The notes beneath the pieces were generated by a model. It had not been told where the DNA came from and did not search any database. It was given only the letters and a program-made list of their open reading frames with translations. This document shows, in pieces, positions 1 to 64,000 of a stretch of DNA of 64,000 nt. The stretch covers positions 37,676,617 through 37,740,616 of the forward strand of contig NC_080421.1 in NCBI RefSeq assembly GCF_029873635.1, read 5' to 3'. The DNA is from Malania oleifera (Eukaryota; Streptophyta; Magnoliopsida; Santalales; Ximeniaceae). A program made the translations under genes and the position numbers. The first letter of the stretch is position 1. Each line of letters opens with the position of its first letter.

Positions 1-321
1 GAAACAAACCAATTTTCAAGATGAATACAATTCAAGAAATCATATTGGTTTTAGTATTTTCATTCATCAACATTGGCATGATCATCAAGAATTCCCAATA
101 AAGTAATTTAACAATTTAGAATGCATTAATTGAGATTTTATTTTTTAAGCACATCTTAGTCATCAGATTCTTTTTACCTAGGAAAAGTAAAGTCAACCTA
201 AAACTAATTCCTAATCCTAGGTTCTAAGGAAACAAGAATTCAAAGGTCAAGTGTTTCCTTTGGGTACCCATTCTTCCTTGGGTGCCAATGAGTTTTTCTT
301 CACTACCCATTCTAACTTCTT

Positions 322-1864
322 TTATTTGCCTCTATTTCCTCTATAAGGGCAAAAATATCTTATGTGACCCTTTCTTTCACAATATAAACAAATTTTATTT
401 TCATGTGAGGGTCTTGACTTATTTGTATTATTTTTGCTTGTTGAGGCATAACCATATGGTTTAAAATTATTTTTGTAAAAATTATTTTTCTTAACTCCCA
501 AAAATGCTTTGGAGTTTTCTTTTCCTTTAATGGTTTTGCTATGATCTTTCTTTATCTTTTTCAAGAGAGTCTTTTCTTTCATAATATTTTCAATTTGATT
601 TTTCAAACTTTCAACTTGCTCTTGAAAAATTTTATGGTCTTTTTGTGCTTTTTCATTAAGCTCCTCATTTTCTTTTCTAAGGGAAGCATTTTCATCTTTC
701 AAGAAAGAACAAAGACAAGGTTCTTTTTTCTTTGTATTTTGACAATTTTTCCTGCAAGTTATCTATCTTTACTTGCTCCTTTTGAGAATTTAAAACAATC
801 TCCTCATTCTTCTTTTTAAAAGAATTATTTTCTTCTATCAATGAGGATTCCCTATGTTTTGATAAAGCAAGTTTTTTCTCCATATTTTTGTTCATTCTTT
901 TTACTAAAACTAATTCATCATATAATTTAGCACAATTTTCTATTACTTTATCATAAGAAGGTGCATAATCCTCCTCATCCAAACTTACTTCATCTTCTTG
1001 TTCGTTAGCCATTAAGCATGGATGCGCTTTTTCCTCATTTTTGCTTATTTCTTCTTTCATAAAGTGTTGTTCTTCTTCAAGGAATTTTCTAAAGTCTTTT
1101 ATGAGTGATTCCATATCATCCTTACTATCCTCATCATTTTCTAACATTTCTTTGAATTTTGGACCAGATGATTTAAGAGCAACACACTTATCCTTCCTAG
1201 GCTTTTGAGGATCCAAAGTTGTATTTTTCTTAAGTTCATAAGTCATAAGTGATCCAATAAGCTCATCAAGTGTGACTTTGGTTAAATCTTTTGCCTCCTC
1301 AATGGTGGCAGATTTAGCATGCCATGACTCGGGTAAAGATCATAAAACTTTTTGAACATTATCCTCCATAGAATAAGTTCTACCGAGTGCTTTTAATTCA
1401 TTTATGATGTGTGTGAACCGAGTGAACATGGATGTGATAGATTCTCCCTCATCCAATTTAAGAATTTCATATTCATTTACTAACATGTAAATTTTGGACT
1501 TCTTAACTTGTGAAGTACCTTCATATGTGACTTCAAGTTTTTCCCATATTTCTTTACTGGTATCACAACCACAAACACGATTGTATTCATTATCACTTAA
1601 AGCACAATAAAGAAAATTTTTGGTTTGAAAGTTAAGCTCAACTAACCTTATTTCGGTGTCCGACATCTCCTCTAGTTTTTTTGGTTCACCCTCGGTATTT
1701 TTGAATTCGTAATTTCCCTCTAAGATGACACGCCACATTTTGAGATTCTGTGCTTGGATGAAGATGGTCATTCGGTTTTTCCAAGCCGGGTAGTTTGAAC
1801 TGTTGAACAATGGCGGTCTTGCCACGGACTGTCCTTGGGAGGAGGTACAAGCTAAATACTCCAT
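322..1864 (-). pseudogene. Copia gag polyprotein (UBN2-type) with CCHC zinc knuckle, disrupted
   Basis: Gag would form the cytoplasmic virus-like particle that packages retrotransposon RNA. The start ATG (complement of 1862-1864) lies 46 bases downstream of the primer site. Residues 1-174 (1864-1340) hold a UBN2/DUF4219-like capsid region, with conserved features such as NYPAWKNRM and CDTSKEIWEKL. An in-frame TGA then follows, where the context suggests an Arg CGA codon. The same frame resumes through 692 as a charged coiled-coil segment. A frameshift near 700-720 moves into the next frame (702-322). That frame ends in a CCHC knuckle of spacing C-x2-C-x4-H-x4-C (CLYCERKGHIRYFC). The family assignment is firm; the gene is a pseudogene because of the stop and the frameshift. 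Confidence 0.85.
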
Positions 1865-1909
1865 TTGATCTTTACACTCTCGATTTTACACCATCAAATG
1901 CAAGCGTCT

Positions 1910-1922
1910 GGCTCTGATACCA
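1910..1922 (-). other. Primer-binding site, initiator tRNA-Met type
   Basis: The complement reads TGGTATCAGAGCC, the standard Copia primer site that pairs with the 3' end of initiator tRNA-Met. It sits two bases inside the LTR tip at 1925 and fixes both the leftward orientation of the element and the edge of its 5' LTR. Confidence 0.85.
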
Positions 1923-1924
1923 CT

Positions 1925-3644
1925 TGTTGGGAGTCCCAGCCCTGAGTATATAGTCTAGAGGGGGGATGAATAGACTCTTTTTGTGGAATACATATTTTTC
2001 TACAAAATAAAAACTCTTGGGAAGATATAAGAAATTATATCGCAATATAAATATAAATCATGCACAAGATATAAAATAAAGAGTGTAAGGGAGAGAAAGA
2101 ACAACACCGGTATTTTTACGTGGTTCGGCACCAAGCCTACATCCATGCCTTAGCACCAAACCAAGGATTCCACAATCCACTAAAGATACTCATTCACTGG
2201 CGGCGAAGCCTTACAACTCGAGAACAAATCCCTACACTTGGGAACAAACCCCTACCGCGCTCACCAAGAGCCTTCGCTTCGGTTCACAAAGAACCTTACA
2301 ACAATGGTTCACAAAGAACCTTACAAGAGATTGGAAATACAATTTAATGCTCCTTAAATGAGCCAATATGAAACACAACCAAATCCTCAATCTATTCTCT
2401 CAAGGAATGAATCTTACAAGATAAGTGAGCAAGAGATAATTAAGCACTTGTGAAGAATAACTAAAATGCAAAGTGCAAAGTGCAAAGTGCTTAGGTTTTG
2501 GATAAAATGATATTTTTCACAAATATGATCAACAATGCTAAAAACCATATTAATACAAGTCTAAAAGCTTGTATTTATAGCCCAAGAACCTTAGGAGCCG
2601 TTAACTAGCCGTTGGGGGGAAGAGAAAATATTTTATTTGGCAAACTAGCTGTTTTCCGCTAGTTGGAGCGCTTCTGCCCATTGAATTTGTTGACGAAATT
2701 CTCTGAATTTCGTCGACGAGGTCCCTGAATAAAAAAAAGTTACCAAAATGAAAGTTGTGGAATTTTGTCCTAGCTTTCTAGGGACACCAAGATTGTCCCA
2801 TTTGGACTCTTCTAGAAAAAGTTATGTCTAAAATACCATAAGGTATTCAAGACTCAAGACTGTACTATGGCAGTGACGATTACTTTGTTTTCCCTTATCA
2901 AAAATTATTTTAATGACTCAAAACATTCTTGGACAAAATTATATGAAATATATTAAGTCTAATGAAGATTAAAACTTGTCCAAATGAGTTTACTTTTGAA
3001 TATAAGATATTTTAATTAATAAAACACGTTTGAAAACCCATTTTGATATCTTATATCCTTAGTATGTCCTTTTGTAAAAATACTTGACTTTCTTTGAATC
3101 TTTAGGACATTAAACTTGTTTTAATACAATCGGGACTAAGTATAAAAATGTTCTTAAAACTAGGATGTTAAAAATTTGCCCCTTTGAAAACATATTTGAG
3201 TTTTAGGATTTATTTGACAAACTCTTATTTTAACTTAGAAAGTCATGAAAGGTGAGTTTGTGTTTATGTCTTTAGTGCAATCTTATAAACTCGTGTGTCC
3301 TAGTATGCTTATCCAATGGCTCAACTCTAACTCAAAAAATCATGCAAGACACACACTGCAAGAGTTATAATACGCACTCACTCACACAACCCTTATTACA
3401 ATTAATTTATACACAATAAAAACTCCGGGATGTGCTTTGGTGCTTCTGAGTCAGTGTCCTTCCGATCTTTTCTATTTGATGTCTACTAGGTTCGATCTTT
3501 GCTTCTGATTTGGTACTTCTGTGTATCTGACACTATGTACCTATACTAGATAAGATCTGCAAGGATGGAAAATACTAGAAACAACAACTAAGTTAATATC
3601 ATCAAAACATATAAGTCAAGATAGTGTAACTGACAGGGCTAACA
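1925..3644 (-). repeat. 5' LTR of the leftward Copia element
   Basis: The inner edge is secure: TGTTGGGAGTCCC starts right beside the primer site. The outer edge is set at CTAACA (3639-3644), which gives TGTTAG...CCAACA tips on the complement. The LTR contains the segment ACGTGGTTCGGC near 2117 followed by 'agcctacatcca', also seen in other Copia LTRs of this window, and one GTCGAC-type word near 2690-2707. The partner LTR lies outside the window, so no TSD can be checked. The outer edge could be wrong by tens to hundreds of bases. Confidence 0.55.
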
Positions 3645-3654
3645 AAGCTTCTTA

Positions 3655-6172
3655 AATCAAAGGTCTGGCTATTTGCCAATTTAAAATTTTAGCAATGAAA
3701 AGATCTTTCTATTAGATTTTTGAGTCTGATATCTGTTTTGATGTTGACAAACACAAGTGTCTCATGTGTATACTTAGTATTTTAAAAATTTTCATAATTT
3801 GGTATGCACACACAAAAGAGGAAAATGGAAGCCAAAAGGGATGTAAAGATTATACACTCAGGCACTTTCCATGAATTCTTAAAGAGCAAAGACAAAGACA
3901 TTTATTTTTCTACTGTATATGCATTTAAGTTTTTATCACTTGGTCTATAATAATGCATTCATCTACATGATATGTTTGAATGCTCAGATGACCATAGGTT
4001 GACCATAGGACTCCTAACATTTCACCAAAAACATTTTTCTAAAAAAGCCGATCGACGTTGGATTTTTTGGGCAAAATATTAATTGTCTCGGTCGACCAAC
4101 CAATTCGAGCTTTAATCAGCTCGGTCGACCGAACTTGCTCGAAGTTAAAATGTAGACCAATGCTCAGTCAACCGACCTCTTGGTGTGTTAAATGTCTTGG
4201 TTGACCAAATAGGGACAAAGTCAATAGTTTGACCTGCCTTGGTCAACTGAACTGTTTTGAACTAACCTTCCTTGGTCGAACGAACGTTAAAAATCTACTT
4301 TTCCAACTACTTGATCAATAGAACTCACAGTTCAAAAACACCATTGTTGACCGAACTTCATGTATGGTCAACCAGCCTTTTGCCATAGTTAACCGAATCC
4401 ACAAAGGGTTTAGAAACACCCTGATATGGTTGACCAAACTTGTAATTCAAAAAAGCCTTGGTCGACCGAACTTATAAAAGTGGTCGACCAAACCTTGTCC
4501 TTGATCGACCGAACCTCTCGGGTTGGTCAATTTTTTATCGCATTTAACTGAGGTTAATTTTAATTAAACATCATTAATATTTTTTTAAAATGACCTCTAT
4601 GTTCCCAACGGTTATATTTTTCAGAAATTCTATAAATACCCCTTCATTTTCTTATATTAGCAACTTTGATTAGCCATAATTTTCTCTCAAATTTATTTTG
4701 ACTTTTCCTAATCAAAGTTCCCCCAAACCTATTGTTATTGGAAAAACATTTTCTTTGGGGAAAATCTTTTCATTCTCTCCAAACTCTCTTTGATTCGTTC
4801 TTTGAAAATATTTTTGAAGCGAATATTTTTATTGAGCATTTATTTTTAGAGTGTGTTTATTGCAAAAACCTTTTTATGCATAAATCCTAACTTCTCCAAA
4901 TATCTCTTATTGCAAATCTTTGTTGGAGAAAACTTTTATTATATTTTGATCTTTGAAGTTTTTATTGCATATTTAGTTCACATCAAAGATCATATATGTA
5001 TTATTTTTTGCAAAAATATTTTTAGAGCAAAACCCTAAGTTCTCTTGCAGTTTTTATTGAAATATATTTTAGGAGAAAACTTTTATTAGGAGCCAAATCT
5101 TTGAAGCATTTATCATATATATTCCTTTCAAAGATTACAAAATCATTTTTAGAAAATCACTCTTACTCTATTGAGCTTATATCATATCATAAGAGAGTGC
5201 ATGTATTTGAGTTTTTAATGTGTACATACATGCTAGTATTTAGAAGCGTTTTAATATGTACAAAAATGATTTTTAATGTATTGGTTGGGTTCAACCCGAA
5301 ACTGAAATTGGGGAGTCTCAGCCCATATGTGAGACCGGTTCGGTTCAGTTCGAAAATTGACATGGGGTGTCTCCGCCTTGTAAGGGAGATCAGTCAGACT
5401 CAGCCTGGTAATTGAGTTGGGGTTTACCTTGTCCCGTAAGGAGAGGTTGTAATGGTTTCTGATCTGTCCGTTTAAGTGAGCAAAGATAGTGGAATCCTTA
5501 GGGGCATGCCCAAGGCGAGGACGTAGGTTGGTTTGGCCGAACCTCGATAACAAATATCGTGTATCTCTCTCTCTATCTCATTTACTTTCTACACTTTAAT
5601 TTCTATATGTGTATGCTTTTTTATTTATTGTTATAACTATTTGCATACACACATTTGAGTTAAATGAGATATGCCGCACATGTATGTTTGAATGTATGGT
5701 TTCATCATTTTTCATACATGTTATTATACTGAATAGGACATGAGCTGTGGGGAATCGACGTAAATGTTTAAATTAGCCGAAAAAGTTTTTAAAATCCAAT
5801 TCACCCCCCTCCCCTCTTGGGATCACACCAATTCCAACATTTTCCATATTAGGTAAATACATTATTAAAATTAATGATATCATGAGCACCATAAAAGCCT
5901 TTACAATTACAAATAAAATTCAATAAAAATTATTGTAACATTAATTGAAATTTATGAGACTCTTTTGCCGCTATTTTTTTGGTTAATTTGATTATTATGT
6001 GATAATTTTTTTCGTATTGCTAGCATTAATTATAGGAGTAACTGTTATGATTTAATTAGCCTTAATTATTGAGATGATTGTGTGTATTTGATTAGCCTTA
6101 ATAATGTATTTACCTAATATGGAAAGATCTTTTCATTATTAAATTTTTAAATTGGTAAATAGTCTGACCTTT
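3655..6172. mobile_element. Foldback MITE (about 380 bp) split by a solo LTR
   Basis: Sequence at about 3655-3709 plus 5845-5868 is the imperfect reverse complement of about 6092-6172. The arms share blocks such as AATGAAAAGATCTTTCCATA and TAGGTAAATACATTATTAA. Without the LTR insertion the element is about 380 bp with terminal arms of about 80 bp and no coding potential, as expected of a non-autonomous DNA transposon (MITE). The outermost ends read roughly AATCAAAGGTC...GACCTTTGATT. The TSD is unclear, so the superfamily is not assigned. Confidence 0.6.
3710..5839 (+). repeat. Solo LTR of a Copia element (GTCGACC-rich family)
   Basis: It starts with a decayed tip (TATTAG for TGTTAG) and ends with the motif CACCCCCCTCC...CCAATTCCAACA also seen at the ends of the LTRs at 41289 and 63358. 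The flanks ctttc (3705-3709) and ttttc (5840-5844) form a 4-of-5 TSD. The flanking MITE arms confirm the empty site, because they join into one arm when the LTR is removed. A TATA-like stretch (TCTATAAATACCCC) lies near 4629. Between about 4045 and 4540 there are roughly a dozen degenerate copies of GGTCGACCGAAC. No internal region or second LTR adjoins it. Confidence 0.75.
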
Positions 6173-6412
6173 GATTATTTTGTCATGTTCAAGCAATGGA
6201 AATTGTTTGGTGTTCTCTAGAATTAGAAGAGTTAACCCCAAATAATTAGTTGAGAAAGTAATAAGACCATTGCATTAACTTTACTAAATATAAACCTTGA
6301 AATCTATACCTCCAACACTACTTTAGCATAATCCTCAATTTTATGTGCTTAATTCTTTTTTATTTTATCTTTTTATTTTTGCAAGAGCTACAATATATTT
6401 AGTAACAAAAGC
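6173..6412. other. AT-rich intergenic DNA, no feature seen
   Basis: Low-complexity AT-rich sequence between the MITE and the first SINE. I see no ORF, repeat unit or RNA gene. Confidence 0.5.
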
Positions 6413-6422
6413 AAGTGAATAG

Positions 6423-6753
6423 CCCCCACAGGCATGGCGCAGTGGAAAGGCATCAGCACGTAAGAAGGAGTATCGGGGGTTCAATTCTAGATAGATATAC
6501 TCACGGAGCCAGCGGTACCTGTGAATGGTGAGAATTTACTCTGTGAGCCAGCGAGGACCGTGGATGGTAATGGAGATGTGTCCCGGGGGTCGGGTTGGCT
6601 GAACGTCCAATTGATGCACGGAAGTTGTATCCGCATTCCGGGCTTTACCTGATCCGCGAAATCTAGGTGGAGGATACTGATCCGTAGGTTTGGTGCCGCA
6701 CCAGGGGGGTTCGAAGGACTTGTTGGTGGTTGGAGTTCCTATGTAAAAAAAAA
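6423..6753 (+). mobile_element. tRNA-derived SINE, family 1 (two internal modules)
   Basis: The 5' end carries a box A-like TGGCGCAGTGG and a box B-like GGTTCAATTCT, as in the tRNA head of plant SINEs transcribed by RNA polymerase III. The body ends in a poly(A) tail. A 10-bp TSD, aagtgaatag, flanks it (6413-6422 and 6754-6763). Two copies of a module of about 38 bp (CCAGCG...CCGTG/CTGTG...GGTGAGAATTTACTCTGTGA) sit after the head. Related copies lie at 8358 and 10574. Confidence 0.85.
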
Positions 6754-7059
6754 AAGTGAATAGAAAAAAGTTAATACATTGAACATTAATAAATGTTAGA
6801 AAATTTGATAAATATATTTTAGAAGTTACATTTCCTTTGTAATGATGAGACTGAGAAAATTAAGTAACGGACAAACATTGATTATATTGTGATCATTACA
6901 TCAAACTTTATGATTGATAATAATGTAAGTTATTTATTCAGAACAAACAAGAAAAAAAAATATTATGGACATAATATTTTTGAGAAGGTTAAAAAAGAGC
7001 ACGAACAAAAAGATTTCTAAGTGACGAATTTTAGCATGCTCAAGTAAGGGACCATTTGC

Positions 7060-7282
7060 ACCCCCAGGATGTAGTTCAGGTGGTAGTGCGGGTTGCGGGA
7101 GTGCCTTTCACGAGATCAGGTGTTCAAACCCTTCCGGATTCATTTTCGCCCCTAAACTCCTGAATTTACCCTCCCTTTGGAGTTGTGGGGTCAACTTCAA
7201 GGGGCGCAGGATTAGTCACGTGGATCGTAAAATGGACGCGTGGATACCCGGTGCGTATTCCCAAAAAAAAAAAAAAGGTAAT
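7060..7282 (+). mobile_element. tRNA-derived SINE, family 2
   Basis: It begins CCCCCAGGATGTAGTTCAGG, with a box A-like TAGTTCAGGTGGTAGTGC and a box B-like GTGTTCAAACCC, and ends in an A-rich tail. The 11-bp TSD ggaccatttgc is present at 7049-7059 and 7283-7293. The body differs from family 1. It is not a functional tRNA gene because no cloverleaf closes. Confidence 0.8.
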
Positions 7283-7293
7283 GGACCATTTGC

Positions 7294-7324
7294 TATCAAT
7301 ATCAAAGATTAACTTACAATGATA

Positions 7325-7375
<51 letters not shown>

Positions 7376-8339
7376 AAGTGAAAACCACCAACTAGTTTGG
7401 CATTATTCGTAAACTAAAGTTATTTAAAAACTTGATTGACCAAATGCTCATTTTTTAATCAAATAAAAATTTAAAAATATGGCAAAAATAATAAAATAAA
7501 ATAGAATACAATTAAAACAATATAATAGTAAAAATAGATATTATTATAACATATGTTAAAACACTTGTTATATTTAAAAATAATTTTATTATATTTATAT
7601 TTTCAATTCACATGACCATTTTTAATAATTCAATTATTACATAAAAATTCACAATAAAAAATATTCTCATTTTACTTGAATATTATATTTCAAAATTCAT
7701 TTTTCAATATTACAAAAACAATATTATTGTATAATTCAATTGAAAAATAGTGAATATATTTTAAAATAATTATTATCATTTTAAAATTTCAAAAAAATTC
7801 ATTACAATTATATTTTCACGTGATTATTTTACTTTTAAATTAAAAATTATGCACAAAATAAATGATTCAATAACCAGGTTGGTGTTGTTTTTTCCTCATA
7901 TTCTTTTGGGAGAAAAAGACATTATAGCTTTGTGAATTAATGCAATAAAGCACAAATTAAATAGGATTAACAAATTACACGCAAGCCATATGTATGCATT
8001 ATTTAAATGTGTTAGTAAAGTAATGTTTGTTTAAGGCATGTTTATTTCTTCAGATTCGGAAAACTAAATTGTCCTCTTGGACTTTTATGACAAATGCGAG
8101 GCCCAAGCAGTCCCGTCGGTGCACTTCAGTTGAATCTAATAAATAATGTTAATTTATATTTTTAAAATATCATAAAATATGTACTTAAGTAATAATACAT
8201 TCAAATGATTTATAATATATCAATTCAGCATACTCAAAAATTTTAAAAATTGATATGAAGTTAATCGATTTTTTTTTTTAGTTTAATTTGACTTAGTTTT
8301 ACAGTCTAACTCAGAAATTTTCTTTTTATTTTTTCTATT
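7294..8339. other. AT-rich intergenic DNA with an (AAT)n microsatellite
   Basis: A long AT-rich stretch without ORFs. An AAT trinucleotide tract of about 15 units spans 7326-7371. I see nothing else in it. Confidence 0.6.
7326..7371. repeat. (AAT)n microsatellite
   Basis: About 15 uninterrupted AAT units. Confidence 0.95.
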
Positions 8340-8357
8340 CGTCGAAAGCTTGAACTT

Positions 8358-8695
8358 TTTTTTTTTTTTTTATTACATAGGAACTCCAACTACCAATGAG
8401 CCCTTCGGACCTCCTGGTGCGGCACCAAACCTACAAATCAGCATCTTTCGTCGCTAGATCACGCTGATCAGAGTAAAGTTTGGATGCGGACGCGACTTCT
8501 GTGCATTAGTTGGACGTTCGACCAACCCGACCCCCGGGACACATTTCCATTATCATCCACGATCCCCGCTAGCTCACAGAATAAACTATCACCATCCACA
8601 TTACTGCTGGTTCCGTGAGTGTATCTACTTGGAATTGAACTCTCGATACTCCTTCTTACTTACTAATGTCTTTCCACCGCGCCATGTCGTGGGGG
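8358..8695 (-). mobile_element. tRNA-derived SINE, family 1, inverted copy
   Basis: The complement matches the SINE at 6423: CATGGCGCGGTGG (box A-like), GAGTTCAATTCC (box B-like), two internal modules, a 3' body and a poly(A) tail (poly(T) at 8358-8371 on the given strand). An 18-bp TSD, cgtcgaaagcttgaactt, is exact at 8340-8357 and 8696-8713, so the insertion is fairly young. Confidence 0.88.
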
Positions 8696-8713
8696 CGTCG
8701 AAAGCTTGAACTT

Positions 8714-9776
8714 TGATCTATGTTTTTAAGGTCTGAGATTTGCTTTGATATATTTTTAAGGGCTTTGCTCCAATTCTAACACTAGTATTATTTTTTTTAT
8801 AAAGCAAAAATACCATTTATGATGGATTATTTACTTTGAGTAGAAAATTACTAGATTTTGTCACAAAAAGTAAAATGAAATGATGAAAAATATTTAATGC
8901 GGGTAAATATGCATGCGTATCTCTTTATATAAAAAGACGTAGCTATGTGTTGGAGTTGTGACAAATATTTCTCCTTTTCATTTGAAAGGGAAAATGATGT
9001 GACATGTGAAACGGTTCGGTTTAAAGCAATTTAAAAAGGTTTTATAACTTTATTCGCATATTTATCTCTCTCTCTCTAGAGTCAATGCATGTTTTATTTC
9101 ATATCCTTTTTTACTCTAACAAGATCCGAATTAACCTAAGACCCGAAATGGGTAAATCTCAAATGTTAACTACGACATGTCTTAAATATAAGAGTCTCTC
9201 TTAATTTTTAAAAGATATGTATTATAAAAATTAATACTCAAGGGCGTATTTTTCTTGGTAATGAATGATATTTTAAGTAGACTAAATTAACTCTCTCTCC
9301 AAGCCCTTGTCAATCCTTACCAGTTAGCCTACTTTTTTTTACTTTGGAAGACTAGTGAAACAATGATTGGTGACTTTGGATAATACTATAAAGAAAGGAG
9401 AGGAGTAAGGTGATAAGGTAAGGAGTGCATGATGGGTATTGGGCGTTGATCCAAAGTGAGAGTTGAGTTGAGGTCTGCCAACTAATTTCAGCTACTTTGT
9501 TTGAAAATGTTTGATTAATAAACTACACATCTACTTTGAATTCAATGGTGAACTAAGAAAACACAAGTGGGTTTTAGTTTAGTCCTAAAGGGTATGGTAG
9601 GTGATGAATCCATGATGACTTGATGATCAATTGCCCTGCACATTCTCTCCTTGTATTATTTTAGGTGGACTGGTTAACAATTTTCCTTATTATTTTTTTC
9701 ATGATTATTTAATTCCTTTCTTTTCGTTATTGTAGGTTTAGATTAGAATATGGGGCTACCAAAATTAGCATTTCAA
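8714..9776. other. Intergenic DNA, no feature seen
   Basis: Moderately AT-rich, without coding-length ORFs or recognisable repeat units apart from a short (CT)n run near 9065. Confidence 0.5.
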
Positions 9777-9791
9777 AATTGTCTCATTAAA

Positions 9792-9992
9792 CGCCTAATC
9801 GGGTTGGCTCAAATGGTAAGAGTGACTTATGACTTTGGTGATTTCAAGGTCACGAGTTCGATTCCCCCTTGAAAGTTTGCCCTTGTGAATTAGCAGGGGT
9901 ATATCAATGGGCAAACGGTTTTTACCCCTCGAATATCCAAAGTGGAACGATAGTAGATAGAGTTCTCGGATTATCAAAAAAAAAGAAAAAGA
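9792..9992 (+). mobile_element. tRNA-derived SINE, family 3
   Basis: The head reads GGGTTGGCTCAAATGGTAAG (box A-like) and GAGTTCGATTCCC (box B), followed by a short body and an A-rich tail. A 15-bp TSD flanks it with one mismatch (aattgtctcattaaa 9777-9791 against aattgtgtcattaaa 9993-10007). Box A and B are the best conserved of the SINEs here, but no complete tRNA fold is present. Confidence 0.85.
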
Positions 9993-10007
9993 AATTGTGT
10001 CATTAAA

Positions 10008-10562
10008 GTGTTTTTATAATGGTGTTTGATAGTATGAATTTTGATTTTTGAATTTAAATTAGTGGGAATTCAAATAGTATGTAATATAAAATTGTATTGA
10101 ATTTCTTTAAATTCATACAAAAAATTTAAATTCAAATCTCAAATTTTAATTTCTAAAAATTACGTAAGGATTAAAGATTCTCTCCTTGGAAATTAAGAGT
10201 GCAAAGCATCATTCATCTTGTTAATTTTTATCTTTATTGATTTGTTTGACATGTATCTATTATATATAAATGATCAGATAAATATTGATAGCTGACATCA
10301 TCAACATTTGATATAATAAGAAAAGAAAATGTTCTTCAATCAAATGATGATGCGGGTAATTTGTCATTGATCAATCGGTCATTTGTGATTCACACATCAC
10401 ATTATAAGTCACTATGTACAACAATGACAACAATAACAATAAAAACAAGCCTTAAGTCCCATTAGGTAGGGTCAGTCAATATATAGTAATATAACAAAAG
10501 TTAAATTATCACATATCGTGATAACAAACACGTATTATATCGTGTAACTTTTCATCTAAAAG
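10008..10562. other. Intergenic DNA with a short dispersed-repeat remnant
   Basis: Mostly AT-rich. At about 10417-10480 a CAACAA-rich stretch followed by AAGCCTTAAGTCCCATTAGG resembles a block commonly dispersed in plant genomes. I could not assign it to a named element. Confidence 0.4.
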
Positions 10563-10573
10563 ACTATTCAAGA

Positions 10574-10986
10574 GCCCCCAGGGGCATGGAGCGGTAGAAA
10601 GACATCAGCACGTAAGAAGGAGTATCGGGGGTTCAATTCTAGGTAGATACACTCACAGAACCAGCGGTACCTGTGGATTGTGAGAATTTACTCTGTACTA
10701 GCGAGGACCGTGGACAGTAAGAGTTTGCTCTGTGAACCAACGGGGACCGTGAATGGTGAGAGTTTTCTGTGAGTCAGCGAAGACCGTGGATGGTAATGGA
10801 GATATGTTCCGGAGGTCGGGTTAGCCGAACGTCTAACTGATGGACGAAAACCATGTCCGCATTCTGGACTTTGCCTGATCAGCGAGACTTATGGAGAGGA
10901 CGCTGATCCATAGGTTTGGTGCAGCACTAGGGGGTCCAAAAGGTTTGTTGGTGACTGAAGTTCGTATGTAATAAAAAAAAAAAAAA
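10574..10986 (+). mobile_element. tRNA-derived SINE, family 1 (four internal modules)
   Basis: Same head (CATCAGCACGTAAGAAGGAG, then GGTTCAATTCT) and same 3' body as the SINE at 6423. The internal module of about 38 bp is present four times instead of two, which makes this copy about 80 bp longer. An exact 11-bp TSD, actattcaaga, lies at 10563-10573 and 10987-10997. The tail is poly(A). Confidence 0.88.
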
Positions 10987-11269
10987 ACTATTCAAGATTA
11001 TTGACACTATTAATATAATAAAACTCATTTTTATGAAGTGATTTATTATTACCTCGTTGTGTATAATAAGCACACGTCATATATATATTTACCTTTTACA
11101 TCAGATTAACCACAATTTGAAAGCTTTAAGCAATTTAATATTTGGTGTGTAGATAATTTTCAAGGAATGCTTTAAAGTGCAAACCCTTTTTAGATTGGTT
11201 TTAGGTAGAGACCATCGCAAGACATCAAGCATGCATGCCCTCTTGGGGGAAGTATTTCCCCAAAAAAAA

Positions 11270-11571
11270 AAAAAGGCAGGCTTGGCAAGACATAGTGATG
11301 CAGATAGATCCCTTTCATCAATAGGACAGCTAGGGTCGCCACGTTCAATGAAAAAACGACAGCTCAGGAGCCATGTCAGCCCTTATGAAGCTGCCAGGTG
11401 TCACCCAGCTTGTCGTGCTATGATGAAAAGTCACTCTGGGTTTGACTATAATCGCCATCCCATATGATATATAAAAAAGAACAAAAAACCAGCCCAGAAA
11501 ATTCTCCCTAGACCGCACTTAGCCTCTTTCTTTGACCCATCCATTGCCCACTGTTTCACCGTAGCCTCATG

Positions 11572-11600
<29 letters not shown>
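11270..11600 (+). promoter_or_regulatory. Promoter-like segment without a gene behind it
   Basis: This block is less AT-rich than its surroundings. It includes GTTTGACTAT (W-box-like), a TATA-like GATATATAAAAAAG near 11467, and a C-rich leader-like stretch, then runs into (CT)n(TA)n at 11572. It looks like a plant polymerase II promoter plus 5' leader. No coding sequence follows, only AT-rich DNA. A 96-codon frame at 11177-11467 overlaps it but has no recognisable domain. Confidence 0.3.

Positions 11601-11660
<60 letters not shown>
11572..11660. repeat. (CT)n(TA)n compound microsatellite
   Basis: About 11 CT units followed by about 33 TA units with one interruption (ACAT). Confidence 0.95.
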
Positions 11661-11664
<4 letters not shown>

Positions 11665-12673
11665 ACGACATGTATATACTTGGGCAAGTGTGAACTCTGT
11701 GTATTTTGATAAACCCAAAACTTTGAAAAATAAAGATGAGGTTTTGGTAATTAAATATAGGATTTGTTTCATAAGTTTTCTATTTTTTATTTTTTTACAT
11801 TGTTAGTTTTTTGTTTTTGTTTCTTTTAATGTTTTTAGTTATTTGCAAAAAAATAATTAAAAATCAAATTTTATGCTTTTTAATTATTTTGGCAATCTAC
11901 TGTTAGAATATTTTAAGATTTAAAATTAAATATTTTTTATTTAATTATTCATTTTATACATACTTTTAACCAAAATTGAAACTAATGATGAATTCAAAAT
12001 ATAATTAAAATATAATTTTTAAAAATTTTAAAATAATAAAAATCATTTACAAATTAGTTTTTTTGTTTTTCAATTGTCATGTTTAATAAGACTATTCTAA
12101 TAAAGTGAATTTTAAATTATATAATGAAAAAATCATTATAATTTTTATTTTTATTATAGTAGTTTTAATTTGTGCTATTTTGTACTTTTATTATTCTAAT
12201 CATTTTTTCAATTTTTATTTGGTTGAAGAAAATAAAAACAGCGTTTGTTTAATTAAGTTTTAAATTTGATTTAGTTTAAAAAAATATTAATCAAATAGAG
12301 ATGTTCAACTTTTAGATTTTTTTTTATTTTTTATTTTTTAATTTTTTATTTTCATAATTTTTGACATTAGGAGATGTTTCAATTGAAAATATTTCTTTGA
12401 AAGCAACAAACATTAAAGGTTTCAAGAAATTTAAAGCATTATCTCATAAAGTTTTAATTCTAATCTTGAGAAATATGAAAAACAATTTGTGTTCGATATG
12501 ACACTAAATTTATAATCATGATGAGTTTGATTTATATTTACTAAATTACTGATTAAATAAAATTTTATTTTTAATAAAAAATTTTAAAAATAAGAGAATA
12601 TTCTTGAAATATAATGAACAAAAAATACAGTTTGAAAATGATGATATTTTTTTGTAATTAATAATATCTATAT
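11661..12673. other. AT-rich intergenic DNA, no feature seen
   Basis: Very AT-rich, with many T and A runs and no ORF that resembles a known protein. Confidence 0.5.
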
Positions 12674-13414
12674 TGTAGACACCCCAAATTGTCCAGGGCC
12701 TCATATAACCAAATAAATATATAGAATTTTTTATTTCATAAAATACAATATACAAAAAATGGGAAATACAGGAAAAAAATAAAAAAAATACAAGGAGAGA
12801 TTGAAATTTTACGTAACACAAAAAAAAAAAAAAAAAAAAAGAACCAAAAATACAATAAAATAAAAGAAAATGCAAGAGCAGGCCAACAATCTTCAAGCTT
12901 CCAATTTAAACCTACGAGGAAAAATCAACAAAATAAATATGTGTGAAATGTGCAAAAATCAGAAATAAAATTGATTGGCATGATTGGTCAAATTAGCAAT
13001 TTGTGTTAAATTTGATTGATCAAATCAAATTTAAAGATGATTGAATCTCAAAGCGTATAAATAGAGGCTTTTGAAGGGTGGAAGAGACACACAGAGACAC
13101 ACAATGAGTCTCGCACACAATCATATAAAGACAAGGCATAGCTAGCAATTTGTGAGGAAAAATAGAGAATTTTGATTGCAATTCAGAGTGAATCCAAAGA
13201 TTGAAGAAATTGCGGGAGAGTTGAAGAGCTGTAGAATTGAGAAGTTTTGAAGTTTCAAAATTAGAATTTGAGATTTGAGGATTGCAAACAAAATCAAAAA
13301 GGAGCTGAAGAGCTGACATCGGACTTAAAGATTGAAGAAGTTGAAGGCTGAGGTTGGTTTCATTTACGTTTTTTGTGATTAATTTCATAAATCCAATGAA
13401 TTGAAATAATTTTT
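12674..13414 (+). repeat. Probable left part of a Ty3/Gypsy (Tat/Ogre-like) LTR
   Basis: It starts TGTAGACACCCCAAATTG, a tip style known from Tat/Ogre LTRs, and holds a clear TATA box (TATAAATA, 13056-13063) ahead of a transcribed-leader-like stretch. The TNT1-like Copia at 13415 interrupts it. The sequence after that Copia (from 25221) should be its continuation, because the ttttt TSD shows where the two halves join. Assignment rests on tip sequence and the possible end at 28494-28520. Confidence 0.35.
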
Positions 13415-14002
13415 TGTTGTGATATGTGGATCAAATAATGAAACTGCACGGTGGAATAAACAATAAGAAACAAATAACACACACAACCAATAAGAACAAC
13501 AACACGATTTACGTGGTTCGGTAAACCCTACATCCACGGAAGCAATGACACACAAATTTCATTAAGGAAATCAAAATGTACACAATACACTTCAATAATG
13601 ATCATTCTAACACTCAAAATATGCCCAGATGACATATATAGAGGTTCCTCGGAGGTTTCCCCCTGTTTGCCCAACCACTCAATGTTCAAAAATTCAAAAT
13701 TCAGAAAAACTATTGTAACCCAGGCGCCTCTCATCAACGAACACAAGGCTTCATCAACGAGCCCAAAAAGAACCTTCGTTGATGAATACAAGACTCTCGT
13801 CGACAATTCCAGAAGTCTGAAATTTCCTGCTCTCGGTAATTATTCGTCGACAAGCTTCAGAGCCTTCGTTGACAAACCTCTGTTGTTCTTTCGTCGACGA
13901 ATACAGGTCTCTCGTCGACGAGTCCTGCTGTGCTACCCCTTTCATGTTTTTCCTCCTTCCTTCTTTGCTTACCAAAATAGAAGTATAAGAGCCACAACTA
14001 CA
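13415..14002 (-). repeat. 3' LTR of the TNT1-like Copia
   Basis: It starts TGTTGTGATATGTGG and ends ACAACTACA. It contains ACGTGGTTCGGT followed by 'aaccctacatccacgg', matching the partner LTR at 24627. The outer (U3) half holds several degenerate CGTCGACGA words (13740-13925). Confidence 0.9.
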
Positions 14003-14020
14003 ATCTCCACCTTGGCGATT
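14003..14020 (-). other. Polypurine tract of the TNT1-like Copia
   Basis: The complement reads AATCGCCAAGGTGGAGAT directly against the 3' LTR. Such purine-rich tracts prime plus-strand DNA synthesis in LTR retrotransposons. Confidence 0.8.
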
Positions 14021-14103
14021 ATACGCCCCTTAGGAGAATCTCAAAAACATGAACCACTTCACTTTGAATTTGAAAACGCTTGGTTGGATATGTCTCCCTT
14101 CTA

Positions 14104-14588
14104 TCACTTGGAGACATGGAGTAAGTCCAAGCAATGCTTGAACTTATCTGAAGTAACTGATTTGGTCAGTATATTTGCTGCATTATCAGATGTGTAAACT
14201 TTCTCCAACATAAGTTCACCTGAAGCAATCAATTCTCGTACTCTGTGGAACCTCACATCAATGTGCTTGGTCCTAGCATGGTATACCTGATTCTTCGCCA
14301 AGTAAATGACACTTTGACTATCACAATGCAGCACCATACCATCTTGTTGTAACCCTAACTCTCTGACTAAACCAGTAAGTCATAAGGCCTCCTTTGTAGC
14401 TTCGACAACTGCCATATATTCTGCCTCAATCGTGGACAATGCAATTAGAGACTGTACCATGGATCTCCAACATACCAGTCCTCCTACAAGGGTAAACACA
14501 TATCCAGTTGTAGACCTTCTATCATCCATATCCCTAACATAATTTGCATCAACAAACCCCATAACTGAAGGACAACCCTATTACTTGT
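14104..14588 (-). pseudogene. Copia RNase H domain (C-terminal end of pol), disrupted
   Basis: RNase H would degrade the RNA strand during reverse transcription. Frame 14562-14380 holds DDRRSTTGYVF and the STIEAEYMA motif with its catalytic Glu. The first catalytic Asp of the usual VDAD motif is Asn here (VDAN). Frame 14337-14104 holds the C-terminal half (HCDSQSVIYLAKN, then RTKHIDVRFHRVRE) and the natural end of pol. A stop lies between the two pieces. The CACTA transposon at 14589 separates this domain from reverse transcriptase. Confidence 0.88.
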
Positions 14589-15395
14589 CACTATAAAAAA
14601 ACTGGTTTTTAGTGACGAATCTATTTGTGACAGATTCAATTTCGTCACTAATAGTAGGGTATTAGTGACGGTTTTATAAACCGTTACTAATATGGCACTA
14701 TTAGTGACGAAATTGAATCCGTCACTAATAGTTCGTCACAAAAAACCCAACAAAAGCGCGCGAAAAATATTTTTGGTGCAGAATTTATCTTGGGAAAATA
14801 TTAGTAACGATTTTTGTGGTATTAGTAACGAATTAAATCCGTCACTAAAAGGTAAACTTTAGTGACAGTTAAATAACCGTGACTACTATTATTTTTATAA
14901 AAAAAAAAAATTTACTTCAGAGTAGTGGTGACGAATTTATAAATTTGTCACTACTAGCCCATTATTAGTGACAGATTGTGTAACCGTCACTAATACTTCT
15001 ACTTTTAAAAAAAAAAATAAATATATTTACTTCAGACTATTAGTGATGAATTTAGAAATTCGTCACTATTACCCATTATTAGTGACGAATTTGTTGATCG
15101 TCACTAATACTTCCATTTAAAAAAAATAGAAAAATTTTACTTCACAGTATTAGTGACGAATGTTTAAACTCGTCACTATTCCACTATTATTAGTGACAGA
15201 TTTCACAACTGTCACTAATACTTCAATTTTTTTAAAAAATAAGAAATGTTTACTTTATAGTATTAGTGACGAATTTAAATATTTATCACTATTGGCCTTT
15301 TATTAGTGACGGATTTGGACCATCATTAAAGTTTTGATATTTAAAAAAAAATAAACGGAGAGTAGTAGTGACGGTTTTGAAACCGTCACTAATGC
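14589..15395. repeat. Left subterminal repeat array of the CACTA element
   Basis: Roughly every 40-70 bp a word such as TTAGTGACGAATTT is followed by its inverse AATTCGTCACTAATA, forming short hairpins. The stems differ at the centre but keep AGTGACG/CGTCACT. Matching words occur at the right end. Confidence 0.9.
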
Positions 15396-15430
15396 CCAAA
15401 AACCCTTTATGTCCGCGCGCAAGATCTTTT

Positions 15431-15680
15431 CCCTCCTCCTGCTTCTTCCCCTTCCCCGCTGCCTGCTCCTATCTAATCTCCCTCTACTCTCTGCCGCCAG
15501 CCACCGCGCCAGCTCCTCCTGCTTCTTCCCCTTCCCCACTGCCTGCTCCCACTTGATCTCCCTTTGCTCTCCGCTGCCAGCCACCGTGCCAGCTTCTTCT
15601 ACTTCTTCCCCTTCCCCGCCACCTGCTCCCACCTGATCTCCCTCTGCTCTCCGCCGCCAGCCAATGCGCCAGCTCCTCCT
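15431..15680. repeat. GC-rich 80-bp tandem repeat inside the CACTA element
   Basis: Three copies of an 80-bp unit (CTTCTTCCCCTTCCCC...GCCAGCCACCG) start near 15441, 15521 and 15601. The region is much richer in C and G than the rest of the element and would suit a transcript leader. A possible splice donor (CAG/GTATTT) lies at about 15750. The Ser/Pro/Ala-rich frames here are products of the repeat, not a recognised protein. Confidence 0.8.
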
Positions 15681-15759
15681 CTTCCCCTCTTGTTGCTCCA
15701 ACGATCGATCCTCTCTTCCAGTCTCTCCCAGCTCTCGGTCGGAAGCCCAGGTATTTCTT

Positions 15760-18190
15760 TCCCTTGATCTTTTTACTTTGAACATATACTGAATATTTAA
15801 AAAAATTTTGAATTTACTAAATATTAAAAAAAATTTTGAATGTATTTTGTTATTTTTCAATGTTTGAACAATCCGCATTTGATATCTTGAAGACTTCCAA
15901 TACAAGAAGAAATGAACTTTGTCAGATTCCACACAAATTCCAAACTCAAAGTCTTGAACAATTGCCCTAATATAGTGTATTTTCACCCAACCTCATTGAG
16001 CCAATAATTAATGACCTATCATGCCAAAAAGCCCATTATCATTGTTTGACCCATTCGAATCTGTGGTCGAAGTAAAAATTATCCCAAAGTTCCATGAGGA
16101 TACACCATATTTAAAGGGAGGGCAACTCGAAAAACATGAATCAATCCTTACTAGACTTCTTCTCCAAGCACTCGATAGTTGTTTAAGAGATATTGGATTC
16201 TAGTCTAGTCACCCTGTTAAAATTCACAGGACTCATTCTAAAATAGAGTTGGATGCAGATTAGAAAATAGTTCAACCATCTCATTAGTATTCATCATCAA
16301 GCAGTGGGATCTCTTACATATGTAGAATCCTAGAAAGGTTCAAGGGCATCTTACAACAGCCAGCATTAAGCTGAATCAAATGAGGAAAAACTCAACTTCT
16401 CTATAGCTTTTCATGTCAAAAATTGAGTTGCAACATTGGGGGCAACACTCTTACCAAACGCAAGAGTGGAAAATTTAAGTAGTCCCACTTTGGCTCACAG
16501 TACCTTTTGGCTTCCCAAACAGCTCCTTATGCCCACAAGTTTGATCATCCTCCATGTGATTTTGATTGTGTTTTGAGGGGCAGCAAAGATAAAGTGCATT
16601 ATTGAGAGGGCCCAAAAAATATATAGAGTCAATAAAAGTTGTAGCTCGGGTCAGTAGACTCAGTGTTTCCACAACCATACTGGACAAGGATCATGGTAGG
16701 TCCCTGAAGATGACCTACAAAGATAAATGCATGTTGTGCATTTGTACCAATTCTTAAGATAAATTCATGAAATATCTAAGCATATCTACCAGAGCATGCA
16801 AAAATGGCACAAGTGCACCAATCAGCTAAGAAAGCTATGTGAGAGAAAGCATAGTGCAGGTGACACTTTGAGTAGACGAACATGTTTATTCCTTAATGCT
16901 TGCTTTAAAGATAATGATGGAAAACTAATTAGTGATCTCATTGCCATAGAGAATTGAAATATATGGCATGCATTTAATCAAAAAGCTTAGCCACAAAATC
17001 ATGATGGCAATGTGGAATTAAGCCATCTGTTTGAATTGTTTGAAACAAAGTTCAAGGGAGAACAATTGTTGAGAATTCCACTTGTGAGTTGGAAATATAG
17101 AGTGGAAGATGGAGGCATATAAACTGATATAAGCCCCATTCATATTAAAGGATTAAAGTTAGAAAGCTCAGCAAGATGAATACCACAAAAAACAAAATAA
17201 AATAAAATATACTAGTTAGGGTTCAAGTATTTTTCTATTTGGTGTTCTATCAATTGCAAAATCTGGCCATGGCTTTGACGTCACTTCTATCATAATAAAA
17301 GCAATACAAGAGAATCTATCCTAAACAACTAATTGTAACTCGTATGACTCATCTGAATGTCATTTAATTACTTTATGTAGAAATTCTGAACTCTCTAAAT
17401 CAGGATGATTTTAATGCATACGTAAAAATAAAAAATCCTCTCATACGATAGTACTCACCTACAATTGTATTTTATTTTTACTACAAAATCAGATATCAAA
17501 ACAACTAAAAACAAAGTAGGATTTCTTTTTAATTCTCCTATACAAATTCAAACAAAATAGGAAAGCAAGATGTGTCTTTTTTGTAATTGCTTGTAAAATT
17601 ACAACTATAAAATTAAACAATAAATGAGAGACAAACTTCCAATGAAATTGTAGTATTTTGCTTCAAGGTGATGGAATAATGCTATTTTATTGTGTTTACA
17701 CTTTGAAAAAAATGTCATTTTAAGTCATCCATTGCATTAGATAAAATTGATTGTCCTTACACATATTATTAAAAAAACAAATGCTTACATACAATGAATA
17801 GATAAGTCTTATATTCCTCAAAATCAAAGCCTAAAATCGTAGCCCCTTGCATGTTTTTTTTTTTTTTTTTTCAACTTCATGTATTCATTGAAGTTTAGAC
17901 TAATCCAAGAACGGTTACTATACATTCATTCCTAATCGTACATGTGAGACAAATCAATTGTTAATCCAAGAACGGTTACTATACATTCATTCCTAATCTT
18001 ACATGTGAGACAAATCAATTGTTACATTTCAATTGATTATTAGTCATACTATGTTGACTAGTAATCACTTGAACATGTTAATTATTTGTTTCACTTACGA
18101 TTAGTAATGTGAGTATTTCAACCATTCTTGGATTGTCCAATGTGGACAATTCAGGAAGTTGTATTTATATTGTTGTCATCGTTCACGCTT
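15760..18190. other. Interior of the CACTA element, unidentified
   Basis: Unrecognised sequence with short frames only (16021-16203 on + and 16687-16475 on -). Neither matches a family I know. It may hold exons of the element's accessory gene or captured host DNA. Poly(T) lies at 17856-17871. Confidence 0.4.
17901..18022. repeat. 61-bp tandem duplication in the CACTA element
   Basis: The unit beginning TAATCCAAGAACGGTTACTA is present twice head to tail (17901-17961 and 17962-18022) with one or two differences. An inverted partial copy (CAACCATTCTTGGATTG) lies near 18119. Confidence 0.9.
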
Positions 18191-18537
18191 TGTCAATTGT
18201 CATTATATATTTCGAGCACGTCTCTACTTGTGTTCTCTGGGTGCATAGTGGGGTGTCGTGACAATTTGTTAGTGATGGAAGACTAGCCAAATTTTCACTT
18301 CCCCCATATCGTGTACTTGGAGAGCCATGAGGAGATGCTGCCGAAGTTTATGACGACTACGACGAAGGAATTTAAGCGATTGATCGCAATGTAAATGCAA
18401 CATTCCTGAATGGGATAGGATCCGTACCCTTTAGAGTATGATGGTTGATTGTAGGATTCACGATGCATGCATGATAAATAGTATGAGAATATAATGAACA
18501 CCATTTACTTGAACATATTATAGGGTAATTAATGAAC

Positions 18538-18720
18538 ATGGATAAGAGTTGGATGAACGCTCGGGGTAGGTTTTTGTCAGAATACGTGAAAGGGGTACAT
18601 GATTTCATAGAGTTTGCATGTCCTCGTGCAGAAAAAGCAAGTAGAATAAGGTGTCCTTGCAAGAAATGCCAAAACATAACATTCAAACACATTAAGAAGG
18701 GTTTTTTAATTAACTTTTAG
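18538..18720 (+). pseudogene. CACTA transposase N-terminal domain (Transpos_assoc), truncated
   Basis: Transposases of En/Spm-type elements begin with a short transposase-associated domain ahead of the catalytic core. Here MDKSWM is followed by an FIEFACPRA stretch and CPCKKC, with the spacing expected of that domain. An upstream in-frame ATG at 18532 adds two residues, but MDKSWM is the usual family start. The frame stops at 18720, just after the Cys cluster, near where family members continue toward a downstream region. No DDE core follows within 2.4 kb. This is a relic that identifies the superfamily and its orientation. Confidence 0.8.
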
Positions 18721-18796
18721 GTCTACTTTTGATAACTTCTATTTTTGATAGTGGGCATATCATTTGCAGTGTGTATACAATGAATGAAGGGGCTTT

Positions 18797-19131
18797 ATCT
18801 AGTTTACCCGAAGTTTCTTTTCAAAATTGATTTGAAAAGCGATAAGCCTACCCATGTAGACAAAATGACTTTTAGCCTTTCATCTGATAGGTTGTCGCTT
18901 ATAGTTAAGGTATGATTTAAATATTAATTTTATTTCGCTTGAATCTTGATGTCCTTCTTGCATTCATTACATCCACAAGGTAAGATTCAAAAGAAATAAA
19001 ATTAATATTTAAATCATACCTTAACTAAGCGACAACCTATCAGATGAAAGGCTAAAATTCATTTTGTCTACATGGGTAGGCTTATCGCATTTCAAATCAA
19101 TTGTGAAAAGAAACTCTAGGTAAACTAGATC
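18797..19131. repeat. Long inverted repeat (about 150-bp arms) in the CACTA element
   Basis: The arm at 18797-18947 is the near-perfect reverse complement of 18982-19131, with a loop of about 34 bp. Shared blocks include GATAAGCCTACCCATGTAGA and GTTGTCGCTTA/TAAGCGACAAC. A transcript across it would fold into a long hairpin. It lies just downstream of the transposase fragment. Confidence 0.92.
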
Positions 19132-19261
19132 AAGAATCATTGATGCAACCACCACCATCCACGACCTCGTCGTCCTTCTTTGTCATCCATAACCTCATTG
19201 CAGCTAAACATGGGTATATATCTAATTTCAGTTTAATACATGATTTAACTTCTGGATTGCA

Positions 19262-19505
19262 TGCTTGGATTGGCATATCTTGTGAACTGCATGCTTAATT
19301 GGAACCCCACACATACCCTGGCTGATGCAATGATGTGTATTGCCTTCTGGTAGATGCTTTTAGGTTGTTGCATGTACATCTTAATCTAAATGACATCTGT
19401 ATGATGCAAAAATATTGTAAATTGCATGCTTTTGTGACTTGTAAGTTTGGGAAATGTTTTATTTATAGACAGCATGCTACCGAAAATTTGTTGAAAATTT
19501 TAATG
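19262..19505 (+). repeat. Segment apparently shared with the gag-only Copia at 52490-52690
   Basis: The blocks GCATGCTTA, TTAGGTTGTTGCATG, GGGAAATGTTTTATTTA and CAGCATGCTACCGAAA occur in the same order here and on the complement of 52490-52690. The function is unknown. It appears to be a captured or dispersed fragment and not part of either element's standard gene set. Confidence 0.55.
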
Positions 19506-20570
19506 AAAGGAAAGAAAAATTCATGAGACCAATTTTGGACTATATGATATAATTTTTCATTGATTTCTTGCGTGCTTGGTGGTTATGCCAATTTTGGTTG
19601 GAGTCTGTTATTTATGTTTCAAGGTTTAAGTTTAATTTATGTATAACCAAAAATTAATTGTTAATTGCCAAAAAAAGGAGATTAAAAGTAATATATTGTC
19701 CATCAGAATGGATGGAACACTAGAGGAAGTGGCATTGTTTTCCATGCAAGTATGTAGAAATTTGTTTCCCATTTTGCTTGTTGGTTCCTTCCTCCCACTT
19801 ATTTTAGAGTAGCTAATTGCAATAGGGTTTGATTTTGGGAGGATGCTTGGCCTGGTTACAGTCGTTGGAGTAGATGATACTTCATCTTCTTAAGATTTCC
19901 ACTCTTCACAATGCACGTATCATCTCTTTCTTTTCTTTGGAGAGGAGCTCTCTTTCTTGGGATTTTCATTTTATAGTAAATCTCATACCAACTGTGTCTA
20001 CTCTATGAAATATTGTTTATGGGGATAATCCACTATATTCTGATATATGTGTTTTATGGGATGCATGAACACGTTACATTATTTAATGCTTATTATATGA
20101 AGCTCCTGTGTACTCGCAAAATTAATTACTAGTCGGATTATTGTGAACTGTTTATCGTAAACACCTAGGTTTGGAGTATCTCTATGGAAAATGTCATATT
20201 TACAGGAGAAATACTGCCAAAATTTTTCAAAAAGCGTATACTAATTTACTTAATTTTCTTAATTAATTTGTAGGGTTTGCAACTGTAACAACGTCAGGAC
20301 GATGTCATGCACTACTGATGCAGCTAAAAACTTTCTTTGTTATCTGAACAGATTAAATGTATTTGAATTTGAATTTATATAATGTATTTGTATTTAAATT
20401 TGAATTTGTGTAACATATTTGTAATTTAATTTGAATTAGAATTTTTAATAATTTATGAATTTTATTGAAATTATGAATATATAAGAAAATGTAATTTAAT
20501 TACAGATTTTTACAAAAATTAATAATTGGAAACAAAAATAATTTTACCAATAATTATCCAATTTAAGTAT

Positions 20571-21161
20571 TAGTGACGGGTTCAAAATCGTCACTAATAC
20601 CCTTTTTAAAAAGTTTTAGTGAAGGAATTCAAACTGTTACTAATAATAGCTCCGCAGAGCAATAGTGATGATTCTAAAATCGTCACTAATACTAGAGCAT
20701 TACTGACAGCTTAACAATCGTCACTGATAATAGAGTAATAGTGACGGTTTTAAAACCGTCACTAATAATAGAGTAATAGTGACGGTTCTAAAGTCATCAC
20801 TAATAATAGAGCATTAGTGACAGTTTCATGACCGTCACTAATAATGGAGCAATAGTGACGATTTTGAAACCATCACTAATACTATGGCTTTAGTGACGAT
20901 TCTTGGTCGATCCGGTGTAGAAACTATAGTGACGGGCTTAGGTTTTTAGTGACGGTTTTAATCCATTACTAATACTTTATTATTAGTGACGGTTTGGAAT
21001 ATTCGTCACTAATAAGTATTAGTAACGGCTAGTATAGCGACTGATATAAATTCGTCACTAATAATCGTAAAACCATCACTAATACTATTAGTGACGATTT
21101 TTTGAGTATTTGTGACGATTTAAATCCGTCACTAATAAATTTTTTTTTTTTTTTTGTAGTG
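20571..21161. repeat. Right subterminal repeat array of the CACTA element
   Basis: At least ten inverted AGTGACGGTTT/AAACCGTCACTAATA units, several spaced about 46 bp apart and joined by TAATAGAG or a close variant. The array ends in the T tract and TGTAGTG terminus. Confidence 0.9.
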
Positions 21162-21164
21162 TGT

Positions 21165-22430
21165 CGAACATGATGCCATATCCCGATGTACCCTGCAAGT
21201 ATCTAAGTATCCATTTGACGACTTCCCAACGCTGCCTTCCTGGATTTTAGAGGAACTTGCTTACCACGCTTACCGCATGTGCCAAATTTGGCCTCTTACA
21301 TACCATGACATACATTAAACTCCCCACAACACTAGCATAGGGGACCTTTGACATGTCATGGATTTCCTCATCTGAACTTGGGAAATCTGCAGTAGACAAT
21401 TTGAAATGATTCTCTAGAGGTGTACACACCGGTCTTACATTAACCATGCTAAACCTCTCCAACACTTTTTGCACATAACTGCCCTGAGATAGCCATAATC
21501 TCCCTGCAATCTTGTCTCAGCGAATCTCCATCCCAAGTATTTTCTTGGCTGAATCAAGATCCTTCATGTCAAATTCCTTATGCAACAGGTATTTTAATTG
21601 ATTCAACTCAGTTAAATCCTTTGCAGTTATCAACATGTCATCGATGTACACTAACAAGAAAACAAGAGAACCATCCTTAAGTTTATTCACATAAACGCAG
21701 CAATCATACTCACACTGTTTGTAGCCAATCTTCATCATGTACGAATCAAACCGTTTATACCATCGCCCTGGAGATTGTTTCAGCCCATAAAGAGATTTCT
21801 TCAACCTACACACAAAATTTTCTTTTCTTGGTTCAATTAATCCCTCCAGCTATACCATATAAATTTATTCCTCCAAGTCACCGTGAAGAAACATTGTCTT
21901 CACTTCCATTTGTTCCAAATGAAGATTGTAATTAGCAACGAAGCCCAACACAATTCTGATAGAAGCATGTCAATCTACTTGAGAAAAGATCTCATCATAA
22001 TCTATCCCCTTCTTTTATAAGTATCCTTTTGCCACCAACCATGCCTTGAATTTCTCTCCTTCCTTTTCTGAAGTTGCCTCCTTCTTCCTATACACCCATT
22101 TGCAGTCTATCGGTATCTTCCCATCTGGAAGCTCCACCAATTCCCAAGTTTTGTTCTTATGCAGTGATTCCATTTCCTCAATCATGCTCCTATCCACCTA
22201 TCTTTCTCCTGGCCATGCACTGCCTCTTGAAAAGAAGTTGGATTGTTGCAACAAGTAAGGAAAGCATAAGATACTAACTCATCAAAACCATACCTTGATG
22301 GAGGCCTGATAGTGCGTCCAGATCTTCGTATAGGAATATCGTCGACTTGTTGATTTCCCGAGCTAGAGCGCCCTGCAACCACAGGACCATGATCATTTCC
22401 GTTGCCCTTAGCTTCCAACTCCACCAACAC
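21165..22430 (-). pseudogene. Copia reverse transcriptase domain, disrupted
   Basis: Reverse transcriptase would copy the element RNA into DNA. From 22430 leftward there is a linker with RRSGRTIRPPSRYG, then the RT N-terminus with KTWELVELPDGK and CKWVYRKK (22197-22015). The region 22014-21814 is broken by stops, then comes the core with LKKSLYGLKQSPGRWYKRFD and an intact YIDDML catalytic box (21813-21517). The thumb/connection follows (21474-21247), including the VGSLMY region. The CACTA insertion begins at 21161. The catalytic Asp pair is preserved but several stops and frame changes make it non-functional. Confidence 0.9.
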
Positions 22431-22582
22431 AACATGTTCATCACTGCCCTAGCTTTCTGGCTCTTATTTCTGTTCATCAAACTCTTGAGTAGCTTCACCA
22501 TAGCCTTCTTATCAAAGACTACATCTCTACTGATCACCACCTTGTTTTCCACTGGATCCCACAACTTATACCCCTTCACACC

Positions 22583-23266
22583 CTATAGATATCCTAAGAA
22601 GATGCAACAATGATACTTCGAGTCAAGCTTAAACCTCTTCTCACTAGACACGTAGATATAGGTTGGACACCTGAATACCTTCAATTCGGAGTAGTCTACT
22701 GCATTTCCTGTCCAAACCTCTTCCGCCACTTTACCTGCTAGTGATGCCCTTAGTGATTGGTTAACCAGAAAACAAGTCATACTAGCTGCATCAGCTCAGA
22801 AATTCTTCGGTAGCCCTACACTCAATCTGAGACACTGAGCTTTATCAGCATGAGTCCGGTTCATCCATTCTGCCACACCATTTCGCTGAGGTATTCGGAA
22901 AACTGTAAAATATCTTTTGATGCTCTAATCCGCACAAAACTCTATAAACCGAGAATCAGCGTACTCGATCCCATTATCTGACCTTAAATATTTGATTCTC
23001 CTCCATGTCAGGTTTTCCACTTCAGCCTTCCAAATCTTAAACTTGGCAAACGTACTAGATTTGTGACGCATGAAGTAAACCCAAACCTTTCGTGAGTAAT
23101 CATCAATGAAACTCACATAGTACATATGTCCATCCTTTGATGCAACTCTAACTAGGCCCCAAACATCTGACTGTATATAGTCAAGAATTCCTCTTGTCTT
23201 GTAAGTGATTGAACTAAATTTTGCCCTGTTCTGTTTTCCAAGAATACATAATATGTTGAATTCCAA
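22583..23266 (-). pseudogene. Copia integrase domain, disrupted
   Basis: Integrase would insert the DNA copy into chromosomes. Frame 23266-22925 shows the first catalytic Asp (YIQSDVWG), SFIDDYSRKVWVYF and the second Asp in YLRSDNG. A stop follows at about 22922. The third acidic residue (Glu in GVAEWMNRT) is still readable at about 22880 in the continuing frame. Frame 22780-22583 carries the C-terminal part (FRCPTYIYV and FLGYL motifs). All three DDE residues are visible, but stops separate them. Confidence 0.88.
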
Positions 23267-23965
23267 CTAACATGATTTTAAACCTTTCAACAATTTTCTC
23301 TTGTGTAGTTCTTTCATGTCATGTTCTCCCATATGCCCAAGATGCATATTCCAAAAGACGGTCTCATCTAATTCATCATCCACGACTGCAACTCCACCTA
23401 CAACTGTAGTTCCCTGCAATGTGTAAATATTGCCATCCAACTTCTGCCCTTTCATCACAGTCAGATTACCTTTCCATACCGTCAAGACTCCACCTTTGGA
23501 CTTATAATTAAATCCATTACAATCCAAAGTGCCAAGAGATATCAAACTCTTTCTCAACTCAGATATACGTCTTACATTACACAATGTTCTCACAGCACCA
23601 TCAAACATTTTTATCTTTACATTTCCTATGCCAACGATCTTGCAAGAAGCATCATTACCCATAAGAACTACTCTAGAATTTACTAACCTGTAAGTACTAA
23701 ACCACTCCTTGTTTTGAGTCATGTGATAAGAACATGCAGAGTCAAGTATCCAAGAGTTCGTTAGATTTTTTGACTCCACTGAAATTGATAGAACATCACC
23801 ATCTGCTAAATCCTCTTCTTGAACAACATTCATAGATTTAGAAATCCCCTCATGCTTATTAGCATTTCCCTTCTTCCAATTCAAAAATTCCGGTTTCACA
23901 TGCCCTTTTTTACCACATTTATAACACTAGATTTCCTTCTTCTTCTTGGATTGATTCTAAGAATT
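23267..23965 (-). pseudogene. Copia zinc knuckle, protease and pre-integrase region, disrupted
   Basis: Upstream, near 23905-23930, a CCHC knuckle reads CYKCGKKGHVKPEF: the last Cys is Phe and a stop precedes it. Frame 23899-23267 contains the aspartic protease motif WILDSACSYHM, usual for TNT1-type elements, then MGNDASCKIVGIG. The GAG pre-integrase domain follows, with the His/Cys zinc-binding pattern beginning in WNMHLGHMGEHDM. Protease would cut the polyprotein during particle maturation. Confidence 0.88.
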
Positions 23966-24601
23966 CTAATTTGACCCATTTTTAAACTTTCCTATGTCTC
24001 GCTCATTACAACCCTTTACCACAAGTCTTTCCCCTTTATCACATATTTTCAACCTTTGATGAAAATTTAACAAAGCACTTGTTACCTCTTCCAAATCAAG
24101 TGTTTCTTTTCCTCGCGTAAGAGTGGTCACAAGATTTTCATAGGTATGAGTTGAGAGCAAAGAATTTAACAGCATCAAAACCTTATCATCCTCATCAAAC
24201 TTCACTTAAGAAGTTTGGTTAAACGCATTGATGTGTTGATTTAGACTAGATCCTTCTACCATCTTAAGTCAGTATAAACACTGCTTAAGAAAAAGTTTGT
24301 TATTGAGAAATTTATACAGGTACCGACTTTCTAACTTTCTCCAGATAGCCGCTGGATAATCCTCCTCCATCACCCGATAGAGAACTTTGTCGGCCAAACA
24401 CAAGCGTATTGTCGACGCTGCCTTTGCTTTCAAATCTAACCTTGTTACCTCATCCATTCCTTCCGATTGAGTATCAAGCAAAGCCTTACTCATTCCTTGT
24501 TGCACAAGAATATCTTTCACTCTCCTCTGCCATAAACCAAAGTTTTTGGTTCCATCGAATTTAATAACGTCAAATCTTGCGGAAGACAATCCTGATGCCA
24601 T
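23966..24601 (-). pseudogene. Copia gag (TNT1-like), disrupted
   Basis: The expected start is the ATG complementary to 24599-24601, giving MASGLSSARFDVIKFDG, because it follows the primer site closely. A longer open frame reaching 24736 runs back through the primer site and into the LTR, so it is not used. The capsid region (LWQRRVKDILVQQGMSKALL, then IWRKLESRYL) is followed by a frame break near 24270. The rest (24205-23966) carries the LLNSL and LDLEEVTSALL motifs typical of the gag C-terminal half. Confidence 0.88.
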
Positions 24602-24610
24602 AACAACAAT

Positions 24611-24623
24611 TACTCTTATACCA
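24611..24623 (-). other. Primer-binding site of the TNT1-like Copia (mutated)
   Basis: The complement reads TTGGTATAAGAGT, against TGGTATCAGAGC in the standard initiator tRNA-Met site. It lies next to the LTR start at 24627. Mutations have spoiled the match. Confidence 0.75.
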
Positions 24624-24626
24624 ATT

Positions 24627-25220
24627 TGTTGTGATATGTGGGTTGTATAATGAAATTGCACAGCATAATAAACAACAAGAAACAAATAACACACACAACC
24701 AATAAGAACAACAACACGATTTACGTGGTTTGGCAAAGCCTACATCCACGGAAACAATGACACACAAATTTCACTAAGGAAATCAAAATGTACACAATAC
24801 ACTTCAATAACGATCATTATAACACTCAAAATATCCCCAGATGACATATATAGAGGTTCTTGAGAGGTCCCCCCCCCCCAGTTTTCCCAACCACTCAACG
24901 TTCAAAAATTCAAAATTCAGAAAAACAGCTGCAGCCCAGGCGCCTCTCGTCAAAAAACATAGGGCTTCGTCGACGAGCCCAAGAAGAACCTTCATCAATG
25001 AATACAGGGCTCTCGTCGACGATGCGAGAAGTCTGAAATTTCCTGCTCTTGGTAATTATTTGTCAATGAGCTTCATAGCCTTCATCGACGAACCTCTGTT
25101 GTTCCCTCTTCGACGAATACATGTCTTTCGTCGACGAGTCCTGCTGTGCTGCCCCTTTCATGTTTTTTCCTCCTTCCTTCTTCGCTTACCAAAATAGAAG
25201 TATAAGAGCCACAACTAACA
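24627..25220 (-). repeat. 5' LTR of the TNT1-like Copia
   Basis: It starts TGTTGTGATATGTGG beside the primer site and ends ACAACTAACA before the ttttt TSD. It carries the same CGTCGACGA words as its partner (24965-25140) and a run of 11 C at 24869-24879. Confidence 0.92.
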
Positions 25221-25225
25221 TTTTT

Positions 25226-25740
25226 ATATGAAATTAATCTGGTATTTTGACTTGTTAACCCGATCTGTTTGACTATGTTCGATCCATTGACCCATAACCC
25301 AAGACCTATCATACGGATCTAATCTAAAAGTCCAAGACCCAAGTCCAAATTGGACTTGGTTCCACTGTTCAATTCCATTCAAATAGACCCAAAGCCCAAT
25401 TGGGCTTGAGAGAGTTTAGTCTATCAAATCCATGTCCATAGGCTCACTATTGCATCAACAATCCTTGTCATTTGTCCTAAACCACTTAGGAGATGCCACG
25501 TTGCAGGATGACATTATGCTAACGTCACCCTATTGCAAAAATTCAACAACAAAAAAAAGGAACTGAGTGATTCCACGTGGCACGGTGATGTCATGCTAAC
25601 ATCACCCTGCTATAGTAAGTTGAAAAAAAAAAATTAAATAGCACGTGTCACCACTGTGGGTGGACACGTGGCCCCCACTAAAATGAACCGGTTGACCCGG
25701 TTCAACTCTCCTGAACCATTTTTTTTAGTTTGTTGTGTTT
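25226..25740 (+). other. Continuation of the probable Tat/Ogre-like LTR, with CACGTG hairpin and duplicated segment
   Basis: This follows the right TSD of the Copia and should continue the sequence interrupted at 13414. It holds an imperfect direct repeat with unit core CCACGT..GCA..GATGACAT.ATGCTAAC..CACCCT, near 25495-25540 and 25573-25612. A short inverted repeat (CACGTGTCACC/GGTGGACACGTG) lies at about 25642-25670. There is no ORF of note. Confidence 0.35.
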
Positions 25741-25749
25741 TTTGGCTCA

Positions 25750-26849
25750 TATTGTTGAGAAAATGACATATACAAAGGAAGAAGACATAGTAGAATCAGT
25801 ATTGAGGGAAATCGTCTACCGTTTGGTGCTAACTGTCAATAGTTTGGTTGAATTTTAGAAGACTAGCTCTCGACTTTCATCCGTCGAAGGTTCCGCGATG
25901 GTTTGTCTAAACATTCAGAGAAAATTTAGTCTCTTTATCTTTCCATTCAGTTTGACCATAAACTGTCGATGGTTTCGCTCGGGAGACCAGCACTGATTTC
26001 AAATTTTGAATACAAACATTAGTGTGGTTGGGTGCTTGGAGGGAAACTATAGTAACTCAAACCCAAAAAATAAAAGGAAATAAATATAAAAGAGAGTGAT
26101 AAAGGAAAATCAAAGAAAAGGAAGGATTTTGGTTTAGCAGAGCCCAAATTGTCGACGGTTTGACAGAGTGTGAGAAAAACCATCGACTGTTTCGGTCAAT
26201 TGGGCAAGTCAACTGGCAAAGTCTTGACGGTTTTTTGGGTACAGGGAAAACCGTCGACAATTTTCTCCAGGGCTATTCACCTATAAATTCATTTTTTTTT
26301 AGAAAATTCAAATTCTTCTCTTTTGCTCTGCCAGGGTTTTAGATTTTAGGGGTTCTCTCGAGTTTCTCTCGTTCTCCTAAGGCTACTCGGAGTATGTGCA
26401 TACACTCTGAGAGCGGTTCTTCCGTTCTGATTCGTAGGAGCTCCTTTTCGGTCGGTTCGAGAAAAGCTAGGGTTTTGGTTTTCGAGAGTCTCAGGTCGTT
26501 TTTCGAGAAATAGGTAAGGGTATTATATTATGTCAGCTAATCTTATGAGTTCTATTGGTTGAAATGCAGGATATGTTTATATGTATATAGTTATGACTTT
26601 TCTAGGGTTTCCGAGCCTAAGGTTCGGTTAACCGATGTTATTTTCAAAACCAACTGAATAAATTCGAATATGATATTTTTGGATTAAAGTACTTGGCTTT
26701 CTGAACATTTTCTCTAATTGGAATTTGTGATTTCAAACCTTAGACATGTTTTAATATGAACCAAAGGTAGTAGGGTTGATTATCTCTGTTTTTCCTGTAC
26801 CTACCTATGTATCTATATTTTTAGTAAAGTAACAACTTGATTCCTGAAA
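25750..26849 (+). repeat. Probable Gypsy LTR fragment, rightward
   Basis: The architecture matches the Gypsy LTRs at 32572 and 52947. The U3-like part holds repeated AACCGTCGACGGTT-type words (25880-26260). A TATA-like CTATAAATTC lies near 26281. A leader rich in TCTCTCG and TAGGGTTTT follows, then a GTAAGG splice-donor-like site near 26513. Neither end shows a clear tip or TSD, so the limits are approximate. Confidence 0.4.
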
Positions 26850-27460
26850 AAGCCCCTAAAACAATCATTCCAACACCCGCAGGGTTCCCTGGTCAACACC
26901 CTGAAAACAACATCTCCTAGAACTAAACTTCAGTATTTCTTCTTATATAACATTTCCTACAACTGTGATAAAGTAAAATTCTGAATAAAAAACCTTACCT
27001 TGAATCTGGGATGAATTTCAAGCTTATCCCACCGACGATCCACTCCAGCAGGTATACAGAGAACTTCCCCAGGAGTGTCGTGGTGGTTTCAGATCGTTGA
27101 TCTGGCGAAGAATGGACCCAGAAATTAAAAGAAAAGGGTAGGAAATCGAAGAAGAGAGAGAAAAGGAAATCTGCGCATGAAATTTCGGCCAAAAATTAAG
27201 TTTCGGCATATTTATATACTGGCCTTTGTCGACGAGTCACGTCACCTCGTCGACGAGGTCAAGAAGGTCGTTCGTCGACGAACATTTGTTCTCGTCTACG
27301 AAATTCAGAGATGGACAATTAGCCTCTTGGTAACTTTTCATCAACGAAATTCACCCTCGTTGACGAGCCTAATATGCCACGTCTTGCTATTCCTCCTTTT
27401 CAAATTTTCATTTTCCTCACTTTTTTATTATTAAATACTATAATTCTCTGGGTCACTACA
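26850..27460 (-). repeat. Partial Gypsy LTR, leftward
   Basis: The complement parallels the LTR at 52947: both have the block around GGAGATGTT/GGATGTTGAG, a 'cctgcgggtgt' stretch, and a Gly-Lys-Phe-Ser-like frame before the U3 words CGTCGACGA (27220-27370). The right edge GGGTCACTACA equals the tip style GGGTCTTTACA of the LTR at 47546. The left edge is truncated. Confidence 0.55.
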
Positions 27461-27738
27461 TGGGGCATTACATAAACCTCCGTAGTGTTTATAAATACAT
27501 CATTCTGGGTGTATTATGAATGTAAGAAGATCATTGTATTGTGTACTTTGACACCAAGACAGTAAAACTTTGCTGATTGCTCCCGTGAATGTAGACATTA
27601 CCAAACCATGTAAATTCTGGTATTCTTGTGTTGATTTCTATTTGTTGTCATATGTAAATTGCGTGGTGTGTGTTCCATATTTGGTTCTTCGTTGATTGCA
27701 TTGTTATTCCGTTGTACAATATGATCCTATACACAACA
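27461..27738 (+). repeat. Partial Copia (TNT1-like) LTR, rightward
   Basis: It resembles the reverse complement of the TNT1-like LTR at 24627: a GTGAATGTAGACATTACCAA block, then a GT-rich stretch ending ATACACAACA. A TATA-like TTTATAAATAC lies near 27489. The 5' part is missing. Confidence 0.5.
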
Positions 27739-28560
27739 TATTTATTTACTATTTTATTTAAAATTTTAATTAGTTTTTAATTTTAGAAATTGTAGAAAAT
27801 GAAAAATCATTAAAAAAATTAGGAAAAATGGGGAAAATTTTGAAAAATTTATTTTTGAAGTTAGGGAAAATACTTTAAGACATTTTGGCTTAGATTAAAA
27901 AAAAAGAAAAAAAAATATCAAAAAAATGAGGAAAAGCCTTTAAAAATATGAGAAAAATTTTGAAAATAAATGTTAAAATTGTTCAGAAAAATTTTACAAA
28001 GATTTTGAAAATTTTGGGAATGTTTTTAAAGATAATTTTTTATAATTTTACTTGATTTTTGTGTGGGTGCATCCTAATGATTTTTAAAAGGGTGAAGAGA
28101 GATTTTAGAAGTCACCTGTACTAGCTCTGCGAGAGGTTTATCTAATAAGATCCCCTTGTTCAGAGGTCTTATTAGACATTCTTAATCACTCTTTGATTTT
28201 GATTTTCCTTTTAAATCTTATTTATTTATTTATTTGCTTATTAATTTAATTGTTTTATTTCAAAGGGGTTAATTAAAGACCATTAGTTTCAATTTAGGGA
28301 TAATTAATGACTAATTAGGTAACATTCGTAGAACGAGTGTGTAGGGGGTGCTGATACATTCCCCTCGCATAAGTATATTCCCAATCACAACTCTGGTGAA
28401 AGCGGACTAAGATTTCTGGTTCCTTGGCCTAAGAATAGTCTAAAGATCAATCAATGAGTAGTAATCAGATGATCTAACTACACCGGAGAAAATAACAGGT
28501 TAGTGGGGACTCCATCGAATTTTAATATTATTATTTCTTTCGGACCCTTCTCTAAGACGT
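27739..28560 (+). repeat. Probable right end of the Tat/Ogre-like LTR and start of its internal region
   Basis: A long A-rich stretch leads to GGGGGTGCTGATACATTCCC at about 28346 and then GGTTAGTGGGGACTCCATCG at 28498-28517. The latter resembles the LTR end and primer-site region seen in Tat/Ogre elements (general knowledge, not a search). No coding domains follow before the MYB promoter. Confidence 0.3.
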
Positions 28561-29080
28561 TCCAACATACATAAGAAAAATGATTTCGTTTGATTCGATG
28601 AAATAACTATTCATTGGAATAAGATGAAATATTATTTAAAATTTAAAAATTAAGGGAATAATTATTCTTTATACATTTCTAATTATTTCATTCAACATGT
28701 AAAAATAAAGAAATAAATATCTCATGATAAAAATTTAGAATAAATATTCATAATCTATTCCTTATTATGAACTAATAAAATATTTCATATTGTTATTTTT
28801 TTATAATAAAAATATAATTTCTTATCTAACTAATCATAACTAACATAGTAAAACTAATTTATTCTTGAAAATAAGCATTCTGCAAATTAAAAGGCCTTAA
28901 AAATATATATATCAGGTATTATTTTACCATTGGAGTTGTATTTTTTTGAAAATTTTAAATAATTTTGTTTAATAAAAATAGTTTTAAATAAATATATAAA
29001 AGTTGGAAGAAGGGAATTCACATTTTGCCACTTTTACTACTAATATGGCAATTATTCTTTCTGCAAATAAGCCAATTGAG
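28561..29080. other. AT-rich intergenic DNA upstream of the MYB gene
   Basis: Low-complexity AT-rich DNA with no ORF or recognisable element. It may contain distal promoter sequence of the MYB gene. Confidence 0.5.
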
Positions 29081-29324
29081 TTGACCCCATTTCCAGGAAC
29101 CCGAACCTAAAAAAATAAAAAATAAAATAAAAAAGGCACTCAAGCAAATACATGCATTCTATTAATTAGGGAATATCCCACGTTTTGTTTGACCCCAGAG
29201 AGAGAGAGAGAGAGAGAGCTTGGGGATGCTCTTTGAAAATACTAATCAAAGGGAGATGTAACAGCAGCGTGGTCATACTCGTATACAGCTAGCGAGTAGC
29301 GAGTCCTCTCTCCAGTATATATAT
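29081..29324 (+). promoter_or_regulatory. Proximal promoter of the MYB gene: two W-boxes, (AG)n tract, TATA box
   Basis: Two W-boxes (TTGACC) lie at 29081-29086 and 29189-29194; W-boxes bind WRKY factors in plant stress responses. A (GA)n microsatellite of about 11 units spans 29197-29218. The TATA box is TATATATAT at 29316-29324. Transcription would therefore start near 29346-29355, giving a 5' leader of about 130-140 nt with no upstream ATG. The only nearby upstream ATG (29331, a 9-codon frame including its stop) lies before that start. Confidence 0.65.
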
Positions 29325-29485
29325 CCGTGCATGGGGTTCAGTCTCCAAGAGTTTTGAGTTCTGAGATCTCATCATCGATCCCCGGCGCAGAGATAGACAG
29401 AGGGATTCCGAGCAGAAACATAGACTGCACTGGCATTTATAAGAAGACATACATCCACAGATAACAGAGAATTAAAGTACTAAAA

Positions 29486-30818
29486 ATGGTGAGAGCGCCC
29501 TGCTGCGAGAAGATGGGATTGAAGAAAGGCCCTTGGAGCCCTGAAGAAGATCAGATTCTCATCAATCACATTCAGCTTTACGGCCATGGCAACTGGCGCG
29601 CTCTTCCCAAACAAGCCGGTACTCACAGATTCATTCAATTCTCGTTCATGCTTAAATATCCAATATTTCTCAAGTTTGATTTGCCGCACAGGATTGAAAA
29701 TTGAATGAGGAGTATGCAAAAATAAGAAACAAAATCGATTCCATTCCACTCAATTTTTCATTCTATGAATCAAGCCTGTAGTCAGTGCTCTCTTTTTATT
29801 TACCTTTTTGTTCAACATATCTACTCCTGCAGGATTGTTGAGGTGCGGAAAGAGTTGCAGGCTCCGGTGGACAAATTACCTGCGACCCGACATTAAACGA
29901 GGAAACTTTAGCAGAGAAGAAGAGCAAGCCATCATCGACTTACACGAAAAGTTAGGAAATAGGTGCGTGACATAGCTTCAGGGTAAATTAATTAACCCTG
30001 TATTTGATAGTTTCCATTTGGGACATTGACATTGAATATGAATGTGCCTGAATTTGAGCCAAATATAATATAAAATTGTAGTAAAATTTGCATAAATTTG
30101 TGCAAATTTAAGATTGGAAATTTTACATGGCTTATAGATCGAATCTGGGAAATCTGCATTCGTTAGAAATTCCTGTAACTAATCCTATCTCCGTCCAAGT
30201 TTGCTTGTGGGGATCCAACATAGCAACTCTAATTTTATATATTCTGGCATTTAAAATAGACCAAACACGAGATTTTTCTTTTGGGTAGTGCACGTCATTG
30301 ATTAATACTCTGTTTCAATTTCCAGATGGTCGGCAATTGCAGCGAAATTACCAGGGAGAACAGACAATGAAATAAAGAATGTGTGGCACACCCACTTGAA
30401 AAAGAGGCTGAAGCATGCGGAAGAGAGCTCAAAAACAGAGCCCCAACCCACGAATTCTCCGGCCGGCGAGAGGCCCGAAAGCCCAGGGTGCCGGCCGGTC
30501 TCCCCGCAAGAGTCTTCGAGCGACGTCTCGTCCATCACCACCGGAGAAATAAACAACGGCTGTACGAGCCCAAAGCTGGACTCCAGCCCAGGCGATGAGT
30601 TCCTCGTAATGGATGAAGATTTCTGGTCGGAGGTGCTGTCGGCGGACACCCCTGAGACAGCCGGTGGCGCACTTGAACTTGAGTTCCCATTTTCTGAGCT
30701 TCCGGCGATGGAACCTGGCTCTAGCATGTGCGAGAGCATGGACTTCTGGTACAATATTTTTACTAGGGCTGGGGACCTGTTGGATGAATCCTTAACATTG
30801 GAATTACCAGAATTTTGA
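29486..30818 (+). CDS. MYB14/15-like: R2R3-MYB transcription factor, subgroup 2 (MYB13/14/15 type), three exons
   Basis: Nuclear DNA-binding regulator, 251 aa. Exons are 29486-29618, 29833-29962 and 30326-30818. Both introns (214 and 363 bp) are GT-AG. The 133- and 130-bp first exons match the standard R2R3-MYB pattern. R2 (residues about 14-63) has Trp at 17, 37 and 57. R3 (66-116) has Phe70, Trp89 and Trp108. The bHLH-binding signature is absent from R3. N-terminal [15 protein letters not shown], the [17 protein letters not shown] segment and [11 protein letters not shown] fit subgroup 2. So does [10 protein letters not shown] (183-192), the subgroup's C-terminal acidic FW motif. The C-terminus is Ser/Pro- then acid-rich and ends in LELPEF. 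Known members act in cold, drought and defence responses and in phenylpropanoid, lignin or stilbene control. The exact role here is an inference. It is the only intact host gene in the window. Confidence 0.95.
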
Positions 30819-31707
30819 GGGGCTGCGTTTGGGTGTAAGATGTAAATTCTTCTCGTTCTAATGCGAGATTAGCAATTTTCGTCCTCTACTTACAGTAAAG
30901 CAGGACGATGATTTTGATTTTAAGGTTTAATTAGGCCAAAAATTATAATCTGACATGTCCATTTATGTGTAGGAGCAAAAAACGATTCATTGTGGGTATC
31001 AATGTATAAATTTCTTCCCCAAGAAAAATGTGCGCAAATCAGCAATGATGTGGCGATGGTAATGGGATTGAAAGAGATGCGAAAAGCTTAAAAGCTATTG
31101 CTTTGATGCCAAGGGTTTCAAGCAATCCAATATATTGATTTGGTGATTAATCATATATTCATGACTAAATATTCATGACTAAATATATTTGAAAGACTCG
31201 GGATGTTAATCCTAAATATTCAAAAGATTGGTGTTATATTTAAGTGTCTTTCGATCATTTCCCGAGCCTGTTTGGATTAAGGATATCAAATAGAAAAAGG
31301 AAAGGAAAAGAAAATTCATTTTTCACTATATTTTTTCTCGATATCAAACACTACTAAATTGAAAATTTGTTTTAAAATAATTAAAAATTAAGAAAAATTA
31401 GATGTAAATGATTCGTAAAATTATATTTTTATTCTTTAATTTGCTATAGTTTTTTTTATTTTCTTTCTTACTTTCTTTCATAACCAAACATGAAAAAGTG
31501 AATTGTTTCATATTTTCCTTTCCTTTTCTTAGATTTTCCAAGTTCTAAGTAAGACCTTATCGATAAGGGTCGAACACGTGGTTACAATATAAGAATGAAA
31601 CAAAATTGAGAGAAATGAAATATAATTTTTCACTTAATTTCATAATTCCCCTCATTCAATTTTTATTCCACTTGCAAACCAAACATGTTCAGGAATATTT
31701 CAAATAT
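30819..31707. other. MYB 3' flank and intergenic DNA
   Basis: The first 150 or so bases after the stop codon are probably 3' UTR. No clear AATAAA signal was found; AT-rich variants lie near 30945. The rest is AT-rich intergenic sequence without features. A direct repeat (ATTCATGACTAAATAT) occurs at 31157-31185. Confidence 0.5.
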
Positions 31708-31709
31708 GG

Positions 31710-31932
31710 TTTTTTTTTTTTTTTAAATTTAAAACTTGGGAACTCCAGCCGCCATTGCGTCACTTTAGACACTATGGCGAGACACAAAATCTGGGAGGGG
31801 AAGAGGCGTCCGCTCATTGACGCACCCCTGGTGGTTTGTCAGCGTAATTCCTCAAGGGAAAATTGAACTCGTGACCTTGGGGTCATTAAAGTCACAAATC
31901 GCCCTCACCAGCCACTTGAGTTGACCCGACTA
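31710..31932 (-). mobile_element. tRNA-derived SINE, inverted copy
   Basis: A poly(T) run at 31710-31724 marks the tail. The complement then reads a body, GGTCACGAGTTCAA (box B-like), and GGGTCAACTCAAGTGGCTGG (box A-like head). The head is close to that of the SINE at 9792. I could not find a clear TSD, so the ends are approximate. Confidence 0.7.
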
Positions 31933-32571
31933 GACTTCCACACATGTTATTACATGAAAAGATGAAAAATATAAAAAAACAATTTTGAGAAATCTTTTTT
32001 GTTTTTTGAGTTTAATGGGGAAAAAAACTTAAAAATATCATAAAATCCACCAACTTTATTTTTTGCAATGTAATCTTATAACTTTATTCCATACAAAGAA
32101 ATCAGTTAATTACCCAAATATGCCAAAATTATAATGACTTTCTTTCGTCATTAATATTTTATTTTTATGATACTAAAAAATTAATATATTTAATTTATGG
32201 CCTTATAGATTTATTTAAATTTACTTTTTCAATTAAAACATCATTTTATTTTTAGCAACAATTTTATAATAAAATTGCATGGACTATTGTAATATATTGC
32301 TTTGTAGAATTTACTTGCCAAAAACTCATCAAAGTTCTCTTTTCTTTTCCTCTAATAAATTATAAAAAATTCGATTCAAATTTTATAGTTTTCATGTGTA
32401 TATATGTATTATAAAATATATTATAAAAATGATAATTTAAAATATATTAGAAAATTATAAATTCATTTTTTTAAATATCTCTCATTCTGTATCAAGAGAA
32501 TTGCTCAATTTAATTTGACTAATTAATATTTAAATAAATTATTAAAATATATTTTTATCACATTGTCAACT
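31933..32571. other. AT-rich intergenic DNA, no feature seen
   Basis: AT-rich sequence with no coding frames or repeat structure of note. Confidence 0.5.
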
Positions 32572-35156
32572 TGCAATGCGTTGAGACCCGAAAATTATAA
32601 TGATTAAAATAATTGGGAAAGATAATAAATAAAATAATAAGTAAACAATAAGGGAGGAAGGGGAAAATTTAAAAAGAAAAAGGTAGTAGACCTCATCGAC
32701 GAATCTTCTGACTTCGTCAACGAGTGATCTTCTATAGATCGTCGACGAAGTTCAATCCCTCATCGGAGAAGAAATCCCGACAGAGTGAATTTCAGATTTT
32801 AGATTTCATCGACGAATGTATCCTCTCGTCGACGAATTCCCTTCTGTGGTTCGTTGACGAATCCTGTCTTCTCGTCGACGAAGCCACATGATAACATCAT
32901 GTATAAGAAGATCTGAGGTTGTTTCTCCACGAAGAAATTCATTTTTTTTTGTTTCTCTCTCTCTCTCTAAAACGGTTCTCTCTGTCTTCTCTCTATGAAG
33001 CTGGCTCGGATTTAGCCTGAATCAACCAACGTGAACTGCTACGGTGTTCTAGGGGAGATTCTCTACACATCTAGCAGAGCAGATTTCTAAACTGGGCTTT
33101 CTAGGAATCACTCCAAAGTTGAGGTAAGGGTTAGGATTCTTAGTTTAGGGGTTTAAAATGTTTATTCGAGATTTATAGGTTGAGAAAATGTTGAAATTGT
33201 AAGTTATTTGGGGTTTATTTGATTAAACTAGGGTTTTTGATTCAGGGTTCGGGTGAGTGCCGCAAACATCATTTTGGGGTCTCTGTTGGCATAGTTCAGG
33301 AAAGCAGGTAAGGAGAATATATTAAATAAGGATTTTTAAGGAAATAACTGGTGAATAATGGAAATTTTATGTATATATGTATATGATTTTCACGTGGGTT
33401 CTAAAAAGCCAACCGTTTGAATTGTAAATTTGTGAACTTAGGGTTGTGCTACTAGATATTATTTGCAAAAATGGAAAGTTAAAATGACAAATTTTCTGGT
33501 TAGTTGTGTAAGAGATTAAATGTATATTTTCAATATATTAATGATGAATGTGAGTTGTCTTATTTTACAGTAAGCATATCAAATATGTTGTTAAAATGTG
33601 TGACATAAGTAAAATGAAGTTTTTATGTTAAACTATGATATATGTATGAGATGTAGGAAATACTGGAAATGCATTGAGAATTAAAATGTGATATGATTTA
33701 TTTTGCATGTGTTTTATAATGTTAGATTTCAATGTATGGTTTGAGAATTCCGGTGGACTAGAATAGGCACAGCACTATTGTGGGTATTTATGGAAGCGCT
33801 AGTGCACCCACACATCTTGGAGAGAGTGTGGAGATGGGATGGTCAATTGTGCTGGAAAGGGTAGGGTCCCCCTAGAGTCTACACCAGTATAGGAACAACC
33901 AATCAGACCTACAGACTGTAGAATGTGGATGATTTAACTCTAGAGGGCTGACTAGAGTTAAGTTCAGCCTACGAGCCGCACAACTCATCATGAGGCGGAA
34001 GCATGATAGTGATTTCTTCATCGGTATAGAAAGTTCTAAACACATAATTGTTAATTTAACCTTTGATAATATGAGAATAATAGATATGAAAATAGCATAT
34101 ATGGGAACAACAGATATAAGAACAGCAGATAGGAATGATATGAAAACAAAATATGTGAAAGCGGGCATGAATACAAAAATGAGAAATGTAGAATATCAAT
34201 GTGAATGTAATGAATAACACATAGATAACAACATAAAGAGTAATGTAGTAAAGTATCATCAGTATTAAATATAGTAGTATTATATGTATTTGGGGTGAGG
34301 TATACTCTTCGCCCAAGGGTTTACTGAAAAAGGTGAGTGCACAGATAGGTATCAGATGTAGCTGTGGACTGCATAACGTATTAGGGAAGAGGGAAGCTAT
34401 TTGTATGGGCGGGTAATCTTCCTTATTCTCAGGAACTTCTGCCAGTAAACCTTTGTGTGAATGTGTGAGTATAAAATGAACTAACCAACTGAGGGCTTAT
34501 TGAATAAGGTGCCCTGATATGCTTCAGTTGTAACTATAGGTTGCATAAGGTATCAGAGCAGAGGGATGCTACTTGTATGGGCAAGTAATCACCCCAATCC
34601 TTGGAAATTCTAATTGGTCAAATACCTTACATGTATTTGAGTAGGAACAGAAAATGATTTCATAATTATGCTTTTATTTGAAAAGGATAAATATATATGT
34701 TGTACACAAATCTCATGATAGTCACACACTGATTTAATGTATTCCATCCTTACTAAGATGTGCCTCAGCCGATAGTTGAATTTCGTTTTTTTTTCAGGAC
34801 CTCTGCGTGATTGAGCTTAAAGAGCTCGGGGCTGTTATAGCGTTTTTGAGAGAGTGGGTATAAACTTTTGGATGTGTATATTTTTGGCTTTGTTTATGTT
34901 TTCAGAGATGTATATATAAATGTTTTTGAATGCTGGATGTTGGAAAGTACCTTTTGAGATTATAGATATGTAGATACTCTGGTATTTAATTAAGAAGTTG
35001 TTATTAGTTCCGTTGCGTAACTGATATAGAGTCAGGTACAGGCAATAGAACACGTGGCACTCAGGCCCCAATTGGCGGGTTTGGGGTGTCACAAGATGAT
35101 ATAAGAGATATTTCAAATAACACTTTGGACCCTAGTTTCGGGTTCAGAGCGTTACA
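32572..35156 (+). repeat. Solo LTR of a Ty3/Gypsy element (about 2.6 kb)
   Basis: The ends form long imperfect inverted tips: TGCAATGCGTTGAGACCCGA at the left, and the complement of the right end reads TGTAACGCTCTGAACCCGAA. Such GACCCG-type tips and 2-3-kb LTRs are typical of Tekay/Del chromoviruses. The U3 part holds about nine CGTCGACGA-type words (32690-32885). A TATA-like GTATAAGAAG lies near 32901. No internal domains adjoin it. A TSD is not evident (caact left, taatg right). Confidence 0.65.
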
Positions 35157-36040
35157 TAATGTGTATTTTAGGATGCATGAGATTTTGAATAAAATAAAAA
35201 AAAAATTAAATGTACGAATTTAAGATTGCTTTTAAATAAAGTATGCAATTAATTCATGTGCCAATATACCCATTTATTATATTTTGGAAGTAGTACAATA
35301 AATACATATCTCAACATTTGGGGTCAATATGATAAATATATTATTTATTTATTTTTTAATAAAGTTTTGATTGGTTCTTCTAATTTTATTTTATTATTTA
35401 AATCATAATAATTGAAAATTAACATTGGGGCTAACTTTGTAATTTTAAATTAATATTTAATACATTTCTTTACTTTAACCAAGTAAAAATTATTAGAGTG
35501 GGTTGTAAAATATAAAGAATTAATGAATCTTTTTATATCAAGTTAAAGTTAAAGTAGTTATCTAATATCATAAAAATATAGTGGTGTTTTGTACCTTTAA
35601 TTCAAAAAGATAAATTATGAGTAATAATGAAACTTTGGTTCATTTTTCCCATTCCAAAGTGTAAAGGAAATAAGTAGATGAGACTTTGTGCATTAATTTG
35701 AATTGTGATAACTTTCTTAATTCTTTGTATTTCCCTTGAGAAAAAAATTAAACGACCCCTTCTTCACTTTAATGTTTCCTCTTTCTTACCAAATATAACA
35801 TGAATTAGCATATATGTTGGCTGTGGTTTTAGCTTATGAGAGTGTGAATACTACATTCATATCATATTTAGCGCATCATTTTAAGATAATGTGAATCAAT
35901 GTTTATGTATATAAAACTGATTATAATTTTATTTAAAATTTATAGAAATTCATATTTAACATCACATTCAATCTTCGTGATTGACTGCTCAATAAAATGT
36001 TAAGTGTTAGAGCTCCTAAAATTAGTTTTATTTGGACATA
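35157..36040. other. AT-rich intergenic DNA, no feature seen
   Basis: No ORF, RNA gene or repeat unit recognised. Confidence 0.5.
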
Positions 36041-36285
36041 TTAGAACATAGTAACAATAGTTACACATGCACTATGATATTAAATTTTTGTTGCCTTTCT
36101 TTTAGTAGTGAAACTCTTGGAGTTCATGCTCTTTAGGTTTAATACCAAACACGATCTATGTAATAATCAATTATACAAATTAGAACATAGTAACAATAGT
36201 TACATTTGGACTATAACATTAGGTTTTTGTTGCCTTTTTTTTTTTAGTAGTGAAACTCCATAGAGTTCATTCTCTTTACGTTTTT
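36041..36285. repeat. Tandem duplication of about 139 bp
   Basis: The block beginning TTAGAACATAGTAACAATAG and ending around GAGTTCATGCTCTTTA recurs 139 bp later (36041-36140, 36180-36285) with several substitutions. Confidence 0.85.
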
Positions 36286-36305
36286 GCTTCTAACTAATCT
36301 AGATG

Positions 36306-36306
<1 letters not shown>

Positions 36307-36348
<42 letters not shown>
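36307..36348. repeat. (TA)n microsatellite
   Basis: About 20 uninterrupted AT units. Confidence 0.95.
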
Positions 36349-36350
<2 letters not shown>

Positions 36351-36500
36351 TGCTTCTGGTTAAAACTTAGAAAGTTTGTTCTTTCTTGTGTGTACATGTT
36401 TTTCTTTCTTTCTTTCCTTATTTCTTTTTTTAAAGCAATAAATATCAACAAATACTTTTAGGTTGTGTTTGGTACGCAGGCTAGGTGTAATGGGCTTGGG

Positions 36501-36894
36501 CCCAATTTCAATGAGGTATTATTTGCTTTGACCCACTGATCTCCCGTGTTTGTCTTTTAAAACGTGTCTTGCATAGTTGGAGTCCAAATCATCCTTATAG
36601 GCCTAAAATTTTCCTAATACACATCCAATGCGGGACTATGATGTGCTCTCTTGTCTGATATCTGATGCGCTCGTTAGTGTGGTTTAGACCTCTGTCCACC
36701 CACATGATAGTACTCTCAGGGTGACTTTGATACTAAATGGAATGGCCTTGAACTCAACTCTAATGAAGTATTGTCTACTTTGGTCCACTAATCTCATAAG
36801 TTTGTCTTATAAAAGGCGTCTCATATGGTTGACGTCCAAATCACCCTTATAAGTTTAAGATTTCACTAGTACACATCTGGTGTGAGACCGTGAC
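36501..36894. repeat. Diverged direct repeat, two units of about 145 bp
   Basis: Units at 36501-36648 and 36753-36894 share the order: TAATGAAG/CAATGAGG block, GTTTGTCTT.TAAAA, a CGTCT or GTGTCT block, GTCCAAATCA.CCTTATA, and ACACATC..T.GG.AC..TGA. No coding sequence. Similar intergenic blocks are common in plant genomes, but I cannot name the element. Confidence 0.7.
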
Positions 36895-36954
36895 GTTAGG
36901 GTAAGGATCCTTACCACATGTTTGGTACAACAAACTACCAAACTGCATGTGCGA

Positions 36955-37180
36955 ATGCTTTTATAGATATATGTTTGCATGTGAAGATATGTGTGAGTGC
37001 ATGTATAAATATGTGCATGCATATATGTGAGGATATATGTTAGTGCATTTATAGATATGTGCATGCATGTGAGCGCATATATGTGAGGATATGTGTTAGT
37101 GCATTTATAGATATGTGCATGCATGTGAGCATATGTGTAAGTGCATGTATAGATATGCACATGCATGTGAAGACATGGTA
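36955..37180. repeat. Minisatellite of GTGCATGCAT/ATATGTG units
   Basis: Four to five diverged tandem units of roughly 55-60 bp, built from GTGAGGATATGTGTTAGTGC, ATTTATAGATATGTGCATGC and variants. The apparent His/Tyr/Thr-rich frames on the minus strand (36855-37351) are translations of this repeat. Confidence 0.85.
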
Positions 37181-37470
37181 GATAAGTGGGTAGGATATAT
37201 GTGTGTGTTCATGCATGAGTACATACGCATGGGTATATGTATGGATTGTGCATGAATTGTATAGAATGGAAAGTGTGTGTGCATATGGGTGTAATGTGAA
37301 TGCATGCATGGAGAAAAAAATAAGTATGCATGTGGATACATGATTAAGCATATGTATTGTTCCCTAATTAATATGTAATTGATATGTAATTATCACACAC
37401 AATACTTAATATAATATAAATAAACGATACTCACCACTTTACAAGTGTTGTGGTTTTTCAAACCTTCTCA

Positions 37471-37483
37471 TGGTATCAGAGCC
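37471..37483 (+). other. Primer-binding site of an RE1-type Copia
   Basis: An exact TGGTATCAGAGCC. The short sequence just before it (about 37353-37470, ending ACCTTCTCA) is probably the 5' LTR or its 3' part, as LTRs of this lineage are short. Confidence 0.85.
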
Positions 37484-38144
37484 TAAACGATCCAACCTAA
37501 TTTTCTTGTTTAGTGCCGCTGCCACAACCCTAGGTATTCTCTTTCTCTTCCTTCTCCCAGTGCCGAACGCATTCCCTTCCCTTCCTTGAGCCGCTGCCCT
37601 ATTGTTGTGGTGTCACCCAATCCCAATAACCAGCGACTCCAAAAACAAAGACGATCTGGTAATCTGCTTCCATCTATTGAAATTTCCTCTGAATCAACCT
37701 GTAGAACCGTTGAAACATAAGTAACCCCCTTCGGTCTCTCCTTCACCCACAACTTCACCACCGACATTGTATTCCATTAACAACGAGCCAATGCACTAGC
37801 GCCCCACTTCGGCATACAGAGTTGTCACCCAGTGCTGTCAATACTTGGTCTATAACTTGCCAGTTTGGATATAACAAACTGTATTGATCCGACGATTGCA
37901 ACCTGGACGAAGAGGTACGGCATCGGTTCCACAAGATCGTATGAAGCACTCCTTTCTAACTCCCTAGTGAACTTGCTAGCGATAACTCTCAGAGAATACT
38001 CTTTGTTGTTGAATCTCTATTGCTGATGTCAACGCCTAGCAACCAGCGTCGTCAACACCCACTGATGTCGCTGCATCTTTGTTGCTGAATCTCCATCGCT
38101 GCATACCATCTCCTTGAACCAGCGAACCAGTGTCATCACCACCC

Positions 38145-38520
38145 ATGGCTGCCAAATCCACCCTCCTTCCTTTCAACACGCTCATTCACATGGTTACAAT
38201 CAAACTCTCCTTTTCCAATTATCTTCTATGGAAGAATCAATTGCTTCCTCTCTTAGAGAGCCAAGAATTGATTAACTATGCTGATGGAACTCTTGCGCCC
38301 CCACCTTGCTTTGATCTTGCGGATTTTTAGACACCAAACAACAAACCTATGGCATGGAAAAATACGGACAAATGCTCCTTAGCCTTCTCATGTCCTCACT
38401 CACAGAGGAGGCCATGGTTGAAGTCGTGGGTTTCTCCACTTCATGCGAGGTCTAGGTTACCTTGGAGAACACCTTAAATCATCGCTCCAAGGGTTTTGAA
38501 ATTTGTCTAAAGGACAAATA
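38145..38520 (+). pseudogene. Copia gag N-terminal part (RE1-type), truncated
   Basis: The ATG at 38145 opens a Copia-like N-terminal domain: IKLSFSNYLLWKNQLLPLLE followed by LINYADGT and a Pro-rich step. A TAG ends the first frame at 38330. Beyond it, fragments such as KMLLSLLMSSLTEEAM and VVGFSTSCEVW still match the UBN2 region in a shifted or broken frame. The sequence then jumps to the linker ahead of reverse transcriptase. It is a fragment of a capsid gene with no function expected. Confidence 0.8.
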
Positions 38521-41500
38521 GCTTCTCCTGAGCCCAACACTGAGTTTCCTATTATTGCTCGCACTCCTATTACAACTGCCCCATTAGGCTCTCATCCTAT
38601 GCTCATGTGAGCCAAAGCTTGTAATTTTAAGACTCACCACCTTGCGCATCTCGGCCTTGTGAAATCTTCTAGACTTCTTACTACTCTTATAGCATCCACT
38701 GAGCCTAAAGGACTCAAATTAGCTACTAAGAATCCTACTTGGCTTGCTACCACGGACGAAGAAATTCAAGCCCTGCAAAATAATCGTACTTGGATTTTGG
38801 TTCTTCAACCCACCAACACCAACACCAACATTGTAGGTTCTTCCTTGACGAATCTATCGAGCATCTTAAAGAACGTCTTTTTGCTAAGAGCTACCCACAG
38901 ATACCTGGTCTTGACTACATTGACACCTTTAGTTCTATCATCAAGGCCACCGCTGTTCATCTTGTTCTTTCTCTTGCTATAACAAACAAATGGTCTCTTC
39001 GCCAACTTGATGTAAAAAATGCATTCCTCAACGGCCTTCTCCCTGAACATGTTTATATGGAACAACCCTTGGGTATATTGACCCTCGCTTCCCTAATCAT
39101 GTTTGTCAATTGAAGAAAGCTCTTTATGGCCTAAAGCAAGTGTTGAATTTTTGGGTCCGTCCCATGTTTTGATTATGACAAACTACAGTATCTCATCTGT
39201 GTACTTTGAGTATTTGAATAGATTTATTCTTCTAAGCACGGATGACAGATGAGAAATGGAAGCTGAGAAGCATACCCCGGCGTTTTCCATGGAATTGCAA
39301 AGGAGCGCATGAAGACCGATCTTTATTTTTAGTTGTATTATTATATTTTATTTTATTCATGTTGGGTCTACAATAATTCAAAGGTCTGTAATAATGAATG
39401 CATGACATGCATGATGGGGACTATAAGTTCAAGACCGTAGTTTGACCTTAGGGATCACCCTTTAGTCGACCGACGCCGGATTTTTTCGGTGTCCTAAAAA
39501 AAGACCTAGAATGACCCTAAGACACTCAACATGCATAAACATAATGTGTTTATAAGGATAGGGTGATTGCATAAGGAAATAGAACTGAAATGCATTAAAA
39601 ATACATGTTTGGTCGACTGTACTTCACAAGTATAAATCTGTCGGTTGACCGAACTGGTCACCGGGTTAACAATTTAACCATTGCATGGTCGACCGAACCC
39701 TACCCAGTCCAAGTCACCTGGTCGACTGAACTCTGTCTCGGTCAATAGTTTGACCACACGGTCGACCGCACCTATTGCTTAAGCCAACCACCTGGTCGAT
39801 CGAGTTCCCACGTGTGTTTTGCCAACTGACCGGTCGACCGAACCACTTAGTTAAATCAACACGATCGACCGAACCGCGCGGAAGTTGAAAAATTGCCTTG
39901 GAACCTTGTTGTATGGTCGACCGAACTTCCAATTCAAATTTTACCCGATCGACCGAACTTGGACACTTGGTCAACCAAATCTCACCTTTGGTCGACCGGT
40001 GCTCTTGGGTTGCCATATTATTTTTACCGCGGTTAAAGGTTTTAAACAAAGCTAATTTTCTTAATGATTTTTAAAACAAATTTAATAATACCTTGTGTAT
40101 CCCCAACGACTATAATTTACCCCTTTCCTATATATATGTCTTCATTTGTCCATATTAGAGGGATTTAGGACAAAGACTAAGAAAAATATTCTCTCAAATA
40201 TTCCAAGCCTATTTTTCACATACTACTTCCATACACTCTCATCCTCTGAATTTCTTGATTAACCAAGCTTTGTGAGAGTTTCTATTGTGTTTATTGTAGC
40301 TTGCTTAATACTCTCAATTTTGTGCTTGTAGTTTGTTGTTGATTTTTTGAGAGTTAAGCAAAGAGTTATCCCACTAATTTATTTCAATAAATCATGTGTT
40401 GGGAAAAACTCATAAGCTTAAGGATCTTTGCATTGTCATTGCAAGACTCCTATAGTTATAATTTTTGGTGTGCAAATATTTTTCTAAGTTATAATATTTT
40501 CCAACTACTCTTGTGCTTATTTCATTGAAGGAAAATATTTTTAGTTAGTTTGAATGTTTAATTAGAATCTTTGAAACTATGATTTGTTATTGAGATTTTT
40601 TATAACTTGTTTCAAAGAAATAGCTTGATAGAACACTCTTGAGCATATACATGATTATTCATTGCTGAGTATTTGCTTGCACAAAGATCATTACACACAT
40701 ACTACTTGATATATTGGCATTATTTAGAGAGTACTCACATTAAACTTCATAGAGCTTATAGTTCTTATCTCTTCGAAGTGCATTGGTTATTGCATGCACA
40801 TATTGGTAGAAATCTACTTGTTGGAGAAGCATTAAAATTGTACACAAAATTTATATTATAAATCTGTTGTATTCCAAGTGCGGTCTGAGGGGACGATGAT
40901 CTAGCCCGTAAGGATCAGTAGGGCCTTCTCCGCCCTATAAGGAGAATTTGTAAAGGTTGAAGTTAGCCATGTGCTAATTGACTTGACTGTAATCGGTGCC
41001 GCTCCACCCGTGAAGTGAACCATTAGTGGAATCCTCGGGCTTGCGAGCTAGAGGTGGGGACATTGACACAGTTGGCCGAACATCCAATAACATTTCTTGT
41101 GCGTGCTTTTAATTTTCACATTTTAAATTCCAGCACATGAATGTTTATATTTTACTATTGTGAATGATTGGGTTTACAATTGCATAGACAGACCCTAGGT
41201 TGAATGTATCGCTGCTATTTAGGTCAAACCTAGGAAAAAGTTTTAAATACCCAATTCACCCCCCTCTTGGGAATACACCAAAGCTAACAGCAAGCCCCTC
41301 GTGCCTGGTTTCAGCGTTTCAGCTCCTTTCTCACCCACCTTGGTTTTTATTGCAGTCGTGCAGACACATCACTCTTTGTTTTTCATAAGCAGTCTAACAT
41401 TATCTATTTACTTCTCTATGTTGATGGCATCATTATTATAGGCAACAACTCCAAGCTTCTTGACAGTTTTACTTGCAAGCTCAATTCAGAGTTTGCTACC

Positions 41501-42083
41501 TAGGATTTGGGTTCTCTCTGTTACTTTCTTGGTCATGAAGCTACCTCCACCACTGATGGCCTTTTTATCAGTCACCTGAAATATGCATGGGAAATTTTCA
41601 CACGTGCTTAGTTACTTGATAGCAAACCAATCCACACCCCAATGGTTGTTTCCCAGCACCTGTCCGTTGATGGTCCTCTGTTTTCGGATCTCAAACTTTA
41701 CAGATCTTTCGTTGGTGCTTTTCAATATCTGACTATCACAGGTCTAGATATTGCTTATGTTGTCAACTATGTCAGTCAATTTCTCCATTCTCCAACTGGA
41801 GATCATTTCCTTGATGTCAAACGTATTCTTTGCTATATTAAGGGCACACTGCATTTTGGCCTCACTTTTCATCCATCCACCGCTTCTGGTGCTTTAGTTG
41901 CTTACTCCAATGCAAACTAGGCAGGATGCCCTGATACTTGTCGTTCTACCTTTGGTTATTGTATTTATCTTAGCGATAATTTGGTGTCTTGGAGTACCAA
42001 GAAACAACCTATTGTTTCTCACTCCAGTTGTGAATCTGAGTATCGTGCCTTGGCTTTCACTGCTGTTGAATGACTCACTCTAA
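38521..42083 (+). pseudogene. RE1-type Copia reverse transcriptase and RNase H, split by a solo LTR
   Basis: Left of the LTR: EPKGLKLATKNPTW, EEIQALQNNRTW and NTNIVGS (38700-38840). After a frame change come QIPGLDYIDTFS and KWSLRQLDVKNAFLNGLLPE (38895-39050). The host frame breaks at gcaag (39136-39140) and resumes after 41294. There the catalytic box reads YVDG instead of YVDD (about 41415), so one catalytic Asp is lost. Later pieces (41642-41920) carry the LSVDGPLFSD and FLHSPTGDHF regions and the RNase H start, where the expected Asp residues are Asn and a TAG replaces Trp. Clearly dead. Confidence 0.88.
39141..41289 (+). repeat. Solo Copia LTR (2149 bp) with exact TSD gcaag
   Basis: It starts TGTTGAATTTTTGGG and ends CACCCCCCTCTTGGGAATAC...AAGCTAACA. 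The 5-bp TSD gcaag is exact at 39136-39140 and 41290-41294. Removing the LTR and one TSD restores the reverse transcriptase sequence of the host Copia. A TATA-like CTATATATAT lies near 40130. About a dozen GGTCGACCGAAC-type words lie between 39470 and 40010. The same family occurs at 3710, 45919, 60541 and at the LTR ending at 63358. Confidence 0.95.
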
Positions 42084-42897
42084 AAATGAGCAGCTCAGAA
42101 GCTATCCCAAGTATAGAAGTTCAGTCATGTAATAATTAGCCCAAGGGTCAGATCGTTTCCTCAGGGAATGCAGTTAATTCCAAACATAGTGTAATTCCAA
42201 AGGAAAATAAGAAACAAAAGGTTTACTAATCATAGTTCAGATTCGGGTTTTGAGATATTTGAGATTTTTTTTAACGAATTAAAAGAATGTGAAATTTAAT
42301 TTATGAACTTAACACGCACTAAATTAACAACGAGAAATGGGGAAAAGGCACAATGAAATACATGATGTCAAAATTAAATACCAAACACAATCCTACGTTT
42401 AATCAGTTAGGCAAGAAATAAATCCCACGTTTGAACTTCGGAAAAAAAGCCTAAAGACGATAACTTTACTATGTAACTTAAGCATGCAACTCTAAAAACC
42501 TCAATCAAACACAAAAAAAAAAAAAAAAAAACACTTTAACACAATCAAGAACCTAAACTTAACTCTTTAAGAACTTAAACATTAAGCTAAAACACAATAA
42601 AAACTCAGACTTTAATTAAATTGAACTTAAAATAAATAGAACCCAAAAAAATTTAAATCATAAAGAAGATTTTTTTAGAGACCAAACCGAACTTTAACAA
42701 TGAACAATAACCCAACCAAAATTAACTCTAATAATGATATAAGATAAGAAGAGAAAAAAAAATTGAACCTAATAATGATAACCCAACATAAATTTAAAAG
42801 TTCAGAACTTTAATTAACATTCAACTAAAAATTAACAATGATCAACCAACTATTTAAATGTAAGAAAGAAAAAAAAACTTAAAGAACAAGAGAAGAA

Positions 42898-42901
<4 letters not shown>

Positions 42902-42951
<50 letters not shown>
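42902..42951. repeat. (GA)n microsatellite
   Basis: About 25 GA units with one interruption. Confidence 0.95.
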
Positions 42952-42954
<3 letters not shown>

Positions 42955-43294
42955 ATAGGAGCTGGCCGTGTTGAGGAGAAACAGTAGCAACAAGGCAGAG
43001 CAGAGCCTCGAGTTCCCCCTTCAGCACACAACAACAACAAGGCAGAGTAGAGCCTCTCGGGTTCGTGGGATATTCAGCACAACAAAGGGAGTACTCGGGT
43101 TGCAGCAGATTGAAGCAGCAGCGGCAGTGGCAGGGCAGCAGCAACAGCTTGAAGCACTTGGGTTCTCCTCCACAGTAGCAGTATCAGTTGCAACAGACTG
43201 CAGCAAAAGAAGAGAAAGATTGAGAGAGGAGAGGGAGAGATAGAGAAAGAGACTGAGGGAAAGGAGAGGGAAAGAGATATTAAAGGTGAAGAAA

Positions 43295-43296
<2 letters not shown>

Positions 43297-43356
<60 letters not shown>

Positions 43357-43378
43357 AGAGAGAGAAAGAGAGAGAGAT
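43297..43378. repeat. (GA)n microsatellite
   Basis: About 38 GA units with small interruptions. A purine-rich halo continues to about 43460. Confidence 0.95.
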
Positions 43379-46300
43379 GAAATAGAGAGGGGGAGAGAGA
43401 CCAGACAGAGAGGAGGAAAGACGGCAAGATAGAGAGGTAGAGAAAAGAGAGAAAATGAGGGAACTGAGAGGGATGAGAATGAAATGGAGAGAGGCTAAAA
43501 AAAACTTTTAAAGCCCCTTTGAGGAAGCCCTGTTCCTAGCGAACTACTCCCCCAAGCTTTTCAATTCGGCCTCCAAATCTCTTGCATGGTCGGGTCACAT
43601 CATGACCCAAGCCTTTTTTTCTATTTGTCATTTTTGCTCTAGCTACCTCAAGTGCATGTGTCTTCATTTCAAAGCCCACACGACCCATCTTCATTTGTTT
43701 AGCTCCAAAGCGTGACTGACCTTGCCTTTTGATTAAATTTTCAACAAGGCCCTCTCCATACTCATGCATGGTTTGGCTTTAATTTCCAAAAGATTATTCT
43801 TTAAATATCCAGGAAAACCCCGAATGCTCATGTCTTGTCTTCGATGCACATGACTCTGATTTGAACTCCAGCGTACGTACACGACTCTCCATGAACACGA
43901 CTCATTCACGTGAATTTTAATTTCAACTTTGACGTCCAAAATTTATCCTATAATAATAAAACACAAATGCTCGTAAATTTTTTACAAAAATAAGATAATT
44001 ATCTAAAAATTATCAAATAAGCTCACGAATTATTATAATGGGCATAATCAGACATTAAATTAAAAATATAATCATCGATGCATGAATTTAAATGTCTAAT
44101 TACGCATCTTTGACGCAAAATCACACCCTCCAACTAGAGTTTTGCTAGTCTCTAGCAAATAACATGAATGAAATCTAGGGCGTACCCATAAACACTAATT
44201 CCAATGAATTTTAAATGAATGCACATGCAACACAATCGTAGCATTTCACATACAGAAATATAAAAAGATTACACACAAGCTCATTCATACACAATTCATG
44301 CAACTCTGAAGCTAGTTACTCATGCAAGTTTCATCATTATATAGCCATTAAGAATAGTATACTCACATAAAGTTAACAAGCAATACAATTTAGAGTTAAT
44401 GTAGTCATATAAATTTGAGTATAAATAGGTGAAATCTCAAGGTTTGTGTAATGTGTATGACTCATTACAACCAGGATACCAGTGGACACCTACAGAATGG
44501 TTGTTTTGACTCGACCTAACTGGTATACCCTAAAAAACACTCAAAAAGGATGAGTTCACTTGTCATATATGAGGAGGAGTGTCATGATCAAACATCTCAC
44601 ATATTGCAAGGAACAATGTTAAATGTATGGAGTGGACTAGTCTAAAAAGGATCCAGCCTATTTGTGAGGTGTCGGGTCCTTCACCCTAACATCTTCTCAC
44701 CTACTCACCATATCCATCCAAGACCACCCTAGATCAACTTATTCACAAACCAGACGTAAATACATCTGAGGCATTAGGTGATTGAAGAGTCTTCATATGT
44801 GGGGAACATATGTCGTGTCCCTGACTTTTTGTGGTATTTGTGTGGGGCAGGTATTAACCTTTCACTTCATTCATGTGCATTTCTATTTCTTTTTTTTTTT
44901 TTTTTTTTTCTGCTCATTCTTCAATTTCTTTCTTTTAATGGTCAATTAAGACAATCATTACACTTCTTTTTTTGTCTTCATACCACCCGTGTGAATTAAG
45001 CTCGAACAGTAGTCCATGAACTAAGTCTATCTCTAAGGGTGGCTCAGCCTTCACATCTTGAGTAGGCTATAAGACCTAGGTTTCTATCTCCCCACTAGAT
45101 GTCACCTATAAGCTAACAAGTAAAAAACAGAGACTAGTGTAGAAAGGATTGTCTAGAAGAAAATAAAACCAAGTTTCATGAACCTTGATTTGATGTTAAC
45201 ACTTAAAAGAACGATAAATAGCTCAAGAATACCTCACAAGGTGTCATAGTCGCCACAAGTGTTCTCTTTGTAACCCTAAGTGCAACAAATCACGTGAATG
45301 TGTATATTCAGCCCATGAGATACGATGTAAATATAAGAGTTTATGTAGCCTGATTAACACGAATGAATCATCAGTCAACCATCAAGGAGTTACAAAGCCA
45401 TATAAAGAGAAACTACACATAAATAACTCGAGTGTGTAACTCTTAGGTTATATGCAAATATGTGAAGGGTATAAGTCAGTATTAATCATGGCATAATAAT
45501 CCATCTTCAATGATCTTTATTTCTTTCTTTCTTTCCTTCTTTCACGGCCGATCGTTCTGAAATGAACGTGCCTTCCCCGGTTAACTGAACTGACACGTGG
45601 CTGAACCCCAACAACTTGGTTAACTGAATCATTAGTTCAAAACTGACTTGGTCAACCGAACCTTAGCAAATGGTCAACCGAACTTGCCTGGTTGACTGAA
45701 CCTCGAAGGGTTCGAAATTGCCTTGATACTTTCAACCATATCTCCAGCTCAAAATGGCCACGGTCGACCAAACTCAATAATATGGTCGATCGAAACCTCT
45801 TGGGTTGGTAAAATTTTTACCACAGTAAATCAAGGTTAATTGTAATTAAACTCAATTAAACAATTTGAAAAATACCCTTGATGTCCCTAATGGTTATATT
45901 TTTGCCCAACTCTATATATGTTGAAATTGGTGTATTCCCAAGAGGGGGGTGAATTGGGTATTTAAAAATTTTCTTCCTAGGTCAAATTAACCAGCAATAG
46001 TAATGTACAACCTAGGGTCTGTTTTAGTATTTCTCAATCATTCACAATATTTAAATCATGCACACATTCATAAATAGTTAAATATGAGCATACATGTGCA
46101 GGAAATTAAAGTGCAGGAATTTAGGAGCAGACACAAGATGTGTTATCGGGGTTCGACCAATATTGCCTACATCCCCACCTCATGCTAACAAGCCAAAAGA
46201 TTTCCACTACGACTCACTTAACAGGTGGAGCGGCACCGATTACAACACCTTACCAGGATGGTGCACCTAACTTTCCTAACCAGATCAAAGCCAAACCAGG

Positions 46301-47545
46301 ACTATTCATAGGGCTGGTCACCCTCTTCCAACGATACGTCAGAAATACAACAGATGTTCAATATAATTTTTTGTGTACAAGGAAATGTTCTTTTAAACAA
46401 GAAGATTATGTACCAATATGCATAAGCAATAATCAATGCACCTAAACCAGATAGGAACTATAAGCTCAGTGCAAACAATGTGTAATAACACTCTATGTAA
46501 TGTCAATAATCAATCAAGTGCAAGAGTGTATTACTAATCTATCTTTGAAATAATATGTAAATATATTTCAACCACAAGTAGGGTTTCAAATATTTTTATA
46601 GAATATACTCAAAATATCTCTAAGATGATTTCCTTAAAATTCTAGCACAATAAATATTTAAAATCAAGCTTGTTTGAAAAAAATTTCACAAAGTATAAGA
46701 ACAAGCCTTTGAATACTTGCAACAATAATGCAAGATTCACAAGCTCTAGATAATATTCCCACTAAAGACTTACGAATTATCACAAGGGGACTCTCAAACT
46801 CACTCTCAAAAAATCAACATCAAACACATACAATGAGAGTGTGAGTCAATATAAACAATCTCAATAATACACTTACCAAAGGATTTGAATAAGTAGGATG
46901 AGTAAGAGATGGTGTTGACTTTGGTGTATTCCCAAGAAGGGGGGGGGGGGGGGTTAGGTAAATTGGAAATTTAAAAATTTATCTCCTAGGTTAAACTATC
47001 CAGCACCAGTATATACATAACCTAGGGTCTATCTATGCAATTCAAAATGCGTAGATAAATATAATGTGCGGAAATTAAATCATGCGCAACATGCACAGAC
47101 AATTGAGAATAACATACATGTGCAGTAAATATAAAATGTTGAAATGAAAAGTGTACACATGATATGTTATCGGGGTTCGGCCAATACTGCCTACATCCCC
47201 GCCTTAGCTCGCAAGCCCGAGGATTACCAATATTGCTCACTTAACGGGTGGAGCAGCACCGTTTACAACCAAGTCAATTAATTGGGCTGACCTCAACCTA
47301 CAACTATACCTCGAAGCTAATCCGAGACTTTTACCAGGGCAAGTCTCCTTCTTCCGAACACACGTCGGGTATACAATCAGATATACTTTTTCGTACAATG
47401 AAAAGTGCTTCTAACACAAGCAGATTTGTACAACAATTCAGCACAGTATAATCAATGCACACCAATAATGTAAGAATTATAAGCTCAATGGTGTATATGT
47501 GCAATCAACACTCAAAGCAAAGATTATCTCAAGTTTAAGTACAAG

Positions 47546-48898
47546 TGTAACAACCAAAAAATTATACCATTTTTTTTTCATTTAATATATAAATTACTCT
47601 GATACCCCTGTTATACCTGCTATAGCATCTCAAGCCTCAGATGGGCACTGTGGTATCCCTGTACACAAATTGACACACCTATGCAGCGGAAAACATAAAG
47701 TCATACACCCATATTTACAATACTAGAATTTAGTGTTTCCAAACCATATATACATATTTACACATCACCTCAGTACTATTTGCTCAAAAACATAATCCCC
47801 TAAATACACTTACCTTACCCTATAAGCTGGGCAAAACAAAAGATCTCATTATTTGCAAGCCTAATCTGCTCGCCTAGCTGGTTCACCTAAAAAATGTTAA
47901 ATTGCTGGGATGAGACGACGCTCAGTAAGTGAAAATATGCTATTACTAGTGTGTGGTGACCGAGTTGCATAAATACTATAATGACAATATCTGAAACTGT
48001 ATAAGCTGGCAAGTCAATATAAAGTATAACTTACATTTACCATAGTTTAAAACATAACTGTATCATCTGAGTTTTCTACTTTTCATACTTCTAATATCAT
48101 ACTATATTTGCTAAAAATTCTATAAATTTGTATACATATACATAACTGAGATTTTTTCCTGGGAAACTGTGTATCATGATTTAACCTCTCATGATAGGGT
48201 TGTGTGACCCGAAGGCGGAACTTAATCCTGGTTGGCCTACCAGGTAATTCAATTGTACTCTACCAATCCTCAGCTTGTCCAAACTACATCCTTTCATAAG
48301 CATGGAACTGAAAAACTACCTTGTCAAACCGGGCCCCCTCAACCTAGAATACTGGGGAGACTACAAACTCTCCAAGCACGATTGACGGAATCCACATACT
48401 ATCTGAGATATGTGGTTGCACTCTAATATGAAAATAGCAACGATACCATACTCTACTGATTGAATCTATCTGAAGTAATTCATTAGGGATTTGATACTGT
48501 ATATACTATTACTATAATTACCCTACTGTTTTCATCATGTTTCCAAAATAACCATAACACTATAAATCTAATTTGTAAACACTCTAATGTTTGAATAAAA
48601 TAACTGTATGTCTGACTGTAATATTTGACTGAATAATCTGTAAAGTCCGAATGTTATGGTTTTAGAAAACATGACATTCTGTAATTATTGTAAAATACTG
48701 GTCTGTTAAATATCTATAATACTTGTATGATAAATAACTGTCTAGTTAATATCTGTCTATATATATATATACTGTAAATCATGATATTTTGAAAAACTAC
48801 GTAGCTTATGTATCAAGCAAATATCTACTCAGGCTACACAAATAATACAAATCATATTCAGGAAAAACTAAACAATAGACTGATATATATATATATAG

Positions 48899-48929
<31 letters not shown>

Positions 48930-49786
48930 TTTCTAGTAAACTTGCTAAAATTCCTAGCATAGCATATTTCCCTTACCTAATTGGCTGGGAAGCTGGCCTC
49001 TAACTTAATCCTCACTCTCACAGCGTACTATTCCCCAAAATCCTGAAATAATACACATGCATATTTCCAATAAATCAACTATTTTTCTCCGAGCCTACAT
49101 ACTCATAAATTTCTGAAATATAATTTACCCGCACTTTTAAAAGTACTCACTGGGGTTCCCAACCCATATCTGCAAAGTCCCAAAACACCTTATTCCTGAA
49201 AATATAATACTCAAATTTTACTTCACAAAACTCCAGTATATTCTCATATAACTTAAAATCTAAACTCAAATAAGTCTAATACAACTAAAAATACCAAATT
49301 ATTCAACTTACCCAAATTTTGGGATAGTACCCAAGTTGGCCTAACCAACAATCTACTCCAACAGAGTTGAAGAGAATCTTCCCAGGAGTAGTGTGACGGC
49401 TTCTGATTGTCGAACTGGCAAAAACCGAAGTCGGAATTGTAGAGAGAAGGGGAGAGGGTTGATTTTTTAAGAGAGAGAGACTTCCCTTTGCAACATTTTG
49501 TGAAAAAACCGATTTTGGCTTACTTATAAACCTGGATTTGTCGACGAGTCCATAAAGGGAGTTTGTCATCGAACATGAATCCTTTGTCGATGAACTTCAA
49601 GCTCTATAAACCCCTCTCGGTAAATTATCGTTGACGAGACACGTGTCCACGTCGATGATCCCTAGTAAAATACTCATCGACGAAATCCTTGAATTCGTCG
49701 ACGAGACCCTATAAGTCCCTTTTTGAAATTTTCATTTCCTTCTTTTTTTTATTATTTAATTACTATAAATTCTCCGGGTCTTTACA
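47546..49786 (-). repeat. Gypsy solo LTR (2241 bp) nested in a Copia LTR
   Basis: It starts TGTAACAACCAAAAAATT and ends TCTCCGGGTCTTTACA. The flanks acaag (47541-47545) and ataag (49787-49791) form a TSD with one transition. The intact sister LTR shows the uninterrupted site near 57614, confirming the insertion point. CGTCGACGA-type words cluster at 49535-49710. Tips and layout match the LTR at 52947, so it is the same Gypsy family in the opposite orientation. Confidence 0.9.
48899..48926. repeat. (CA)n microsatellite
   Basis: About 13 CA units preceded by a short TA tract, inside the Gypsy LTR. Confidence 0.9.
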
Positions 49787-51096
49787 ATAAGAGTGTATCT
49801 ACAAGCTAATATTTGAAACTATGTAAAGATAAAATCTCAATCAAAGTTTAGGGTTTCAAAGATTTGTACCGATAGAAATTTAGAATATCTCAAAAATAAT
49901 TTTCTCAGTATCAAAGCATAAGGAGATATTCAAATATGAGCTTGTAAAAATTTTTTTGCGCACACAAAAAATACAAGCCCAATGAGTCTTGCAATAATAA
50001 TGCAAAGACTCACCTATCTATAAGATTTTTCCCAACCAAAAATTTATTAGATGAAATCAAGGGGAAAAAATCTTTGCTTAACCCTGAATCGAAAATCAAA
50101 TATGCGATACACAAACGAGGGTTTTTAGCATAATAGAACAATGAATAAACACTCACAAAGCTTTGATTTCTCAAAAGAATGGTAGTATATGAGGGTATGG
50201 GGTTTGTATATGGAAATATGGCTTAGGAAATTTCAAAGGATTTTTGCTTAATCTATTTTCTAATTATCTACTAATCCAAGTAAATGAACCCTTATATATA
50301 GAATAGGTTAAAATTATAACCGTTGGGGACACATAGGGTATTATTAATTTTTTAAAAAACAGTTTAATAAATTTAACCATGTTTAACTTAAAATAACCAC
50401 GGTAAAAATTAAAACAACTCGAGAGTTTTGGGCGCCTGACTTGTGGTTTGGTCGCCCGAACAGACACATTAGAAAAAAGTTGATTTTTGAAGTTTGGGTG
50501 CCTAAATAATGGTTCAATTTTCTGACCAAAGGCCATTTCCATTATGTCGGAGGTTCGGTTGCCTGGTTCTGAATTTGGTAGCCCGAGGAATTTTTGAACA
50601 CGAAGTATGGGCTACCAAGTTGGTGGGAAAAGTTAGAATTGTGATTCGTTTGACCAGGGACACTACATTCCTTTTGGTTTGGTCACCCGAAACCAAGTCA
50701 ACACTTTGACTGGTCAATGGTTCGGTTGCCCGAAGCCTCACTAATTTTATCCTATTAGTCCAGTTTTACTTCAATTGATTCCCTTGATAATGTATGTGTT
50801 TTTGGGGACATCTTATGTGTATGTGCAAGGACCTAGGGTCTTTTGAGCTTATTGCATCTACATGCATAATATGCAATGATTATTACAGACCTTTTAAAAA
50901 TTACAAACCCGAAAGAATGGAATATAAATTACAACAATTTAAACACTTTGTCTTCATCATTTTCTTCGAGTCACCATATGCACCATATGATCTTGCCCAT
51001 TTAAGTAAGACTGGTCCTGCACACAAACTCAAGGTAAGCATTAAATACCAAAGTATTTTTCATAATCAAAACAGGGTATGACCTATAAGGTCAACA

Positions 51097-51119
51097 ATCT
51101 CCCCATTTTTGATGATGAC
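51097..51119 (-). other. Polypurine tract of the gag-only Copia
   Basis: The complement reads GATGATGACAAAAATGGGGAGAT next to the 3' LTR, if taken from slightly further out; its AAAAATGGGGAGAT core is the typical Copia plus-strand primer. Confidence 0.8.
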
Positions 51120-52946
51120 AAAAATCGTATACAAAGTGGGTACAACCAAGAAATGCCGCCCTTGAAACTATGCATAAGAGAATGTAAAGATTTTAAAAGT
51201 TCAACCATTTTCCCAAGATACCCAATTTTTCTTAAGTTCTTCCCCTTTTGGCAACAGCAAAAAAGGCTAGTAAAATATAACTGGTTTTTTTAAGAATATA
51301 GCAATTAAGCACACAAACAACATAATTAGTCATTCAGGTTTAAAATGACACAACAAACATGATTAGACCAGAATTATACACAAACCATTGCAATTGAAAC
51401 ATATCATAAAACCCATGGAAGATTTGAGTTTAAAGCACACGACATATGATAGCAAATAGTTGGTTTGAGCACAAACACAGTCAAACAAGTTCGCATACAT
51501 TTACATATGAAGTTATCGAACCAGTTATGCAATTTAAAAATATATGTATATAATATTAAGGCAAGAGATAAAGATTTTTTGATTTGAAAGAATTTCTTGT
51601 CAAACAATAAAAATTGATGTAAATAGATATATATGTATATAATAAATATATATCCCCCTTTGGATGTTGTCAAAAAATATTGGGGGTGCTTGCTGAAACA
51701 GAAGATTTTAATTTAAAGCAAGTAAGCACAAATTTTCTGGTTTGTCAATTAAGCACACAAACTGTAACCAGAAAAACACAACCACAATGATCCTAAAGAT
51801 ATCAGACAAATTACAGTAAGGATCATATGGCAAAACAGATGACTGTGGCAAAAATAAACATCATACATCAAATTAAGATTTTCAATAATGTCATTTCATT
51901 TAAGCACAATCCACAGTGAATTCACAATAGATCTAAGCTAAAAATATTTGTGAGCAAAACAAAATAAGAATTTATGTTTAGATGCTCCCCCTTTCAATTT
52001 GAATTATAGCTTAAATGAAATAAGCTACTTATACTCATCAACATTGATTTCACAAGGTATGTCAAGAGTATAAGCCATTCATTTTAAATCTCTTAAAATA
52101 AATATACTAATAAAGATTAATTTACTTTTTATGCAACTAGTATAGCTATCCCTATGGATTACACATGCATCAGAAAATTTATATTAAGGCATGATTTTGC
52201 GTTCACAACCAGGAACGATTCGTATCTAAATATATAGCTTTAAGAGTTGGACATGATGTTTGTGAGTCTTTGAAGAGCCTCAATATTTCAAAAGAAACGA
52301 AAATGATGCATATGGGTCCTTTATGCTTTTTTTTCTAGGGAATGGAGTTTAGCTCCCCTAATCATTTGATGATTATGTGAGGATGAAATTTAATATTGAA
52401 TTAGGTTCACTCATCCTTTCAAAAATATTTTAACTTTCATTTAATTATAATCATCTTTAGACAAGGTTTTACTTTTGGGAAATTTTTTGTCAAAATTTCG
52501 GCAGCATGCCGTCTGTAAATCAGACATTTTCCCATAAAACATGTACCTGATAAAGGTTTGTTTTCAGCAAGATATTCATATAAGTCATGCAACAACCTAA
52601 GATCTACTACCGGCATGCAATTCACATCACTATATCCGTCATGCATGAGGCATTCTAGACTAAGCATGCAATCATGCAGTGATCAACAACTTAATCAAAA
52701 TATAATCCATCCATCAATGAATTTAAATAGTAGATCAGAAGATAGATTTTGAGTTTAGCACAGGCTGTTATTCATTAAGGCATTCAAGCATATAGTATGA
52801 TTATGAGAGCATTTTTTAATATAAATAGTCATGAAAGATAAATGCTCCCCCTGAGTTAAGCCATCAGCTGAATTTTGCCTTTTCTACTTTTCAAATTCTT
52901 TAACCAAGTGTTTTAAGATTTTCAATGATACAGACTCGGCTTTACA
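51120..52946 (-). other. Non-coding part of the gag-only Copia internal region
   Basis: No pol or env-like domain is visible. Part of it (about 52490-52690) matches a segment of the CACTA element at 19262-19505. A 76-codon frame at 52667-52437 overlaps that shared part but belongs to no family I recognise. Confidence 0.5.
52490..52690 (-). repeat. Segment apparently shared with the CACTA element
   Basis: The complement carries GCATGCTTA, TTAGGTTGTTGCATG, GGGAAAATGTCTGATTTA and CGGCATGCTGCCGAAA in the order found at 19262-19505. Origin unknown. Confidence 0.55.
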
Positions 52947-54905
52947 TGTAACGACCCAAAGGATAATGATATTTAAATAATAAAGAGGGAGGAAAATGGA
53001 AACAGTAACAAAAGGAGGCACCCGACTTCGTCGACGAATGCGACGTTGCATTTTGGATGTGATAATCCCAAGAATTTTCCAAGCATCGTCGACGAACACA
53101 GGGGTTTAATCGATGAGTGTTCTTTAGGATCTCGTCGATGAGGTCTCGTCTTGTCGACAAGAAGATACCGAGAGAGAATTTTTGGGAAGTCTGAAATTCG
53201 TAGATGAGGGTGCAAGTTCATTGACAAACTTTCTACAAGACTCGTCGACGAGGTGACGTGGCTTGTCAACGAATTCCATAGTATAAATAGCCTAAATCTG
53301 GGTTAAATGCATAATTTTTCTACCAAATTCACACTCTCTCTCTCCTACGGCTCCACCTCCATCTCTCTTCAATTTTGGTCCTGTTGTTCGGAAGATCGAC
53401 AATCTAAGGCCACCATGATGCTCCTAGGGAAGTTCTCCCTAAGTCTGCTGGAGCAAATCATCGGTGGGACGAAGTTGGATTTCATCCCAGATTTAGGGTA
53501 AGGTCTTTTATTCAAAATTAGGCTTTTCGGTATTTGTAGGGAATGACGTAGACGTAGAAATAGTAATATTTTGTTTTGGCATTTATGGTTTTCAGGATGT
53601 TGAGTGGAGAACCCTGCGGGTGTAAGACCCGTTACGATAGGGGGACTTTAGCAAAAATCAGGTAAGAGAAATATGCTATGCTAGGTAATACTAGTATGAT
53701 TTCAGTATGAAATATATGTTTTCATCAAATTATTATTTCATAGCAGGAACTTATACAGTTTATCTAATACATTTAAAATGTTTTAAATTACTATGTGGCA
53801 TGAGAATATGGATATAGTACAGAAACATGTTTTTACAGTATTTTTAGGATTTTGTTTTATAGTATTTTCAGAATACCATGATTATACAGTTTTCAGTACC
53901 ATGACATACAGTTTTACAGTTTATTTCAGAAATACAGTTGATACAGATACAGTTTATCACAGCGTCATGGTTAATACAGATATTATAGAATCATGGTAAA
54001 ATAGATAGATTGTATATAGTAATGTATTATTTAGTATCAGACCCTGATGGATTAGACAGTAGAGCATGGTGCCATTGCTATATATAGATATTCAGTATAG
54101 AGTGCAACCACCTATTCAGATAATACGTGGTATGTAGGTCGATCAAATGCCCAGGAGCGGACAGGCTCCCCATCAGATATGGGTTGAGGAGGGTTGATCA
54201 GACTGATGGAGTATAGTGGTTTATTCTTGATTGGCCAACTAGGGTAGATCCCACCTTCAGACGGCACAACCCTGTCATGAGGGGTTAAATCATGACATAC
54301 AGCCATCTGGGGAAGTTTTCAGTTATTATTATATGTATATGCAGTTTTACAGTAACATATGACGTACTTATGTATAATAGAAGTATTATGTATAGAAACC
54401 TAAAAATACAGTTATGTTAAGCAACATGGGATGGTGGTTGCTATATTATTTGTACTATATTTTCAGATTCAGTTATATTTGTTTATATAGAAACAGATCT
54501 TCTCAGTATTGTTACTCATTTGCCACACACTAGCAATAACATATTTTGTCTTACTGAGTGTCATCTCATCCCATTACCTAAACATTTTTCAGGTGATCCA
54601 GATAGGCAAGCAGATCAGGCTCACAAATAGAGGGGCTTCAGTATTACCCTACCAGTAGAGTGAGTATTTTTAAGAGTATGTATGTATAGCCCTAGCCAGT
54701 TGAGGGTATTTTGGGAAGTTGTAATATATGTATATTTTGAGGATCCTTTTAGCACTCTGGTATTGTATATTTTCTTGATGGTGTTTATATGAATTTTGCT
54801 TCTTGCTGCTTAGGTTGATGGATTGGTTTGATCTAGTTGGTATCAGCGCTTTATAAATTTTATAGTATATATATAAACCCCCCAGTTAAATAGTAGGTCG
54901 TCACA
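52947..54905 (+). repeat. Gypsy solo LTR (1959 bp) nested in the gag-only Copia
   Basis: It starts TGTAACGACCCAAAGG and ends GTAGGTCGTCACA; the tips are inverted to each other. The flanks ttaca (52942-52946) and ataca (54906-54910) form a 4-of-5 TSD. U3 words CGTCGACGA cluster at 53020-53280, followed by a TATA box (GTATAAATAG, near 53281) and a CT-rich leader. A short frame GKFSLSLLEQIIGG near 53430 matches one at 27060 on the other strand, linking it to that partial LTR. Confidence 0.88.
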
Positions 54906-55756
54906 ATACATGATTAGGCTTAGCGGTCCAAAAAGTCACAATGAATGTTTCTTTCAAAGTCATAAGCCAACAATGCCTATTCTCTTATGAATCTCAATGC
55001 GTGTAAGAGGAACATGATTAAATACTCTTAAGAATTGAATTTTATGTTAAGTTTGAAAAGTATTCATTATGAGTGAACATTTTCCAAAATATTTTTATGC
55101 TTAGTAATCATATCCAGGTATGAGCAAAGAGTGTCTAGGAGAGTATGAATTTTTGAATACAACTCTTTGGACAATGGTATGTATCCTTTAGATATAATTA
55201 TAATTATGAAGCAAGGATACAACTGGAGAGTAGAAGGAATGTCTTATGATGAGCACTCAATATATATTAGTTATTTATGATCAATAGTGCTTCAACCTAG
55301 ATTGATGGCTAAACATTTTATTAGGCATTTTAGGCTTTCAAGATGAGTTTAGGACAAGATGTTTAATTAGAAGGATTCATTTTCTATAACTCAAACTTGT
55401 GCAATGGATCGAGTATGCTTAACTTTAGATGATCATATTTAAGCATGAGTTAAGAAATTTTGACTTATTTGCCAGGCAAATAATGCTTTGTCCATTTGGA
55501 AGTGAATTTTATTCAGTTATGTTATAGCCAATGTTTTCATATTTCATCCAATCATTATGATATGTATTCGTGTTAAGTTTAGATTGGATATTTTATTTGA
55601 AATTTTTTATTGGCTAGATTTTCTAATGATCTTAGTGTATAATGATAGTGTATAATGAATGTGCATACTAAAATTTGACATTTTAAGTAAAGACCACTTC
55701 CTAGCCTTTTGGTCATCGCTACCTCCAAACCTAGGAACTAAGGATGGATTAAATGA

Positions 55757-56911
55757 TTATGTGATTCCAAATGGAATACATTTTTCCTTAGGTCCTATGA
55801 GGCTTGCTTTTCCGATCACCCATATCATCCATTTATCCAAGCCTCTTCCATGTTTACTTGATGTGGCAATATTATGGGTTTGATAAACTAACCATGAACC
55901 TTTTTTGAAAAAAAAATTTCGTTTAATTCTTAAGAGTTCATTATGATTATTCTTTTCATTTTTAATTTCGAGTATTATGCAAAAATAATCATCCATTACT
56001 TCTTCTAAACAGATAATTTTCAATATCTTCTTAATTTTTCTCTTCTCAAGAGTGGTATAATATTCTTTCAATTCTTTCAATTGATTTTCCAACCTTCTAT
56101 TTTCATTTTTCAAAAACATTTTCTGTTTAGACACCCTAACTAGAAGTTTATTCATTTTCAATAAAGTACATTCTAATTCCTTGTTAAAGGGCATGCTATT
56201 ATCATTAGATTTATTGCATGATTCAGCATCAAATATATCATAGTAATACTCAAATAAATCAATGCATGCATCATAAATGTTATTATTATCAAAAGCAATA
56301 GCTGATTCATCATATAGTTTATCACGTGTTTTGGCATAGGAATCGTCATAGTAAGCATCACATGAATTAATACATGCATTATCGTCAAAGCAGTCATTAG
56401 AGGCAACTTATGATTCAACATATGATATATCACAGGATTTAGCATAAGAATCATCACATGCTTCATTACACGAATCAGTAAATGAGGTAGGGTGAGATTC
56501 ATATACCTCATCGTCTACTAATGCAACCTGCTCATGATTAGCCACTTCTTGATCATTTAGGCTTGGAGCATTTGGAATGGCAATCTCCTTTTCTTGAGTC
56601 TCTCCGTATCTCTTTTCTAACTCAACCCAGATCACCTGTGCACTTCTACATGTCATAATCTCATGAAAAATATTCGTCTCTAAAGCACAATGTAATAAAT
56701 CCATGGCATATGAATTCACATGCATCAACATATCATTTTCATCCAGAGGCATATGAATTCCATTAAAAATCATCCGCTAGGCCTGCCAATCCATTGATTT
56801 TATAAATACACTCATTCTAATTTTCTAAGTGATGTAATCGACACAATAAAAAATAGGAGGCCTAGAAGGTGACTGTCCCTCTCCAAATGGGGATACACCA
56901 ATGTGAGTCAT
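55757..56911 (-). pseudogene. Copia gag of the gag-only element, disrupted
   Basis: The start ATG (complement of 56909-56911) gives MTHIGVSPFGEG, close to the start of the paralogous gag at 63412. TAG codons at two positions where Trp is expected break the first 50 residues. The capsid region (YAMDLLHCALETNIFHEIMT and SAQVIWVELEKRYGETQEKE) is in frame 56773-56408. A frame change leads into an acid-rich and then coiled-coil segment (56194-55757). The zinc knuckle is not found. It ends KEKCIPFGIT, the kind of tail that follows the knuckle in related gags, so the knuckle was probably deleted. Confidence 0.82.
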
Positions 56912-56950
56912 CTCGATCTTTAGCAAAAACGTTTAAGTCAGTGCCATGAT

Positions 56951-56963
56951 GCTCTGATACCAA
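56951..56963 (-). other. Primer-binding site of the gag-only Copia
   Basis: The complement reads TTGGTATCAGAGC, matching initiator tRNA-Met apart from the first position, beside the LTR edge at 56965. Confidence 0.85.
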
Positions 56964-56964
56964 T

Positions 56965-58959
56965 TGTTGACTTTGGTGTATTCCCAAGAGGGGGGTGAAT
57001 TGAAAATTTAAAAATTTATCTCCTAGGTTAAACTATCCAATAGCAGTATATACACAACCTAGGGTCTGTCTATGCAATTCTAAATACGTAAATAAATATA
57101 ATGTGTGAAAATTAAATCATATGCAGCATTCACAAACAATTGAGAATAACATACATGTGGAGTAAATATAAAGTGCTAAAATGTAAAGTGCACACATGAT
57201 ATGTTATTGGGGTTCGGCCAATAATGCCTACGTCCCCACCTCAGCTCGCAAGCCCGAGGATTACCACTATTGCTCACTTAATGGGTGGAGCGGCACCATT
57301 TATAATCAGGTTAATTAACGAGGCTAACCTCAATCTACAACTACACCTTACCAAGATAGTGCACCTAGCTTTCCTAACCGGGTCAGAGCCAATCCGGGAA
57401 TTTTACCAGGGCAAGTCTCCCTCTTCCGAACACACGTCGGGTATACAATCAGATATACTTTTTTGTATAATGAAAAGTGTTTCTACACAAGCAGATTTTT
57501 ACAATAATTCAGCACAGTATAATCAATGCATGCCAATAATGCAAGAACTATAAGTTCAATGGTGTATATGTGCAATTAACACTCAAAGTAAAGATTATCT
57601 CAAATTTAAGCACAAAAGTGTATTCATAAGCTAATCTTTGAAACTATGTAAAGATAAAATCTCAATCACAGTTTAGGGTTTTGAAGATTTGTACCAATAG
57701 AAATTTAGAATATCTCAAAAATAATTTTCTCAATATCAAAGCACAAGGAGATATTCAAACATGAGCTTGAAAAATATTTTTGCACACACAAAAAATACAA
57801 GCCCAATGAGTCTTGCAATAATAATGCAAAGACTCACTTAGCCGATAAGATTTTTCCCAACCAAAAATTTATTAGATGAAATCAAGGGGAAAAATCTTTG
57901 CTTAACCCTCAATCTAAAAACAAATATGCGATACACAAACAAGGGTTCTTAGCATAATAGAGCAATGAATAAACACTCACAAAGCTTTGATTTCTCAAAA
58001 GAATGGTAGTATATGAGTGTAAGGGGTTTGTATATGGAAATAGGGCTTAGGAAATTTCAGATGATTTTTGTTTAATCTATTTGCTAGTTATCTAATAATC
58101 CAAGTAAATTAACCCCTATATATAGAATAGGTTAAAATTATAACCATTGGAGATACACAAAGTATTATTAAATTTGTTTTAAAACGGTTTAATAAAATTA
58201 ACCGTGTTCAACTTAAAATAACCACGGTAAAAATTAAAACAATCCTAGAGTTTCGGGCACTTGACATGTGGTTCGGTCGCCCGAACAGACACAATAGAAA
58301 AAGTTGATTTTTGAAATTCAGGTGCCTGAATTATGGTTCAATTTGTTGACGAAAGGCAATTTCCATTCTGTCCGAGGTTTGGTCGCCTGGTCTGAGCTCA
58401 TGTGTTCGGTAGCCTGAGACATTTTTGAACATGAAGTTCGGGCTGCCGAGTTGGTGGGAAAAGTTAGAATTGTGATTCGGTTGACTGGGGTTACTACGTT
58501 TCTTTTAGTTCGGTCGCCCGAAACCAAGTCAACTCTTTGACTGGTCAATGGTTCGGTCACCCAATGTGTTTTGAACACAACTATTCGGTCGCCCAAGGCC
58601 TCACTAGTTTTACCTTATTAGTCTAGTTTTACTTCAATTAATTTTCCTGATAATATATTTGTTTTTGGGGACATCTTATGTGTATGTGTAAGGATCTAAG
58701 GTCTTTTGATCTTATTGCATCTATATGCATGATATGCAGTGATTATTACAAACCTTTTAAAAATTAAAAAACCGAAAGAATGGAATATAATTTACAACAA
58801 TTTAAACACTTTGTCTTCATCATTTTCTTCGAGTCACCATACGCACCATATGATCTTGCCCATTTAAGTAAGACTAATCCTACACTCAAAGTCAAGGCAA
58901 ACATTAAATACCAGAGTATTTGCCATAATCAAAATAGGGTATGACTTATAAGGTCAACA
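56965..58959 (-). repeat. 5' LTR of the gag-only Copia
   Basis: It begins TGTTGACTTTGGTGTATTCC and ends ATAAGGTCAACA. It is uninterrupted (1995 bp), so it is the best copy of this LTR. The U3 part (58250-58610) holds about nine GGTCGCCCGAA-type words. A TATA-like CTATATATAG lies near 58121 on the given strand. Confidence 0.92.
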
Positions 58960-60540
58960 GATGGATTTATGGCTTGTGTATAATAAAACAAGGGTTTTGA
59001 AATTCAAAGAGTTTTGGCTAATGATATTTGCTAATCCATCATTAATCTTTCTAAATGAACTGGTATTTATAGAAATTCATAGAAATATAACTGTTGAGGG
59101 ACATAGGAGTCATTTTGGAAAGGAGTAATGAAGGTTAGATAAAATTAATCTTATTTTACTGCAGTTAAAAATTGACCAACCCAAGAGGTTTGGTCGACCA
59201 TTTTTAAGGTTCGGTCGACCAGGGTGTTTTTGAACTAAGGTGTTGGTCGACCAAACTTGAGGCGATTTTTGAATCTTCAAGGTTTGGTCGACCAGGTCAT
59301 GTTCGGTTGACCGAACTTGCATATTCGGTCAACCAAACTAGTTTATAATTGGGAGTTCGGTCAACCAGGACGTTGAAATTTCCCATGTGTCAGTTCGGTC
59401 GACCAGGGCATTGCAGTTCATTTTAGAAGTGGTCAACCAACTGGTCAACTTTTTGACCCTGGAGAGGTTTGGTCGACCAAAGGTCTTAGTATATTTTGGT
59501 TTGATTGACCAAATGGTCAACTGTTGACCTGGGGAGGTTCGGTCGATTGAAGTTGTTCTGTATGTTAGGGTTCGATTTACCGAACACACTAATGTTGTGC
59601 ATTCAAGTCCTAATTCTCTTTTAAAGACACCACTGTTCACATAAATGCTAATTCTAAGTTATAGGGGGCTTTCCATGTGATGTGTAGGGACCTATGGTCT
59701 AGCTAAGGTCTATTTAACCTACCAAAAAAATCTGGCGTCGATCGACTGAAGGGTGATCCCTAAGGTCCATCTATGGTCTTAAGCTTATAGTCCCTACCAT
59801 GCATGACATGCATTAATTATTATAGATAGATATATCATTATTATAGACTCAAATTAAAATAAATATACAAAAAATACAACTTAAAATAAAAAAAGGTTTC
59901 ATGCTCAGCTCCTCGGCAATTCCATGGACTGCGCCAAATGATGTGCTCGTTTAAATGCTTCTCGACTTCCATTTCTCATTTGTCATCCGTGCTCAAAAAA
60001 GCAAACCTGCTCAAATACTCAAAGCACATAGATAAGATACTGTGGTTTGTCATAATCAAAACAGAGATCTGACAAAAAAGTCAACAATATATACCCCTTC
60101 ATTTGTTATAATTAGTAAGAGATTAGCATATAGATTAGAAAAAAATTTTCTCTGAAAATTTATTGTGCTAAATCTTTCATGCTCCCATTTTTTACAAGCA
60201 TATTTCTAAAATCTCTTTCTCATATTCTTTCAATCACATAAATTTGAGAGAGTTCATTTTGTTCTTTACATTCATTTTTGCAATCTAAACTCTCTCCCAC
60301 ACTTGCATTTGTTGTGTATTGATTTTTTGAGAGTAGCTTAAAGTTTTTCCCATTGTATTTTACTTATAAATATTGGATTGGGAAAAACTCTTCATTGGCT
60401 TAAGAACTTGCATCCTTATTGCAAGTTTCATAAGCTTGCTTTGTGTTTTGATAAAATCATTTTTAGCAGGCTTAAACCTTAATATCCATTGTGCTTGATA
60501 TTTGAAAAATATTTTTAGGATGTTTGCTTAGGGTTCTAGA

Positions 60541-62684
60541 TGTTAGTTTTGGTGTATTCCCAAGAGAGGGAGGGGGGGGGGGGTGAATTGGGTATTTAAA
60601 AAATTTGTCCTTAGGTCAACCAATCTAGTAGTTGCATTACACAAACCTAAGGACTTTCAATTTAATTATAAACTCAATCAACACATGTACTACATATAAT
60701 GAATCAAACATATAACATACATGTGCTGAAAATAAATGTGTGGAAAATAAATTTGCGAAAATATAAAGAACATGCACGATGTGTTATCGGGGTTCGGCCA
60801 ACTGTGCCCATGTCCCCGCCTCTAGCTCGCAAGCCCAAGGATTCCACTAAAGCTCACTTAACGGTTGGAGCGACATTGATTACAACTAGGTCATTTAGCA
60901 TAGGGCTGACCTTAACCTGTACAAATTCTCCTTGCGGGGTGGAAAAGGCCCTAGGTCATATTCATAGGGTTGACCCCAACCTAATCCTTCCGGGTTGGAT
61001 CATGCCACCTCAAGCCACGCCTGGAAATATAAACAGATAAAGCTTTTTAGTACAATGAAAAGTGCTTCTAATACAAGCAGATTTGTACCAATGAAAATCA
61101 ATCAAATGTACATCAACAATATAGGAAATGTAAGCTCAGTGATGTGATTTTGTGCAAGCAACACTCAACAAGGTATTATCACTAATATGTTCAAGAGTGT
61201 TCTAATCAAGCTATTTCTTTGAAACATTATATATCAAATCTCAATAATAAATTAGGGTTTCAAAGATGTTACAGATGTTCAGAACAACTCAAAATATTTT
61301 CTTCAAGGAAGTAGGCTCAAGAGTTGTTTGAAAAAATAATAGCTTGTTAAAAATAATTTACACAACAAAATCAAGTTGTAGGAATCTTTGGAATGACAAT
61401 GCAAAGATCCTTAAGCTAATGAGTTTTTCCCAACACTAGATTTATCAAATAAAAAGTTGGGGGAAAACTCTTGCTTGACTCCCCAAAAACAATAACAAGC
61501 AATCAAGAAAAGCAATGGGAGTATAAGCAACCTCTAATAAGCGCTAGCACACTCAATAAGCTCTCACAATATCAGGATGTATTAAGGGAATAAATATTTG
61601 AGAGTATTTGGGCAATATGAGTTTTTGAAAAAGAGAGGATTTTGTACTAATGATTTTTGCTAATTATTTCTAATCCACACAAATGAACTCATATTTATAG
61701 GCTATGGAAAATTATAACCGTTTAGGACCCATAGGGAATTCTTAGAGAAGTTTAAAAGCACTTAGGAAATATTAACCCTATTTAATCAATTTAACCTTGG
61801 TAAAAATTTAATTAACCCGAGAAGGTTCGGGTGGCTAAACCAAGGTTCGGTCGCCTGAATAGACTGAACTTTGAAAAGCATTTTAAATTGTTCGGTAGCC
61901 TGAGTCTGGGTTCAGTAGTTCGAGAAAAAGTCAGAAACATTTGCTCCGAGGTTCAGGTGCCTGGGTTTGGGATCGGTAGCCCGAACATAAGAGTTCGATC
62001 GCCCAAGGCAGGATTTGAACTAAAATGGTCGGCAGCCTGAGTTGGTGAACTATTTCTTTCAAAGGGTTCGGGCGCCAGAGGGAGATAGGGTCAAAATGTG
62101 TTCGGTCGCTCGAAGCATGGTCAAACTGTTAACTTCTCAACAGTTCGAGCGCCCGAGGTGATTTGTTCACCTGGGATCGGTCGCCCGAGGTCTTTCGTTT
62201 TACCCTAATATTGTTTAATTCAATTCAATTTACTCCCCATATTATGGATGATGATGGGGACTTATTTGTGCATATTTGTATGGACCAAAGGTTTTTTCAA
62301 AGGCCGTTTTGAGATAGTCCCAAAAAATCCGGCGTCGGTTGCCCTAATGACATTCGGTACCCTATGGTCAGTCTATGGTCATGTTGAGCTTACGAAACCT
62401 ATATGCATGACATGCAGTGATTATTACAGACCCGTTTGAAATGAAATTATTACAGACCAACAAAATTAAATGCAAATACAAATATAGTTGACAATAGTGG
62501 TCTTCATTCCTTTTGCTTCTCCAAACGCCATCATACGGTGTGAGTATTGAGTTCCTTATGGCATCAATTGTATCTTTACCATCTATGCGTGCAAAGAATT
62601 AACCTTGTTCATAAGCTCAGTGCACAAGTAAGATACATATGCTTTGTCAGTATCAAAACAGGAATCAGACTCAAAAAGTCAACA
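60541..62684 (-). repeat. Solo Copia LTR (2144 bp), TSD ctaga
   Basis: It starts TGTTAGTTTTGGTGTATTCC and ends AAAAAGTCAACA. The exact TSD ctaga lies at 60536-60540 and 62685-62689. A run of 12 G lies at 60572-60583. Words of the GGTCGCCCGAAC type (some with GGTAGCC) cluster at 61820-62200. It is leftward, in the rightward LTR that ends at 63358. Confidence 0.95.
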
Positions 62685-63360
62685 CTAGAGATGCTTTGAA
62701 TATTCATATTGCAAATAAATTATCTTGAAATCAAAGGTCTCACTCTCACACATACATATTGACATACATATTATTGAGAGTTAACACATTGTTTAAAAAA
62801 ATATCACTTGAGCTTAATATCCTATCATATGTGAGTGCATTAATTGATTGTACATAGAAGTACACATCTGCTTAGTGTAATAAGCATATTTGTTTGTACG
62901 GAAGATTTCATATCTATTGTATTCCTGACCGGTTGTCGGAAGAGGGGGCCTAACCCTGTGAATAGTCTTGGACTTGCTCTGACCCGGTTAGGAGAGCACC
63001 AAAATGGTTCAAACCTGGTTAGGAGAACTGGGTGCACTATCCTGTAAGGTGTTGTATTAGGTGCCGCTCCACCCGTTAAGCGAGCCATAGTGGAATCCTC
63101 TTACTTGTAAGCTTGAGGCAGAGACATAGGCATTGTTGGCCAAACCCTAATAACATTTTTTGTGCCTACTTTTAATTTTCACATTTAAATTTCAGCACTT
63201 AAATGTTTGAGTTTAATTGTTTTAATATTTGATTAAGTTTATGATTATACAGAAAGACCCTAGGTTTGTGTAATTCTGCTTAAGGAATTTGAGTTGACCT
63301 AAGAAAAAGTTTTAAAATTCCAATTCACCCCCCTCTTGGGAGTACACCAATTCCAACAAT

Positions 63361-63373
63361 TAGTATCAGAGCC
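63361..63373 (+). other. Primer-binding site of the outermost Copia
   Basis: It reads TAGTATCAGAGCC, one transition away from the initiator tRNA-Met site, two bases after the LTR tip. Confidence 0.85.
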
Positions 63374-63411
63374 TCGTTGCATAGACTTAAATATTTTTGT
63401 AAAAGATCGCA

Positions 63412-64000
63412 ATGACTCACTTTGGTGTATCCCCATTCGGTGTGGGACTATCCCCTTCAGATCCTCCGTGATTTTATGGTGTAGATTTCATGGCTTGGAA
63501 ATTAAGAATGAGTATTTTTGTAAAATCAAGAGATTGGAGGATGTGGAAAGCAATTGTTAACGGGAATTTTGTGCCTATGAAATCTGTTGATAATATTGAA
63601 GTTCCCCAACTTAAAAATGAACTAAATGAGTATAATACTCGTATGATACATGCAAACTCAAATGCCATGGATTTATTATATTATGCTTTAAACTATAATA
63701 TTTTTCTTAAGATTATGGCATGTAAAAGTGCACAGGAGATCTAGGTTGAGCTGGAAAAGATATATGGAGAGACCTAGGAAAAGGAGATCACCACTCCGGA
63801 GGTGTCATGTTCAGATGATCAAGGAGTGGTAAATGATAGGGAAATTGCATTAACAGAAAAAGAGGTATATGATTTTAACTTAAGCTCAATTGATGATTCT
63901 TACATTAAATGCTGTGATATGTCAAATGCAGAATCATCTGTTGAATATCATGATAATTTTGTTAATGATACATGTATGATTCTTATGTTGAATGTTGTGT
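63412..64000 (+). pseudogene. Copia gag (SIRE-like), partial at the window edge and disrupted
   Basis: The ATG at 63412 gives MTHFGVSPFGVG, the same start as the gag at 56911 on the other strand. An in-frame TGA occurs at codon 20. The frame continues from 63490 with MAWKLRMSIFVKSRDWRMWK and the DLLYYALNYNIFLKIMACKS capsid block. TAG codons follow at 63742 and 63775, where the paralogue has Trp and Gln. After these an acidic stretch begins and the window ends. Three stops make the copy non-functional as written. Confidence 0.85.

Follow-up and report, generated by a model that had tools for sequence, protein, structure and literature searches.

Why should LTRs of retrotransposons from different superfamilies carry clusters of short words centred on the same six bases, GTCGAC? 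The window, by which we mean the whole 64-kb stretch of DNA analysed here, holds 43 copies of GTCGAC against 3.26 +/- 1.89 expected from 100 dinucleotide shuffles of the window, an enrichment over a dinucleotide-matched background whose absence would have counted against the initial annotation; the runner-up among CpG-bearing palindromic 6-mers is CACGTG, with 15 copies. Thirty-eight of the 43 lie inside the 13 stretches listed in that annotation (4.0 kb of the 64 kb), and the list is sound to that extent, but three of its members (those starting at 50430, 58250 and 61820) contain no exact GTCGAC, and it missed an array of A1 words at 45579-45795 and two words at 2686-2720. Of the remaining five copies, those at 39465 and 45763 belong to words of A-type LTRs and that at 2712 to another Sirevirus-type LTR; the two at 22341 and 24411 fall within the coding sequence of element B and do not go beyond chance expectation. 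Exact counts exceed the maximum of 300 own-stretch shuffles in eight of the 13 stretches and equal it at 49535-49710 and 25880-26260. Genome-wide (1.494 Gb), exact matches were compared with those of the same pattern read backwards: 37,121 against 82 for GGTCGACCGAAC and 10,882 against 13 for GGGCGACCGAAC, both strands counted, and 121,972 against 244 for YTCGTCGACGAR, which is palindromic and was counted once. The clusters of GTCGAC are real, but they are several distinct things.

The first set of arrays lies in seven A-type LTR pieces, which fall into two word types, A1 and A2:

39141-41289, plus strand: complete solo Sirevirus LTR of type A1, 2149 bp (A39), recognised by sequence, TSD and flanking RVT_2
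4090-4514, plus strand: A1 word array (YGGTCGACCGAACY), from word calls
45579-45795, plus strand: A1 word array, from word calls
59188-59581, minus strand: A1 word array, from word calls
50446-50735, minus strand: A2 word array (TCGGGCGACCGAACY) without GTCGAC; a PPT-like AATGGGGAG precedes the LTR start
58271-58594, minus strand: A2 word array; LTR end at the Sirevirus junction CA/ATTGG/TATCAGAGC (56966, minus strand), from words and junction
61825-62190, minus strand: A2 word array, from word calls

Judged by their sequence, LTRs with the GGTCGACCGAAC or GGTCGCCCGAAC word are homologous, come from Sireviruses and bear the known Sirevirus "repeated motif" (RM), which Bousios et al. 2010 (PMC2829016) described, naming no binding protein, as specific to Sireviruses and absent from classic elements. 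As in the RM, many short CpG-bearing palindromes with a CGG-CCG signature occupy the upper half of the LTR, upstream of the TATA box, and the RM of Vitis, CGGTCGACCG (Table 3, PMC2829016), contains the A1 core. All 21 pairs among the seven A-type pieces align, the best alignments reaching approximately 60-68% identity over 140-2,300 bp in 20 pairs and 87% in one. The A39 LTR has a TSD of GCAAG (39136-39140 and 41290-41294) and ends TGTTGAAT..GCTAACA, and it interrupts a Copia RVT_2 gene, the halves of which lie at 38862-39077 and 41288-41647. Its word array (approximately 39609-40001) precedes a TATA box near 40130 and holds 13 words scoring at least 9/12, the threshold for an RM array being eight or more palindromic CGG-CCG words ahead of the TATA box in each LTR. 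The 16-bp Sirevirus junction is exact in one A2 LTR, at 56966 on the minus strand, where it closely follows the C-rich integrase signal, and is absent from the other A copies examined, which are solo, 3' or truncated. The integrase signal, CACCCCCCTCTTGGGAATACACC, approximately 20 bp from the LTR 3' end, is present in the LTRs at 39141-41289 and ending at 56966, and the 61- and 50-kb A copies have lengthened C runs at this site. The terminal PPT of the LTR starting near 51096 is AATGGGGAG; AGGGGGAG occurs 0.9 and 1.8 kb upstream of it (51992 and 52852, minus strand), in a region that also includes a Gypsy-type LTR.

Within this family the word itself has changed. Read in LTR sense, the A1 word is YGGTCGACCGAACY, with T at position 3 in 42 of the 42 words kept, the outer C of the CGG-CCG signature in 13 and the outer G in 31, and its GAAC side facing downstream in most cases (at 10/12 or better, the seven pieces give 50 sense and 12 antisense matches). 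The A2 word is TCGGGCGACCGAACY, with G at position 3 in 20 of the 21 words kept, although different target words underlie the A1 and A2 letter counts and two weaker A2 sites with T at this position fell below the cut. Accordingly the description of GGTCGCCCGAAC as a palindrome has to be revised, as the word is directional and only its TCGG/CCGA arms, all that A2 keeps of the signature, are symmetric. Maize Sirevirus LTRs likewise have a palindrome-rich and variable regulatory part (PMC5311732, PMC10760457); unlike them, A2 has lost palindromy while keeping the array. Spacing is partly common to the two types: a chain of nine words is matched between A4 and A61 (reached by 0/400 sets of random gaps and 8/400 of permuted intervals), followed by A4-A57 (2/400 and 19/400), A59-A61 (15/400 and 84/400) and A39-A61 (34/400 and 55/400). 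In 20 of the 21 A pairs similarity is higher in word columns than in spacers, A50-A57, the closest pair, being the exception; this is partly built in, since likeness to a common word was the basis for picking the words. It is suggestive, although not proven, that dispersed words at corresponding places have changed together as the spacers diverged.

A second set of arrays, built from the CGTCGACGAA word, lies in LTRs of three kinds, B, C and D:

24624-25219, minus strand: 5' LTR of element B, eight-word array at 24946-25138, from the LTR pair and word calls
13412-14002, minus strand: 3' LTR of element B (B13), eight-word array at 13730-13922, from the adjoining PPT and word calls
21412-24469, minus strand: coding remains of B in Copia order (gag_2, Pol_BBD, gag_pre-integrs, rve, SH3, RVT_2), from a domain scan
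52947-54906, plus strand: solo C LTR, TGTAACGACC..GGTCGTCACA (C53), array at 53027-53273, TATA 8 bp past the last word
47546-49783, minus strand: solo C LTR inside a Sirevirus LTR (C49), array at 49537-49705, from sequence and word calls
26840-27459, minus strand: truncated C LTR (C27), six-word array at 27225-27367, from sequence and word calls
32584-34600, plus strand: D LTR (D32), 3' end approximate, eight-word array at 32692-32882, from sequence and word calls

Element B (13412-25219; LTR pair 88.5% identical) is a Copia element with gag_2, rve and RVT_2 on one strand between two LTRs and a single PPT, as expected of classic Ty1/Copia. Its PPT, AAGGTGGAGAT, lies directly upstream of the 3' LTR (single PPT AGGTGGAG at 14012), and because the PPT adjoins the LTR we assign B to the classic, non-Sirevirus type; the reading frame, read by eye, stops approximately 100 bp upstream of the PPT, which leaves a short linker. 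Complete C LTRs measure 2.0-2.2 kb. The C copies in the window are solo or truncated, and neither C nor D copies there have an internal part; the look of their ends would tentatively suggest the Del/Tekay chromovirus lineage for the C and D LTRs. Domain scanning gave no Gypsy match in the window frames it covered, namely those outside 14101-15600 (one ORF there included), 24631-27400 and 57401-64000 on both strands and outside 15601-24630 and 46601-57400 on the plus strand, and the Gypsy label is confirmed solely at other loci of the same genome.

These loci come from 26 ten-kb genome stretches, 10 chosen for the A1 word, 10 arbitrary and six chosen for the B/C/D word, of which 17 carry 19 arrays of at least five words (8/10, 3/10 and 6/6, respectively). 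The most complete is L043, with an LTR that starts at 4889 and carries an array at 4975-5164; downstream of it, in the same orientation, come a PBS (TGGTATCAGAGC at 7048), Retrotrans_gag, RVP_2, RVT_1 and RT_RNaseH_2, the full order that marks a Ty3/Gypsy element. At L021 a C-type LTR precedes a PBS-like TGGTATCAAAAC, Retrotrans_gag, Ty3_capsid and RVP_2, and at L046 Retrotrans_gag/Ty3_capsid lies between two D-type LTR pieces that share 97% identity over 430 bp, one of them cut by the stretch end; gag is therefore present in all three, protease in two and reverse transcriptase in one. L046 also contains an RVT_2 Copia element, whose terminal LTR combines TTCGTCGACGAA words and TACTGAGAG elements; the register of this LTR, 21-83-21-21-21, is rearranged. 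By adjacent coding sequence the cassette is found in two Copia elements (B in the window and that at L046) and three Gypsy elements (L021, L043, L046), and L038, a weaker case in which Retrotrans_gag lies approximately 2 kb downstream of a C-type LTR, is likely one further Gypsy. At L034 a D-type piece has a Copia SH3 domain downstream, at too short a distance for the two to belong together, which we read as nesting. At L040 a B-type LTR has its own interior outside the sampled stretch. The placing of GTCGAC-centred words in both Copia and Gypsy LTRs is hence upheld, and repeated-motif arrays are not confined to Sireviruses, since they occur in the classic Copia element B and in Gypsy LTRs.

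What these LTRs have in common is a geometry. The B/C/D cassette typically comprises eight YTCGTCGACGAR words at intervals of approximately 21-25-21-46-21-25-21 bp, and its central gap holds TACCGAGAG or a variant of it. The intervals are 21, 25, 22, 47, 21, 25, 20 in B13; 21, 25, 21, 46, 20, 25, 21 in D32; 21, 25, 19, 47, 20, 24, 21 in C53, which has one additional upstream word; 21, 25, 21, 44, 21, 25 in C49; and 19, 46, 20, 25, 21 in C27. In place of the 30-60 bp given in the initial annotation, the usual intervals between words are 19-25 and 44-51 bp, and these follow a set order. This register emerges from unconstrained word calls in many arrays, and when slots were fitted to the expected register (+/-3 bp per slot) 15 arrays could be placed, 3 B, 7 C and 5 D, where two of the B arrays are LTRs of one element and four of the C arrays lack one or two slots. 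B13 and D32 match in 8/8 slots, a match reached by 0/400 sets of random gaps and 4/400 of permuted intervals; for B13 against C27, C49 and C53, random gaps reach the match in 8, 23 and 48 of 400 cases, which is partly significant, and permuted intervals in 206, 299 and 348 of 400, which is not. Among the first 100 of the 121,972 genomic YTCGTCGACGAR words, pair distances are 19-21, 24-25, 44-46, 65-67, 91 and 108-117 bp, and hardly ever 26-39, 47-62 or 72-85 bp.

The position of the cassette is also consistent. In the window copies the LTR runs for 79-109 bp before its first word. Among 16 C, D or unassigned arrays, 12 have their first TATAA/TATAT 6-20 bp past the last word (none was found in the pieces of the remaining four), and in B arrays this distance is 89-93 bp; these positions confirm that the words sit in the U3-like part, upstream of TATA. 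TACCGAGAG, exact or one base off, begins four bases past word 4 in 3/3 B arrays and 8/15 other arrays; the remaining seven of the 15, D-type or unassigned, match it at just 4-7 of nine bases. Exact TACCGAGAG occurs seven times on both strands of the 26 stretches, 16 of which were chosen for words, and six of these copies come right after a word.

Because the eight-slot register and the central-gap element at +4 after word 4 are common to B, C and D, these arrays point to one ancestral cassette. The rival view, which the initial annotation favoured, is convergence: the same word and spacing would have evolved in each lineage under the demand of one host factor. In its favour, the short spacers of B carry little trace of common descent with C or D, between-family identities in the same and other slots, taken from the same fit to the expected register, being near random (B-C 0.245/0.215, B-D 0.280/0.263, C-D 0.256/0.224) as opposed to those within families (B 0.78/0.38, C 0.44/0.21, D 0.45/0.25). 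With words masked, alignments of B to D (2/200 and 3/200 shuffles reaching the score) and to C27 (4/200 and 14/200) are weak, and those to C49 and C53 are not significant in 200 shuffles. Since the short spacers show so little slot-specific similarity between families, the argument for descent depends on the register and the central gap, where identity is 0.50 for B-C and 0.48 for B-D against 0.31-0.32 shuffled, and where TACCGAGAG or a sequence one base off stands at the same offset past word 4 in Copia B and in C arrays. With the central gap removed, in-register spacers remain significant in both B-C27 comparisons and in one of two B-D comparisons. It is the in-register test and the central gap that carry the sequence-based case for a common B/C/D origin, and for the CGTCGACGAA group, in which Copia B and Gypsy C/D share register and central-gap element, we consider convergence unlikely. 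The reading that we find best is that this cassette would have been shared between Copia and Gypsy by LTR recombination. The conserved central gap, together with the alignment of the Copia A LTRs, also overturns the statement that sequence between the words is not conserved.

Two smaller groups complete the picture:

25810-26262, plus strand: group E, degenerate AACCGTCGACGGTT words upstream of a TATA box near 26280, in a different register, from words and sequence
2686-2720, minus strand: group F, two words (CTCGTCGACGAA, TTCGTCAACAAA) in the U3 of an LTR, from word calls and junction

E can be aligned with C49 over no more than 63 bp and with D over no more than 123 bp. The F LTR ends at a Sirevirus-type junction, CA/AGTGG/TATCAGAGC (1926, minus strand), and a relative at L030 has three YTCGTCGACGAR-like words at 25 and 21 bp, which together hint that the word also reached Sireviruses. 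One ancestral U3 for all groups, the possibility that the initial annotation had set against its own reading, is therefore rejected between A, B/C/D and E, which have little in common beyond the six-base core and differ in flanks and registers, a pattern that convergence would also predict. At an E threshold of 1e-3, no A piece aligns to any piece of B, C or D, and B or D registers match those of A no better than random. A shared U3 is retained within B/C/D, from register and central gap, and for the GGTCGACC and GGGCGACC LTRs, which align in full.

With respect to function, we think it probable that the U3 arrays are cis-regulatory enhancers built of host-factor sites, and that the B/C/D cassette is a version of fixed geometry present in, or passed between, Copia and Gypsy lineages; of the causes suggested in the initial annotation, a host factor fits best. 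Each word would be a candidate site for a host DNA-binding protein that is dimeric or strand-indifferent, given its dyad symmetry, and because words and spacing are conserved and spacers random, a putative multi-site protein complex is suggested. Upstream of TATA, the array would drive transcription and thereby expose the element to silencing. In the CGTCGACGAA version, two blocks of four sites at fixed spacing would flank the TACCGAGAG-like element, and the cassette would either have existed in both a classic Copia lineage and Gypsy lineages or have been exchanged between them through LTR recombination, multiplying as they did. After insertion, methylated CpGs may decay to TpG/CpA, so that words look degenerate; of the 62 departures from YTCGTCGACGAR among 45 words of the window, 47 are CpG transitions (C-to-T or G-to-A), and this CpG-type decay suggests methylation after insertion. 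The second Copia copy, at L046, with its rearranged array, is counted against the fixed-geometry model.

A lead to the factor is offered by GTCGAC and RYCGAC, listed as CRTDREHVCBF2 and CBFHV (PMC6628100), CRT/DRE variants that are read from both strands at the centre of intact A1, B, C, D and E words. The likeness is a six-base match and does not extend to the A2 word; with RYCGAC lost there, a single factor of DREB type cannot account for every family; our literature search for a factor surfaced only this PLACE name in a promoter list. Furthermore, the tomato element Rider, with a CBF site in its U3, responds to drought and not to cold (PMC6762207), for which reason we treat a DREB-type factor, and CBF/DREB binding at these LTR words, as a lead suggested by sequence match and no more.

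Alternatively, palindromes may be kept or tolerated since hairpins in U3 RNA feed small RNAs, a role proposed for maize Sireviruses. Among single arrays of A1, A2, B, C and D, predicted RNA folds are better than those of shuffles in four (z -3.95 at 39597-40013, -3.00 at 32684-32890, -2.49 at 24935-25145 and -2.43 at 53020-53285), and small-RNA hotspots lie over maize Sirevirus palindromes (PMC5311732, PMC10760457). However, the sole A2 array folded keeps its words with z -0.98, 16 of 100 shuffles being at least as good, and hairpins have no need for a fixed register with random spacers. We consider hairpins an improbable cause, weakened by the A2 family, and more likely a by-product, since that array gains nothing in folding over its shuffles; they may even so be used by small RNAs.

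Tandem duplication of a 46- or 115-bp unit could in principle give regular spacing without selection, and block 1 of one B LTR is 72% like block 2 of the other over 78 bp, the blocks lying approximately 115 bp apart. This origin appears very doubtful given that families differ almost at random in their spacers and yet keep the register to a few bp, and that word deviations are mostly CpG transitions. The accidental yield of GTCGAC by CpG-rich stretches is practically untenable and was rejected: allowing one mismatch, five of the 13 stretches (themselves CpG-rich) are above their own shuffles and eight are not, but the window and genome excesses, including the large one over the reversed word, which by itself refutes this reading, and the fixed register all oppose chance or base composition.

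Arrays in Sirevirus LTRs are already known. The present arrays differ from the Sirevirus RM (PMC2829016) in having another word and a fixed register, in classic Copia and Gypsy LTRs. They also recall, as a likeness of description, the Tnt1 BII boxes, U3 boxes of a classic Copia element said to bind defence-induced factors (PMC3316501), in passages that do not mention Gypsy. A maize palindrome is likewise found in two unrelated transposon types, a Copia motif being also the top motif of structured Helitron regions (PMC10760457), although here there is a fixed multi-site register. In the literature searched we recognised no description of a register common to Copia and Gypsy, the Sirevirus and Tnt1 work being the precedents recognised, and no paper on promoter exchange between superfamilies among the matches listed (titles and abstract starts); one listed title deals with endogenous pararetroviruses and the concerted evolution of their noncoding regulatory sequences (PMC5491270). 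In sequence collections, a word-pair pattern matched 10 IMG/VR contigs with few words each, 9/10 of them GC-rich, which we read as chance; three-word patterns had no match in public genome or viral contig collections, and a C-LTR motif none in a public viral contig collection.

Together these findings suggest an array that, across two very different kinds of element, looks like one shared control switch. We rate as slightly more probable than its opposite the specific proposal that a modular U3 enhancer cassette, with eight self-complementary sites at fixed 21-25-21-46-21-25-21 spacing around TACCGAGAG, moved between Copia and Gypsy and came to dominate the genome (approximately 122,000 exact words), both superfamilies depending on one host factor. 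With a readable spacing code, two superfamilies and very many copies, the function of such arrays becomes directly testable. More broadly, our results suggest that promoters, and not just coding genes, may pass between LTR retrotransposon superfamilies; such transfer, if true, would bring both within reach of a single host signal or silencing pathway.

Within the LTRs of groups C and D, which carry a word array like that of the classic Copia element B, a PBS-like motif, GGTATCAG(A/C)G, is present at the following window positions:

~54838-54850, PBS-like motif in a C/D LTR
~47597-47610, minus strand, PBS-like motif in a C/D LTR
~34547-34560, PBS-like motif in a C/D LTR

In the two complete C/D copies this motif was found inside the LTR, ~60 bp from its 3' end. 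In group E, the TATA is preceded by irregularly spaced AACCGTCGACGGTT-like words (25810-26262). Words resembling GGTCGACCGAAC were clustered in two viral contigs, L011 (2371-2459) and L012 (3299-3379), and in both the first two words are separated by 25 bp.

Element B has a total length of 11.8 kb and contains internal tandem and inverted repeats at 14580-15765 and 20442-21147, which perhaps represent a nested insertion. Related Sirevirus LTR pieces, the majority on the minus strand, are densely nested at 45500-63400, and one of them is interrupted by a Gypsy-type solo LTR. In L030, a stretch elsewhere in the same genome, LTR pieces adjoin a tandem array (3935-5648) with a period of ~296 bp and copies ~94-97% alike.

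Finally, exons encoding MYB DNA-binding domains (PF00249, PF13921) were identified at 29500-30400 on the plus strand, and these represent the sole probable host gene seen among the scanned frames of the window.
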